From: Escallonia rubra
Taxonomy: Eukaryota > Streptophyta > Magnoliopsida > Escalloniales > Escalloniaceae
Length of the DNA: 64,000 nt
Direction: 5' to 3'
NCBI GenBank assembly: GCA_033065855.1
Contig: JAVXUO010001846.1
Location: 1-64,000 of the forward strand
Part shown: positions 1-64,000 of the stretch, one piece after another
How the letters are laid out: each line of letters starts with the position of its first letter
Position numbering within the stretch: position 1 is the first letter of the stretch
Translations under genes and position numbers: made by a program
Notes under the pieces: generated by a model
What the model was told of the DNA's origin: nothing
Databases searched by the model: none
The model's input: only the letters and a program-made list of their open reading frames with translations

Positions 1-3000
1 GGAAGAAGAGAGTTTGGGAAAAATCCTAAGGTTAACTTCCTTACTTTTGTGTCGTGTAAATTCTTGTTCTAAATTTATTGGGAGTTGGCATGTCTTTGTG
101 AAGTCAGCATCCTTATGCGTGAGTTTGAGCTACATAAGAAGGAGGTGGGACTTCGGGTATTGAGCGAAGGGGGGAATTGGTGTTTATATGTGGGTTTGGT
201 GGGTTGTAGGTGATGAAAGTGGGAAGGTGGACACTGTCTGCAAGGTTGTGTGTGTGTTCGGTGGTGTGCTTGTGACTGTGTGCGTGAGTGTGTGTGTGTG
301 TGTGTGTGTTTTACAGGGGTGAGGGTGTGTGTATATATGTTTGATTATGTGTTGGTATATGTTTTTACAAGATAGAGTGAGTAATTGAAGTGTTTCAGTT
401 GGTGTAAGTAGCAGTGGATATGTTGCGTGAGTTGTGTGTGCAAGAATGGGTCTCGGCAGGCCAAGGAAGAAGAAAACTATGTGCATAGAAGGTGTTTTAG
501 TGTGTGTTTAATGTGAATAGTGACTGTTTTTGTCACTAAAGGTGGGAATTAAGTAATTAGTTTGGAATTCGAATTTTTAAAAATAGTTGGGGTCAGATTT
601 AGCCAAAGTGCAAAAAAAAAGACGCTAGTTATTTTTAAGAGACCTATGTCGTGAAAATATTTCAGATTTTTCCGAGGTTGAGAAGGGGGTGAACGGACGC
701 GGGAAGTTCGGAACTTTGCGGTGAAATTTAAAATACCAAACGAGCGCGGTTTTGCGCAAAACTTTTATGAGGACTCTATGATGCTGAGAAGTTCCATTTT
801 CCAAGATTTCGGGTCATTCCGAAGTCATTAGCCATATTTGGCCGAATGGGCTTTTAAGCACTCGGTCCGGAAGCTGGTTCGGGAATTTTGGGCGAAAATT
901 TTGTAAAATACTTTTTAGCTCAAAAATGATTTCAGGATGCTTAAAATAGCGTTTTAAAGCGGTTTTGAGATTTTTCTAGTACCGGGAACCCTCAGGGGCA
1001 TTTTGGTAATTTGCCACCGTAGAGGGGTATTTTGGTAATTTTTCTGGTATAAATTTTTGAAGGACTTATTAGTCCGGGAAGGGTTTTAAAATGCCTTAAA
1101 AGTTGTTTTGAATTTGATTTAGGGTGATGCGGTGGTAGTGAACCCTTAGGGGTATTTTGGTAATTTGCCAGGTTGGCGCTAAATTTTTGGGAACGTGCAA
1201 TATTATGCGTTCGAAGTGGTGGGAAGCGAGAAATAGTGGTAGTATGTCTAAAATGAGGGTTGTTATCGATAATAAGTCGATAAGGCTAAATTAAGGATCC
1301 GGTTATCGGATCGAATTAACTAGCTATCGTAAGATGCTATGATCGGTTAAGTGGGAAGGGGTAGAATAAGGAGTGCGTATATGTTGAATGATGACTAACG
1401 AGCAGGATATGATTTGACTAGGTGATGCAGCTCGTTGCGATCAGAGATTGCGAGTTGCTTCGGCTATAAGCCAATCAGGTAAGGACAATACGGTTCTGAT
1501 ATGCTAATTCATTGTTCGATTAGCATGCCATGTTGATGACGTATTGTTGAATTCTTGTTGTTATGATTGGTCACCGGTAGTTATTGTGACCGGTATACGC
1601 ATATTTGAATTGTGCTGTTGAGGACTTAGGGTAGAATAAATTACCTTAGTCCGCCCTGTTGATAGAATTTAGTGAGGATGATGGGTGTCCCAGTATGCTA
1701 TGATTCGATTCGATTAGCATACCTAAAGTTGATGATGATATTGTGTAGGAGTTGTTCTGTGATGGTTGTGAGATGCCTTCAGTTATTGATAGTCGATATC
1801 TCTTCTCTTAAGAACACTATTGAGGACTTGTGGCAAACTTCTCCCGAGTCTGTCCTATCGTTGATAATGATGTTGTTGAGGTCGTTGTGTGTTGTTGTGA
1901 AATGTTGGCATTTATTGGTAGTCGACATTTCTCTTATGTAAGAATGTTGTTGAGGGCTTGCAGTAATCTTTTCCCAAGTCCGCCATGTTGATGATGTTAT
2001 GTTGAACTCTTGTTGTTAAGTCTGAACACCGGTTGGTCTTTTGATCCGGTATTCCTTATTGAGCTATGTTGTTGAGGACATATGGTGGAATAAACTTTCC
2101 CTTAGTCCGCCCCGTTGATGAAGTCATGTTGCTTGGCTGTAACGTGGTTAGGGAAAGCACTCTAAATGAGTTCCCTGCCTGTTGACAGTGTCTCTTCTAT
2201 TTATTTGAGACTGAGATGAACATCCCATAAAATGGGACATCAATATGATGAGGATGGCCTGTGAAACATGATCACTGGCAAAAAAGATGTAGGGCGCGCA
2301 GTCGAGTCTGTCATGTCTGGTCAAGTTTAGTCTGTCGTGTCTGAGTTGCATTGCATTTGATTTTCTTTTGATGTTAATGATTTTAAATGACTTGTATTTC
2401 GTTGACGTTTATCTTTTCAATTTCTTATTTTAGGGTTCACTTGCATAGTCAGTCTGTTTGTCGGTCAGTCAGTCTTGTCCATGATGAGGTGGCAGTAATG
2501 CTGTTCTGTTGGGCGTAAAGCCGCTCAGTCTGACGAAAGAAAACATCGTTTGACAATTATGCTAATGTTGAAAATTTATTGACAACTCTTGATTCATTTC
2601 TATCGTTGAGATGATTATTATTCCTCCGAGTCTTTTGAATCATTTGTACACGATACTCCTCGTGTTGTCTTTACTGGGCGATTTGCGCTTATTCCTTATG
2701 TTGTATTGTGCAGACTATGAGGTTGATCAAGGAGAACCTTCCAAAAAGGAAAAAGACACAAGCTAGAAAGGTTGAGTAAGGGGATCAGTTGTGTGAGGTA
2801 AGAACAGCTAGGAATGATGGAATGAAGAATGTGTTGCGAGATAGGTTGATAAGAGTCCTACGACTACAGTCGTATATTAGGTTGTATACTTTCATGTTGT
2901 TTAAAGACTTGAAAATCTTCCGCTGCAATATGATGTATGTTTGTAAGAAAATTTTTGTAAGGACGCAATTTGGAGCGTCTATTAATGATGTATGAGTATG

Positions 3001-3093
3001 AGGATGTAGTTGCTCTGTATTCAGCACAGGGTTTTGATAGTGATTATGGTTGATAACTCGGCCCGGTGATGTCACTTGGGTTGAGGGTGTCAC

Positions 3094-3094
<1 letters not shown>
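1..3094 (+). mobile_element. Right part of a long Ty3-type LTR (3' or solo LTR), fossil
   Basis: Non-coding sequence that ends in GGGTGTCACA, a common plant Ty3 LTR end, and is not followed by a tRNA-Met primer site, so it would be a 3' or solo LTR. The left end is outside the window. It contains two phrases seen in long chromovirus LTRs: several copies of 'ggtattttggtaatttg' (about 990-1165), and diverged direct repeats around 'tagtccgccctgttgat' (about 1540-2120). Small open frames here are low-complexity, for example the GT-rich tract at 240-330. Family assignment is inference from style, not from coding sequence. Confidence 0.45.

Positions 3095-3101
<7 letters not shown>

Positions 3102-3123
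<22 letters not shown>
3102..3123. repeat. (AG)n microsatellite
   Basis: Uninterrupted AG dinucleotide run just right of the LTR-like end. The rest of 3095-3315 shows nothing recognisable. Confidence 0.9.
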
Positions 3124-3124
<1 letters not shown>

Positions 3125-3315
3125 ATTGCAAGCTCAATCGAAAAGGCTTATCTTTGAAATGTTTAGAAATAATATGAGTTTGCCTCTGATTCAATCTGAG
3201 CAATCTCTTTTCTGGAGATGTATGCATGGTAGGAATTTTAGAGGGTCAACTTTTATTGATAACTTAGTTGAATAACCTCGAACAATGTGATCCTGCACTA
3301 ATATTGTCATAGTTG

Positions 3316-3610
3316 TAGAGATGTCAATAGGCCGGGCCGGCCCAGACCTAGCTGGCCAAAGTGGAACCCGGTCACTCGGGCTTAGGGCCGTGGGAACTGG
3401 GCCCGGACCGGGCCCAAGACTGGGATATCAAGGCCCTATCCAAGCCCAAGCCTTAGGCCTTAAATTTAAGGCCAGGCCTGGGCCAATTTTTTTTTCAATT
3501 CCTGAAAAATGTTGTAAACAATATTAACACATGAAATAATTTTTTTGATAGGCCCTCTTCCTTTTATCCGGGCTTGGGACCGACTGCTTGTAAACAAGCA
3601 AGCGAAGTTA
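3316..3610 (+). mobile_element. Left end of a hAT-type element, truncated
   Basis: Begins TAGAGATGTCAATAGGCC and continues as a GGGCC/GGCCC-rich tract to about 3490, the same architecture as the complete hAT element at 43908-45398 (TAGAGATGTCAAAGGGCC). No matching right end is visible before the CACTA terminus at 3673, so it is probably a remnant. The open frame across this tract is a by-product of its GC-rich repeats. Confidence 0.55.
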
Positions 3611-3672
3611 CATATATATATACATACAAACATACATTTTTAAAAATAGTGAGGAAAAATATCAATTTTTCT

Positions 3673-3998
3673 CACTACAAAAAAATGCATCTTTTGCGAT
3701 GAACTTTTAGTGACGGAAGAAATTCCGTTGCTAAATGTCATTTAATCGACGGAATAAACCCACAGTAAAAGTCCGTCGTTAAAACTTTTTACCGATGGGT
3801 AACTCCGTCACAAAATATATTTGCCGACGAAATTATACCGACAGACTTTTAACGACGGTCCATCCGTCATTAATTTTTTTTTAAATTTGAAACTTTTTGA
3901 AAAAAAATTAAGGGACATAATTTTACTATCGTTAAACATTTCGTTGAAAAATACCATTTTTTACAGGTTTTTAGCGACGGTTAGATTCCGTCGCTAAA
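3673..3998 (+). repeat. CACTA 5' subterminal repeat region
   Basis: Repeated short motifs in both orientations (gacggaa, ttccgtc, cgtcgtta, tccgtcgctaa) following the CACTAC end. In En/Spm-type elements such motifs are the binding sites of the second (TNPA-like) protein. The equivalent region of copy 2 is 57107-57365 and of the 3' end 15475-15895. Confidence 0.75.
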
Positions 3999-4019
3999 AA
4001 CCTATCTTATATCGCTCAG

Positions 4020-4277
4020 ATCCCCTTTTCTTTCTTTCTTGTTTCTCTCTCTCTTATCTTTCACCCACCCACCGGCAATCTCACCTCCGGCGACCACCCT
4101 CTACGACGACCTACGGCGACCCACCTCCAGTGAGACCCCCGTTGTCCCCACTACGTTGCCCCCCCATGAGTTTTTCCACTTCCGTCACCTGCGGCAACTC
4201 CTTCCATCACCCGCGGCAACTCTTTCCGCCTCTTGCTGCTACCGGTCGCCTGAATTCCGCCGGTTTCTTCAAATTTA
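4020..4277 (+). promoter_or_regulatory. CACTA leader exon (pyrimidine-rich) with GTAAG donor
   Basis: A CT-rich leader followed by CCACCGGC/CTCCGGCGACC repeats, ending at a consensus donor GTAAGC at 4278. Copy 2 has the same arrangement at 57371-57623 followed by GTAAGT. Conservation of the donor in two copies supports a real 5' exon of the element. It can be translated in parts but looks like untranslated leader. Confidence 0.5.
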
Positions 4278-6461
4278 GGTAAGCTTAAATGGTTTTTTTA
4301 GATTGTAATATGTAGATTGTTCTTTGGTAATTCCTCAACCTTTGTTTGACAGTATTAGTTGGCAGTATCCACTATTCCAAGATGTGCGTGTATATTTGTC
4401 TTCTGTAGCATTTGCATCCTTATAATTTCTCTTTTTGTCTGTGCAATTTGTGGTACATCAATGTTCAACAAGTTCAGTACTGCGAATCCCCTTAGCAGCG
4501 TTTTCCAGAATCAATTTCCATGGCTTTATTTATTTGAATTGATAAAATTAGAAAATGATATATAGATAATCAAATGACGGCACCCTATTAACCTTTAAAG
4601 TAAGAAATGATATTTGTGAAACAAAGTTTCTAAAAAATCTTAATCTTATCTAAATATGATAAGCCTCAATGGATCTGGGAGATGACGTTATAACTATACT
4701 TCGCTAGCATTGTAAGGTAAACTGTGGTTTAGTAATTGACTATGTTGATGTACTAAGATGTTCAGATTCTCAATTGATAGAATACCCAATAATGGAATTG
4801 ATAAGAAAAATTAAGTTTTTGCATTCATAATCGAGGGACAAATAAACTAGGTATCTTTCAGCCAAATCTCATGACAAGAGAGTGAAATTCTTAAAACATG
4901 AAAATACATTGCAATTGTAAAATGCGGGGGTGCGAGTATAAATCTAAACCATTGATCAAAATGAGCGGGTAAGTGTATATATCACCATAACTACTAGTTT
5001 TGGGGCACACCATATGTGTGCAACGAAAAGAGAGTAAGAAATCCACGGGGAAGTTATGATATTGTTTTGATAGAAGTTTTAGAGAATGTGGGAGAGGATG
5101 ACGAGGACCTTTGTCCATGTCTTGAGGTACATGCTGAGTTGTATGCAGACATATAGGTGACACCCAATTTATCAAAAACTAAGCTTCGAACAAATTGAGG
5201 TCCATAGCTTCAAAGATTAAGAGAGATAGAGATCACCTTGGACAAGTTAACAGAAGCTTAAGCTCAACCCAAAATTTGCCGAGGGCAAGCTAGGTCAAGA
5301 AAAATATATCATTTTAGGCTGTGTAAACTTGAAGCAAATGAAAATCAAATTCCAGGGATACTCATTGCTAGCAATGAGAATAACACACACTGCAAATTGT
5401 CCATTGTGCACTGCAAAATACGGAGTAACTAGTATGCCCTTAGTTTTAGTAGGTGATAGATAAAAGGGCATCTAAGTCAATAACCTTGCCCTTTACGGGA
5501 GAGACTTTGTTAAGTTGTAGATTACCTGTAAGATCACTCGCCACCTCTGAGGATGAGAAAGAAGTACTTGTCAGCAACAAGGAAATGACTGAATTGAGAT
5601 AGAAAGGAGGCCCATTAGCTATTGAACTTATTTGGTTCAAAACCAAATGTTCAGATACATAGTTGACAACAGCCCAAAGGTTGCAATGATACTCATTAAC
5701 CATAAGAATTAACAAAATAAATTCGTTTTATTTTTTCAAAGTGTTAATATATTGAGATAAAATTCAAAAAAAAAAAAAAAAGGAGTAATGCGAAAAGGCA
5801 TTAACAAACCCTAGGGACAATCATAACCAAACAATCACAACCAAGAGATCTGTTTCAAGTAATAAAAATGAAATTAAGTATCATGCCTTCAACTAAGATA
5901 ATCTTAAATTTGCCTAATCAAGCTTTAATCTGCCTAACTTCCAAATGAGTGACAAAGAAACAGATCAAATAGCTATCACTTGGGCACATGACATGTTTAG
6001 TTGAACAAAGACTCCTCTAAATTGGACTAGAGAGGTTGTAACAGTCCTAGTCCAATTGGTCAACCTTATCATGGTTTCGATCAAAATACAATAGTCTACA
6101 TATACCCTACCCAGGGAGGAGAAATTATATTCAATAAAATAATTTAATAAGTCTTAGGATAATCAACCAAAGTCTAATTGCTCACTCTTTTAAAACATGT
6201 GGTAACTTCTCATGGTATTATCAGATATCTGATTTTCACAAGGTTTTGAATTCCATTCTTCCCTCCTGAATATTTACAACCCCCCTCCTCAATAGCACAA
6301 TTTGCACTCTAATTATTTATGCACTTGGTGGTTGTGCACCTTAATTTTAGGTTGTTAATTGATGATTTTAGATTGCTAATTTTGCATTGAGCATTTGAGA
6401 ATTGAGACTGTTGACGGAGCATGGGACTCAATTGGATTGAAAATTAAGAATTGAGGTGTCG
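4278..6461. other. Internal CACTA region, no gene identified
   Basis: AT-rich sequence, probably intron or filler after the leader exon. No known domain was recognised on either strand apart from the exon-like stretch at 5446-5715. This is the position occupied by captured alpha-mannosidase exons in copy 2. Confidence 0.5.
5446..5715 (-). pseudogene. Unidentified exon-like fragment on minus strand
   Basis: An 89-codon open stretch on the minus strand with protein-like composition (contains NLWAVVNYVSEHLVLNQ and SSIANGPPFYLNSVISL), without low complexity. Its place and strand inside the element match the captured gene exons of the sister CACTA copy, so it may be a captured host exon. I do not recognise the family. 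A second, weaker stretch lies at 4891-5175 on the same strand. Chance open reading remains possible. Confidence 0.3.
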
Positions 6462-7170
6462 TTAGGTCACAGACATCCCGTCCGATCGACACCGACACCG
6501 AAAAATGTCACATTTTGGCTTTATACTTGTGGACACCTCTTCAAGGGGTGTCCGACACCTCTTCAAGGGGTGATAGACACGGCGTCTGGCATTTAAAAGA
6601 TAAATCAATGTCTTCGAGCGTGTCTGAAGGTTTCGGACACGTGTTGGTAGGTGTCAAACACGTGTCCGAAGGTGTCGAACGCGTGTCCGGAGGTGTCCGA
6701 CACGTTTCCGGATGTGTCGATAAGGTGTCGAGGTGTCGGTAGGTCACGGACATCCCATCCGATCGACATCGACACCGAAAAATGTCATATTTTGGCTTTA
6801 TACTTGTGGACACCTCTTCAAGGGGTGACGGACACGGGGTCCGGCATTTAAAAAATAAATCAATGACTTCGAACGTGTCGGTAGGTGTCAGACACGTGTC
6901 CGGAGGTTTCGGACACGTGTCCGGAGGTTTCGGACACGTGTCCGGAGGTGTCCGACACGTTCCGGATGTGTCGATGAGGTGTCGAGGTGTCGGTAGGTCA
7001 CGGACATCCCGTTTGATCGACACCGACACCGAAAAATGTCACATTTTGGCTTTATAAATGTGGACACCTCTTCAAGGGGTGACGGATACGGTGTCCGGCA
7101 TTTAAAAAATAAATATATAATTTCGGACGTGTCCAGAGGTGTCAGACACCATACCGACACCCTTTATGAG
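6462..7170. repeat. Three tandem copies of a ~250-280 bp CACGTG-rich repeat
   Basis: Copies start near 6462, 6739 and 6992, each opening with a 'ggtcacggacatccc' phrase, then 'gacaccgacaccgaaaaatg', 'cttcaaggggtg', and clusters of GGACACGTGTCC/GTGTCCGGAGGTGTC. Periods are about 277 and 253 bp. The sister element has two diverged copies at 60463-60925. The repeat is full of the palindrome GACACGTGTC. Open frames on both strands here come from the repeat. Confidence 0.85.
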
Positions 7171-7299
7171 GTATTGGGAATTGAGATTGTTGACTGTGCA
7201 TTGAGAATTTGAGAATTGAGATTGTTGACGGAGGATGGGACCCAATTGGATTGAGATATCGGTGAATTAGTTGAATAGTTGGTTGTTGAATTTAGGTTA

Positions 7300-7940
7300 A
7301 TTAGGTTAACGAGACATTTTTAGCACCCCTTAGAATCTCATCATGGCTCCAGCACTGGATATAATTAGCCCTAATTAGTCCCAATTAACCCTAATTATCT
7401 CTAACAAGCCTAATTAGTTTTAATTAACCCTAAGAATCCAATGAAAATTAAATTAGCTGTAATTACCCCAAATTGATCCTAATTAACACCAACCAGTCCA
7501 AATTAAACCCTAATTAGCCCTAATTACAAAGCATCTTGTAGACCCATGATTAGATTAATTAAACCCTAAACCCTAAAACCTAAAACCTAACTAAATTCTG
7601 ATTACGCGCCTAAGCAGTCGTAATTAAATCTAATAACGCAATTAAGCCTAATTACATCTAATTAGGACTAATCAACACTACTCCCCACAATTAAACCCTA
7701 ATTAGCTCAAAATAACCCTAATTAGTCCTAATCAACCCAAATTAGCTATAATTAGCCAAGGTAATGCTCATCAACACTAATTAGCCCTAACATAGCCCAA
7801 TTAAGTCTAATTAGGACTAATCAACACGACTCTGCACAATAAAACTCGGCTATTAGCTCAGATTAACCCTAATTATCCCTAATCAACCCTAATTAGCTAT
7901 AATTAGCCCAAGGTAGTCCTCATTAACACTAATTAGCCCA
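7300..7940. repeat. Degenerate CCCTAATTAG-type array
   Basis: About 640 bp of irregular short units built from 'ccctaattag', 'taattaacc' and 'cctaatcaac'. The same sequence type flanks and hosts the hAT insertion in copy 2 (61030-61570 and 62626-62930). No coding potential. Confidence 0.8.
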
Positions 7941-8432
7941 GATTAGCGTTCAATTACTCGTTGCTTATAAACCCTGCGTTCTTTATATTCGTTGTTGTTT
8001 TGCGAAGTCCATTGGTAACGAGATGGTTCAACTCGTTGCCAACGAATTCTATTTAAAGTGGAATTGGTAACATATGCAACGATCTTTTTGCAATTTGGAT
8101 ATTTCGGAAAGATTCTTGCATATATTATCAATTTATGAACGCATGCTTGCATAAAAACCCTTTGTTCTCGTTCCAAGGTAGTCATTACAAAGTAATGCTT
8201 TGTAATGAGCCTTTGGATGTCCAGTTTGGACAATTTGAAAAAGCTACGTGTTTATAAATCAGTGTTTCAACTCATGCTCTGTGTTCTATGTCGTGGATAT
8301 TTGGTACACGTCTCATGTGTTTCTCCGGTTGCATACAGATTTGATGTTCTAACATTCGTCAAACCTTGCAAGACAAGGTTAGATGAATGTTAAAACAACT
8401 AATCGATGTAGTGTACTTGGAGAAATGTGGGG
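7941..8432. other. Conserved internal block shared by both CACTA copies
   Basis: About 490 bp closely similar to 62960-63424 in copy 2, for example 'gatggttcaactcgttgcc' and 'ggatatttggtacacg'. No domain recognised. It ends at 'gtgtacttg', exactly where copy 2 jumps to the second-gene exon, so it marks the left edge of the copy 2 deletion. It may be promoter or leader of the transposase gene, which starts about 220 bp further on; that role is inference. Confidence 0.6.
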
Positions 8433-8650
8433 AGGTGCTACCAAATTTTTCACAGACATAGGACTAAGCATGAGTTATTCACTATTTTATAAACATGTGC
8501 TTTTCTGAATGGGATAGGACCACTACTTATTAGAGAATGGAGGGGAAATACATAGACATGTTGTCACATTCATGCATTCATATTTACATTGACCCTGTCT
8601 AATGATTGGTAAAAATTGAAGGTGGTATACAGTACGATAATTCAGTCGTC

Positions 8651-10511
8651 ATGTCGGTCGATCGAAGTTGGATGAAAAGGAAGAATGCTGACGATTTTGC
8701 CGATCGCGTTGACGAATTTCTCGACTTCGCTTACGCACATCCTACACATGTTGGCTTTGATAAGATAAGGTGTCCGTGCGGTAGATGTGAGTTGTTGCAT
8801 TGGAGAAAAAGAATTAAAGTAAAATGGCATCTTCGTCAGTACGGTTTTATGGGTGGATACACAAGGTGGACGCAGCACGGGGAAACGATAGTATTGTTGT
8901 CCAACTCGGCTAGTCAAACTGAAGTTAGGGAGGAGGCACGGTATGATTACCGAGATATGATTATGGATGTTGGGCATGCTAATGTTGACTTGGGTAACAA
9001 CGGTGGTGACGATAGTCCACAACCGCCAAACGAGGGGGCTCATCAGTTTTATGAGTTGTTGAGAGCTGCGGAAGAGCCGCTATGGGATGGAGCTCTGAAA
9101 CACACACGGCTGTCTGCAGTTAGTAGGTTATTATAGTAGAAATCAGACCACAGGCTGAGCGAGAAAGGTTTTAACGAGTTTGTTAACTTAATGAAAGAAA
9201 TTATGCCCGAAAGTGAAAAGCTACCGCCGTCGTACTATGACGCGAATAAGATGATGAGGAAACTTGGGTTGAGCTATGAGTGGATAGACGCGTGCAATAA
9301 CGATTGTGTATTATTCTGGAAAGAGAATAAGGATTTGTCACGGTGTCCAATATGTGATCATTCAAGGTACAAATCGGACAAAGGGAAGAAGAAAAATATT
9401 GCATTGAAGTTATTGCAATATTTCTCGGTCACACCACGGCTTCAAAGAATGTACTACTCCTCCAATACGGCTGAACATATGAAGGCTCACCGTGAGACTC
9501 GTAGCAACGATGCTGATTTGCTGACACACCCCGTTGATGGAGAGGCGTGGAATGAGTTTGAACGCAGGCATCCAGTCTTTGCTCAGGAAGTTCGGAATGT
9601 TAGACTTGGTCTGGCAACCAATGGGTTCAACCCTTTCGGTCAGTCTACCACGCTTTACTCCTGTTGGCCTGTTATTATTGTCCCGTATAACCCTCCACCA
9701 GGCATGTGCATGAAGAAGCCGTACATGTTCTTGTCGTTGCTTATTTCGGGGCCGAAGAGTCCCGGTAAGGACAGATGTCTATTTAAGGCCGATGATTGAT
9801 GAGTTAAAACAGTTATGGAATCATGGAGTCGAAATATATGATGCATCCTTTAAACAGAATTTTTAGATGAGGGCTGTTTTGATGTGGACTATACATGATT
9901 TCCCCGCATTGGGAATGACGTGTGGCTGAAGCACACATGGGAAGCTAGCATGCCTTGCTTGTATGGGCGTGAACCCCGGTCATACGTTAAAACACGGCGG
10001 AAAGCCCTTGTGGTTTGGATGTCACCGTAAGATTTTGCCACCGGGCCATCAGTTTCGTAGGTAGAAGGATAAATTTGACGGGACAATCGAGCGTTAGGTT
10101 GTCACACTGGACTACCCATCTAGTGAAGAAGTGCTCTCACACCTGGAGGCACTTGATACTGACATACCACACGGCAAGGGTGTGCCAGATCAGAAGATTT
10201 CAAGGTACGGGAAATAGCACAACTAGATAAAATTTTGTATCTTCTGGGAGTTAGCCTACTAGAGGACTCTCGTTATCCGAAACAACATGGATGTGATGCA
10301 TATTGAGAAGAACGTTTTTGATAACGTGTTTAACACAGTGATGAATGTCAAGGGCAAATCAAAATATCACCTTAAAGCAAGAAAGGATCGACAACAGTTG
10401 GGTGTACGCCGTGAATTGCATCCTCGGATAGTCAGTGAGAGAACGATACTTCCGAAAACACCTTACTGTCTAGACAAGAAACAAGTGGAGAAGGTAAAGG
10501 GGTTAAGAATT
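8651..10511 (+). pseudogene. CACTA transposase gene: transposase-associated domain + TNP2 (broken)
   Basis: The first 160 codons match the N-terminal transposase-associated domain: VDRSWM, then IRCPCGRCEL with paired cysteines, HLRQYGFMGGYTRW and HGE. The TNP2 core follows: YYDANKMMRKLGLSYEWIDA, CPICDHSRYK, ATNGFNPFGQ, then a C-terminal part with NNMDVMHIEKNVFDNVFN near 10285. ATG at 8651 is preferred over the in-frame ATG at 8606 because family members begin close to DRSWM. Breaks: two consecutive in-frame TAG codons at 9134-9139 between the two domains, a frame change near 9780-9800 after GPKSPGKDRC, and further stops and frame changes to about 10290. The product cannot be full length. Confidence 0.85.
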
Positions 10512-10548
10512 TGAAGCTTCCGGATACATATCTCGTTGTTGCAATGTA

Positions 10549-11285
10549 TTGAAATGTAAGTTCCAAGGGATGAAGAGTTACGACTGCCACGTGTTCATGG
10601 AGAGATTCATTCCTATTGCCTTCCGGGGACTGTTGCCATGGGTTGTTTGTGAGTCTTTGACTGAATTATCTCATTTCTTTCGAGATATATGTTCTTCTAC
10701 GATCCGGGTGAATGACATGGAAGTACTTGAGAAGAACATTGTGGTGACTATTTCCAAGCTTGAGAAAATCTTCCCACCTTCGTTCTTTGATTCAATGGAG
10801 CATCTGCATGTTCACTTGGCATATGAAGCTAAGATGGGTGGACCTGTGCAATATCGGTGGATCCTTCGAGAGGTAATTTTTAAATTGTTACAGTTGTTCG
10901 TTTACATGTAATACGACACCTGTTATCATTTATATTTCACCTAACCCGATTCGCTAAACTTCTAGGTTCACGTTCTATTTAAAGAAAAAAGTCCGCAATA
11001 AGGCTCGGGTTGAGGGCTCAATTGCGGAGGCTTACGTAATGAAAGAACTTGTAAACTTTTTTAGTCAATATTTTGGGCCTGATATTGGTACAAGGTTAAA
11101 TCAACTAGGCCGAAATGACCCCGAATCAAGCACAAATTTGGAAGGGCAATTGTCAATATTCAAGTAGTCAGGTAGTCTATTCGGCCGAACGTATACTCGA
11201 TGGCTAACAGATGAAGAATACAGTGCTGCAACATTATATGCCCTTCTACATTGCGATGAAGTGTTGGCATTCGTTGAGTAAGTTA
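10549..11285 (+). pseudogene. CACTA transposase gene, DUF4218 part
   Basis: Continues the transposase gene downstream of TNP2. Residues FQGMKSYDCHVFMERFIPIA, LEKIFPPSFFDSMEHL and MGGPVQYRWILRE are typical of DUF4218, the usual C-terminal companion of TNP2. After a gap of about 65 bp that has splice-like borders, the conserved KARVEGSIAEAYVMKELVNF follows (10997 onward), with an in-frame stop near 11166. DUF4218 has no defined biochemical role. Confidence 0.75.
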
Positions 11286-11349
11286 AAGTCTTAATTCACT
11301 TACATTGCTGTACATAATTGAAAGTGTGTGTTAAGCGAGTCAACTGTAT

Positions 11350-12208
11350 TGGTTTGCAGTGAGTTCAATGCGGAATCTTTAATCACTGATCCCACTGGAC
11401 TTGAATCTCATCGGAAATCACAATTTGTACAGTGGTTCAAAAGGGGTGTAAGATTGTTATCATTGATATTATGTGTTATATACAGTTATGTGGCCAATTT
11501 GTATACTGATTTATCCTTAATTTTTACCGCCATCTACAATAGGTTCAGTCAATGGATAGACCAGTCGCCTCCTACTTGAAATTACTAGCTGAAAGCCCTA
11601 ACAAACAAACATCCTGTTACGGAGGCTATATCATCAACGGGTTTAGGTTTAGCGTAAAAGATGATGACCGAACAAAACAAACCCAAAACAGTGGAGTATT
11701 GGTCAACGGCGACTGTTATGCCGAGAATTGCATGGACTTTTACGGAGATCTAGATGAGATTGTTGAGCTAACATATCTGGGTTCCCAAAATCGCCTGGTA
11801 ATGTTCAAGTGTACGTGATTCGATGTCACATGCAGCAGAGGAATCCGTGTTAGCTCTCAAGGGATTATAGATGTCAATGTCAAGTCAAGACTTGCATCAG
11901 ACGAGCCCTTTGTGTTTGCTAGTCAAGCTGTACAAGTCTTTTACGCGGAGGACGTCGCCAATCCCAAATTTCATTGGTATACAATTATTAAGTCCAAGAA
12001 ATTGCTCGTGACATATGACAGTGAGCTAGACTCCTTTCAAGCCGACCAACCACCTGTCTTGTTCCCTGTTGAGCTTAACAATGAGGAGGACGATCTTCTT
12101 TTTCCAACAACACTTCATGAAGGAGAAAAACCATAGATGATGACGCGGAAGACGTGGAAAGTGTTGAAGATGATGTGACTGAGTCTACTAATGAAGAGAA
12201 TTAGAATA
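11350..12208 (+). pseudogene. CACTA transposase gene, DUF4216 part
   Basis: A short exon-like stretch ending HRKSQFVQWFKRG is followed, after an apparent intron, by a DUF4216-type domain: GYIINGFRFSVKDDDRTKQT, NSGVLVNGDCYA, DEIVELTYLGSQ, then AVQVFYAEDVANPKFHW. It ends in a strongly acidic tail. The order TNP2-DUF4218-DUF4216 is standard for plant CACTA transposases. Frame breaks occur between 11818 and 11912 and near 12134. Confidence 0.75.
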
Positions 12209-12478
12209 TGAAGAGGACGACGAGTCCCACAAAGAATAGGACGATGAAGAAAGTGATGAAGATGATGATGATTCTCAAACTGAAAATGATTGAGTTGTAA
12301 TGCTGTAACAAACCGGGGAAAAGATGTAGTAACATTTTAGAACTTGGTTCATATTGATGTGTTTTTGCACCTCCGTTCATATATATATATATATATATAT
12401 AGTGCCGATGATGATTTCTACCAAATTATTGTTGTTAATGTGTTCATGTATTTGTAATTTATCTATACGAAGTCAGCT
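12209..12478. other. Spacer between the two CACTA genes with (AT)n
   Basis: AT-rich spacer with an AT dinucleotide run at about 12380-12400. No gene; it may contain the end of the first transcript. Confidence 0.5.
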
Positions 12479-13870
12479 ATGGACAGGATACGGGCTATTT
12501 GTGGTCGGGTTGGACGCGGAGCTGCTTCCTCCCCGGTGGGACCTACCTTGTCATTGCCTACTGATGACGAGGCACGGAGTGATCGCGAACAGCAGATGGG
12601 GCCCCAGCCGCAGCCGCAGCCGTCTCCATCGCCGTCGCCCCAGCCCGACGCAGATTCATCCCACACACGCGTTGATTCTTCTTCTTCCGTGGGTTCTACC
12701 ACATGTATAGTTGATAACGGTGTCTAGGACATTTTTGCTAGCCTTATATTTAAAGTATATTTGAACTGTATTAATGTATGTGTTTTGTAGGATCTCGATG
12801 AGGCCATGGTCCGACACGCGGGGTACGTATCTATCCCTAGTACGTATCGACCCCTAGTGTAAACAGAGAGTTACGCTCACCCCAGAGGGCCTGCAAGTAA
12901 GAAAAAATCATATCATGCCTTATATTTAAAATTTTGGGGTGTTAATTTATATTTGAACTGTATTAATTTATTTATTTACTTATTTGGCAGGATCCTGGAG
13001 AATCAGGCGAGGACAAAGATCGGCGTTCTTGTGAAGGGCCGATTCTTCGAGCCACGCTTGTACTGGAAGGACTGGGATGTCGCTGCGAGGGAGTCCCTAT
13101 GGGAGGAGTGACTGGTACGGTGAAGTATTGTTTTTCAGCGATAGTATTTGTTTAATTAGAGTTTGTTTTCTGTAATTAATTTTTGTTATTGAATGCCTTA
13201 CAGGAGGGGTTCATGTTTGACTCGCCTGAGCAGCAAGCACTGGGGACAGGGCGATGGCTCCAGGACGCAAGGGACAGGGCGAAGAAGATGCTGCTCGAGG
13301 GTGCCCCGATGATAGAGATGACGAGATATCCCCCACATTGGATATCTCCGACTGTATGGACGACGATGATAGATCGGTGGGCTGCGAATCTAGTTTGGGA
13401 CGCCAAGAGTAAGAGCGGGGTGGAGAACAGACAGAACAAAGATCCGACGCACACGGGGGGTCGCTGCCACACGACATTGTCCGACACAAGAATGCAGTCG
13501 AGCACCCGGATCTGGAGGAAGACGAGGTCGTAGCTCTGACATATAATCAGATGCACATACGGAAGAAGGACAAGGACGAGGCGCACCGGGCAGGCGACTA
13601 TATTTCAGATATTGCCCGGCGTATCGATGTGAGTCAATTTGTTTTAGTTGTTAATTTTTTGTCTTTCTATCCTCAATATTTGTTACGTTAATTAATGCCC
13701 TAACATATCTTTATATCACTGTTTTTGCAGGCCTCGTATGAACAGCTTAGGGGGTCCGAGGAGTAGTTCGGATAGCCATCAGCGTCCACTAGTACGGCTG
13801 TGAGTACTGGGGCGTTGAAGCAATGGTTGTATACGCCAGAAGTCGTCAATCGACCGAAAGGCCGCATACG
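12479..13870 (+). pseudogene. CACTA second gene (Ptta/En/Spm, Transposase_24 type), copy a
   Basis: First exon at 12479-12727 encodes a Pro/Gln/Ser-rich segment (PQPQPQPSPSPSPQPDAD). Short exons follow, each introduced by a TTGTAG, GGCAG or TTACAG acceptor near 12791, 12991 and 13204. The main exon has YPPHWISPTVW, DRWAANLVWDAKSKSGVENR and DPTHTGG, the W..KS..NR....HTGG signature of Transposase_24, the TNPA-like DNA-binding partner of En/Spm elements. A frame change near GGRCHTT disrupts this copy, and its last exon has a stop (gaggagtag, about 13758). Nearly the whole block is repeated directly downstream. Confidence 0.7.
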
Positions 13871-15243
13871 GTGTTTTGTTCATTTTCGCTAGCCTTATAT
13901 TTGAACTGTATTAATGTCTGTGTTTTGTAGGATCTCGACGAGGCTGTGGTCCGACACGCGGGGTACTCATCGACCCCCAGCGTAAACAAAGAGTTACGCT
14001 CACGCAGGAGGGCCTGTAAGTACTAAAAATATCACCTCATGCCTTATATTTAAAATTTTGGGATGCTGATTTATATTTGAACTGTATTAATTAATTTAAT
14101 TGCTTCTTTGGCAGGATCCTGGAGAATATGGCGAGGACGAAGATCGGCGTTCTTGTGAAGGGCCGATTCTTCGAGCCACGCCTGTACTTGAAGGACTCGG
14201 ATGCCGCTGCGAGGGAGGCCCTATGGGAGGAGTGGCTGGTACGGTGACGTATTTTTTTTAGCATTAGTAAATGTTAAATTACAATTTGTTTTATGTTGTT
14301 AATTTGTGTTATTAAATGCCTTACAGGAGGGGTTCATGTTTGACACACCTTAGGAGCAGGTACTGGGGCAACAGGCTTTTTTTGCCTACATCGGCAAGAA
14401 TTACCGCCGATGGCTCCACGATGCACGGGACCGGGCGAAGAAGGCGCTGCCCGCGGGTGCCCCGATGACGGACATGACGAGATATCCCCCACATTGGATA
14501 TCTCACCGTGTATGGGGGGAGATGATAGATCGGTGGGCTGCGGATCCAGGTTGGAACGCCAAGAGTAAAAGCGGGGCTGAGAACAGACAGAACAGAGATC
14601 TGACGCACACGGGGGAGTCGGTGCCACACGACATCGTCCGACACATGAACGCGGTCGACCACCCGGATCTGGAGAAGGATGAGGTCATAGCTCTGACCTA
14701 TACTCAGACGCACGTGCGGAAGAAGGACAAGGACGAGACGCACCGGGCGGGCGACTATATTTCAGATATTGCCCGGCGGATCGATGTGAGTCAATTTATT
14801 TAAGTTGTTAAAGTTTTTGCTTTCTATCCTCAATGTCCCTTTCGTTAATTAATGCCCTAACATATCGTTTAACCACTATTTTTGCAGGCCTCGTATGAAC
14901 ATCTAAGGGGGTCTGAGTAGCAGTCTGGACAGCCATCAGCGTCCACTAGTACAGCTGCGAGTACTAGGGGTTGAAGCGATGGCTGGATACGCCGAAGGTC
15001 GTGAATCGGCCGAAAGGCCGCATACGCAGCCTGCCTAGCACGACTACTCGTGCCGTGATAGGAGCGTCCTCACCCCCTGCTGCCCCTCCACAGACACCAG
15101 CTCCTCGTCCTCAGTTGGACCACGAGGAGATCCAGTGCATTGCTACAGTGGTGGTGAGGATGATCAGGGAGCAGGGCGCTGCTGGACAGGCCGAGTCGGC
15201 CCCGGATCAGCACGATCCAGATCCGGGACTCGGGAACCCCTGA
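13871..15243 (+). pseudogene. CACTA second gene, tandem-duplicated copy b with C-terminal exon
   Basis: Repeats the exon-intron order of copy a with a period of about 1150 bp: exons near 13931, 14116, 14324 and 14888. The main exon holds RYPPHWISHRVWGEMIDRW, KSKSGAENRQNRDLTHTG, VPHDIVRHMNAVDHPDLE and IALTYTQTHVRKKDKDETHR, with the Transposase_24 core in frame. A TAG at about 14344 lies early in this exon; another stop and frame change lie in the small exon near 14918. The last open stretch (14971-15243) is Pro/Ala-rich and ends with a short helical-looking segment (EEIQCIATVVVRMIREQ). Confidence 0.7.
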
Positions 15244-15474
15244 TGAGCCCCTTCCCGTGCCCGTTCCTAGCTCCCCCCCCCCCTCCAGTCCCCGCGCCCG
15301 GCTTGTACTCTTCTCCCCTCTCTTAACCGGTTGTATCCCGTTCCCGGCTTGTACATATGAGTTTTTTCTATAATAAATATTTTTTATAATTGATTATATA
15401 TATTTCTTTCTGTATTGAGTATTGCGCTTTGTTGTTGAGAATTGAAAATTGTATACAGGTCTGGGTAATTGAAA

Positions 15475-15895
15475 AATAAAAAAAATTAAAAAAAAAATTT
15501 GACTTTTGGCGACGGATTAATTCCGTAGCTAAAAGTATTCCTACAATCAGTTATTTAGCGACGGAATATTCCGTCGCTAAATAAGTTGTTTAGCGACGGA
15601 ATATTTCGTTGCTAAAATATTTAATCCGTCGCTAATTTAACAAAAAAGAAAATAAATTAAAATTCTAAAAATATAATTAGCGACAGAATATCCGTCGCTA
15701 ATGAAAAATAAATCCATCGGTAAAAATGACATATTTAGCGACGGATTTAAAAATTCCGTTGCTAAACTATTAGTGACGGATTTTTATACAAGGGATTTTT
15801 AGCGACGGTGAATCCGTCGCTAATTCTTTTAGCGACGGATTTTGGGCTTTTAGCGACGGATTTCTCCGTCTCTAAAAGCCTGTTTTCTTGTAGTG
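15475..15895 (+). repeat. CACTA 3' subterminal repeats and terminus
   Basis: About ten copies of tagcgacgga/tccgtcgctaa in direct and inverted orientation, many paired as short palindromes (gcgacggaatattccgtcgc), ending at CTTGTAGTG. Typical CACTA subterminal protein-binding region. The 230 bp before it (15244-15474) is AT-rich trailer with no gene. Confidence 0.85.
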
Positions 15896-17180
15896 ATGTT
15901 GCTATCTTTAAAGGTAGGCAAATATTATTTTGATAGGTTCCTTATTCCTAAATTTACTTGAATTGGCGGGAACTATGTTAGGGCAATATTAATAAGCCTT
16001 GTTTAATCTCAAAACTAATTCCAAAACTCTAGGTAAACGATATGCTCATATATTAGGATTTGATTTGATTTGATTATTGTATCCTTAAAATCAACTCTCT
16101 CATATGAAGTTAAAGATACATATCTAAAACATGCAATAACATATGAGGTTTAGAAGGGAAAAAAGGTGATGTAACAGTTAATGTAAATCTAGTATAATTG
16201 AACATGCGTAGACATATTCATTCACATCACACACCGGCCTTTTAACAAATTACGTATCAAAATATATAATTTTGGTAAACAAATTATAGGTAATTTGTTT
16301 TTCTTGGATAAAACCTCCCGACAAAAAATTATAAGTTAAAACGTAAGGGCAGATGATATTTAGAAGAAAATGATACAACCAATTCAAATGATTCTTAGTT
16401 ACTACCTTTCAGAAAATTATAGCCTTCATAGTGCTATAATGTATCCCTGTAGTTCTACAAAACTTATGGTAAACAAATAATTTTTATAAAGACCTAATGA
16501 CCAATAAAATGAGTCTTTTATTTGCACTTAATTAATTTTCATGAGAAATAAGACTAATTTATAAATTTTAGACGAATTAGATGTATTAAAACTTAATTAT
16601 GACTACATTGGATTTGATTATAGCCATGAGTGATGATTATTGTGTGAATTCAATAGCAGTTGTGTGATTAACTCTCGCCTTATAAAATATTAGTCTACTA
16701 TAAGGATAATTCTTATACTTTGCAAGCTCATTTGTAGTTATATGTATAACCTTACGAATGTTGGTGCATAAAGGTTGCATTATACTGTGAAAAATAAGTA
16801 TCAATGAGAAAATATTGTCAAATACATTTGGTGATATGAGAACTAGTCACGGAAGATCGACAAAAAATAAATTCAACACTCCTAAATATGGACACAACAT
16901 CTTTATTAATCGAGCGTCACATATTACAACTACTAAAGAAAGACACATATGAAAGTACTGGATGTCGTCCAGTTAATAAACTCATTTTGGCAAAAGATAT
17001 ATTAATTTTTCGAAAGTAATAAGGTATATACTTATAAGTCCTCAAATTCAAAATGCAATTTAATTCATTTTAGATTTCAACTTAATAACTATAATAACCT
17101 CAAGACTTATGCAGCACCTTAAAAACTCTCTCAAGCTATAGAACAAAATATGAACTAGCATTTGTAATTGGAAAGGAATA
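15896..17180. other. AT-rich intergenic sequence, nothing recognised
   Basis: No long open frame, no repeat array and no transposon end seen on either strand. Confidence 0.6.
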
Positions 17181-18720
17181 TGTGATTTGCTATTTAGCTC
17201 TACATGTTACTAGTATGACTATTCTACACTTATGTTCCCAACTTACTTTGGTCGCCACCAAGGGTCCCTTTTTGCCCGACACATCACACATTCAACGCGC
17301 ACCAGGGATCCCCTTTTGCGTGACACATCCCATATTCAACGCGACTTTGGCGCCACCAAGACTTATAAAAAGGTGCAAAAGCAGACTGCGTTCGACTCCC
17401 ACCTTAAGGGGGTCGGCCACCTCTCTTGATCGGGTTGGGGGGGGGGGGGGGGCCGGCCACCTCCCTTGACGGTGGGGCTCGCGACCACTTTTTCCATCAC
17501 TTATTCGATCACCATGTCTGCAATGCTCACCCATCACCCGAGACCGTACGACGCTTGTACGTCGCCACCTCGATGATCGTTGCTCGCAGCGGCGAGCCGA
17601 CTCCACGTCACCCGTGGTTGCGTACCGTCTTCGCAACACCTGCTATCACCCGCACGCTGACTTTTCAGAGCTCATCACCCGCGGTTTTGCATTGTCTTCA
17701 CGGTCGCACGCTGTCTCTGCGATGCCCGCCGTCGCCCTCACGCCGACTCCACGACACCAGTCGCTCGTGCCCGTGCACCATCTCCAACACTCCGCCGAGC
17801 CCATGCGTCGCGCTACTGATAAAATCGCGCCCCCTGACTCTCTGTCACATTACCATGCTCCTCACGTTGGTCCATCATTTCACCAACTATGCAGACCTTG
17901 CCTTGGTCATGGAATATGCTTCGATCCACTCCCCGGAGTGTGCAGTATCCTGCTGGGATAGGTGACTCCTCTAGGACACTATCTCTGCTAGGGAGCTTTT
18001 CAACTCCCCTTCTGCCAGGTAGACGGCTCCTCCGGGATGCTACCTTGACGCACTCCGAGTGCTCTGGCACAAGGACTTAATCGTAGGGATAGGTGACTTC
18101 TTTGGGATGCTACCTTGACGCGCTCCGAGTGCTTCAGCACAAGGACTTACCCGCAGGGATAGGCTCGCTCTCTAACACACTATTTCTGCCAGGGAGCTCC
18201 AAGTGCTCCGGCACGAAGACCCCCTTATGCCTGGTAGACGGCTCCTCCGGGATGCTACCTCGGCTTACGGAATAGGCGAATCCTCTGGGACACTATCTCT
18301 GCCAGGGTGTCTGCGTGATTGGCATACGTGCTCCGGCACTGGGGGCTTGCGTGGCACCCCTAAGGACTATGATCCTCGAGTCACTCTAAGACATGAGCAG
18401 GTCATCGGAAGGCATCGCGCTTAGTTCGCCTGGCAGTTGGGCGTCAGGTCTTCCTTACTGCTATGCGGGACAGGCCTCGTGAATATGCGATTCAACAGTC
18501 CGTGGATCACCGGCAGCTGTGCACCTCTTGGCGAAGTGTCACTTCCGGGGAGCGCCACGTGTCGGTTGATGACATCATCATCTCAACCTTTATAAATAGG
18601 GGTCTTGAGAATTCATTTGGAGGAATTTTGAACATATATATAACTCATATTTTACTTTTTTACTCTAGAATTCTAAAGAAAGAAATATATGGGACCTTGA
18701 CTTTGGACCTAAGTATTGGA
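17181..18720 (+). mobile_element. GC-rich LTR-like block with internal repeats
   Basis: Contrasts sharply with its AT-rich surroundings. Contains a 17-19 nt G run near 17436, short direct repeats (17270-17340), and modular direct repeats at 17957-18310 (ggataggtgactcctc, gacggctcctccgggatgct, gagtgctc.ggcacaagga). It ends in a promoter-like stretch: CCACGTGTCGG, ATGACATCATCATCTC, then TTTATAAATAGGGG at about 18591. The CACGTGTC-TGACATCATCATC-TATAAATAGG order resembles LTRs of plant Ty3 (Tat-type) elements. No coding part is attached and ends are not defined, so the call is tentative. The open frame at 17426-17965 is likely non-coding. Confidence 0.35.
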
Positions 18721-20039
18721 TTGTGACTATCATCGTGTATTCACCATGCGCCATCGCCCTCGCAGCACTGCCACCCTCAGGCTTTGTTTGGGAAGTCCAT
18801 GGTTTCTGCCTTTGCTCCATCCTTGCTGTGTCCCATATCACTCTACTTGGCATCTGACTCGGACTGCATTCTTTGTGACACCTCCACATCTTTGGCATCA
18901 ACTTCTAAGTGCTAAATCACTATTAATTTGAAATACTACTTGACGATATAAAATAAAAGTTATAAAAAGAAATTAAATGCAAACACACATCATGCATATG
19001 CAATTATCCCATAGCAATAGCATGATAGTCTAATCAAGCCTTCAATCGTGATAGTGTAGGAGACGACACAATGCATGGTCTGTTGTGCATTAGCGATTCC
19101 TAGAAAACATTGATTGATGAAGATGATAAAAGGGATTATGATATTTTTTTATTTCAAATATGAAAAACTTTTAACCTAACTTTCACATGCAGAGATGCAA
19201 AAATAAAATCAAAATATTTGAATGGCAAAAAGAAAACCAAAATTAGATGGGTGAGAGCTAAGGTACTAGGTTTTGAAAGGCTAAAATTTGCATTACTAAA
19301 GAATCCAAATAGTGGATTCTTCGTAGGTTATTTGAAGCTGTTATAAATGACTTACCCTAACTAATATCTCTAATGAGGCTTATGTTCTACATAAATTTGT
19401 AGAAAATAGGACTAATATAAGTGAAATTCTTTTAACCTCAATCTAGATGAGACGCTAATACTTATGCACATAGACAACGAATTATTTTTGGGAATACTAT
19501 GAAATGGGGGACTAAAAATGCGTGAAGTTCATTGAATGTTGCTCCATGCACCAAATGTGGTCCTAGTAATTCAAGTTGAAAAAAACTCCTATAATAAATA
19601 TTTGGCCTTAGGGGTGTGGGTGTGTGTGTGGGTGTGGGTGTTTTGAAGGATCAGGGAGAGGGAGCGTCGGGGGAGGGGGTACATAAATTTTGTGGTAATC
19701 GAATGCATTTAATGGTTTTTGTTTTTTCCTTTTAAGGTAAAGCAATATACTAAAGGATTCACGAAGTGTTATTGTTTAAACTAACCCAGTAACCCGAACG
19801 AAGCTGCAAATGATATTTTACTACAGTCACCTATATATTTTTTTTTTATCAAAGTCAAGTAGAAGATCTCGATCTGTCCTGATAACAAGAAAGCTCGTAG
19901 GAACTTATTTTTTTTTTTTCCAGTTCTAAGAAATTTGAAGCCATTGATATTTTATCAAATACCAGTTTAAAAAATATGAAGATTCCTATTTGTCGCCTGA
20001 ATAAAAATTATCAATACATCTGTAAGTATGTCAAAATGA
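18721..20039. other. Intergenic sequence, nothing recognised
   Basis: AT-rich with a short GT-rich tract near 19616-19642. No gene, repeat array or element end recognised. Confidence 0.55.
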
Positions 20040-20980
20040 GTGGGGGGAATTCCTGCAATGTATATGTACATTGGTTACTAAACAGCGTCAATCACGGTAA
20101 TAGAAATGTCATGTAACTTTAGTGTAAAGAGCAGGGCAAGATCTGCTCAACCTTTTGGTGCCAACTACCAAGGGTGGATACATTGGCCGTTTTCTTGGGG
20201 TGGCCAAAGTTTACCTTCTTGCAAAAACAAGTTGAGCTTTCCTAACTTTGACATAACTGCTATTTCTTTCCAAAGCTTTCCCTGGCTTTTATAGAACTGC
20301 TATGTTTTCGTTTCACTTGTGGAAAACTTGATGGCAACACTCTATTGGAATTAAATACTTTCAACCCAAGAACTTTCAGCGGAAATAGTACAATATAATT
20401 CACGAAAATTGGATTATAGTCATAGATTTCCTTTATGAGTCTGCTTGAATAAATGGAGCCGGAAAAATTTTGGCTGCTATCCGGGTTGAAGGAATCTTTC
20501 TCCTACCCCCTATATAGCGACAATTAATAATATCTAAATGTTTCTAGTGAATTTTATTTATTGAGGATAAAAAAGTGATGTTGATAATTGTCGCTGAAAG
20601 TATTAGAAGAAAAGTCACTAGAAACATTTAGTGACTATTAATTGTCACTATACACGGTGTTACAACTCGGTTAGGAGGCAAAGTTTATTTTCGAAGGATT
20701 TTATCACGAGTCACTGAAAATGACTGCAAAGAAAAGCTCCCGCTCCCTACCCCCTCCCCCATTCTTCCTCCATGACTCTCTATTGTGTAGCAAGTTGTAC
20801 TTCCTACCTCATATCTATGAGTAGTAAGGGACCCGGGACATACGAGGTGGACACTCAATAGATCAAAAACATGAATCAAATGATTCTTCTTTACTTTACG
20901 AATCTAATCTTGGTTCATTTATATTTTGCGGGATGAGAAAATATGTGACAATAGTGATATTTAGTCGTTCATGCAAATAG
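20040..20980 (+). repeat. Upstream block of MLP duplication, unit 1
   Basis: Patchy similarity to 43060-43899 upstream of the second MLP gene, for example 'gttttcttggggtggc', 'gaattttatcatga.g.ca', 'gtcgttcatgc' and the 'ttcctccatggct' neighbourhood. Similarity stops near 20980. A foldback (20513-20655) is present in this unit and missing from the other. Confidence 0.6.
20513..20655. mobile_element. Foldback (MITE-like) insertion
   Basis: Two arms of about 43 bp in inverted orientation: left opens 'tatagcgacaattaataata' with 'ctaaatgtttctagtga'; right reads 'tcactagaaacatttag' and 'actattaattgtcactata'. The arms differ at a few bases. The homologous spot upstream of the second MLP gene (near 43500) lacks it, so it is an insertion specific to this unit. 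The family is not certain. Confidence 0.65.
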
Positions 20981-22054
20981 TACAAAAATTATCTATGTCA
21001 TAAAACTCTCCAAAATATTTATTTATGCTCACGAAGTGCAAATTTTTTTTTTAATATTTATGCATTATTCGTATTTTTGTGGGACCACAAATGTACCATA
21101 AAAATACTCACAAATAGCCCAAAAATGAGAGATAAAATTTAGAAGATGATTAACAGTAAATTCAACCTTAATATACCTTATGGATTTAAAGGAAAAAAAT
21201 ATGTGTGTATAAAACAAAATTTTAAATCTAATTTTTATAGAAAAAGTCATTTAAAATTAAACAGAACACATACAGAGTGTATAAAGGTAAATTTAACACC
21301 TCAGAAAAAACATTTGGGCCAAGCTGGAGTTTCACTCGCCGGCGGTGACAAAACGTCAACCAAAATATATCCCTCACGCGCCTCTACACCCAGTCGTGCG
21401 AGTTGGGCAGCATCTAGGGTTTTCTGGCAGGCACGTGAAAAGCACGCGCGCGTGGGGAGCGTGGATGAAGCTCGGCGCGTAGGCGTGGGCGCGTGGCGAG
21501 TGGGCGCGTTGCAGTAGGCTTGGCTGGCGCGTGAAGGTGGGTGGCGGCGTGGCTTGGCGCACGTGGGCTTCTCGTTTGGCGCGTGGCGTGCGTCTGTTAC
21601 TGTTCATCTTCTTCATTAGAAAAACCCTAATTTTCACAGCAGCCGCCATGCCGCGAGCAACTTCTGAATGCCATATCTCTCTCGTTTTTAAGCCAAATAA
21701 TACGTATGATATATCGTTGGAAAGCTTATGTGGCATAGATTAATTATATTTCAACCGATTATGATAAAAACATAATACAATGCTCCGAATTTGAGTCCCA
21801 AAACTAGAAAAAATTACAGTTTTCTTAAAAAATAAAATTATGATTTCTAACAAATCATGCATCCAATAATCACGAAAATTTATGGAGTTCATCCAGGAGA
21901 ACAAAAGCATATAATTAATTTTCAGAAAAAACATACTCAATAAATTTCAAATTTTTGTAATGGGTCTTGATCGTGTATTCGGAAAAAATCGCAACATGCA
22001 CATTATACTAGCATGTTAAAGGCGAATCAACAAGTAATCATGCTATGATACCAA
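20981..22054 (-). other. Non-coding stretch, possibly internal part of a minus-strand LTR element
   Basis: Lies directly inside the LTR-like sequence at 22055-22631. Next to the LTR edge it reads, on the minus strand, TTGGTATCATAGC, a plausible primer-binding site. The rest is non-coding, with a GCGC-rich tract at 21370-21600. No gag or pol domain and no second LTR were recognised, so this would be a heavily reduced element. Confidence 0.35.
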
Positions 22055-22631
22055 TGTTGAAATGATTTAATGCGCTTGCCACATAACATAATGGGCTCGG
22101 AAACACATCGTACAAAGTTTCCAAAAATTTCGACATAGGATCCTTGTTGTTACGAGCCTCCAACACACTTGATCTTTATCGTAGGTACAAAAACGGCTAC
22201 TAGATTCGAGTTCTACGTTCACGAACCAAATGCTAGAACTTGGTGATTGCTCTAGAGAGAGTGTTAGAGAGAGAGAGAGAACTTATTGTCTTTGATTTAT
22301 TGCTATGACTTGTGATTTATTGGGATATCTCTAGCCTTTATATAGAGATACAATTAGAGACTGACTTTACCTCAAACTCTTAGAAGATAAAAATGTATTT
22401 ACCTCAAACACTTAGGAGATAAATATTGTATTTATCTCAAACACTTAGGAGATAAATATTGTATTTATTTCAAACACTTAGGAAATAAATATTGTATTTA
22501 TTTCAAACACTTAGGAGATAAATATCATCTAATTAACTATAATTATCCAGACTAACAAATACACATTATCTATTAGTGGGCGGATAATGGGTCCACTGAC
22601 CCAATTTATTTATAGTATCCTACTCCCAGCA
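22055..22631 (-). mobile_element. LTR (minus orientation) immediately upstream of MLP gene 1
   Basis: 577 bp bounded by TGTTGAAATG and CTCCCAGCA on the plus strand (TG...CA). On the minus strand it contains a TATA-like TATATAAAGG (near 22335), a CT-rich leader, and ends at ...TTCAACA followed by TTGGTATCATAGC, a primer-site-like sequence. The layout fits a copia-type or TRIM-like LTR. The terminus lies only about 10 bp upstream of the TATA box of MLP gene 1. Confidence 0.5.
22373..22528. repeat. 33-bp tandem repeat inside the LTR
   Basis: Nearly five head-to-tail copies of a 33-bp unit around 'caaacacttaggagataa', with small substitutions, placed upstream of the minus-strand TATA box, i.e. 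in the would-be U3 region. Confidence 0.85.
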
Positions 22632-22640
22632 TGCATCTGT

Positions 22641-22649
22641 TATATAAGG
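22641..22649 (+). promoter_or_regulatory. TATA box of MLP gene 1
   Basis: TATATAAGG about 100 bp before the ATG at 22750. The corresponding position of gene 2 reads 'gctatgtatcacc' and has no such box. Confidence 0.55.
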
Positions 22650-23556
22650 GGCCATTGTGCCCAGTGTTTTTCCCATCTATTGCTACCAAGTCTTTCCCTG
22701 CATAGTTCCCCAACATCTTTTCATCGCGTTGTTGTTAGAGATCGAGGAGATGGGTCTAACTGGTAAGCTGGTCTCCCAAACAGAGATCAAGTGTGAGGGG
22801 GATGTGATGCATGAATTCTGGGGATCGAAACCGCACCACATCTCCAACATCAGCCCCGATAACATACAGGGTTGTGCTTTGCATCAAGGTGAATGGGGAA
22901 CTGCTGGCTCAATCATTTTCTGGAACTATGTCCTTGGTAAGGCAACAGTTTTACTCCAAAGCTGATTATCGTTACATAACTTTAATGTCAACCTAAGAGA
23001 TTGCTTTAAGTTAGGTCAATGTCTTGTTGAAAATTTCCCCGAAATTCATGAATTTTATGCGTAGTTACAGTTAGCAGTGTACAAACCTGGCTACTACTTT
23101 CCAGCTTCACTTTACGTCATGCATGTGTCACGTCAGAAGTTAAAGGCAAGCATGGATTTCAAGACAACAGAAATTTCTTAAATTCTAGCTAAGTGGCGTT
23201 TGATCATATGGCTGCTACTTGCAACTTTCTGCACTTCTTGGTCAGTCAACGTACTTCTGTGTATGCAAGTACAGTTATAGCAACATTAGTGAAACTTGGG
23301 AGAACTTTCTTTTTTATGCACTCCCATGCGATTTGGCTCAATGAACACAGGTGAAAACCATTTTAATTCTTTTTGTTTTTCACAGTTTTAAAAATTGATC
23401 ATGTCCTTTTAGAAGTAATTTTCACTTGCCAACATTTTTTCTTCGTTTTTAAGGTTATACATTTGTGTATTTACTAATGTTGGTATTAAACCACATGCAG
23501 ACGGGAAAGCAGAGGTTACTAAACAGATCATAGAAGCCATAGACATGGAAAACAAG

Positions 23557-24785
23557 GGGTTAATTTTATGCTACACCCTATACTTAGGGATCAGTTGTAC
23601 CAAGTACCCCATAGTTCTAAAATTGGCACCCAACACCAAAAATTTTAAAAACTTGGTATCTAGCACCAATTGACGGTCAAAATGGCCTTTGACCAGACAT
23701 CAGTTAATTTTTTAAGGACAAAATAGTCTTTTCATCCATGAATACTAGTCAGCTCCAACCCCCTAAGCCCAACGTCATTTCTCTCTTCCCTATTTTCTCT
23801 CTCTCCTCTCTCTCTTCTTCTCTCTCTCTCTCTCTTCTCTATTTCTCTCAGTTCCCCCAACCACCGTGCACCAAGAACCCGCCTCTAGCGTCGCCGCGTT
23901 CTTTGGCGTCCAGCACTACCCCACGCCCTCTTCACCTAGCCTGACCTGTCACTCTCACCCTCGATTTGGACCACTGATTATGTGGTGATGATGTTGTGCA
24001 GTGACTGATTAGGCTCGCCAGAGATCAATGGGGAGATCGGGTGATGGGGTGATTGGGTATGTTGTGATTACGGCGGTAGGCAGGGGGAGTGTCTGATGGT
24101 CGTTCGATTGGAGGTGATAAAGGCTCATTGAATGGTCACTGTTGGTCGAACGCCGGTTATTGGTGGTCGTCATTCGGTTTGAGGTGGTGACCATGGGTGA
24201 GGGAGGGATTGGTGGTTGTGGGTGGTCGTGGGGGAAGGATTTGTGGCAGAGGCGGCGATCATCAACGATAGGTGTTGGTGGCCGCGATTCAATCGGAGGG
24301 GGTACTGTGGGTTTTGGGATTGGTGGTTATTGGTAGTTATGGCTAGTCATGGGTGGCCAACTGTGGTGGGTCGTGATGATGGGGAGAGTGATGGCGGGGA
24401 TGGTGGCACACCGGGCAGTGCTTTCGGTCAGAGGCGATGGCTCGTCAAGCAGTGGTTTCGGTCGGAGGAGGTGGCCCCGCGTTTCGATATTGGTTGGGAA
24501 GATGAATAGTTTGGGAGAGAAAAAAAGGTGAGGAAATGACGTGGAGGGTCTGATGTTAATTATTGGGGCCATTTGGAGCTGACGTGGATGAAAGGTGGAT
24601 ATAACAGGTAAAAAGACCATTTTACCCCTTAAAAGAAACAGACGTATGGTCAAAGACCATTTTGACCGTCAATTGGTGCTAGATACCAAGTTTTTAAAAA
24701 TTTTGGTGCTGGGTGCCAATTTTAGAACTACGGGGTACTGGGTGCAAATGACCCCTAAGTATAGGGTGTAGCGTAAAATTAACCC
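23557..24785. mobile_element. Mutator-like (MULE) non-autonomous element in MLP gene 1
   Basis: 1229 bp with terminal inverted repeats of roughly 200 bp. Both ends begin GGGTTAATTTTA.GCTACACC and share CCCTATACTTAGGG and GGTGCTAGATACCAAG-type stretches. Target duplication is 8 bp exact (AAAACAAG, 23549-23556 and 24787-24794), or 9 bp with one mismatch. Long TIRs plus a duplication of about 9 bp favour the Mutator superfamily; hAT (8 bp) is less likely because hAT TIRs are short. The interior has a CT-rich stretch (23770-23860) and a GGT/GGTGG-rich stretch (24140-24500). The latter may be a captured fragment but is not identified, and no transposase is present. The empty site is visible in gene 2. 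Confidence 0.85.
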
Positions 24786-24850
24786 AAAAACAAGACAGTG
24801 GTGTACAAGTTGACTGAAGGAGATGTTATGGAGCTATACAAGAGCTTTAC

Positions 24851-26576
24851 TGTAATGCCCCAAAGTTTTCATTCCTTATGATTAAGCAAAGTTTAAAAAA
24901 AAAAAAAAAATTGATGAACAGTACTTTCAGTCGACTGAAAGTTGCTTTTTAGTCGAATTTAAGGTATTTTAGTCGAATTTGAGCCTTTTAGTCGAATGAA
25001 ACACTTTTAGTCGAATCAAATCACTTTTAGTCGAATCAAAACACTTTTAGTCGAATTTAAATGTTTGAGTCGACTAAAAGTTTTTAGTCGATGAACAGTA
25101 ACTGTGAACAGTACCATGAACAGTAATATGAACAGTGTTTTGTGAACAGTACTTTGAGTCGAATTTAAATGTTTGAGTCGACTAAAAGAGTGTTTTCAGT
25201 CGACTAAAAGTTTTTAGTCGATGAACAGTAACCATGAACAGTAATATGAACAGTGTTTTTGTGAACAGTACTTTGAGTCGAATTTAAATGTTTGAGTCGA
25301 CTAAAAGAGTGTTTTCAGTCGACTAAAAGTTTTTAGTCGATGAACAGTAACTGTGAACAGTACTATGAACAGTAACAATGAACAGTGCCATGAACAGTAT
25401 TTTTGAACAGTACTTTTAGTCGACTGAAATGTACTTTCAGTCGACTGAAAGTTGTTTTCGGTCGACTTAAAGTTGATGTTTTCGGTCGAATGAAAACTTG
25501 ATTTTTGTCCCATATAAATAGCCTCTTTGTTTTATTTTAGTCATTTTAGTTCTTGGTTCCTTGCTCCTTTGCGGCGGAGAGAGAGAGAGAGAGTAGGAGG
25601 CTTGGGAAGCTCATTGGTGCTTTAAAGTTTTCTTTTGTAAAGCTTGTTTGAGGTAAGGGATTTTCCAATTTCTTGCTGTGGTAAGGGTTTATACGATTTT
25701 GCCATGGAAAGGTATCTTCGAAAAATCCGAAGGCAAACCTTCGTCACTTTTGATTCATCTATGCTCATTTGTATTTGATTGCTCCTCTTTTGCATTCTTG
25801 AGAACATTGTTCACCCTTTCTCATTTGTGCCTTAATGTTGCTCAACTTGAATTTGTACATTTGTGACCGTCAATTTAATATTGACATTGACTATGTTGAA
25901 CAACTCTCAACTTGAGAGGGTCCTTTGGACATATTTGTTATACTAGAGAGCCAAAGCCTCCTAGTACGCTCCGGAGCACGCGTTTGATATTTGTATATTT
26001 GGTTCGACATTTGGGTCTTATGACCACCATAGTCATCGCATGTTTGTAGCATACCCTACTTGTTATTGAAATGAGTTTTGGGTTAATTGCTAATCTTTGA
26101 TACTTCGATATTTGTTAGTGAAACATGATTGGTCTGTTTCATCCAATATTGTTATTAGATACGTCATTATTGCTTGACATCTTACCATTGTTTACCCTAC
26201 TGGGCTATTTGAGCTCACCCTTTTGTCTTCTTACCTTGCCTTTGCCACAGGTGAAGGAAGTGACTCTTGATTTTTATGGCAGCGTTGAAGCTATGAGATT
26301 TTGCCTTTTGTTTCGATAAACTACGTAGTTTATTTCTTTTGGGAACTTTACCCGGCTGGGGTAATTTGATAGAATCGTTTGTATATCTATTTGTCCGCTG
26401 CGATTAGAAATCCTTTTGTTTTGGCATATTTTGGGAACGCGTTGTAATGACTTTTGTCACTTATGGTAATGTTTGGAGGCTTTTAGTGCTCTGTTTATAC
26501 CATCATCATCTTTATGGTAACAGTAAATCACGAGGTTTGCTTTGAAGTCGCGGCCTCCCGGTTTGGGGGCGTGACA
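24851..26576 (+). repeat. 5' LTR of the Ty3 element
   Basis: TGTAATGCCCC...GGGGCGTGACA. Contains the GTCGA/GAACAGTA repeat zone (24925-25500), a TATA box TATAAATA at 25513, and a GA-rich tract near 25575. Confidence 0.93.
24925..25500. repeat. AGTCGA / TGAACAGTA repeat zone in LTR
   Basis: Dozens of AGTCGA motifs, many as the palindrome AGTCGACT (gagtcgactaaaag, cagtcgactgaaag), alternating with TGAACAGTA runs. Same zone in the 3' LTR at about 31312-31880, with different copy numbers. It lies just upstream of the TATA box, in U3. Confidence 0.9.
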
Positions 26577-26580
26577 GTGT

Positions 26581-26592
26581 TGGTATCAGAGC
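26581..26592 (+). promoter_or_regulatory. Primer-binding site (initiator tRNA-Met) of Ty3 element
   Basis: TGGTATCAGAGC, four bases after the 5' LTR, the usual site for plant chromoviruses. Confidence 0.9.
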
Positions 26593-26720
26593 TTAGGTTT
26601 GTGATTCTGTAGACTCGGATGAGCCTAAGTCCAAGACGTTGCGAGATTTATTTTGATTTCGCGTTTATCTTTTGTAAATTATTGGCTTATACAGTTTTGT
26701 TTGATGTGCTAGGAGTACCC

Positions 26721-29700
26721 ATGCCTCCTAGACGTTCTAATCGTAACGCCAACGAACCTCATGGTCCACCAACGAATGACGGAGTTGCTGAAGCCATTGT
26801 ACATGGATTTCAGAATTTGGCGAACCTAATTGCAGGAGGTAATGGGGTACCGCTACACCAAAATCAGAACAATGGGCCGAATGATGGTTTTAAGACTGGC
26901 GATGTGGAGAAATTCAAAAAGTTGGTGCCCGCCTTTAGAGGGGAACCCGATCCAGAGAAGGCTGAAGCGTGGGTGAACCAAAGTGAGAAGGTGTTCGACC
27001 TTTGGGATACCAGTGATGAGCAAAAGGTGGCGTATGCAGTATTCATGTTGGAGGATGAAGCAGACCATTGGTGGAAGATGGTCAAGCGCACACAGAGGAT
27101 CAATGCTGAGCATCCCATGACTTGGGAACGGTTCAAGGACATTTTCTTCAAGAAGTACTTTCCTCAAAATGTAAGAGATCAGAAGGAGGAAGAATTCTTG
27201 AAGTTAGTACAGAATGATATGACGGTAGCAGAATACGAGGCGAAGTTCACCTCACTGTCAAGGCACGCTCCGCATTTGGTTGACACCGAAAATCGTAAGG
27301 CAAGAAGATTTGAGAAGGGATTGAAGCGTGGCATCAAGAACAGATTGTTGGCCCTAAAGCTTCCGACTTATGCCGAAGTGGTTGAACGGGCCGAAATCCT
27401 AGAGACGGACTATGGGGAATTTTTGAAGGAGCAAGAGGAATTGAGGCACAAAAGAAGCCGTGCGGAAACTTCGGACAAGAACAAGAGCGGTGGTCAGATC
27501 AAGAGGAAAGTTACTTTACGAGAAGATGTGAAATCGACTCAAGGGGGTACGAAAGTTTGCGCTACTTGTGGCAAAAACCATGGAGATAAGCCTTGCCATC
27601 GTTTGACAAATTCATGTTTCAACTGTGGGAAAGTGGGGCATTATGCTATGGAATGCCCGTATCCGAAGAAGGAGAAGACTTACAACGTTCAGGCTCAGGG
27701 TGGAGCTAAACTGTCCACGGGGGACCAGAGGCCGAGAGTACAAGGCCGTGCTTATGCTTTGACTGCCAAGGATGCCACAACTTCTAATGATGTGGTGGCA
27801 GGTACAGTTCAAATTGGTCCTCATTCTTTTCATGCATTGTTTGACCCTGGATCCACACATTCATTTATAACCCCTTCTCTTGCGTGTAAGTTGGGTTCTG
27901 ACCCACAACTTTTAGAGTTTGATTTAATGATTGATACCCCAGTGGGGAAATCTGTATTAGTATCTACCGTGTACAAGCCTTGCTTGGTACGCATCGAGGG
28001 TAGAGTGTTACCCGCTGACCTTATAGCTATGGACATTCGGGATTTTGACGTTATTCTCGGTATGGACTGGTTGTCTTCCTACCATGCCTCGTTGGATTGC
28101 TATGCCAAAGAAGTGCATTTTCGGATTCCCGGTCAATCCAAGTTCAAGTTTAAAGGTTCTACGCCCATTACTTCATCTTGCCTTGTATCGGCCTTGCGGG
28201 CTAGGCGTTTGCTTCGGAAGGGATGTCAAGGATATTTAGCTCACATTGTGGATACTCGAATAGCTGTCCAAAATTTATCCGCTATTCCTGTCGTTGGCGA
28301 ATTTTTGGATGTGTTTCCTGAGGAACTCCCTGGTCTTCCTCCCGAACGTGAAATCGAGTTTGTTATAGATCTTATACCAGGAGCTGCTCCAATTTCTAAG
28401 GTTCCTTATCGTATGGCCCCGGCCGAACTAAAAGAACTTAAGGTGCAACTTCAAGAATTGCTCGAGAAAGGTTTCATTCGCCCGAGCGTCTCTCCTTGGG
28501 GTGCTCCTGTTTTATTTGTAAAGAAGAAGGACGGAACGTTGAGATTGTGTATTGACTATAGGGAGTTGAATCGTATTACAGTCCGCAACAAGTATCCTTT
28601 GCCACGGATTGACGATTTGTTTGATCAACTTCAAGGTGCGGAATACTTTTCCAAGATTGATTTGAGATCGGGTTATCACCAATTGAAGGTTAGGAAGGAT
28701 GATATATCCAAGACTGCTTTTCGCACGAGGTACGGACACTATGAGTTTGTAGTAATGCCGTTTGGGTTAACTAACGCACCTGCAGCGTTTATGGACTTAA
28801 TGAATCGGGTATTCAAGCCATATTTGGACCAATTCGTCATAGTTTTTATCGATGACATATTGATCTACTCTAGAAGCAAGGAAGAACATGAAGAACATTT
28901 ACGTACGGTGCTACAGATTTTGAGGGAAGAGAAGCTTTATGCAAAGTTTGATAAATGTGAGTTTTGGCTTGAAAAAGTTGTGTTTTTAGGACATGTGGTA
29001 TCTAAAGATGGGGTCTCGGTGGATCCATCCAAGGTAGAGGCAGTGTGGAATTGGGAAAGACCGAGAACGGTCAGTGAAGTTCGTAGTTTTCTTGGTTTGG
29101 CTGGCTATTATCGCAGGTTTATTGAGGGGTTTTCAAAACTCGCTATTCCATTGACTCGTTTGACTCGAAAGAAGGTTAGGTTCGAGTGGTCAGAAGAGTG
29201 TGACCGCAGTTTTCTAGAATTAAAGAAAAGACTAGTTTCGGCTCCGGTCCTTTCTCTACCTTCGGGGACCGGAGGATTTGTGGTTTATAGCGATGCTTCA
29301 CAAAAAGGTTTGGGATGTGTATTGATGCAGCATGGGCGAGTTATTGCTTATGGCTCGCGACAACTCAAAACATATGAAGTGAGCTACCCAACACACGACT
29401 TGGAACTAGCTGCGGTGGTTTTCGCTTTGAAAATTTGGAGGCACTATCTCTATGGTGAGACGTGTGAGATATACACAGATCACAAGAGTCTTAAGTTTTT
29501 ATTCATGCAGAAAGAATTGAATATGCGACAACGTCGATGGTTGGAATTGCTTAAGGACTACGACTGCAAGATCTTGTATCATCCGGGGAAAGCCAACGTG
29601 GTTGCCGATGCTCTTAGCCGAAAGAACACAGGTACGTGTGCAGCCCTTTTAACTTCACGTAAGGAAATCCTTATGGATCTTGAAAGTTTGGGTGTGGATG

Positions 29701-31112
29701 TTTTGGTTTCCGGGACGGAAAACCATTTGGGGAATTTAATGGCGCGACCTACCTTGATCGAAAGAATTAGGCAAGCTCAGATTTTGGATTCAAAATTTGT
29801 TAAGATTAGAGAACAAGTTGGAGAAGGTAAACAACCGGAGTTTAGAATTGACGCCGAAGGGGCATTGCGTTTTGGAGACAGATTATGTGTTCCTTCTGAT
29901 GCGGGATTAAAGGAGGAAATTTTACGAGACGCACATAATTCCAGCTTCACAGTTCATCCAGGTAGCACTAAGATGTATCGAGATTTGAGGGACGTGTTTT
30001 GGTGGAACGATATGAAAAGGGAGATAGCGGATTTTGTCACTCGATGCCTTACTTGTCAACAAGTTAAAGCGGAACATCAACGACCTGCAGGACCTCTGCA
30101 ACCTCTTACTATCCCTCAGTGGAAGTGGGAACGTATTGCCATGGACTTTGTATCAGGGTTGCCTAGGACAAGGCAAGGACATGATTCAGTTTGGGTAATA
30201 ATTGATCGTTTGACCAAGTCGGCACATTTCATTCCGGTTAAGGTTACCTATAGCTTAGAGAGGTTAGCCAAACTTTACATTCAAGAGATTGTTCGACTCC
30301 ACGGTGTGCCCGTTTCAATCGTTTCAGATAGAGATGCATGTTTTACGTCAAAATTTTGGCGCAGTTTGCAAAAAGCCTTGGGTACTCAACTTGACCTTAG
30401 TACGGCTTATCATCCTCAAAGCGATGGACAGTCAGAGAGAACGATTCAGATTTTAGAAGACATGCTTAGGGCTTGCTCGTTAAACTTCAAGAATAGTTGG
30501 GCTGATCAATTGCCGCTTGTGGAGTTTGCTTACAACAATAGCTTTCAGGCTAGTATTGGTATGGCACCATTTGAGGCCTTGTATGGGCGGAGATGTAGAA
30601 CGCCAATTTGTTGGCTCGAAGTTGGAGAGGAGAAACTTTTGGGTGCCTTAGGGCCCGAGATAGTACCAGCTACCTCGGAGAAAATTCGTTTGATCAAGGA
30701 AAATTTGCTAGTGGCTCAAAGTCGTCAAAAGAGTTATGCGGATAATAGAAGACGTGAGCTAAATTTCGAAGTGGGAGATCATGTATTTCTCAAAGTATCG
30801 CCTTGGAAGGGAGTAATGCGTTTTGGGAAGAAGGGCAAGCTAAGCCCTATATTTATCGGACCATTCAAGATCTTGCGAAGAGTTGGACCGGTCGCTTATC
30901 AAGTTGCCTTACCTCCCAGTTTGTCGCAAATTCATAGTGTGTTTCACGTATCAGCCTTGAGGAAATACGTTCCAGATCCTTCACATGTCATACATTTCGA
31001 ACCTGTGGAGATTCGGGAGGACCTATCATACGAGGAACGCCCAGTGAAAATTCTAGACCGCAATGATCAAATTTTACGCACAAAAACCATTAAGTTGGTT
31101 AAAGTGCTTTAG
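26721..31112 (+). CDS. Ty3 gag-pol polyprotein frame
   Basis: One open frame of about 1460 codons. In order: gag with a CCHC knuckle ([14 protein letters not shown]), aspartic protease ([13 protein letters not shown]), reverse transcriptase with FIDDILIYS and the preceding [15 protein letters not shown], RNase H ([10 protein letters not shown] to ADALSRK), then integrase with the H2C2 finger and DDE core ([17 protein letters not shown]), ending with [20 protein letters not shown]. The start chosen is MPPRRSN, the family's usual gag opening, although an upstream ATG at 26619 is in frame. Order RT-RNH-INT defines Ty3. Function is retrotransposition; it is not a host gene. Confidence 0.9.
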
Positions 31113-31227
31113 CGTAACCATTCGGTGGAAGAAGCCACGTGGGAACTCGAGGATGCAATGCGCGAAAAGCACCCTCAACTCTTCGATGATTAAGGTACGT
31201 TTTAATTCCGCGGACGGAATTCTTTTA

Positions 31228-31239
31228 AGGGGGAGAGAA
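31228..31239 (+). promoter_or_regulatory. Polypurine tract of Ty3 element
   Basis: AGGGGGAGAGAA immediately before the 3' LTR start TGTAATACC, the expected plus-strand primer position. Confidence 0.85.
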
Positions 31240-32979
31240 TGTAATACCCCAAAGTTTTCATTCCTTATGATAAAGCAAAGTTTAAAAAAAAAAATTGATG
31301 AACAGTACTTTCAGTCGACTGAAAGTTGCTTTTTAGTCGAATTTAAGGTATTTTAGTCGAATTTGAGCCTTTTAGTCGAATTTAAGGCACTTTTAGTCGA
31401 ATCAAATCACTTTTAGTCGAATCAAAACACTTTTAGTCGAATTTAAATGTTTGAGTCGACTAAAAGTTTTTAGTCGATGAATAGTACAATGAACAGTAAC
31501 TATGAACAGTAATATGAACAGTGTTTTGTGAACAGTACTTTGAGTCGAATTTAAATGTTTGAGTCGACTAAAAGTTTTTAGTCGATGAACAGTAACCATG
31601 AACAGTACTGTGAACAGTAACCATGAACAGTACTATGAACAGTGTTTTGTGAACAGTACTTTGAGTCGAATTTAAATGTTTGAGTCGACTAAAAGAGTGT
31701 TTTCAGTCGACTAAAAGTTTTTAGTCGATGAACAGTAACTGTGAACAGTAACTATAAACAGTACTATGAACAGTAACAATGAACAGTGCCATGAACAGTA
31801 TTTTTGAACAGTACTTTTAGTCGACTGAAATGTACTTTCAGTCGACTGAAAGTTGTTTTCAGTCGACTTAAAGTTGATGTTTTCGGTCGAATGAAAACTT
31901 GATTTTTGTCCCATATAAATAGCCTCTTTGTTTTATTTTAGTCATTTTAGTTCTTGGTTCCTTGCTCCTTTGCGGCGGAGAGAGAGAGAGAGAGAGTAGG
32001 AGGCTTGGGAAGCTCATTGGTGCTTTAAAGTTTTCTTTTGTAAAGCTTGTTTGAGGTAAGGGATTTTCCAATTTCTTGCTGTGGTAAGGGTTTATACGAT
32101 TTTGCCATGGAAAGGTATCTTCGAAAAATCCGAAGGCAAACCTTCGTCACTTTTGATTCATCTATGCTCATTTGTATTTGATTGCTCCTCTTTTGCATTC
32201 TTGAGAACATTGTTCACCCTTTCTCATTTGTGCCTTAATGTTGCTCAACTTGAATTTGTACATTTGTGACCGTCAATTTAATATTGACATTGACTATGTT
32301 GAACAACTCTCAACTTGAGAGGGTCCTTTGGACATATTTGTTATACTAGAGAGCCAAAGCCTCCTAGTACGCTCCGGAGCACGCGTTTGATATTTGTATA
32401 TTTGGTTCGACATTTGGGTCTTATGACCACCATAGTCATCGCATGTTGGTAGCATACCCTACTTGTTATTGAAATGAGTTTTGGGTTAATTGCTAATCTT
32501 TGATACTTCGATATTTGTTAGTGAAACATGATTGGTCTGTTTCATCCAATATTGTTATTAGATACGTCATTATTGCTTGACATCTTACCATTGTTTACCC
32601 TACTGGGCTATTTGAGCTCACCCTTTTGTCTTCTTACCTTGCCTTTGCCACAGGTGAAGGAAGTGACTCTTGATTTTTATGGCAGCGTTGAAGCTATGAG
32701 ATTTTGCCTTTTGTTTCGATAAACTACGTAGTTTATTTCTTTTGGGAACTTTACCCGGCTGGGGTAATTTGATAGAATCGTTTGTATATCTATTTGTCCG
32801 CTGCGATTAGAAATCCTTTTGTTTTGGCATATTTTGGGAACGCGTTGTAATGACTTTTGTCACTTATGGTAATGTTTGGAGGCTTTTAGTGCTCTGTTTA
32901 TACCATCGTCATCTTTATGGTAACAGTAAATCATGAGGTTTGCTTTGAAGTCGCGGCCTCCCGGTTTGGGGGCGTGACA
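31240..32979 (+). repeat. 3' LTR of the Ty3 element
   Basis: Near-identical to the 5' LTR apart from copy-number changes in the AGTCGA/GAACAGTA zone. Carries its own TATA box (about 31913) and faces the remaining third of MLP exon 2, which starts 6 bp beyond it. Confidence 0.93.
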
Positions 32980-33141
32980 TTTACTGCCATCCTTCGTGTT
33001 GACACAAAGGGTGAAAACAACTTGGTGACATGGACTTTGGAATATGAGAAGATGAATGAAGGCATTCAGGATCCAACTAACATTATGGACTTTCTTGTTA
33101 AAGTCACCAAAGACATTGAGACTCACCATCTCCAGCAGTAA

Positions 33142-35660
33142 ACACTGTATGCCTTGATGACATGAAGTGCATAGCATCCAATAAAATTGCTTTGGTGGCA
33201 ATGACGGCTGTGGTATCATGCATGTTGAATTGCAATAATGGTTGTAGTTTGTGTATTGGCATCAAGTAAAATAAATGCAAGAGCGATACATGTTGTCAGT
33301 AGTTGTATCATCAACAGCGTTTATATTATATGTCGTTCCTGTATGTTTATTGGCCTAAGTATCATGCTGTGGCCTGATATCTATGTTATTGTGATGCATC
33401 CGTTATTAATACTTGCAAATAATTTCTTTGTGGATTAAATTTGCAAATATAGGATTTATACACGAGAGAAGAAAAAGCATATATCTTGGGCAATTGCAGT
33501 CTTGGAGAAAAAGTATTTCGTAAAATCGTTAGATCGGCTAATGCAGTTGTGGATTATGAAACTGACTCAGTTATGGACCATTTCCTCTTGTTTCTCGAAT
33601 GGCAGTAAGTTTTACCCTCAATAGCTGCATAGCCTGCATGCGAAAGCCTTGCATATTGTTAAGATTGTTAAGCACTATCTTCGACTCTCAAGCAGGTTTC
33701 TTTCAACGTCAAAATCCTGCGTCGCTAAAAATGTTGTTTCGTGGTAATCTAGCAGGGGTTACTGGGGTTTTGACCGTTTACCTGCTTGGATTATATCAAA
33801 GCCCTGGCATGTAGATTGTTCCTAGTAGCATCTGTTGGCACCACAAAGTCATTTTTACTCTAGATTGGTGTTTAATCGATACAAAGGTTTGGACTGATAC
33901 TGCAAGGCTGGAACATACCTTAGAGTTTGGCTCCTTGAAATACATTAGTCTGGAAGAATTCATCGTGTCCCTTCCAGTTTGGTAGAGTTCTTCATATCTT
34001 AAAGCCCTATACTTACACGAATCATGCAATTCCATGCCATGAAATTTAATTCTCAAATTGAAATGAAGACCATTAACTTCACAAACTCGTGTTCAAGCAT
34101 ATTAACTTTACGTATACTTTCCAATGCCATTTTTTCTAGCAGACCGGGTGAATATGCAGCTTTTTCCACACCAGCGGATTCAAATGTGGGAGATAAAACA
34201 GCAAAGGTTACGAATTCAATTGCTAGTCCAGCAAGAGCGTCTGATGGAACAAAACCTATTCGTTCTGTAACTCATACTCTCACATCGGTTACTCAAGCAG
34301 CTTATTCGTTAACAACCGTTCTATTTAACTACTTGATTATATTAAACTTTCTACGCTCATTAGCACCTTGATACGCTTTCCCTAAACAGTGATCAAAACC
34401 TCTGGTCCAGTTTTAGAAAACTAGGAATGAAAAAGATCTTTCATTTGGGGCCAAGAATAGACCCAGTTGGGTGGCAGACCGATATACCAAAAAAATGGCC
34501 GGAGTGTCGGGTAAAGAATTAGGAAATGACCTTGACTAATATAATCACCCTCACCATGTTCTCCACACTGCAATCTGATATGGCCTATATGCTCAATGGT
34601 TGATTAGCTAGTCTCTCTACTAAGGTTGCAAATCAAGAACTCTATAACCCCTAGGGAAGGGAAGTTCATATCAAACAATCTGGATTAGGTTTGGTGTAAC
34701 GAAGTCGTCCTATTCTAAGTCCTGGGCCAAACTGCTCTCTAATGATTTCCAGAAGAAATTCTCCATTTACCAACATTGGCTGACAAGGCTAAGGGTAAGG
34801 TTATAAGGCTGATAAGGTTGGGGTGATGGTGGACATTGCCCATATTGCTCCCCCAAAAGTCTTAGCGTGTGGCGAAGTTGAACTTGCTCCTTAGAAGCCT
34901 AAACACTTATTGTTCACTTCCAGGCCTAAAACTCTAATATGTGGGTGAACGCTCCCATAAAAGTCACCATACTCAGGGTTTGCTTTCCAGTGGTCACTGA
35001 CCCTTCGAGCCAGCCTAACCTGCACGTTTTATAGTGAAGGACCCCTATTATTCCTCAAATCCATATTTTGTCACTTTAGGTCTCTAGCTAGTCATATTTA
35101 TCATGTCTCTAAAGACGGCCAAATTTTCAGACAGTTGATTTAATATCCTCAAATGCATATACCATTTTTTAAGCTTGTTCATGACTAAAAGCTTCTCTGC
35201 TTAGAGGATTTTCACTCTGATCAACAAATGGATTAAGTTGGTCCTCAGATATTTCCTCTACTCTAACATGGCCTCTAGGTCAGAATCAGCAATCCTAGCC
35301 AGATTTGTGCTTGGATTATTGTAGCTTTGTAGCTTGAATTTCACCATTCATAACAATCTTTCTTTTAAATATTTAGCACAATGGAACGCACAGTGCGTAC
35401 CAAAAAAATGTATCTATTTGAAAAAAAAACCTCTTAATTAAAATAATGTGCGGGCGTGCCTAGATATGATCGATCCAAGTATTTTGGAGCAGTTCAAAAT
35501 AAAACAGTTTTATATTGAACAAAAGTGCCCACCAACTTCTGGTAAAGCAATTTATGAGATTATTACCTTTGTTGATTTGATAGTTATACGATTATTACCC
35601 TTCGTCTGTAGCGAGCCTTTCCGAAAGCTTGTTTTTAGACCGATCTCCATCTTCTATTAA
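33142..35660 (+). repeat. 3' flank of MLP duplication, unit 1
   Basis: Collinear with unit 2: 33142-34330 matches 47228-48308, and 34335-35560 matches 54379-55300. Includes AATAAA at 33180 and at about 33270. Open frames inside it are short and not conserved as proteins between the units, so I call no gene. It supplies the empty site for the 6-kb insertion in unit 2. Confidence 0.8.
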
Positions 35661-35789
35661 TAACGTGGTAGCTCAAGGAATTAGACCCAATCAGCCACAC
35701 TAGGCCAAGTCCGTCAAGATTTTTCTTTGGTGTTAAAACAAATGTATTGCAATAAAATAAGGTTGCTTAAATTGTTATATTTCTTTGAC

Positions 35790-36195
35790 GTAGGGGCGCG
35801 CACACTATACCCCGCTAAGACCTGGCAATGCTAGGAGATTGTGCACTCCGCTACATTCAATTTTAATTTATCCTGGTCCAAAAGATCTCCAGAGTAATTT
35901 TTCCTTTTTGACTTCAATTATAATTGTATGGGCCGACGTTCTTAGAAACTGGAAAGCCTTCCCTTTCTCACTTCTGCCAGATTGGTTCTCTCAAACACTC
36001 CTCCCAGCGTTTTGAAGTCTCACGATTCAAAGCAAGTTCCCGGTAAGTCTCGCATGGTCTCTTCACCTCACAATCTGCCCAAAGTTTCAGATTAATATAT
36101 CCCTACCTTGGTGCTTGTCAACTTAGCTGCCTTTAATTCTATAATGTGGGGCAAAAGATATTCTACCAGTTTTCATGATTTCATTCATAAAATAC
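35790..36195 (+). repeat. Repeat A, left of copia element
   Basis: Similar to 42395-42680 on the other side of the copia element: shared 'aggagattgtgcactccgct'-type stretch, 'tgtcaacttag.tgcctttaa', 'ttctacc.gttttcat'. Before the copia insertion the two would have been a direct repeat about 480 bp apart. Confidence 0.6.
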
Positions 36196-36200
36196 ACACA

Positions 36201-37030
36201 TGTTGGAAAATTTCCAATAATTGATTATTACCTTATTAAAGTTTGTACTACAAGGAATAAGTTGCAAAAAGAATCAATCAAATTGATTGATTGGTTTGAG
36301 AGATATTAACTCTCAAACATTGACATTTAATAAGGTTGAAACTAATCATGAAGTGGGTTCCCACATGGCTTGGGAAATAGAAAAGTTAAGGGTATTTAAA
36401 TGGTCATGTGACATACCATATTGTTCTAGAAACACATGGTATGCATGGCCATGCACTTGCACATGTGCGGTGCACCGCGCGCGCGGCGGCGGCGGCGGCG
36501 GTGTAAAGGCGCTATTGGCACTGTTAGGCGCACTTTGCACGTGCGCATCGTCGCTAGGAGCCCTCGCCCCGAGCCCAGCCTTAACTTTTGCGACAAATTC
36601 AGCTGTGAGCTGCAACTTGAACTGAAACAGTTAATTTCGAAATGGCAACTGCAATTGGTGCCTTTTAGTTCAAGTGTTGCACCTCTATACTGTGTCTACA
36701 GATTGTGACTGTTAAGTGGCATCTGCAGAGTCACTTAACTGCCACAACTGTTTGCACCTGTTCTTGGCATCCTTTGGTGTCTATAAATAGGCTGATGGTC
36801 AGATCATATTACTTTACTTCGAATTTCTCTCTTGCTCTCTCTCAAATTTCTGTCTGTTGATTGTTTTCTGCTGTGATCAATAGTGTCTCGCCTGTTTTAT
36901 CTTGGGAGGCAGATTTGCTGCTACCCTAAGCAGATTATAAGGAAACAAATACTGTCTTAAGGAAAGAGTGCAACGCATTCGACTCAGGCATCTTCAGTCC
37001 AGATTCTCCATACTGCCTTTCTTTCCAACA
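36201..37030 (+). repeat. 5' LTR of copia element
   Basis: TGTTGGAAAATTTCC...TTTCCAACA, TATA box TATAAATAG at 36782. A CGG microsatellite (36482-36502) is inside. I do not recognise a standard initiator-tRNA primer site after it. Confidence 0.9.
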
Positions 37031-40000
37031 ATCTTAAGACAGTATTTTGGGCTACGATGGAGAATACTTCAAGGATGTCTGTCACCAACGACATCTCAAA
37101 GCTGACTAAGTCCGATGGCTCTTTCTTTAGGTGATGGAAGAGCAAGCTGTACTTCTTTCTTGCTGCATTGAAGATTGCCTATGTGCTCACTATTTCAAAG
37201 CCTATCGTCGATGTAGCTGCAGACGAAGCAACAAAGCAGACTGCCATGAAGCACAAGCAAAGGTGGGAGGAGGATGACACCTTCTGCAAGGGATACATTT
37301 TGGGAGGACTGTCCGACACTTTATACGACGTATAAGAGATCAAGTATGCAAACAGCACCGTAAATGAACTTTGGAATGATCTCGACAATAAGTACAAGAC
37401 GGAGGACGCCGGGAATAAAAAATTCCTAATCAGTAAGTTGTTTGACTTCCGCATGGTAGATAGCAAGTCAGTTATTACTCAGATTCATGAACTGCAAATG
37501 ATTATGAATTTAATTATTTCGGAGGGTCACTCTCTTGACGAGTCTTTCCAAGTGTCAACGATAATTTCTAAATTGTCGTTGGCTTGGAAAGAATGTCGTA
37601 AGGAGTTAAAACAAAAGAAGGATGCCATGACCATGCAAGAGTTGGTCAAGTATATCCAAGTTGAAGAGAACTCTCGAAACTAGGATAGGCTTGAGTTGGA
37701 AGACAACAAGTCCTCCAAGGCTCTTGTGATAGATCATGGCTCCTCTAGTGGCACTAAGCGAAAGCTTGATGGTCAAGCTTCTATTTCTACCAACCGACAA
37801 GACAAGCCTAAAAAGGCATGTTGGAAGTGTGGGAAAATTGGCCACTTCAAGAAGAATTGCCGAGTGGCTAAGAGGCAGAAAAAGGACCATGCCAATATGG
37901 TTGACAACGAGGACTTCGTTGCAGTGGTTTCCGAAACCAACATGATGGGGGAAGATGAAGAGTGGTGGGTTGACTCCAGTGCAACCAAGCATATTGTTAA
38001 AAACAGAAATCTGCTCAAGGACCTCGAGCCAGTTGCGGAGGGATATCAACTCTGCATGGGAAATTCATCTACGGCTAAGGTCATGGGCAAAGGAACTTTG
38101 GTGCTCTATCTCTCTTCCGGAAAGACGCTGACCTTAAAGGATGTGCTTTTTGTTCCCGATGTTAGGAAAAATCTTATATCCGTTAGTATGCTTAATCAGT
38201 TTGAATTTAAGATTTTATTTGAGTCAGATAGTGTAATTCTGACTAAGGGAGGGCACTATGTTGGCAAGGGCTATGTAACCAATGGATTGTACAAGCTTAC
38301 TATGGCTAATAAAGATACTAAGTTTGTTTATATTGCTGTTCCATTTAATTTATGGCATTCTAGACTAGGCCATGTTAATTATAAACGCATGAGAAGTATG
38401 GTAAAATTGAGTTTAATACCTCAAATTACTTCACCTAGTTTAGAGAAATGTTCAGTTTGCATAAAGTCTAAAATTGCTAGAAAACCCTTTAAAGGGGTTG
38501 AGAGGAAAACACAATTATTAGAATTAGTATATTCGGACTTGTGTGAAATGGAAGGTAATCTAACAAGGGGTGGTAAAAGATACTTCATTACATTTATAGA
38601 TGATTGTTCACGTTATACATACACGTATCTTCTTAGGACTAAGGATGAAGCTTTGGATAAATTTAAAATTTACAAAGCGGAAGTAGAGAATCAACTAGAT
38701 CATAAGATTAAAATTTTACGGTCGGATAGGGGAGGTGAATATATTTCCTTTGATGATCTATTTGAAACTTGGGGTATCATACACCAAGTTACAGCTCCTT
38801 ATAGTCCACAACAAAATGGTGTAGCCGAGAGGAAAAATAGGACCTTGCAATAAATGGTTAATACCTTATTACTTACTTCTAATTTGCCTAAGAATTTGTG
38901 GGGGGAAGCTCTCATGACTTCCACAGATATACATAATCGTATACCCCACAAGGTATCTAATGCACACCCTATGAGTTATGGAAGAAGAGAAAACCTTCTT
39001 TTGGACACCTTAAAGTGTGGGGGTGTAGGGCGTTAGTTAGGCTAACCGATCCAAAAATACCCAAATTGGGGGAAAAGGCAATCGAATGTGTATTCATAGG
39101 CTATGCTCAACATAGCAAAGCGTATAGATTCTTAACCATGGAATCAACGGAATCCGTTAGCCAAAATATTATTTTGGAATCTAGAGATGTAGAATATTTT
39201 GAGAATTCTTTCTCTAGAGATCGAAAAAATGAAAACACAGTCGATGAGGATCAAGTTCACCCTACTCCGGAAAAGGGGGAAGGAGGTGAACTAAGGAGAA
39301 GTAAGAGAGCAAGAATTGAGAAAACCTATGGTCCAGATTTCTACCAATTTTTAGTTGAGGGAAGTAGAAATGAAGGTGATTACTCTCATATGTATAATGT
39401 AGAACATGACCCTCTTTCATATCGAGAAGCCATAACTTCTCGAGATTCTGACTTGTGGCGAGAAGCTATAAATGATGAAATGAAGTCGATAATGTCAAAT
39501 CAAACTTGGGTATTGACTGATTTACCACTAGGGTTTAAACCAATAGGCTGCAAATGGATCTTTAAGCGAAAGCTTAAGCCAGACGGATCCGTAGATAAGT
39601 ATAAAGCTAGACTTGTAGCCAAGGGTTTTAAACAAAAGGAAGGAATTGACTATTTCGACACTTACGCTACGGTAGCTAGACTTAGCACTATAAGATTATT
39701 GTTTGCGTTATCGTCCATTAACAAACTAGTTATACACCAAATGGACGTCAAGACTTCTTTTATAAATGGTACTTTAGATGAGGAGGTGTACATGGAACAA
39801 CCGGAAGGTTTTGTACTAAAGGGCCAAGAAACAAAGGTTTGTAAGCTTATCAAATCTTTGTATGGCTTAAAACAAGCTCCAAAACAGTGGCATGAACGAT
39901 TTGACCAAGTCGTTCTCTCTAATGGATTTAGAATAAATGAATATGACAAATGCATTTATTCTAAGTTTGATAAAGGACGTGGTGTGATAATATGTTTGTA

Positions 40001-41526
40001 TGTGGATGATATGTTAATCTTTGGTACTGATTTAGATATTGTGCTGGAAACTAAATTATTTCTATCTTCATCGTTTGATATGAAGGATATGGGGGAAGCC
40101 AATGTTATATTGGGAATGAAAATTTTAAGATACTCAGATTCTATTTCTTTGTCACAGTCTCATTATATTGAGAAAACTTTAAAGAAATTTAATCACGAGA
40201 ATTGTGTCCCGGTTACTACCCCATATGACCCTTCTATCAAGTTGAGGGCAAATGAAGGGAAATGTGTCTCTCAGCTAGAATATTCTAGTGTTATTGGCAG
40301 CTTGATGTATATCATGCAATGTACCCGGCCAGATATAGCCTTTGCAGTTGGTGTTTTGAGTAGATTTACTCATAACCCCGGGCAAGTTCATTGGAATGCA
40401 GTGTTTAGAGTACTTAAGTACCTTAAGGGCACAATGGACTACGCATTAACTTATAAAGAGTTTCCTGCTGTTTTGGAAGGGTACACAGATGCAAACTGGA
40501 TCACGGACTCAGATGAAACAAAGTCCACAAGTGGTTTGATATTTACCATAGGTGGAGGTGCTATTTCTTGGGGTTCCAAGAAACAAACTTTGATTTCACA
40601 TTCGACCATGGAGTCCAAGTTTATTGCTTTGGCAACGACGATTAAGGAGGCAGCATGGCTAAGAGACCTGTTGATAGAGATTCCTCTATGGCCTAAGCCA
40701 ATGCCTGCTATTTTTATATTCTGTGATAACGAGGCAGCGTTAACGCGAGCATATAGTAAGGTATACAATGGGAAGTCTAGACATATAAGTCTTAGACATA
40801 GCTATGTGAGAGAACAACTTAGCAAAGGAGTTGTTACTATTAGTTATGTGAAGTCCAAAGGAAATTTGGCAGATCCCTTTACAAAAGGCCTAGGCAGGGA
40901 TATAATATGGCAGACTTCCAGAGAGATGGGTTTGAAGCTCATGAAATTAGAGAGGTAACATACACGTGGAAACCAACTAGATACTAGAGTAATCTTTAGT
41001 CTTCTAGTTCAATGGAAAAACACGTTGTATTTATTACCAAAGATGCACTAAAAGATGAAGATTTTGATCTTCATGCCATCTCAAAGTAGTGCATACTTGT
41101 ATGGAGAACAAGAGGACGGTGGGAGTTATTCTCTTAATAAATCTATGTCCTTAAAGGAGGGTGCAAGTCATACAAGTGAACCTTAGTAGATTTACCTATA
41201 TAAGTGCGGGAAGTGGAGCCGCTTCTACGAGACTTGAGCTAGTCTCTATGGCACTTATGAAAATCCTAAGATGTAGCACATGGCTGTAAATGTGCAGGTA
41301 TTTGGAAATTTGGTTGGAAAGTTCTACACAAAGTTGTGGTGATCAATCACCAAGGATTCTTAGTTCAAGGCTAAGGCTACTTTGAATTCAGATTGACTTT
41401 ACTACTTTATAGTAAAAGTTCAAGTCGAAAGACACCTTTATTTTAGTAGGACCTACCAAGGGATAGAGAGGTACATTTCTAAATTAGGAATGTGATAAAA
41501 TCCAATTTTGGAAAATTGGGGGAAAT

Positions 41527-42373
41527 TGTTGGAAATTTTCCAATAATTGATTTTTACCTTATTAAAGTTTGTACTACAAGGAATAAGTTGCAAAAAGAAT
41601 CAATCAAATTGATTGATTGGTTTGAGAGATATTAACTCTCAAACATTGGCATTTAATAAGGTTGAAACTAATCATGAAGTGGGTTCCCACATGGCTTGGG
41701 AAATGGAAAAGTTAAGAGTATTTAAATGGCCATGTGACATACCATATTGTTCTAGAAACACATGGTATGCATGGCCATGCACTTGCACATGTGCGGTGCA
41801 TCGCACCGCACACACGCGCGCCGGCGACGGCGACGGCGAGGGCGAGGGCGGCGGCGTAAAGGCGCTGTTAGGCGCACTTTGCACTTCGCACGTGCGCATC
41901 GTCGCTAGGAGCCCTCGCCCAGCCTTAACTTTTGCGACAAATTCAGCTGTGAGCTGCAACTTGAACTGAAACAGTTAATTTCGAAATGGCAACTGCAATT
42001 GGTGCCTTTTAGTTCAAGTGTTGCACCTCTATACTGTGTCTACAGATTGTGACTGTTAAGTGGCATCTGCAGAGTCACTTAACTGCCACAACTCTTTGCA
42101 CCTGTTCTTGGCACCCTTTGGTGTCTATAAATAGGCTGATGGTCAGATCATATTACTTCACTTCGAATTTCTCTCTTGCTCTCTCTCAAATTTTTGTCTG
42201 TTGATTGCGTTCTGCTGTGATCAATAGTGTCTCGCCTGTTTTATCTTGGGAGACAGATTTGCTGCTACCCTAAGCAGATTATAAGGGAGCAAATACTGTT
42301 TAAGGAAAGAGTGCAACGCATTCGACTCAGACATCTTCAGTCCAGATTCTCCATACTGCCTTTCTTTCCAACA
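41527..42373 (+). repeat. 3' LTR of copia element
   Basis: TGTTGGAAATTTTCC...TTTCCAACA, TATA box at 42126, GGCGA-type microsatellite around 41820-41855 where the 5' LTR has CGG units. Confidence 0.9.
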
Positions 42374-42394
42374 ACACATACATATGTACAACAT

Positions 42395-42680
42395 TTGTGT
42401 GTGTGTCAAACCACGTCGAAACCTAGCAATAGTAGGAGGTTTTGCACTCCGCTGCAATTATTTTCAATTTATCCAAAAGATTCCCAGACCAATTATTTTC
42501 AGTTTTTTTGTTTGTGACTTCGGATAAGTTATGTAAAGGAAGGAATAGATTATTCCCATATATCCTTACCATTGGTCTCTGTCAACTTAGATGCCTTTAA
42601 ATCTATTTTTCTGGGCGAAAGATCTTCTACCCGTTTTCATTATTTCATCGATATTTAACCCGTTAGGGATTTTCCCCAAT
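42395..42680 (+). repeat. Repeat A', right of copia element
   Basis: Counterpart of 35790-36195. The sequence 42681-43059 after it holds no recognisable gene. Confidence 0.55.
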
Positions 42681-43059
42681 CGACTACTTCTTTACTCTTA
42701 TATTGTTGTTTAAACGATCTGCTGACAAGTTTTGTTTAGCGATACAATAGAAGTAGAAGAAAGTGATATGTTAATGGAGTGAACATGTCATTTGTGGTAC
42801 TAGTTTATTAAGTTATAACTTATCCTAAAAATTTAAGCGGTCAGAGAAAATGGTAAGAACCAAAGGGAATGTGCCACTCTGTTGCTTGATTGATCTCTTT
42901 TTTTCTATTTTTGTGCTTACAAATCTCCTGACAGATCTTGTTGTGGTTCTTTAATCATATTACTTGTAGATATAGACTGCCTTCCCCCTACGCTCCACAT
43001 TGCAGAACGTGGTGGGTTCTATCAAGATCGTTCTCGGTGTTAGTTTCAGCACAGTAAAG

Positions 43060-43899
43060 CTATCACATTGAAGTGCAAGAATATTTTACAGTAATTTTCA
43101 CTGAAATAGAAAACAGTTGCAAACAGTCTACTGTGTAATTTTAATCGTACTATTAAAAAAATTATGGTACTTTGATTCCAAGCAAATAGACGTTTTCTTG
43201 GGGTGGCTACAATAATCGTGCTATTAAAAAAAATTATGTAACTTTGGAAGAAGTTCAGCTTTCCGTAACTTTGATTCCAAAGGCAAGCTCCCTAACTTTG
43301 TATTTCCTTTCAGTTTTAGCAACATTTATTTTCTGAAGTTTTGCTCAATTTCTTGAGGGTCTTCATAGCGACACTATTGGATACCAAGAAGTTTCACCCA
43401 AAGCTTTCAGTGGCGCTAGTACAATAGAAGTAATGACAATTGTATATTTTTTTAAATCCCCTTTGCTAATCTGCAAGAATGAATGGAGCTATCGCACTGT
43501 GTGATGAAATTCAAACTTTTTATATTAAAGTTAAGTGTATATTTTCATTATGTACATTATGCTTCTAAAAAATCTTCTGAAATTTTTTTTAAAGAATTTT
43601 ATCATGATGCACTGAAAATGACAGAAATTAATAAATACGGAGTATAATAATAAAGGAAAGCTCCAATTCTATATCCGTCCACCTTCTTCTACCATGGCTA
43701 TCTTTTGAGTGCCGAGCCGTACTTCCTATGTCATATCCACAAATAATGGCAGAGTCAGAAACTCTTTATGAGGTGGATACTCAATAGTTCCAAAACATGA
43801 AATGGGTGATTCTTCATTGCTTAACAACTGTGAGCTTTGTTCATTTGGATTTTGATAAACAACAACATGCAATGGTAGTGAGATACAGTCGTTCATGCG
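43060..43899 (+). repeat. Upstream block of MLP duplication, unit 2
   Basis: Counterpart of 20040-20980. Similarity ends at the hAT target site 'gtcgttcatgc'. No gene. Confidence 0.6.
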
Positions 43900-44477
43900 T
43901 GTGCAGTTAGAGATGTCAAAGGGCCGGGCTTGGGCCGGCCCAGCCCAAGCCCATCGGGCCTGCAAACGGGCCGGGCCGGGGCCGGGCCAAGAAAGGGTGA
44001 AAACAGGCCGGGCCGGGCCTGGCGAAGGGAATCCTAGGCCTGGTCCAGGCCCAGGCCCTAAGCCCAATATTTAGGGCCGGGCTTGGGCCGGGCCCGGGCC
44101 CTTTTTTTTTTTTCATGTTATTCAATCTAGTTCGTGCAAATTCAATAAACCACTTCATCAGTTCTATTTTGCACTTCTTTAGGTGATGAGGAACTGAGAG
44201 GGCAGTGAGGGGTGCTGCAGTGATACATCAATATGTTTAGCATCTTATGGTGGTTAATCACCTTGCACGTGAAATGTTTGTATCCATTTGTTGCTTAGGG
44301 AATGTGTTTTCATGCCTCACTATTTTTGTATTCGGTCACTTCTTTACGACACATGTCAAATGCATGTGATTTTGTTGTTCTTCATGAGATCCATGCAGGT
44401 GATTGAAGGCTTGAATGATCTTGTTGCCGATGTTGTGAATCTGTGGACTCTAACATGATTGTTCATAGTTATTGCAG

Positions 44478-44573
44478 GATGGAGATAAACAGATTAATTT
44501 TCAGGGACCAAGCTTTTCAGGGATGGAACCTTCCTACAAGCTTCCTGATAATATTGCGTTGATAACGATCCAA
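44478..44573 (+). pseudogene. Captured alpha-mannosidase (GH38) C-terminal exon
   Basis: A 96-nt exon flanked by ATTGCAG and GTATGC, open in all 32 codons. It contains FQGPSFSGMEPSYKLPDNIA, matching the stretch shortly before the C-terminus of plant lysosomal-type alpha-mannosidases (..LPDNVAIITLQ). GH38 enzymes remove alpha-mannose from N-glycans in vacuole or apoplast. This fragment has no catalytic part and is a passenger in the hAT element. Family assigned from memory of the motif. Confidence 0.75.
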
Positions 44574-44674
44574 GTATGCATATCGAGTAATTACCATATT
44601 GCTTAAGCACCCAAAGAAGGACTTTACATCTAATGGGATGCTTTCCTACTTAAATCTGTCTTTGAGTACTGCAT

Positions 44675-44722
44675 GAGCTTAAAGATGGGAAAGTTCTCCT
44701 TCGATTGGCACACTTGTATGAG
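44675..44722 (+). pseudogene. Captured alpha-mannosidase next exon
   Basis: 48 nt encoding ELKDGKVLLRLAHLYE, which directly follows the previous exon in plant alpha-mannosidases, then a donor-like GTTTGT. The expected AG acceptor reads GCAT, so splicing is probably damaged. The intron between the exons (about 100 bp) is retained, so capture was at the DNA level. Confidence 0.75.
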
Positions 44723-45406
44723 GTTTGTCTTTCGCTCATCAGATCACTTGAAAAACATAGTTCCTACTTTGGTTTTACCTAGTATAGTTTTCAAGTGAAG
44801 TCCACTTCCCATTTAAGCCCACTTGTGCCCATATATGTCATACACCTTTGGAGATATTCTTGGTAGCGTTGTTATTCCTGCCAGACCATTGCATTCTAAT
44901 TTCCAACTGGGGGCTAAACTTGCTTTTCCTCATGAGACTTCTTTTCACTTTGTTGTAGCATTTCTTAATTTATGGTGCTAGTCTTCGGTAGCACATTTTA
45001 GCAGCGGTGGTGTTCCTGTAGGGTTTTCCATAAGCTTATAGGTTATTCTGGTAATTGTTTGTAATTTCGGTTTACACTAAGCTTTTGGCCACACATCTAG
45101 TAGACTTGGTTTCGTTACAGTTCTACTTTGTTAAAAGGGGTGGAAGAAAGGGGGGGGAAAGCTAGATTTTCAAAAAAAAGTGGGGCCAAAAAAGGGCCAA
45201 AAGCGGGCCAGCCGCCGGACCAAACCCGGGCCAGATCCGGGCCACCCGGGCCGGGCCGGGCCATTTTCACTCCATTTCGCGGCCTGGTCCAGGCCCAGGC
45301 CCCCTTTTTTCGGGCCTACACTGTTCATGAAAGGGGCCGGGCCAGCCCGGGCCAAAACGGGCCGGCCCGCGGGCCGCCCGGCCCAAATGACATCTCTATG
45401 TGCAGT

Positions 45407-46150
45407 GGTGGTGCCAAAAACTTTGTATGAGGCGGACACTAGCTACCGTAAAAAGTTGTATTCAAATTAAGCCCAAAAACGAATAACCTTTAGCTGACGA
45501 GTTAACTTGGGAGGGTCAAACTTCCACTGTTAGAATTAACTTCAAATATTAGTGGTTGCTCATTTCATTGATCTGTTCCCCATCCGTCCCTATAAATCCT
45601 AGAGTTAGCCGCAAGTTTTATTTCTATTAACTTTTCTATTTTCTCCCATTTTGACAGAATTGGTAGAACACATCACAAAAAACCATATATTCTGAAAAAT
45701 CATGTGGTAGAGTACCAAGGACTAACAAAAAGCTATACATTCTGGCAATTCAACTTTGACGATGATCTTCTGCTCTACATCATCTTCATTGTAATAGCCT
45801 TATTCATAAAAGGTTGCCACTAAAAGATTTTGTCGCTGTTGTTAAAATTTATAATGACAATCTTTAATCGCTAAAATACATGCAACGACATTCTTACTAC
45901 AACAAAGATACCGTACATCAGAGATGCTGATCCGTTTAACTTAGTTTTACATGTACCCACATTCTTACTACAACAAAGATACCGTACATCAGAGATGCTG
46001 ATCCGTTTAACTTAGTTTTACATGTACCCACATATATCTACCCAAAAAATTGGACAAGATCAACGAAAGAATCTAAAACGATGGCAACAGTATTAATTAT
46101 CTCTTTAGAAAATACCTGGACCATAAGCTATGTATCACCTAGGAGCCGTT
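45407..46150. other. Upstream region of MLP gene 2
   Basis: No gene. Not alignable by eye with unit 1. Contains the 71-bp duplication at 45890-46031 and AT-rich sequence with 'catatatcta' at 46031, a possible distant TATA-like element. Confidence 0.5.
45890..46031. repeat. Perfect 71-bp tandem duplication
   Basis: Two head-to-tail copies (45890-45960 and 45961-46031) that I read as identical, starting 'attcttactacaacaaagat' and ending 'acatgtacccac'. It ends about 210 bp before the ATG of MLP gene 2. Confidence 0.92.
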
Positions 46151-46243
46151 GAGCCAAGTGTTTTTCCCATCTATTGCTCCCAAGTCTTTCCCTGCATAGT
46201 TCAGTAACATCTTTTCATCGTGTTGTTGTTAGAGATTGAGGAG

Positions 46244-47227
46244 ATGGGTCTAACTGGTAAGCTGGTCTCCCAAACCGAGATCAAGTGTGAGGGGGATGTG
46301 ATGCATGAATTATGGGGATCCAAACCGTACCACGTCTCCAACATCAGCCCCCATAATATACAGGGTTGTGCTTTGCATCAAGGTGAATGGGGAACTGCTG
46401 GCTCAATCATTTCCTGGAACTATGTCGTTGGTAAGGCAACAGTTTTACTTCTAAGTTGATTATCGTTACATAACTTTAATGTCAACCTAAGAGATTGCTT
46501 TAAGTTAGATCGATGTCTTATTGAAAATTTCCCCCAAATTCATGAACTTTATGCGCAGTTATAGTTAGCAGTGTACAAACCTAGCTACTACTTTCAAGCT
46601 TCACTTTACGTCACGCATGGCTTTCAAGGCACCAGAAACTTCTTAAATTCTAGCTAAGTGGCGTTTGATCGTTTGACAGCTACTTGCAACTTTCTGCGCT
46701 TCTTGGTTAGTCAACGTACTTCTGTGTATGCAAGTACACTTCTATAGCAACATAAGTGATACTTGGGAGAACTTGCTCTTTTATCCACTTCCATGCGATT
46801 TGTATCAACGAACACATGTGAAAACCATTTTAATTCTTTTTGTTTTTCACAGTTTTACAAATTGATCATGTCCTTTTAGAAGTACATTTCACTTTTTTTC
46901 TCGGTTTTAAGGTTATACGTTTGTGTATTTACTAATCTTGGTATTAAACAACATGCAGACGGGAAAGCAGAGGTTTCTAAACAGATCATAGAAGCCATAG
47001 ACATGGAAAAAAAGACAGTGGTGTACAAGTTGATTGGAGGAGATGCTATGGAGCTATACAAGAGCTTTACTGCCATCCTTCATGTTGACACAAAGAGTGA
47101 AAACAACTTGGTGAGATGGACTTTTGAATATGAGAAGATGAATGAAGGCATTCAGGATCCAACTAATTATATGGACTTTCTTGTTAAAGTCACCAAAGAC
47201 ATTGAGACTCACCATCTCCAGCAGTAA
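46244..47227 (+). CDS. MLP-like protein (major latex protein, Bet v 1 family), gene 2, intact
   Basis: Two exons, join 46244-46430 and 46959-47227; donor GTAAGG, acceptor ACATGCAG, with the intron splitting the Asp codon in DGKAEV. Product 151 residues, the normal MLP length, starting MGLTGKLVSQTEIK. Features: glycine-rich loop GEWGTAG at residues 47-53, SWNYVVDGKAEVSKQIIEAI, MELYKSF, WTFEYEKMNEGIQDP, and a C-terminal helix VKVTKDIETHHLQQ. MLPs are small soluble proteins with a hydrophobic cavity, linked to defence and long-distance ligand transport; the exact ligand is unknown. Polyadenylation-type AATAAA at 47266. The start is chosen because MGLTGKL is the usual family N-terminus; upstream codons lack an ATG. 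No clear TATA box in the usual window, so expression is uncertain. It is the only apparently intact host gene here. Confidence 0.93.
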
Positions 47228-48308
47228 ACACTGTATGCCTTGATGACATGAAGTGCATAGCTTCCAATAAAATTGCTTTGGTTGCAATGATGGCTGTGGT
47301 ATCATGCAGGTTGAATTGCAATAATGGTTGTAGTTTTTGTATTGGCATCAAGTAAAATAAATGCAAGAGCGACACATGTTGTCAGTAGTTGTGTCATCAA
47401 CAGCGTTTATGTTGTATGTTGTTCCTGTATATTTGTCAGCCGAAGTATCCTGATGTTTCCTTATATCTATGTGATTGTGATGTATTTGAAAATAATTTGT
47501 TGTGCATTACTCTTTCCAATACTTAAATTTGCAAATATAGGATTCATACACGAGAGAAGAAAAAACATATATCTTGGACAATTGCAGCCTTGGAGAAAAA
47601 TTATCTCGTAAAATCGTATGATCGGTTAATGCAGTTGTGGTTTAGGAAACAGACTCAATTATGGACAGTTTCTCTTGTTTCTCGAAAGCCATGCAAATTG
47701 TTAAGAACTATCTTTGACTCTCAAGCATAATATTTTCAACTTCAAAATCCTGCGTCGCTAAAAATGTTGTTTCGTGGTAATCTAGCAGGGGTTACCAGGG
47801 TATAGACCGTTTACCTGCTTGGATTATATCAAAGCCCTGGCATGTAGATTGTTCCTATTAGCATATGTTGGCACCACAAAGTCATTTTCACTGTAGATGG
47901 GTGTTTAAGCGATAGAAAGGTTTGGACTGATAGTGCAAAGCTAGAACAAACCTTGGAGTTTGGCTTCTTAAAATACATTATTCATCACGTCCCTTCCAGT
48001 TTGGTAGAGTTCTTCGTATCTTAAAGCCCTATACTTACACAAATCATGCAATTCCATGCCATCAAATTTAATTCTCAAATTGAAATGAAGACCATTAACT
48101 TCACAAACTCGTATTCAAGCATATTAACCTTACGTACATGTTCCAATGCCATTTTTTCTAGCACACCGAGTGAATGTGCAGCTTCTTCTACACCAGCGGA
48201 TTCAAAGGTTGGAGATGAAATACCAAAGGTTACGGATTCAATTGCTAGTCCAGCAAGAGCGTCTGATGGAACAAAACCTATTTGTTAACAACCGATTCTA
48301 TTAACTAC
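47228..48308 (+). repeat. 3' flank of MLP duplication, unit 2
   Basis: Collinear with 33142-34330, including the 3' UTR. It breaks off at 'attaactac', where the Helitron-like insertion starts, and resumes at 54379. Confidence 0.8.
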
Positions 48309-48412
48309 TAGCCCAGAATCCCGTGCCAAGCACGGGACGGTTTATTAACAGTATTTTATTTTAGTAGTTTTGAAATGCATAGTAAAATATATTGGCTCGG
48401 GTTACTGGGCTA

Positions 48413-49701
48413 GTGGTGATAGTCGCTATATTTAGAGACTGCCTTTAGCGACCACTGCCGCGGTCACTAAATCTCAGGTATAAAAACAAATCTTCTGCCT
48501 TAATTAGGCACCCTGCGTCTATTTGTCTCCTCCTCCATCTCTTTCCCTCCCAAAAACCGCTGCCCTCCTCCGCCGTCATCCAAGAGACGACAACGCCATT
48601 TCTGAAAACATGTCGCAATTTGTATCCTTTTCATTCATATATGATAGGGGGTCAAAAAAAACATTCACATCTAAGATTTTGCCCTAATTTTGACCTTCTC
48701 TTTCTCACTTCTCGGAACTGTCACCTCCCCCTCTCCCCCCCCCCCCCTACTTCCATATACCACCCAATCACCGTACATAGCGTGCAGCCGCAAGGCCACC
48801 TATCCACAAAGCCCACGCCATCGCTGCTGTCGGCCTTGGCACGGTGATCCTAATGCCGGTGACCCTCGGGGCGATGAAGATGTTTTTGGATCGAACGTGC
48901 CTTCTTCATCGAGGAATGAAGAAGATGATGACGGGGCTGATTATTCTGCCGACGAGTGATTTAGATAGGGGTTTGGTTTGATTTATGCAATGAATGTTAT
49001 TTTCTTGTTTTGAATTGATCATCGGTACTTAACTGTATGAATTCTATTATTTTAATGCATATGTTAACGTTTATCTATACTTTGATGAATGCGAGTAGCT
49101 GTTTGAATGAATGCGGGACAGGGGGTATCGTTTCAACCGAGGTTAAATCGGTTTTTGGATCGATTGGATTGGATGTGAATTGCTTGTGAATTGATATTAG
49201 TTCTGCGACAGGTTTTGGACAGGTTATTTGACCTGTAATTTTTTTTTTTTTTTTTGCAAAGCCATGTTTTGCGACCGCGATGTGCGGTCACTAAATAAAA
49301 CAAAGCGGTCGCTAATTTTAATATTTAAAAATATTTAGCGACCGCACATAGCGCGGTCGCTAAATTAAATAAGTGCGGTCGCTAAATATTTTTAATATAT
49401 TTCTAAAAAAATTAAAAATAAAATAATATTTTAAAATGTTTAGCCACTGCAATTGTCGGTCGCTAATATATAATATAATTTAATAAAAAAATTAAAAAAA
49501 GAAAAAGTAAAAAGTAAAAATATTTTGTGACCGCCTTATGCGATCGCTAAATTTAGCGACCGAATTTTAAAAGTGGTCGTTAAAATTTAGTGACCTGGCC
49601 TATAGCGACCGCTCTAACGCGGTCGCTAAAACCCTTTAGCGACCGCGTTAACACCTTTAGCGACTGCCAGACGTGGTCGCTAAAGGCACTTTCTTGTAGT
49701 G
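48413..49701 (+). mobile_element. Nested CACTA-type remnant with GCGGTCGCTAA subterminal repeats
   Basis: The right terminus ends ...CACTTTCTTGTAGTG at 49701 (CACTACAAGAAAGTG inverted). 49255-49690 is packed with gcggtcgctaaat/tttagcgaccgc motifs in both orientations. The left side has the matching 'ctttagcgaccac' motif near 48445 but not a clean CACTAC end, so the left border is approximate. A CT-rich leader (48500-48560) and an open stretch ending in an acidic SSSRNEEDDDGADYSADE (to 48959) lie between; no transposase core. Confidence 0.6.
49255..49690. repeat. Subterminal GCGGTCGC repeats
   Basis: At least ten copies of a roughly 13-bp motif (gcggtcgctaaat) in direct and inverted orientation. 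It differs from the GCGACGGA motif of the two large CACTA copies, so this is a separate subfamily. Confidence 0.8.
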
Positions 49702-49717
49702 AAACATGTTTACATAT

Positions 49718-51545
49718 TAGGCTTTGATTTTGACTATTAAAACCTTAATTAGATTGTTATGTAATTCTTGCGTAATATTTGCATACGCATATATGTTTAC
49801 TTTGGTTCCTTTGAACTGTAAATTGCAACAACAATGAGTAAATTGCGTTACGATACCGCTTGACGATGTATAAAAAAAAAGCTTAAAGAACGCAAAAATC
49901 TATCACGGCATTGTAACACAATCTACTCACGGCACTGTAATACAATCTACTCATTGTTCTTTAAACTTACAGTTCAGAAGAACTGAAGCAAACATATATA
50001 CCTATGCCAATAATAAATGGTATACCTATGCAAATAATAAATGCAAATAATAGATGATTTATCTTCAGATATAATAAAGTTTTCAATTTAAGTTTTAGTC
50101 AACATTCATCACAACATAATTAATATCTTTTTAGATTTTATATGCAATATTAAGAATTATAAAAATTAACATAAAATCATAAATGGTATATTGCTAATGC
50201 AAAATTTAGAATGCTTAAGAGTTTAATTACTCACAATAAAAGTACCATAAAAAATAATTCGTTCAAAACTTTTCAACATAAAATTAGTTGAATTTAAGAA
50301 ATGTGTGTTAAGGTTTTATATTTACATTATCTTTTCAATATATCTCGTATAGAATCTGCATACTATGGTATTTCTACATTTAACCATTGCGGGTAAATAG
50401 GATTGCACAAAACCTTAGACTAAGGAAATTATCGACCAAAATTTTTAACCAACGTATTTATCAAATTAGAATCATATTTGAATTTACAGAATTTGAAATA
50501 GTACCTAATTTTTCTTAAATATGAATTCAATATATAATATTCAAATAAAGTCATGATAGGTTAGTATAATGCATAAGGACTATTATTTAAATGTTTACTA
50601 TATTTGCCGATTTAATTAATCACAAAATTAAGGATCCCGTTCAAAATAATGTTTGAAGATCTTTAGCAACACTGATATGTTTAACATTGGTTTTATTACT
50701 CTTTTTATATTAGAAACACAGTGCAATGAGGTGTCATGAGTTATCATTACATTTCTGACCTCAGTTATTAAAAATATTATAGCTCAGGCTCCTGAGTAAG
50801 CTCGAGTAAGCTAATAAAATATTTTAAAAAGTTACAAAAAGTGTATCGATGCATACCACATTTTAAGAAACAAAAAGAGATTAACATCTTATGAAAAAAA
50901 GAAATCTGCTTTTACTAAAATTATAATTGTTGGTAAGAAATTTTTAGTACTTTATTTGTAACCGTTCAAGTAATTTGTCAAGACAATATTATTATTAAGG
51001 TTTTTTAGTGGTCCAACTTGTAACCTTTCAAAACCAATCCCTTAGCTTGAAAAGTTAGGTTAAGATTTCTTTATCTTAGGAATCATATATGTCATAGTCC
51101 ATTCTTATCTTTTTCATGAATCAATGTTTCAAGAAATCACCAACATTAAGATACGAACATGATATCCAATAGAATATTTTTGTGTCTCTTATACACATTT
51201 AAAATTGCAGTCTTAATTAGATGGTCACACAATTATTGTAGAATATTTGCATATATATGTTTACTTTAGTTCCTCTCAACTGTTAGTTCAAATAACAGTG
51301 AGTACATTGTGTTACAGTGTCGTCACTGGATTTTTACGTTCTTAAAGCTTTTATTTTATGTAGCTATATTTTTATGTTCTTTAAACTTCTTTTACATCGT
51401 CAAGCGGTACTGTAACATAATATACTCATTATTCTTACAGTTCAAAAGAACTAAAGCAAACATATATGCGTAGACAAATATTACGCAAGAATTGCATGGC
51501 AATCTAATCAAGGTTTTAATAGTCAAAATCAAAGCTTAATACATA
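49718..51545. repeat. Foldback sequences (one large inverted repeat or two MITEs)
   Basis: 49718-49815 ('ttttgactattaaaacctta', 'cgtaatatttgcatacgcat', 'gtttactttggttcc') matches 51437-51545 in inverted orientation. Shorter related arms lie at 49965-50010 (inverted) and 51217-51300 (direct). Two readings are possible: two diverged 300-bp MITEs sharing long TIRs, or one 1.8-kb foldback with an inserted middle. The sequence between is AT-rich and non-coding. Confidence 0.6.
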
Positions 51546-51740
51546 AATATATGTCTGTAGCATAGAGTTTAAACGTTGTACAATAATTTTTCTAAATTTA
51601 TAAGATTTATAAATATCGTGATAATTATACCACAAATTTTTTAACAATCAATTGTAGTAAAGAGTTTGATTTGTTTTCTAAATCCTTATATATGGAATAT
51701 AACCAGTTTGATGGTCGTGAGGTATTATTTAAAAATGTTG

Positions 51741-51741
51741 A

Positions 51742-51781
<40 letters not shown>
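51741..51781. repeat. (TA)n microsatellite
   Basis: Pure TA run of about 40 bp; similar shorter run at 53335-53363. Confidence 0.9.
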
Positions 51782-51782
<1 letters not shown>

Positions 51783-52181
51783 TATGTATATCATGTATAT
51801 GTCAATATATCTGAATAATGATATTACATTTAACTCAATTAGAATGTTATTTTTTCCCCTTCTAAATCTAATATGTTATTTTGTTTTTTGAGATATGAAT
51901 TTTATATTTACATTAATGAGTGGTTTTAAGAATGCAATAGTCAAGTTTAAGTCATAATAAGTAAGTATAATGATTAGGTTAAGTTCTAAAATGTTTAGAA
52001 TTAATTTTTAAATCATGCAACCCTCATTATTCTTGTGAAATTAATCAAATTTAAAAATAAGGTACCTATCAAAATACAAATCAATTGTTAAAATATGTTT
52101 TTCTAAGTCTTGTAAGTTGTTTAATCTTAATTGTAACATCAATTTTTTTTTTTCTAAATCAAAAGAGTACTATTTTCATTG

Positions 52182-52206
52182 TGTGTGTGTGAGAGAGAGA
52201 GAGACA
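52182..52206. repeat. (GT)n(GA)n microsatellite
   Basis: Compound run; a longer cousin is at 53588-53627. Both sit at equivalent places in the surrounding degenerate repeat units. Confidence 0.85.
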
Positions 52207-52259
52207 AAGAGAGCTTTTATATCCATAGTAGAGAGTAGTTTTGAAGATATAATACTTTT

Positions 52260-53330
52260 AAGGACATAAATATCAAAATAAAGACTTAATAGATTAGTAT
52301 ATTGATTAGGTAGAGTTTTAGAATGATTAAAATGAGTTTTTAAATTAATTTTTTTCTTCTAAATCAAAAGTTTTATATTCATTTTTTATATATATGAGTT
52401 TTTATATTCGTATTAGAGAATAGTTTTGAAGATACCATAGTCAGTATTAAGTTCTAATGAGTTAGTATGATAATAAGATAGAGTTTTAAAATAATTAGAA
52501 TTAGTTTTTAAATTTTAAGGACATAATTGTCAAAAAGAAGTCTTAATAGATTAGTATATCGATTAGGTAGAATTTTAGAATGATTAGAATTAGTTTTCAA
52601 ATTAAATAAGACTCACTAATATAGAAGTTAATTAATCTTAAAATAAGGACTTGATAACATGTCATATAAAGAAGTGATGATGTGTCGCCCAAAGAAGTCT
52701 TGCTTCGCTTATTATATATTTCTTTCCCAAAATCCCGTGCCAAGCACGAGACAATTTATTACCAGTAATTTATTTTAGTATTCTTGAAATGCATACTAAA
52801 ATATCTTGCACAGTTTTATAATTTTGTGGTTATTTCATCAAAGATAATTACTTTAATTTTTGGCTATAACTTTCTTGTAATAAAATAAACTAACCTTTCA
52901 CTTTCTTGTAATTTTATTACTTTAATTTTTGGCTTTAACTCAAATATACTATTTCAAATTCAAAACTTTAGAGTAAGGAAATATTTTAAATCAAAATATT
53001 TAATTCAATTAGAACGTCATTTTTTCCCTTCCAACTCTAATATGTTATTTTTATTCTTTCGATCTATGAATTTTTATATTCACACTAAAGAGAGATTTTA
53101 AGAATACAATAGTCAAAATTAAGTCATAATAAGTTAGTGTATTTGAGTTCTAAAATATTGATATTTAATTTTTAAATTATACAACCGTCATTACCTTTGT
53201 GAAATTAATCAAATTTAAAAATAAGGTGCCTATCGAAATTCAAATCAATTGTTAGATCATTTTTTTCCTTCTAAGTCTCGTAAGCTATTTAATCTTAATT
53301 ATAACATTAATTTTTCTTCTAAATCGAAAG

Positions 53331-53368
<38 letters not shown>

Positions 53369-53587
53369 GAGTGATTTTGAAGATACAATAGTCCATATAA
53401 AGTATTAATAAGTTAGTATAATGATTAGATTTGGTTTTAGAATGATTAGAATCAGTATTTGAATTACATAGGGCTTACAGAAAACCCTTATTACTTATGC
53501 AAAATTAATTAGATATAAAAATAAGGATCCTATGATAAAATATATTAATTATTAAACTTGTTTTTATTCTAAATCTCATAAGTTGTC

Positions 53588-53633
<46 letters not shown>

Positions 53634-54250
53634 TATTCATATTAGAGTGATTTTGAAGATACAATAGTCAATATTAAGTTCTAATAAGTTAGTATAATGA
53701 TTAGGTTGAGTTTTAGAGTGATTAGAATTAGTTTTCAAATTTTATAGGGCTTACAGAAAACCCTCATTACTCCTGCAAAATTATTTAGATATAAAAATAA
53801 GGATCCTATCAAAATTTAAATTAATATTAGATCACGTTTTTATTCTATATCTTATAAGTTATTTTTTGGGTCTATGGATTTTATTTTTCATATTAGAAAA
53901 CACTTTCAACTACATAATTGTCAAAATAAAGTCTTAATAGATTACTATATTGATTAGATAGAGTTTTAGAATGATTAGAATTGGTTTTTATATAATTTTT
54001 TCCTTATAAATTAAAAGTATTATTTTCGTTTTTTAGATATATGAGTTTTTATATTCATATTAGAGAGTAGTTTTAAAGATACAATAGTGAATATTAAGTC
54101 CTAATAAGTTAGTATAATGATAAGGTTGAGTTTGAGAATGATTAGAATTAGTTTTTGAATATTAAGGACATAATTGTAAAAAAGAAGTAGTATATTGATT
54201 AGGTAGAATTTTAGAATGATTAGAGTTAGTTTTAAAATTAAACAAGACAT
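52260..54250. repeat. Degenerate repeat units inside Helitron-like DNA
   Basis: The phrase 'gttttagaatgattagaatt', with small changes, recurs about eight times (for example near 52316, 52568, 53434, 53710, 53960, 54130 and 54210), together with 'taataagttagtataatgat'. Spacing is irregular (80-450 bp). No coding content. Confidence 0.75.
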
Positions 54251-54378
54251 TATAGAAGATAATTAATCTTAAAATAATAATCTGATGACGTGTCAAATAA
54301 AGAAGCGACGATGTGTCGAGGAAAGATGTTATCAATCTTTTTATCGCTTCGCTTATTATATATTATATAGATATAGAT
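52722..54378. mobile_element. Second (right) Helitron-like copy
   Basis: Starts around 'cccaaaatcccgtgccaagc' and shares the following 60 bp with the left end at 48312 (ttattttagta.t.ttgaaatgcata.taaaatat). Ends with the CGCTTCGCTTATTATATA right end. The left copy ends with the same phrase at about 52700-52721. Confidence 0.55.
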
Positions 54379-55300
54379 TTGACTATATTAAACCTTCTAT
54401 AGTCATTAGCACCTTGATAAACTTCCCCTAAACAATTATCAAAACTCTGGTGCAGTTTTAGAAAACTAGGAATGAAAAAGATCTTTCATTTGGGGCCAAG
54501 AATAGACCCAATTGGGTGGCAGACCAATATACCAAACTAATATAATCACGCCCACCATGTTCTCCACACTGCAATTTGAAATGGGAAGTGAAGTGTATCA
54601 AACAATCTGGATTAGGTTTGGTGTAACGAAGTCGTCCTATTCTATGTCCTGGGCCAAACTGCTCTCTAATGATCTCCAGAAAAATTTCTCCATTTACCAA
54701 CATTGGCTGACACTGCTAAGGGTAAGGTTATAAGGCTTAAAAGGTTGAGGTGATGGTGGATATTGCCCATATTGCCCCCCAAAACTCTTAGGGCGTTGCA
54801 AAGTTCAACATGTTCCTTAGAAGCCTAAGCACTTATTGTTCACTTCCAGGCCTAAAACTCTCAAATGTGGGTGAACGCTCCCATAAAAGTCACCATACCC
54901 AGGGTTTGCTTTCCACTGGTCAATGACCCTTGAGTCAGCCTAACCTGCACGTTTTATAGTGGTCCTGATCAACAAATGGATTAAGTTGGTCCTCAGAAAT
55001 TTCCTCTACTCTAACATGGCCTCTAGGTCAGAATCAGCAATCCTAGCCAGATTTGTGCTTGGATTATGGCAAATCGTAGCTTTGTAGCTTGAATTTTACC
55101 TATTAACAATCATTCTTTCATATATATAGCACAGTGGAACCCACAGTGCGTACCAAAAAATGTATCTATTTGTAAAAAAAACTCTTAATTAAATTAATGC
55201 ATGGCTGTGCCTAGATATGATCGATCCAGGTATTTTGGAGCAGTTCCAAATAAAACAGTTTTATATTGAACAAAAGTGCCCGCCGACTTCTGTTAAAGCA
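54379..55300 (+). repeat. Distal flank of MLP duplication, unit 2
   Basis: Matches 34335-35560, with a deletion of about 190 bp relative to unit 1 in the middle (unit 1 35040-35220). Similarity ends in 'gcaatttatgaga' near 55313. No gene. Confidence 0.8.
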
Positions 55301-56463
55301 ATTTATGAGAATTTGAGATTGTTCTCAAGGTTGCTGTTACCTAGTGCTCTAGGACTTTTTGTGCTAATTAACTCATACTTTTTTGTGCTAATTAACTTAT
55401 ACCCCGAGCTTAATCTACTCTTACTGCTAATTAAACCACGTATAAAGCATTGGGAAAGACATGATTACCTTCATAGTAATTCAAACATAAAATTAATTGA
55501 GCTCAAGATTCAAATCACAAAAGATTTGACTCAAGCAAATAAATGGTTAACCGTTTATGACAATAAAATGGGTTTGAACAACAAAGATAAAGACTGTTCA
55601 CTTAAGAGTAAACAGGGTATTTTAAAGTAACTTTGTGTTAGTTTTGTAAGCGGGTTAGTTTTGTACACTGCTTTTAGAAGCCTCATGTCTTTTACATATA
55701 CGTAGACAAAAATTATAGCATTTTGATCTCTCTTGTCTAGCTTTGCCACTTGTAGCATTATGCTTTAATTGAATATTATCCCTCTATCTTAAAGTCTAAT
55801 GTGTTTAGACATGTTTATGTGTTTCTACACATTTTTATCCCCAAAATACCCTCTGAAATATCTCATGAGACAAACTACCCGCCAGTTTTCAGAAATAGAG
55901 CAATATCCTGCCACCCGCTCAAAAGCCACCTCTAAGCGGCGCCATGGTTTCAAAGAAATAATGCTTCTCTTTCGCCAGGCCCTCTCCCTCTCCACGCACA
56001 CGCCGGCGTAGCCTCTATAGGGATTCCTTCTTTCTGCACTTCAAAGTTCTTCCTACAAGACTTCATCCAATTCTTCATCTACAGGTCAGTTTTTGCATAA
56101 CAGAATTGCATTTAATGAATAAATGAACGGAAACACTCTATTCTTGCTTTTAATTATTGTGTTATACATTATGTTCTTCAATATCGTTTATCTATCATGC
56201 ATCCGATCATTCTACAAACATGAGATTGCAACCTCTACCGCCAATGCCACTCCCTCAATCAGCACAAACACATGATCATGATTTACATGTGCGCATGTTT
56301 GACGTACTTCAAAATGTTTAATTCAATTGTACGAACAGACATTCTGGTTTGGATTATCATCTCCAGTTCTTCCTTATGTGTCTCATACATGTCTTCCCAC
56401 CATTACTTCTTAGGCTTCTTGCTTTCGTCCCCTTTTTCCATTGCATGCAAGGTGTTGGAAGAT
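55301..56463. other. Intergenic sequence with a leader-like segment
   Basis: The 137-codon open stretch at 55217-55630 is leucine/lysine-rich, partly duplicated flank, and matches no family I know. 55900-56084 is GC-richer and ends TTCATCTACAG followed by GTCAGT, which resembles a first exon with donor, but no downstream exon was recognised. Confidence 0.4.
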
Positions 56464-57042
56464 ATGCAAATTGCCATATTGTCTTACCCAATCACATAGG
56501 AAAAGGCAAATTTATGAATCATAAGGAAAATTTCATGAGATTAAAAAAGTGTGTTGCTTCTCATTATGCCTCGGATGGTTCATTGAAGACTGAGTATAGG
56601 TTAACTTGTTTAGATGACTAGACTGGACTGAGAAATTTCATGGATTAATTTTTCAACTTGTTTAGGATTCCTTGTAGCTTTTTCTAGAAAAGTAAGATTT
56701 ATAGCCAACAATGACTGCTGATACTACATTGGAAAAAGCTAAAAATATGCAAATTGCCATATTTTCTTACCCAATCACATAGGAAAAAGTCGATTTAGGA
56801 ATCATTAGGAAAATTACATAAGCTTAAAATGTGTGTTGCATCCAATTATGCCTCGGGTGTTTCATTGTAGGCTGAGTATAAGTGAACTTGTTTAGATGAT
56901 TAGACTAGGCTGGGGAATTTCGTGGATTAAATTTTAAACTTGTTTAGGATTCCTTGTTGCTTTTGCTAGAAAAGAAAGATTTTAGGGGGCTGTCGAAATT
57001 TCACTGCCAGCAATGACTGCCAATACTACATTGGAAAAAGTT
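56464..57042. repeat. 283-bp tandem duplication
   Basis: Copy 1 at 56464-56746 and copy 2 from 56747, both starting 'atgcaaattgccatattt/g'. Shared marks: 'cttacccaatcacataggaa', 'tgcctcgg', 'tttaggattccttg', 'actacattggaaaaag'. The copies have diverged moderately. A short open stretch over copy 1 is not preserved in copy 2. Confidence 0.85.
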
Positions 57043-57106
57043 ATAGAAATAACTTCTGGAGACGAGTCGTCTGGAGAATTTAGTCAATTTTGAATTGTTG
57101 GACTAT

Positions 57107-57365
57107 CACCACAAGAAAAGATGGCTTTAGCGACGGACTTTTAGCGATAGAAGGTATTCCGTCGCTAAAAGACCGATTCAACGACGGTATTTATCGTCCG
57201 TATAAATCCGTTGTTAAAAAAGTTTACCAACGGACCATTCCATCGGTAAAAGAATTTGCCAACGGATTTTTACCAACGAACTTTTAACGACGGAAAAACT
57301 GTTAGTAAAATGTCTTTTACCGACGGACTATTAGCGACGGACTTATTCCGTCGCTATAGGTCTGT
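57107..57365 (+). repeat. CACTA copy 2 subterminal repeats
   Basis: Motifs tagcgacggac, ttccgtcgcta, accaacgga and aacgacgg, as in 3673-3998. Confidence 0.75.
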
Positions 57366-57370
57366 CCTTA

Positions 57371-57623
57371 AAACGCAGATCTGCTTTCTTTCTTTTCTTT
57401 CTCCCGTTTCTCTCTCTCTCTCTCACCCACCGGCGTTCTCACCTCCGGCGACCCCCTCTACAGCAACCCACCTCCGGCGACCCCCTCTACGGCAACCCAC
57501 CTCCGGCGACCCCCCTATCTTCCCCCCGACGTCGTGCCACCTCCGGCGGCCGTCACGGCCAGTCTTCAATGACCAGATCGATCTAGCGTAGTCTGCCTAG
57601 ATCTTTGAGCTCCGGCCAACTTC
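57371..57623 (+). promoter_or_regulatory. CACTA copy 2 leader exon with GTAAGT donor
   Basis: CT-rich start, three CTCCGGCGACC repeats, then consensus donor GTAAGT at 57624; equivalent to 4020-4277. Confidence 0.5.
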
Positions 57624-58129
57624 GGTAAGTTTCAAACTGGCTAATAAGCCTACAAAGCTTTTTGTTTGATATGGTTAATGAGATTGTTTGATATGGTTAA
57701 TCGAGAAGGGGATCTCTGATTGGGGTGTACGTCAATGAGATTGTTTGATAAGGTTTTATTGGTTAGTGACATTTTGGATGGTAAGAGTGCTTTAGTGTTA
57801 CTACTCTAATACACCCCCAAACCTCATTTACATGTTCCATAGGGCCTGTTCTTGCAGACTTTGTTCTTGCAGATAGATGTTTGTTCTTGCAGATAGATGT
57901 TTGTTCAATTTCTTTGCTTGAAACTCCAATTCATAATCCCACATTGCATTCCATTTAGATCTAAATATTTTGTTGTTGACTTAGAACAATGGTTCCTAAA
58001 GAACTAACAACTAGCTAAAGTACTTCCCTAAATGTATCGCTGATGATACATATGGCATAGACACCACCCTTAATATTACTCATGCGTTTTATAAGGCTCG
58101 AGAAAAGTGAGCAAGTACACTCAGCTGAC
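57624..58129. other. Intron-like filler, nothing recognised
   Basis: AT-rich sequence between the leader exon and the captured exons. Small direct repeat 'gttcttgcagatagatgttt' near 57865-57905. No gene. Confidence 0.5.
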
Positions 58130-58201
58130 CTGTGCTAAAGCAGCATCTACAAAATCCTGAACACGGTCTTGGACATTGTAGTCAAATAAGTTGATGTCAT
58201 C
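58130..58201 (-). pseudogene. Captured alpha-mannosidase exon Z (minus strand)
   Basis: 72 nt, open, 24 codons, containing FDYNVQDRVQDFVDAALAQ, which follows the EVNDDSPIVQ exon in plant GH38 alpha-mannosidases. Acceptor CTGAAG and donor GTCAGC are intact on the minus strand. Third of three consecutive exons captured in gene order. Confidence 0.8.
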
Positions 58202-58305
58202 CTTCAGTTCAGAAACAAATGTTGTCATTCATTTGGTTTCATAAGTGATGTTTAGGGAAAAAAACCGAGCCCCTCAACATTTTGTTGATTTCCTCAAGTA
58301 GTTAC

Positions 58306-58389
58306 CTGGACAATGGGTGAATCGTCGTTAACTTCAAAATAGAAGCCATTTGGAGGTTCATAAGCCTCAGGGAAAGCACCAGCAAAAGT
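58306..58389 (-). pseudogene. Captured alpha-mannosidase exon Y (minus strand)
   Basis: 84 nt, 28 open codons, TFAGAFPEAYEPPNGFYFEV then NDDSPIVQ, with acceptor TTTGTAG and donor GTAAC. In known plant enzymes this stretch lies shortly after the catalytic nucleophile region. Introns to both neighbours are kept, so the capture was genomic. Confidence 0.85.
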
Positions 58390-58616
58390 CTACAAACAAT
58401 ACATGAAAAAAAGAGGAACTAAGTACCTACAAACCTAAGTTTATGGGTATACCGCTGCTATATAGATGTAAAAGATACAAAAAAGACCAACATGTGCAGA
58501 TGAACCAAGACTCTTGGAACCCCATCAGATAACCTCAAGACTCTAAGAACCCCGCCTTTTTGAAATCCTAGAAGAATTAAGAGTCACTTTGTGACCTTAA
58601 TGGAGAGAGACCATAC

Positions 58617-58791
58617 CTCTGCCCCCAATAGGTACACCTGCACTGCAGAATGTCCAAAGGGATCGATTTGCCAACCAATTCTTGGAGTGATATTGAACTC
58701 GGCTTTAATAAACCGGTGGCCAAGTGTTGTCTGGTCAATCATATCAATGTAATGCGGGGCTGCCTCGTCGTGCATGCACATACCCCCATTT
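58617..58791 (-). pseudogene. Captured alpha-mannosidase exon X with catalytic motif (minus strand)
   Basis: 175 nt, open throughout, with acceptor GGTGCAG and donor GTATGG. Encodes GGMCMHDEAAPHYIDMIDQT, then TLGHRFIKAEFNITPRIGWQ and IDPFGHSAVQVYLLGAE. IDPFGHS contains the aspartate that acts as nucleophile in family GH38. It is a fragment of about a thousand-residue enzyme with no start codon, signal peptide or rest of the domain, so it cannot act as an enzyme by itself. It runs antisense to the CACTA genes. Confidence 0.9.
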
Positions 58792-58974
58792 CTGCACCAG
58801 AAAAAGGAATAATACGTAAACTATGCAAACATACCCATATACCTAAACCCTGAATCTTGGACGAAGATACTCAGTCAGAACCAGGAAACATAATCTGATC
58901 TTCCATCATCACCAACGAATTCATACTATACTAAACATAGCATAATTAACTCAGCGGGTGCAAACATACCCATA
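58792..58974. other. Sequence upstream of captured exons
   Basis: Probably the preceding intron of the captured alpha-mannosidase gene (minus strand) and the transition to the repeat array; no exon recognised. Confidence 0.4.
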
Positions 58975-60125
58975 TACCTAAATTGAACTAATTGAACCCT
59001 AAATTGAATGCCCCAAATCAATCGAACCCTAAATTGAACTAATAGAACCCCCTAATTGAACCCTAAATTGAAGTTATTAAAGCCTAATTAAATCTTAAAT
59101 TGAATGCCCAAATCGAATCGAACCCTAATTAAACTAACTGAACCCCTAATTGAACCCTAAATTGAATGCCCCAAATCAAACGAACCCTAAATTGAACTAA
59201 TAGAACCCCCTAATTGAACCCTAAATTGAAGTAATTGAATCCTAATTAAACCCTAAATTGAATGCCCTAATGGAATTGAACCCTAAATTAAACTAATTGA
59301 ACCCCTAATTGAATGCCCTGATCCAACCGAACCCTAAATTGAAATAATTGAACCCCCTACTTGAACCCTAAATTGAATACCCCAAATCAACCGAACCCTA
59401 AATTGAATCAATTGAACCCCCCCTAATTGAACCCTAAATTGATGTAATTGAACCATAATTAAACCCTAAATTGAATGCCCTAATCGAATTGAACCCTAAA
59501 TTAAACTAATTGAACCCCTAATTGAACACTAAATTGAATGCCCTAATCTAACCGAACCCTAAATTGAACTAATTGAACCCTAAATTGAATGCCCCAAATC
59601 AACCGAACCCTAAATTGAACTAATAGAACCCCATAATTGAACCTTAGATTGAAGTAATTGAACCCTAATTAAATCCTAAATTGAATGCCCTAATCGAATC
59701 GAACCCTAAATTAAATTAATTGGACCCCTAATTGAACCTTAAATTGAATGCCCTAATCCAACCGAACCTTAAATTGAACTAATTGAACCCTAAATTGATT
59801 GCCCCAAATCAACCGAACCCTAAATTCAACTAATAAAACCCCCTAATTGAACCCTAATTTGAAGTTATTGAACCATAATTAAATCCTAAATTGAATGCCC
59901 TAATCGAATTGAACCCTAAATTAAACTAATTGAATGCCCTGATCCAACCGAACCCTAAATTGAAATAATTGAACCCCCTAATTGAATGCCCAAAATCAAC
60001 CGAACCCTAAATTGAATCAATAGAACCCCTTAATTGAACCCTAAATTTCTGTAATTGAACCCTAAATTGAATGCCCTAATCGAACCGAACCCTAAATTAA
60101 ACTAATTGAACCCTAAATTGAAATA
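58975..60125. repeat. 1.15-kb array of CCCTAAATTGAA-type units
   Basis: Roughly fifty short units of the forms 'gaaccctaaattgaa', 'ctaattgaacc' and 'gaatgccctaatc', arranged in longer, imperfect groups of about 70-190 bp ('gaatgccccaaatcaaccga' recurs). Each unit carries the heptamer CCCTAAA, the plant telomere unit, but spaced by other bases. Absent from copy 1. No coding content. Confidence 0.9.
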
Positions 60126-60462
60126 ATTCAAGCGCACCGGATATGTGCATTTTGAACAATTTTTTTCTCATTTGAACATTGATAATTTGTTTCATAATTT
60201 TAGGTTGAACATTGACAATTTTTTTTCTCATTGTGCATTTGAGAATTGTGATTATTGATCTGTGATTTTAGGTTGTTAATTGATGATTTTAGATTGTTAA
60301 TTGTGCATTGAGCATTTGAGATATTGAGATTATTGAAGGAGGATGGGACCCAATTGGATTGAATGTGTGATTTTTGTTAATTTTTATTGCATTGAGCCTT
60401 TGAGAATTGAGAATTAAGATTGTTGACGGAGGATGGGACCCAATTGGATTGAGATACCTGTT

Positions 60463-60925
60463 AGTTAGCGCAGACACGGACACCACGTCTGATCGACGGT
60501 GTCCGACATTTAAAAAATAAATTAACGTATGTCGATGTGTCTGGAGGTGCGTGCCGGTGGGATTCGGACACGTGTCCAAAGGCGTCGGACACGTGTCGGT
60601 ATGTGTCAGACACGTGTCCGGAGGTGTCAGACACGTATCGGACACCATATCGATACCCTATATGAGGTGTCGGAATTGAGGTTGTTGACGGAGGATGAGA
60701 CCCAATTGGATTGAGATACATGTTAGTTAGCGCAGACACGAACACCACGTTTGATCGACGGTGTCCAGCATTTAAAAAATAAATTAACGTATGCCGATGT
60801 GTCTGGAGGTGCGTGTCGGTGGGCGTCGGACACGTGTCCAGAGGCGTCGGACACGCGTCGGTATGTGTCGGACACGTGTCCGGAGGTGTCAGACACGTAT
60901 CGGACACCATATCGACACCCTATAT
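60463..60925. repeat. Two tandem copies of CACGTG-rich repeat
   Basis: Copies start near 60463 and 60714 (period 251 bp) with 'gttagttagcgcagacacg', then 'gatgtgtctggaggtgcgtg', 'cggacacgtgtcc' and 'gacaccatatcga.accctat'. Related to 6462-7170 of copy 1. Open frames on the minus strand are repeat-derived. Confidence 0.85.
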
Positions 60926-61029
60926 GAGGTGTCGGAATTGAGGTTGTTGAATGTGCATTAAATTTAGGTTAGTTAGGTTAATGCGACATTTTTAGCATGC
61001 ACCCCCTGGAATCTAATCGTGGCTCAAGC

Positions 61030-61570
61030 GCTGGCTATAATTAGCCCTAATTAGTCCTGATTAACAATATTTTAGTAAATCAATTAACCCTAATTAGCTC
61101 TAACGAGCCTAATTAGTTTTAATTAACCCTAAGAACCTGATGAAATTCAAATTAGCTGTAATTACCCCAAATTAGCCCAAATGAACCCAATTATGCGCAT
61201 ATTGATTGCAGTTAGCCTAATTAGTCATAATTTGCACTAACATAACCCAATTACGCCTAATTAGCGCTAGTTAGGACTAATCAACACTACTCGGCACCAT
61301 CAAAACCCTAATTAGGACTATATAACCCTAATTAGTCCTAATCAACCCTAATTAGCTATAATTATTCGAAACTAGCCCTCATTAACATTAATTAGCTCTA
61401 ACATAACCCAATTAAGCCTAATTAGCCCTAATTAGGACTAATCATCACTACTCGGCACAATTAAACCCTAATTAGTCATAATCAACCCTAATTAGCTATA
61501 ATTATCCTAAACTAGCCCTCATTTACATTAATTAGCCCTAACATAACTCAATTAAGCCTAATTAGCCTTA
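61030..61570. repeat. Degenerate CCCTAATTAG array, left part
   Basis: Same type as 7300-7940. Interrupted by the hAT element and continued at 62626-62930. Confidence 0.8.
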
Positions 61571-61578
61571 ATTAGTAC

Positions 61579-62617
61579 CAGTGTTATTAAAGGCGCAGGC
61601 GCACCTAAGGCGCAAAAGGTCCCTGGAGCCTAGGCGCAAGGCGCAAGGCGCAAGGCGTAGGCGCGCGCCTTTTCGAAGCGAGGCGCAATATTAAAATAAA
61701 TAAATAATAATAATAATAATAATACACAAAAACAATAAATTATGTTTAAAAAAAACACATGACAATTAACAAATCAGATTAAATGCACATATATCAATTG
61801 CCAATTCAATTCAAATTAATTTCAATTTCAATTTCAATCTCAAACTCAATTCAATTCATATTATGCAATCTTATCTGCCTGGACAGTGTATGAATTCAAA
61901 CTCAATTTCAATTTCAATTGGACAGTGTATGAAGAAAAAAGAAAAGATTGCATTTTTCTTTTTTCTTCTTGCCTTTTCTTTTTTCTTCATACACTGTCCA
62001 GTTGGACAGTGTATGAAGAAAAAAGAAAAGGCAGGAACTGGTCACCCGAGACTCCGAGAGAGAGAGAGCAGCAATGGAGAGGACAGCAATGGCGGTGCCG
62101 CGGTGGCTGAACTCCGAAGCAGCGCTAGTGGCTGGAGCAGCTGACGGCCGGCGAAGAGGGGAGATGCGGCGGCGACGACCGGCGAAGAGGGGAGATGCGA
62201 CGGCGACGACCGACGAAGAAGGGAGATGCACGGCGACGACCGGAGATTCGGCGAAGAGGGGAGGGAGATCAAGCCACGCGGACAAAGATCGTGGTTACGG
62301 TGGACAGAAAGAGAGATCCATTTGGGCTTTAGCCTTTAAAAAGTGAAGGACTTTTACCCTCAATGAACTGGTATCTGTGGTAAGGATTCTCTGCTTCTCG
62401 ATGGGTGGTGTTGATGGTGGAGGGGAGGGAGATGCGACTGGAGAAGGCCTGGATTTGCGCCTCCACCACCGCTGCGCGCCTCGCGCCCAGGCGCCTAGGC
62501 TCCCTAGGCGCGCGCCTTCTTGAACGCGCTGCGCCTAGGCCTAGGCGAGGCATTGAGTGCGAGCCTGAGCGCGCCTAGCGCCTAGGCGCACGCCTAGGCG
62601 CGCTTTTTATAACACTG
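61579..62617. mobile_element. hAT non-autonomous element with CCTAGGCGC-rich ends
   Basis: 1039 bp. Left end CAGTGTTATTAAAGGCGC; right end reverse complement CAGTGTTATAAAAAGCGCGC. A perfect 8-bp target duplication ATTAGTAC lies at 61571-61578 and 62618-62625. Subterminal regions are stacked GGCGC/CCTAGGCGC repeats. No transposase. The interior contains a perfect 29-bp inverted repeat (61971-62032) and a GGCGA-rich stretch (62130-62270). Distinct family from the element at 43908. Confidence 0.9.
61971..62032. repeat. Perfect 29-bp inverted repeat, 4-nt loop
   Basis: Left arm 61971-61999 (GCCTTTTCTTTTTTCTTCAT...), right arm 62004-62032, loop AGTT. Would form a strong hairpin in RNA from either strand. 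A further partial copy of the right arm lies at 61919-61945. Confidence 0.9.
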
Positions 62618-62625
62618 ATTAGTAC

Positions 62626-62930
62626 TAATCAGCACTACTTGACACAATTAAACCCTAATTAGGACTACATAACTCTAATTAGTCCTAATCAACCCTAGTC
62701 AGCTATAATCATCCGAAACTATCCCTCATTAACATTAATTAGCCATAACATAACCCATTTAAACTAATTGAACCCTAATTAGGACTAATCAGCACTACTC
62801 GGCACAATTAAACCCTAATTTGGACTATATAACCCTAATTAGTCCTAATCAACCCTAATCAGCTATAATTAATAATCGTAATTAACCCTAATAACCCAGT
62901 TAGCCCTAATTAGCCCTTGTACATCCCATA
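62626..62930. repeat. Degenerate CCCTAATTAG array, right part
   Basis: Continuation of the array at 61030-61570 beyond the hAT element. Confidence 0.75.
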
Positions 62931-62959
62931 ATTACTCCACGGCTTCAGAGATGGTTCAA

Positions 62960-63424
62960 TTACTCGTTGTTTACAAACCCTGCCTTCTTTATATTAATTG
63001 TGGTTTTGAGAAGTCCATTGGCAACGAGATGGTTCAACTCGTTGCCAACGAGTTCTATTTAATGTGGAATTGGTAACATATGCAACGATCATTCTGTAGT
63101 TTTGATATTTCGAAAAGATTCTTGCATATCTTATCAATTTCTGAACACATGCATGCATAGAAACCCTTAGTTCCCGTTCAAAGGTACTCATTACAAAGTA
63201 ATGCCTTGTAATGAGCCTTTGGATGTCCAGTTTGTACAGTTTGGAAAAGCTAATTGTTTATAAAACAGTATTTTGACTCATGCTTTATGTTCTATGTCGT
63301 GGATATTTGGTACACGTTCTCGTGTGTTCCTCCGGGTGCATACAGATCTGGTGTTCTAACATCCGTCAAAACTTCCTGAGCAAGGTTAGATGAATGTTAG
63401 AACATTTAATTGATGTGGTGTACT
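62960..63424. other. Conserved block, copy 2
   Basis: Counterpart of 7941-8432; ends at 'gtgtacttg', the left deletion edge. Confidence 0.6.
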
Positions 63425-63915
63425 TGAATGCCTTACAGGAGGGGTTCACGTTTGACACCCCTGAGCAGCAGGTACTGGGGCAGCAGGCTTTCTTTGCCTA
63501 CATCGGTAAGAATTACCGCCGATGGCTCCACGATGCACGAGACCTGGCGAAGAAGGCGCTGCCCGCGGGTGCCCCGATGACGGACATGGCAAGATATCCC
63601 CCGCATTGGATATCTCACCGTGTATGGGGGGAGATGATAGATCGGTGGGCTGCGGATCCAGGTTGGGACGCCAAGAGTAAGAGCGGGGCTGAGAACCGAC
63701 AGAACAGAGATCCAACGCACACGGGGGGGTCGGTGCCACACGACATCGTCCGACACATGAACCCGGTCGAGCACCCGGATCTAGAGGAGGATGAGGTCAT
63801 AGCTCTGACCTATACTCAGACACACGTGCGGAAGAAGGACAAGGACGAGACGCACCGGGCGGGCGACTATATTTCAAATATTGCCCGGCGAATCGATGTG
63901 AGTCAATTTATTTAA
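63425..63915 (+). pseudogene. CACTA second-gene exon (Transposase_24 type), copy 2
   Basis: Open from the conserved block into the main Transposase_24 exon: EGFTFDTPEQQVLGQQAFFA, NYRRWLHDARDLAKKALPAG, RYPPHWISHRVWGEMIDRW, KSKSGAENRQNRDPTHTGG, IALTYTQTHVRKKDKDETHR. It is more complete than either copy in element 1, because the frame runs from EGF to the donor region GTGAGT at 63898. The TTACAG acceptor is preserved at its start, but upstream exons were deleted. The gene continues past the window. It might still yield a DNA-binding fragment; that is inference. Confidence 0.7.
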
Positions 63916-64000
63916 GTTAATGTTTTTTCTTTCTATCCTCAATGTCTGTTTCATTAATTAATGCCCTAACATATCGTTAAACCACTATTTTTGTAGGCCT

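What the first reader, a model, noticed from the sequence alone, without database searches (positions are those of the whole stretch)
43908..58791. Two unrelated transposon superfamilies carry different parts of a GH38 alpha-mannosidase gene in one window
A hAT element (43908-45398) holds two C-terminal exons on the plus strand, and a CACTA element (57107 onward) holds three consecutive exons around the catalytic nucleophile on the minus strand. Both retain introns, so both captured genomic DNA. Independent capture of the same gene family by two superfamilies 13 kb apart is unlikely by chance. It suggests a hotspot gene, a former local alpha-mannosidase copy broken up by transposons, or a selected outcome such as small-RNA control of the parent gene.
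Basis: partly seen in the sequence, partly recalled or inferred. Interest (0 to 1): 0.75.

Follow-up and report, generated by a model that had tools for sequence, protein, structure and literature searches.

The report
Two transposons carrying mannosidase gene pieces
Two jumping elements in what looks like a plant genome each picked up a piece of a different copy of a sugar-trimming enzyme gene and later landed near each other; each half is a known kind of gene capture, and their closeness looks like coincidence.

Summary
Window 43908-45398 is a non-autonomous hAT with perfect 8-bp target duplications, carrying C-terminal exons of a GH38 alpha-mannosidase. A CACTA element starting at 57107 (ending outside the window, at C1649:64985) carries N-terminal exons, including the catalytic-nucleophile exon, on the minus strand. 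Introns are retained in both.

The donors differ. The hAT piece matches a tandem gene pair on contig C2219 (9 mismatches in 994 sites). The CACTA piece matches a paralogue on C1843 (K2P 6.6% here, 5.7-8.0% over nine copies). Each piece is shared, with the same breakpoints, by sister transposons elsewhere: 8 distinct hAT insertions and at least 10 CACTA insertions. In the hit lists no other contig carries both. So these are two separate Pack-type captures, amplified, then juxtaposed once; not remains of a local gene.

Extras: the hAT family carries other cargo too (one YchF-type gene fragment). The CACTA capture junction survives at 35 sites, 25 of them without reported GH38 exons. A repeat on C2723 holds ~240 bp of the hAT-type piece. 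I found no sign of coding function. Small-RNA control was not testable.

The parts
43900..43907 (.). left 8-bp target-site duplication TGTGCAGT of the hAT
43908..45398 (+). non-autonomous (Pack-type) hAT element, 1,491 bp
   Evidence: TIRs and perfect 8-bp TSD; arms shared with a transposase-encoding hAT element
43908..44122 (+). left hAT arm, G+C-rich, shared with elements that carry other interiors
44123..45134 (+). GH38 alpha-mannosidase genomic DNA matching contig C2219 (C2219:468933-470076 and its near-identical tandem copy)
44394..44395 (+). point of the ~135-bp deletion that removed most of one captured exon; same junction in C2723
44478..44573 (+). captured exon B, open, both splice sites present
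44675..44722 (+). captured exon C, open; acceptor CAG of the donor is CAT here
45133..45398 (+). right hAT arm
45399..45406 (.). right 8-bp target-site duplication TGTGCAGT
57107..64000 (+). CACTA element; continues beyond the window to C1649:64985 (7,879 bp in all), TSD TAT/TAT
57640..57879 (+). linker present in 14 contigs, all with or beside the GH38-type CACTA; its first ~133 bp also occurs elsewhere (two such contigs, C2699 and C3181, match the CACTA 5' end too), and ~77 bp at C1718 (92%)
57880..58961 (-). GH38 alpha-mannosidase genomic DNA matching the C1843 paralogue (C1843:227552-228738); ~160 donor bases including the start of exon 2 are absent
58130..58201 (-). captured exon E4
58306..58389 (-). 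captured exon E3
58493..58544 (-). 3' remnant of captured exon E2, 5' part and acceptor lost
58617..58790 (-). captured exon E1 with the block GWQIDPFGHS (catalytic nucleophile, recalled)
58936..58978 (+). capture-junction scar (GH38 DNA joined to filler); found at 35 genomic sites
58959..58982 (-). 24-bp filler at the capture junction, identical to 58824-58847 inside the captured piece

Best explanation
These are two independent Pack-type gene captures by DNA transposons that came to lie 11.7 kb apart by chance. In the hAT family a member lost its transposase interior and was filled with about 1.15 kb of genomic DNA from a GH38 gene on C2219 (shown: arms, breakpoints, donor match). The product then transposed to at least 8 places (shown: different flanks, 8-bp TSDs); the window copy lacks an exon through a deletion. 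Separately, and earlier judging by divergence, a CACTA element took up about 1.2 kb of the C1843 paralogue and multiplied (shown: shared breakpoints, 10 different 5' flanks). In another branch, seen at 25 sites, most of the GH38 piece is replaced by other DNA beside the same junction (shown for the 8 read; direction inferred). The likely mechanism is repair of an internal break by copying from an ectopic template (inferred from 4-bp and 2-bp microhomology at the hAT junctions and a templated filler at the CACTA junction). The fragments most likely have no coding function and move as passengers (inferred).
For: Different donors: CACTA piece, gene locus C1843 at 95% and 86%; C2219 gene loci 70-88%, C2913 77-79%; hAT piece, C2219 genes at 97-99%; C1843 70%. 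Shared breakpoints and copies. Distinct insertions. The hit lists share no contig with both GH38-bearing elements other than C1649. hAT arm shared with C707, which encodes Dimer_Tnp_hAT (E=1.6e-23) and hAT-like RNase-H. Same arms with other cargo, one with YchF-GTPase_C E=2e-10. Scar at 35 sites, 0 in the reversed-pattern control; 26 bp of GH38 plus the 24-bp filler in 8 of 8 scar-only copies read. Truncated exon 2 and stops. Published precedent that hAT and CACTA both form Pack-TYPE elements: PMC8903248 (passages and sections 9 and 10 read).
Against: A rough uniform-placement estimate gives only ~0.005 expected hAT-CACTA pairs this close (8 x 13 sites, 13.2 kb, 566 Mb); it was made after the fact and ignores shared insertion preferences. 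The captured exons together are less diverged from the donor than the introns in 9 of 9 copies (4.6% against 7.4% in the window copy), and E1 least of all (2 of 174 in the window copy, 2-8 of 174 over the nine, against 8 of 58 in the E2 remnant). Constraint on the donor side may explain this, but it was not modelled, so some constraint on E1 is not excluded. Complete gene models of the donors were not built, and expression is unknown.
Confidence: 0.92

Rival explanations
1. Both pieces are remnants of one former local alpha-mannosidase gene broken up by transposon insertions.
For: Both are GH38 fragments, from different parts of the gene, within 15 kb.
Against: They match different paralogues with different divergence; each lies wholly between transposon arms and has the same breakpoints in copies on other contigs; orientations are opposite (+ and -).
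Confidence: 0.01
2. The captured exons act as sources of small RNAs that silence the parent GH38 genes, and are kept for that.
For: Exons B and C of the hAT share every 21-mer with the C2219 donor (76 of 76 and 28 of 28); CACTA E1 shares 113 of 154 with C1843. A review (PMC13317346, passages only) reports captured sequences in maize Helitrons, Pack-MULEs and Sireviruses acting as siRNA reservoirs.
Against: Homology is automatic after any recent capture; the other CACTA exons share few 21-mers (3 of 34, 20 of 64, 4 of 52); 25 of the 35 scar sites are without reported GH38 exons; no small-RNA data here; the two elements would target different parents; the review passage does not name hAT or CACTA.
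Confidence: 0.04
3. The GH38 genes are a capture hotspot, taken up preferentially by several transposon families.
For: Two superfamilies, plus a repeat-rich patch on C2723, hold GH38 DNA.
Against: The C2723 piece carries the window hAT's deletion junction and hAT-specific letters, so it is probably second-hand or a hAT remnant, not a third capture from the gene. A 3.1-kb middle stretch of the C2219 gene finds GH38 gene loci and one unexamined 70% stretch at C2219:616619 (12 of 12 candidates scored). The hAT family also captured another gene.
Confidence: 0.05

Closest known systems
Pack-hAT elements (Pack-TYPE transposons, PMC8903248)
   Same: Non-autonomous hAT with TIRs and 8-bp TSD carrying genomic gene fragments with introns; same arms as a transposase-encoding hAT member; several interiors in one family.
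   Different: Nothing categorical. No hAT terminal motif was seen in the ~4.1 kb held for each of the two C2219 gene loci, so the neighbouring-insertion model of that paper was not supported here, nor excluded.
Pack-CACTA elements (Arabidopsis, Catoni et al. 2019, described in PMC8903248 and PMC13317346; original not read)
   Same: CACTA termini, 3-bp TSD, host exons and introns inside, amplified copies.
   Different: 7.9 kb with long internal repeat blocks; capture junction with templated filler that survives as a scar in a branch without the exons.
Soybean CACTA element with gene fragments (Zabala and Vodkin 2007; seen only as a title in the reference list of PMC13317346)
   Same: CACTA carrying host gene fragments (from the title; more is recalled).
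   Different: Different genes (recalled); expression and splicing not examined here.

Membership tests
hAT superfamily (non-autonomous) | 8-bp target-site duplication | tested here: met
   TGTGCAGT both sides; of 8 distinct GH38-bearing insertions 6 have a perfect 8-bp TSD, 1 has one mismatch (C2335), 1 lacks its 5' terminal motif (C362)
hAT superfamily (non-autonomous) | termini shared with an element encoding hAT transposase | tested here: met
   left arm 97.7% identical to the C707 element (TSD GATGGCCG), which encodes Dimer_Tnp_hAT and hAT-like RNase-H; its right arm is less alike (72.7-83%)
CACTA (En/Spm) superfamily | TIR beginning CACTA and 3-bp TSD | tested here: met
   window copy starts CACCACAAGAAAA; 6 of the 9 other copies with a seen 5' end start CACTACAAG, 3 start CACCACAAG; 3' end TTTTCTTGTAGTG and TSD TAT/TAT read for the window copy, and the same 3' motif in its overlapping contig C1650
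CACTA (En/Spm) superfamily | CACTA transposase in the family | tested here: inconclusive
   two ORFs of 173 and 118 aa in the overlapping contig gave no Pfam match at E<=0.001 (the 173-aa ORF also none at 0.01); other family members were not searched
Pack-TYPE transposon | host gene DNA inside TIRs and the unit mobile as a whole | tested here: met
Pack-TYPE transposon | capture by fusion of two neighbouring insertions | tested here: inconclusive
   no TIR motif found in the held donor stretches (C2219, C1843); microhomology and filler favour template copying
trans-silencing small-RNA locus | small RNAs from the captured exons acting on the parent gene | not testable with these tools
   no small-RNA or expression data

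The most novel reading that the evidence does not exclude
The transposon families pass cargo on in series: host gene to hAT, hAT to a third repeat, and within CACTA one cargo replacing another at a retained junction, so that GH38 paralogues have been carried by three mobile vehicles, possibly feeding small RNAs against two parent genes.
Probability: 0.05. Interest if true: 0.5.

Novelty: new member of a known kind. Interest (0 to 1): 0.25.

Why it matters
It shows how a striking coincidence in one window resolves into two known processes once sister copies and donors are found. The by-products are useful: a hAT family with several interiors on the same arms, a CACTA capture whose junction scar marks relatives that no longer carry the exons, and a possible second-hand capture.

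Tried and rejected
Rejected: local broken gene; one common donor; more than one capture event per family (breakpoints are shared); counting C1650 as an independent copy (C1649 and C1650 overlap from window 45399 onward; 100% over the 1,406 bp read at the start, 98.7-99.3% over 56600-67616; the stretch between was not compared); counting C2741 separately from C2854 (identical left flank over 800 bp, same TSD).

Led nowhere: the C1843 region 231908-235153 as a hotspot probe returned 46 matches, 45 of them outside C1843 and nearly all to one ~280-bp dispersed repeat, with 40 of 1,927 candidates scored, so it says nothing about GH38. No inverted end was found for the C2723 repeat in the held stretch. 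The origin of the ~560 bp that replaces GH38 in the scar-only CACTA branch was not identified. A Mei2-type RRM_2 hit in hAT copy C1736 is below the Pfam cut-off (E=0.0022, 18.6 bits against 25) and is left as a hint. A literature search for alpha-mannosidase, transposon, gene fragments and CACTA together returned 0 papers.

Not done: complete donor gene models, a tree of all GH38 paralogues, identification of the organism, a genome-wide census of captures.
Full report
What was checked. I searched that genome with both captured pieces, with two GH38 Pfam families, with transposon arms, with donor gene parts, with a stretch of C2723 and with a junction pattern.

The hAT. Element 43908-45398 has TIRs beginning TAGAGATGTCA and a perfect 8-bp TSD TGTGCAGT. 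The captured stretch 44123-45134 aligns to the C-terminal part of GH38 genes on C2219 (two tandem copies with 1 difference in 1,130 compared sites), introns included; the window copy differs from the nearer donor at 9 of 994 sites. The whole-genome search with this stretch scored 14 of 14 candidates: the window, eight sibling contigs (C2854, C2772, C2335, C312, C2741, C362, C1822, C285), the two C2219 genes, C2723, and weaker matches at C1843 (70%) and C2219:457310 (85% over 71 bp). C2854 and C2741 have the same TSD and a left flank identical over 800 bp (right flank 98.7%), so they are one insertion. That leaves 8 distinct insertions including the window's: 6 with perfect TSDs, 1 with a mismatch, 1 without its 5' terminal motif. 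The eight siblings differ from each other at 0-6 of about 1,133 sites and from the window copy at 3-8 of about 998, so the spread is recent. Among these nine contigs only the window copy lacks ~135 bp that hold most of the exon IQGKYYVRIDPLGEGAKWRRSFGQEIYSPFLLAFTEQ.

The hAT family. The left arm alone gives 2,208 first-look candidates, of which only 40 were scored. Of these 40, 3 are GH38 copies (C1649, C2335, C285); I read the cargo side of 26 of the other 37. By similarity of the ~800 bp next to the arm, 19 of the 26 form one group, 3 another, 2 another and 2 are single. A 253-aa frame in one of the 19 (C707) is hAT transposase (Dimer_Tnp_hAT E=1.6e-23, hAT-like_RNase-H E=1.3e-10), and C707 is bounded by the TSD GATGGCCG. 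The group of two (C670, C1173) carries a YchF-GTPase_C fragment (E=2e-10, tested for C670; a second frame of the same cargo had no Pfam match). So gene cargo is not peculiar to GH38 in this family. At the left junction arm and donor share CAAT; at the right junction the C707 arm and donor share AA.

The CACTA. It runs from 57107 to C1649:64985 with TSD TAT/TAT. The captured piece 57880-58961 (minus strand) aligns to C1843:227552-228738, with ~160 donor bases absent, including the start of exon 2. K2P to that donor is 6.6% for the window copy and 5.7-8.0% over the nine copies other than C1650; among those nine copies 0.4-5.4%. The search scored 19 of 19 candidates: ten contigs with the full query (C1649, C1650, C1162, C2991, C1034, C1090, C2572, C1035, C2381, C2814), partial copies on C2418, C2872 and C590, and the GH38 genes. 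A linker search adds C2197, at a contig end. C1650 overlaps C1649 and is counted as the same locus. Ten copies with a visible 5' flank (window, C1162, C1034, C1090, C2572, C2381, C2814, C2418, C2872, C590) show no mutual flank match above 60 bp at E 1e-5 in up to 800 bp. C2991, C1035 and C2197 begin inside the element, so their independence is unknown. The element's 5' end alone gives 1,942 first-look candidates, 40 scored, so the CACTA family is large and the GH38 type a small part of it.

The scar. At the capture junction of the window lies a 24-bp filler identical to a stretch inside the captured piece; the same filler stands at the junction in 9 of 9 fetched sister loci, C1650 included. 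A 43-base pattern over the junction occurs at 35 sites, with 0 in the reversed control; the GH38 copies C2814, C2418 and C590 are not among them, so 35 is a lower bound. Ten of the 35 are GH38-bearing copies or the C2872 deletion copy; 25 are not in the GH38 hit list. I read 8 of those 25 (L100-L107): 8 of 8 keep 26 bp of the GH38 piece plus the 24-bp filler and no longer GH38 match, and they resemble each other over about 1.4 kb at 92-99%, with about 560 bp of other DNA in place of GH38 in the copies inspected. Because in GH38 copies the scar is continuous with more donor sequence, the GH38 form is probably the older one (inference).

Coding capacity. Each of the four donor exons has an open frame. 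Exon 2 lacks its 5' part in 9 of 9 copies, and the majority form of its remnant has stops in the donor frame; relative to the majority codon 27 nonsynonymous and 12 synonymous differences were counted among the nine copies (some, as in exon 2 of C1034, probably the older state), pN/pS 0.71. Against the donor the ratio is 0.40-0.56, which includes constraint on the donor lineage. Exon divergence is below intron divergence in 9 of 9 copies. E1 is the least diverged exon: 2 of 174 in the window copy and 2-8 of 174 over the nine, against 8 of 58, 3 of 84 and 5 of 72 for E2, E3 and E4 in the window copy. I see no clear evidence for selection on the fragments, but the test is weak and E1 remains a small puzzle.

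C2723. It holds ~240 bp of the hAT-type GH38 piece with the same deletion junction, between stretches of a moderately repeated family (one search scored 40 of 1,177 candidates). It shares letters with the hAT copies rather than the donor but not a letter private to the window copy, so it was probably taken from, or is left over from, a hAT copy of the window's lineage (inference). A 15-base match to the hAT's right terminus about 680 bp away, without a hAT arm, leaves open that it is a scrambled hAT remnant.

Coincidence. In the hit lists no contig other than C1649 carries both the hAT-GH38 and the CACTA-GH38. With 8 and 13 sites the uniform expectation of a pair within 13.2 kb is 0.005; this is a post-hoc figure for one of many possible coincidences and treats the three contig-end copies as separate.

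Literature. PMC8903248 (passages and sections 9 and 10 read) reports Pack-TYPE elements in all main TIR superfamilies, including CACTA and hAT, and elements with DNA from several loci. PMC13317346 (passages read) reviews capture mechanisms and siRNA effects. Other papers were seen as search listings only. Searches; I saw no report of GH38 capture in them, and I made no other search for one.

Verdict. Observation confirmed with corrections; interpretation partly supported; Pack-hAT and Pack-CACTA captures of known kind, in what is most likely chance proximity.

Noticed in passing
61579-62617: A nested element inside the CACTA: inverted ends CAGTGTTAT..., perfect 8-bp flanking duplication ATTAGTAC on both sides, so hAT-like by structure.
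   Followed up: partly
46880-47224: Bet v 1 type coding stretch (Pfam Bet_v_1 E=3.6e-23) just beside the hAT; C1650:837-1498, which lies in the part shared with the window, also matches window 22647-23335 (88.9% over 691 bp).
   Followed up: no
45399 onward: Contigs C1649 and C1650 overlap; C1650 begins with 94 bases that by eye resemble a hAT arm, ending exactly at the hAT's right end, so the assembly breaks there.
   Followed up: partly
L059 (C2723:134667-134946): About 240 bp of GH38 DNA with the window hAT's deletion junction among stretches of another repeat, and a 15-base hAT end about 680 bp away.
   Followed up: partly
L074 and L078 (C670, C1173): Same hAT arms with a YchF-type gene fragment as cargo.
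   Followed up: partly
L100-L107: CACTA branch with the GH38 junction scar but ~560 bp of unidentified DNA in place of the exons.
   Followed up: partly
58617-58790: Captured exon E1 differs from its donor at only 2 of 174 bases, far less than the rest of the captured piece.
   Followed up: partly
60411-60934: Two tandem 262-bp units, 94% alike, within the CACTA.
   Followed up: no
49688-49876 and 51387-51568: Inverted repeat pairs, 80-84% complementary with ~1.5-1.6 kb between, MITE-like or foldback.
   Followed up: no
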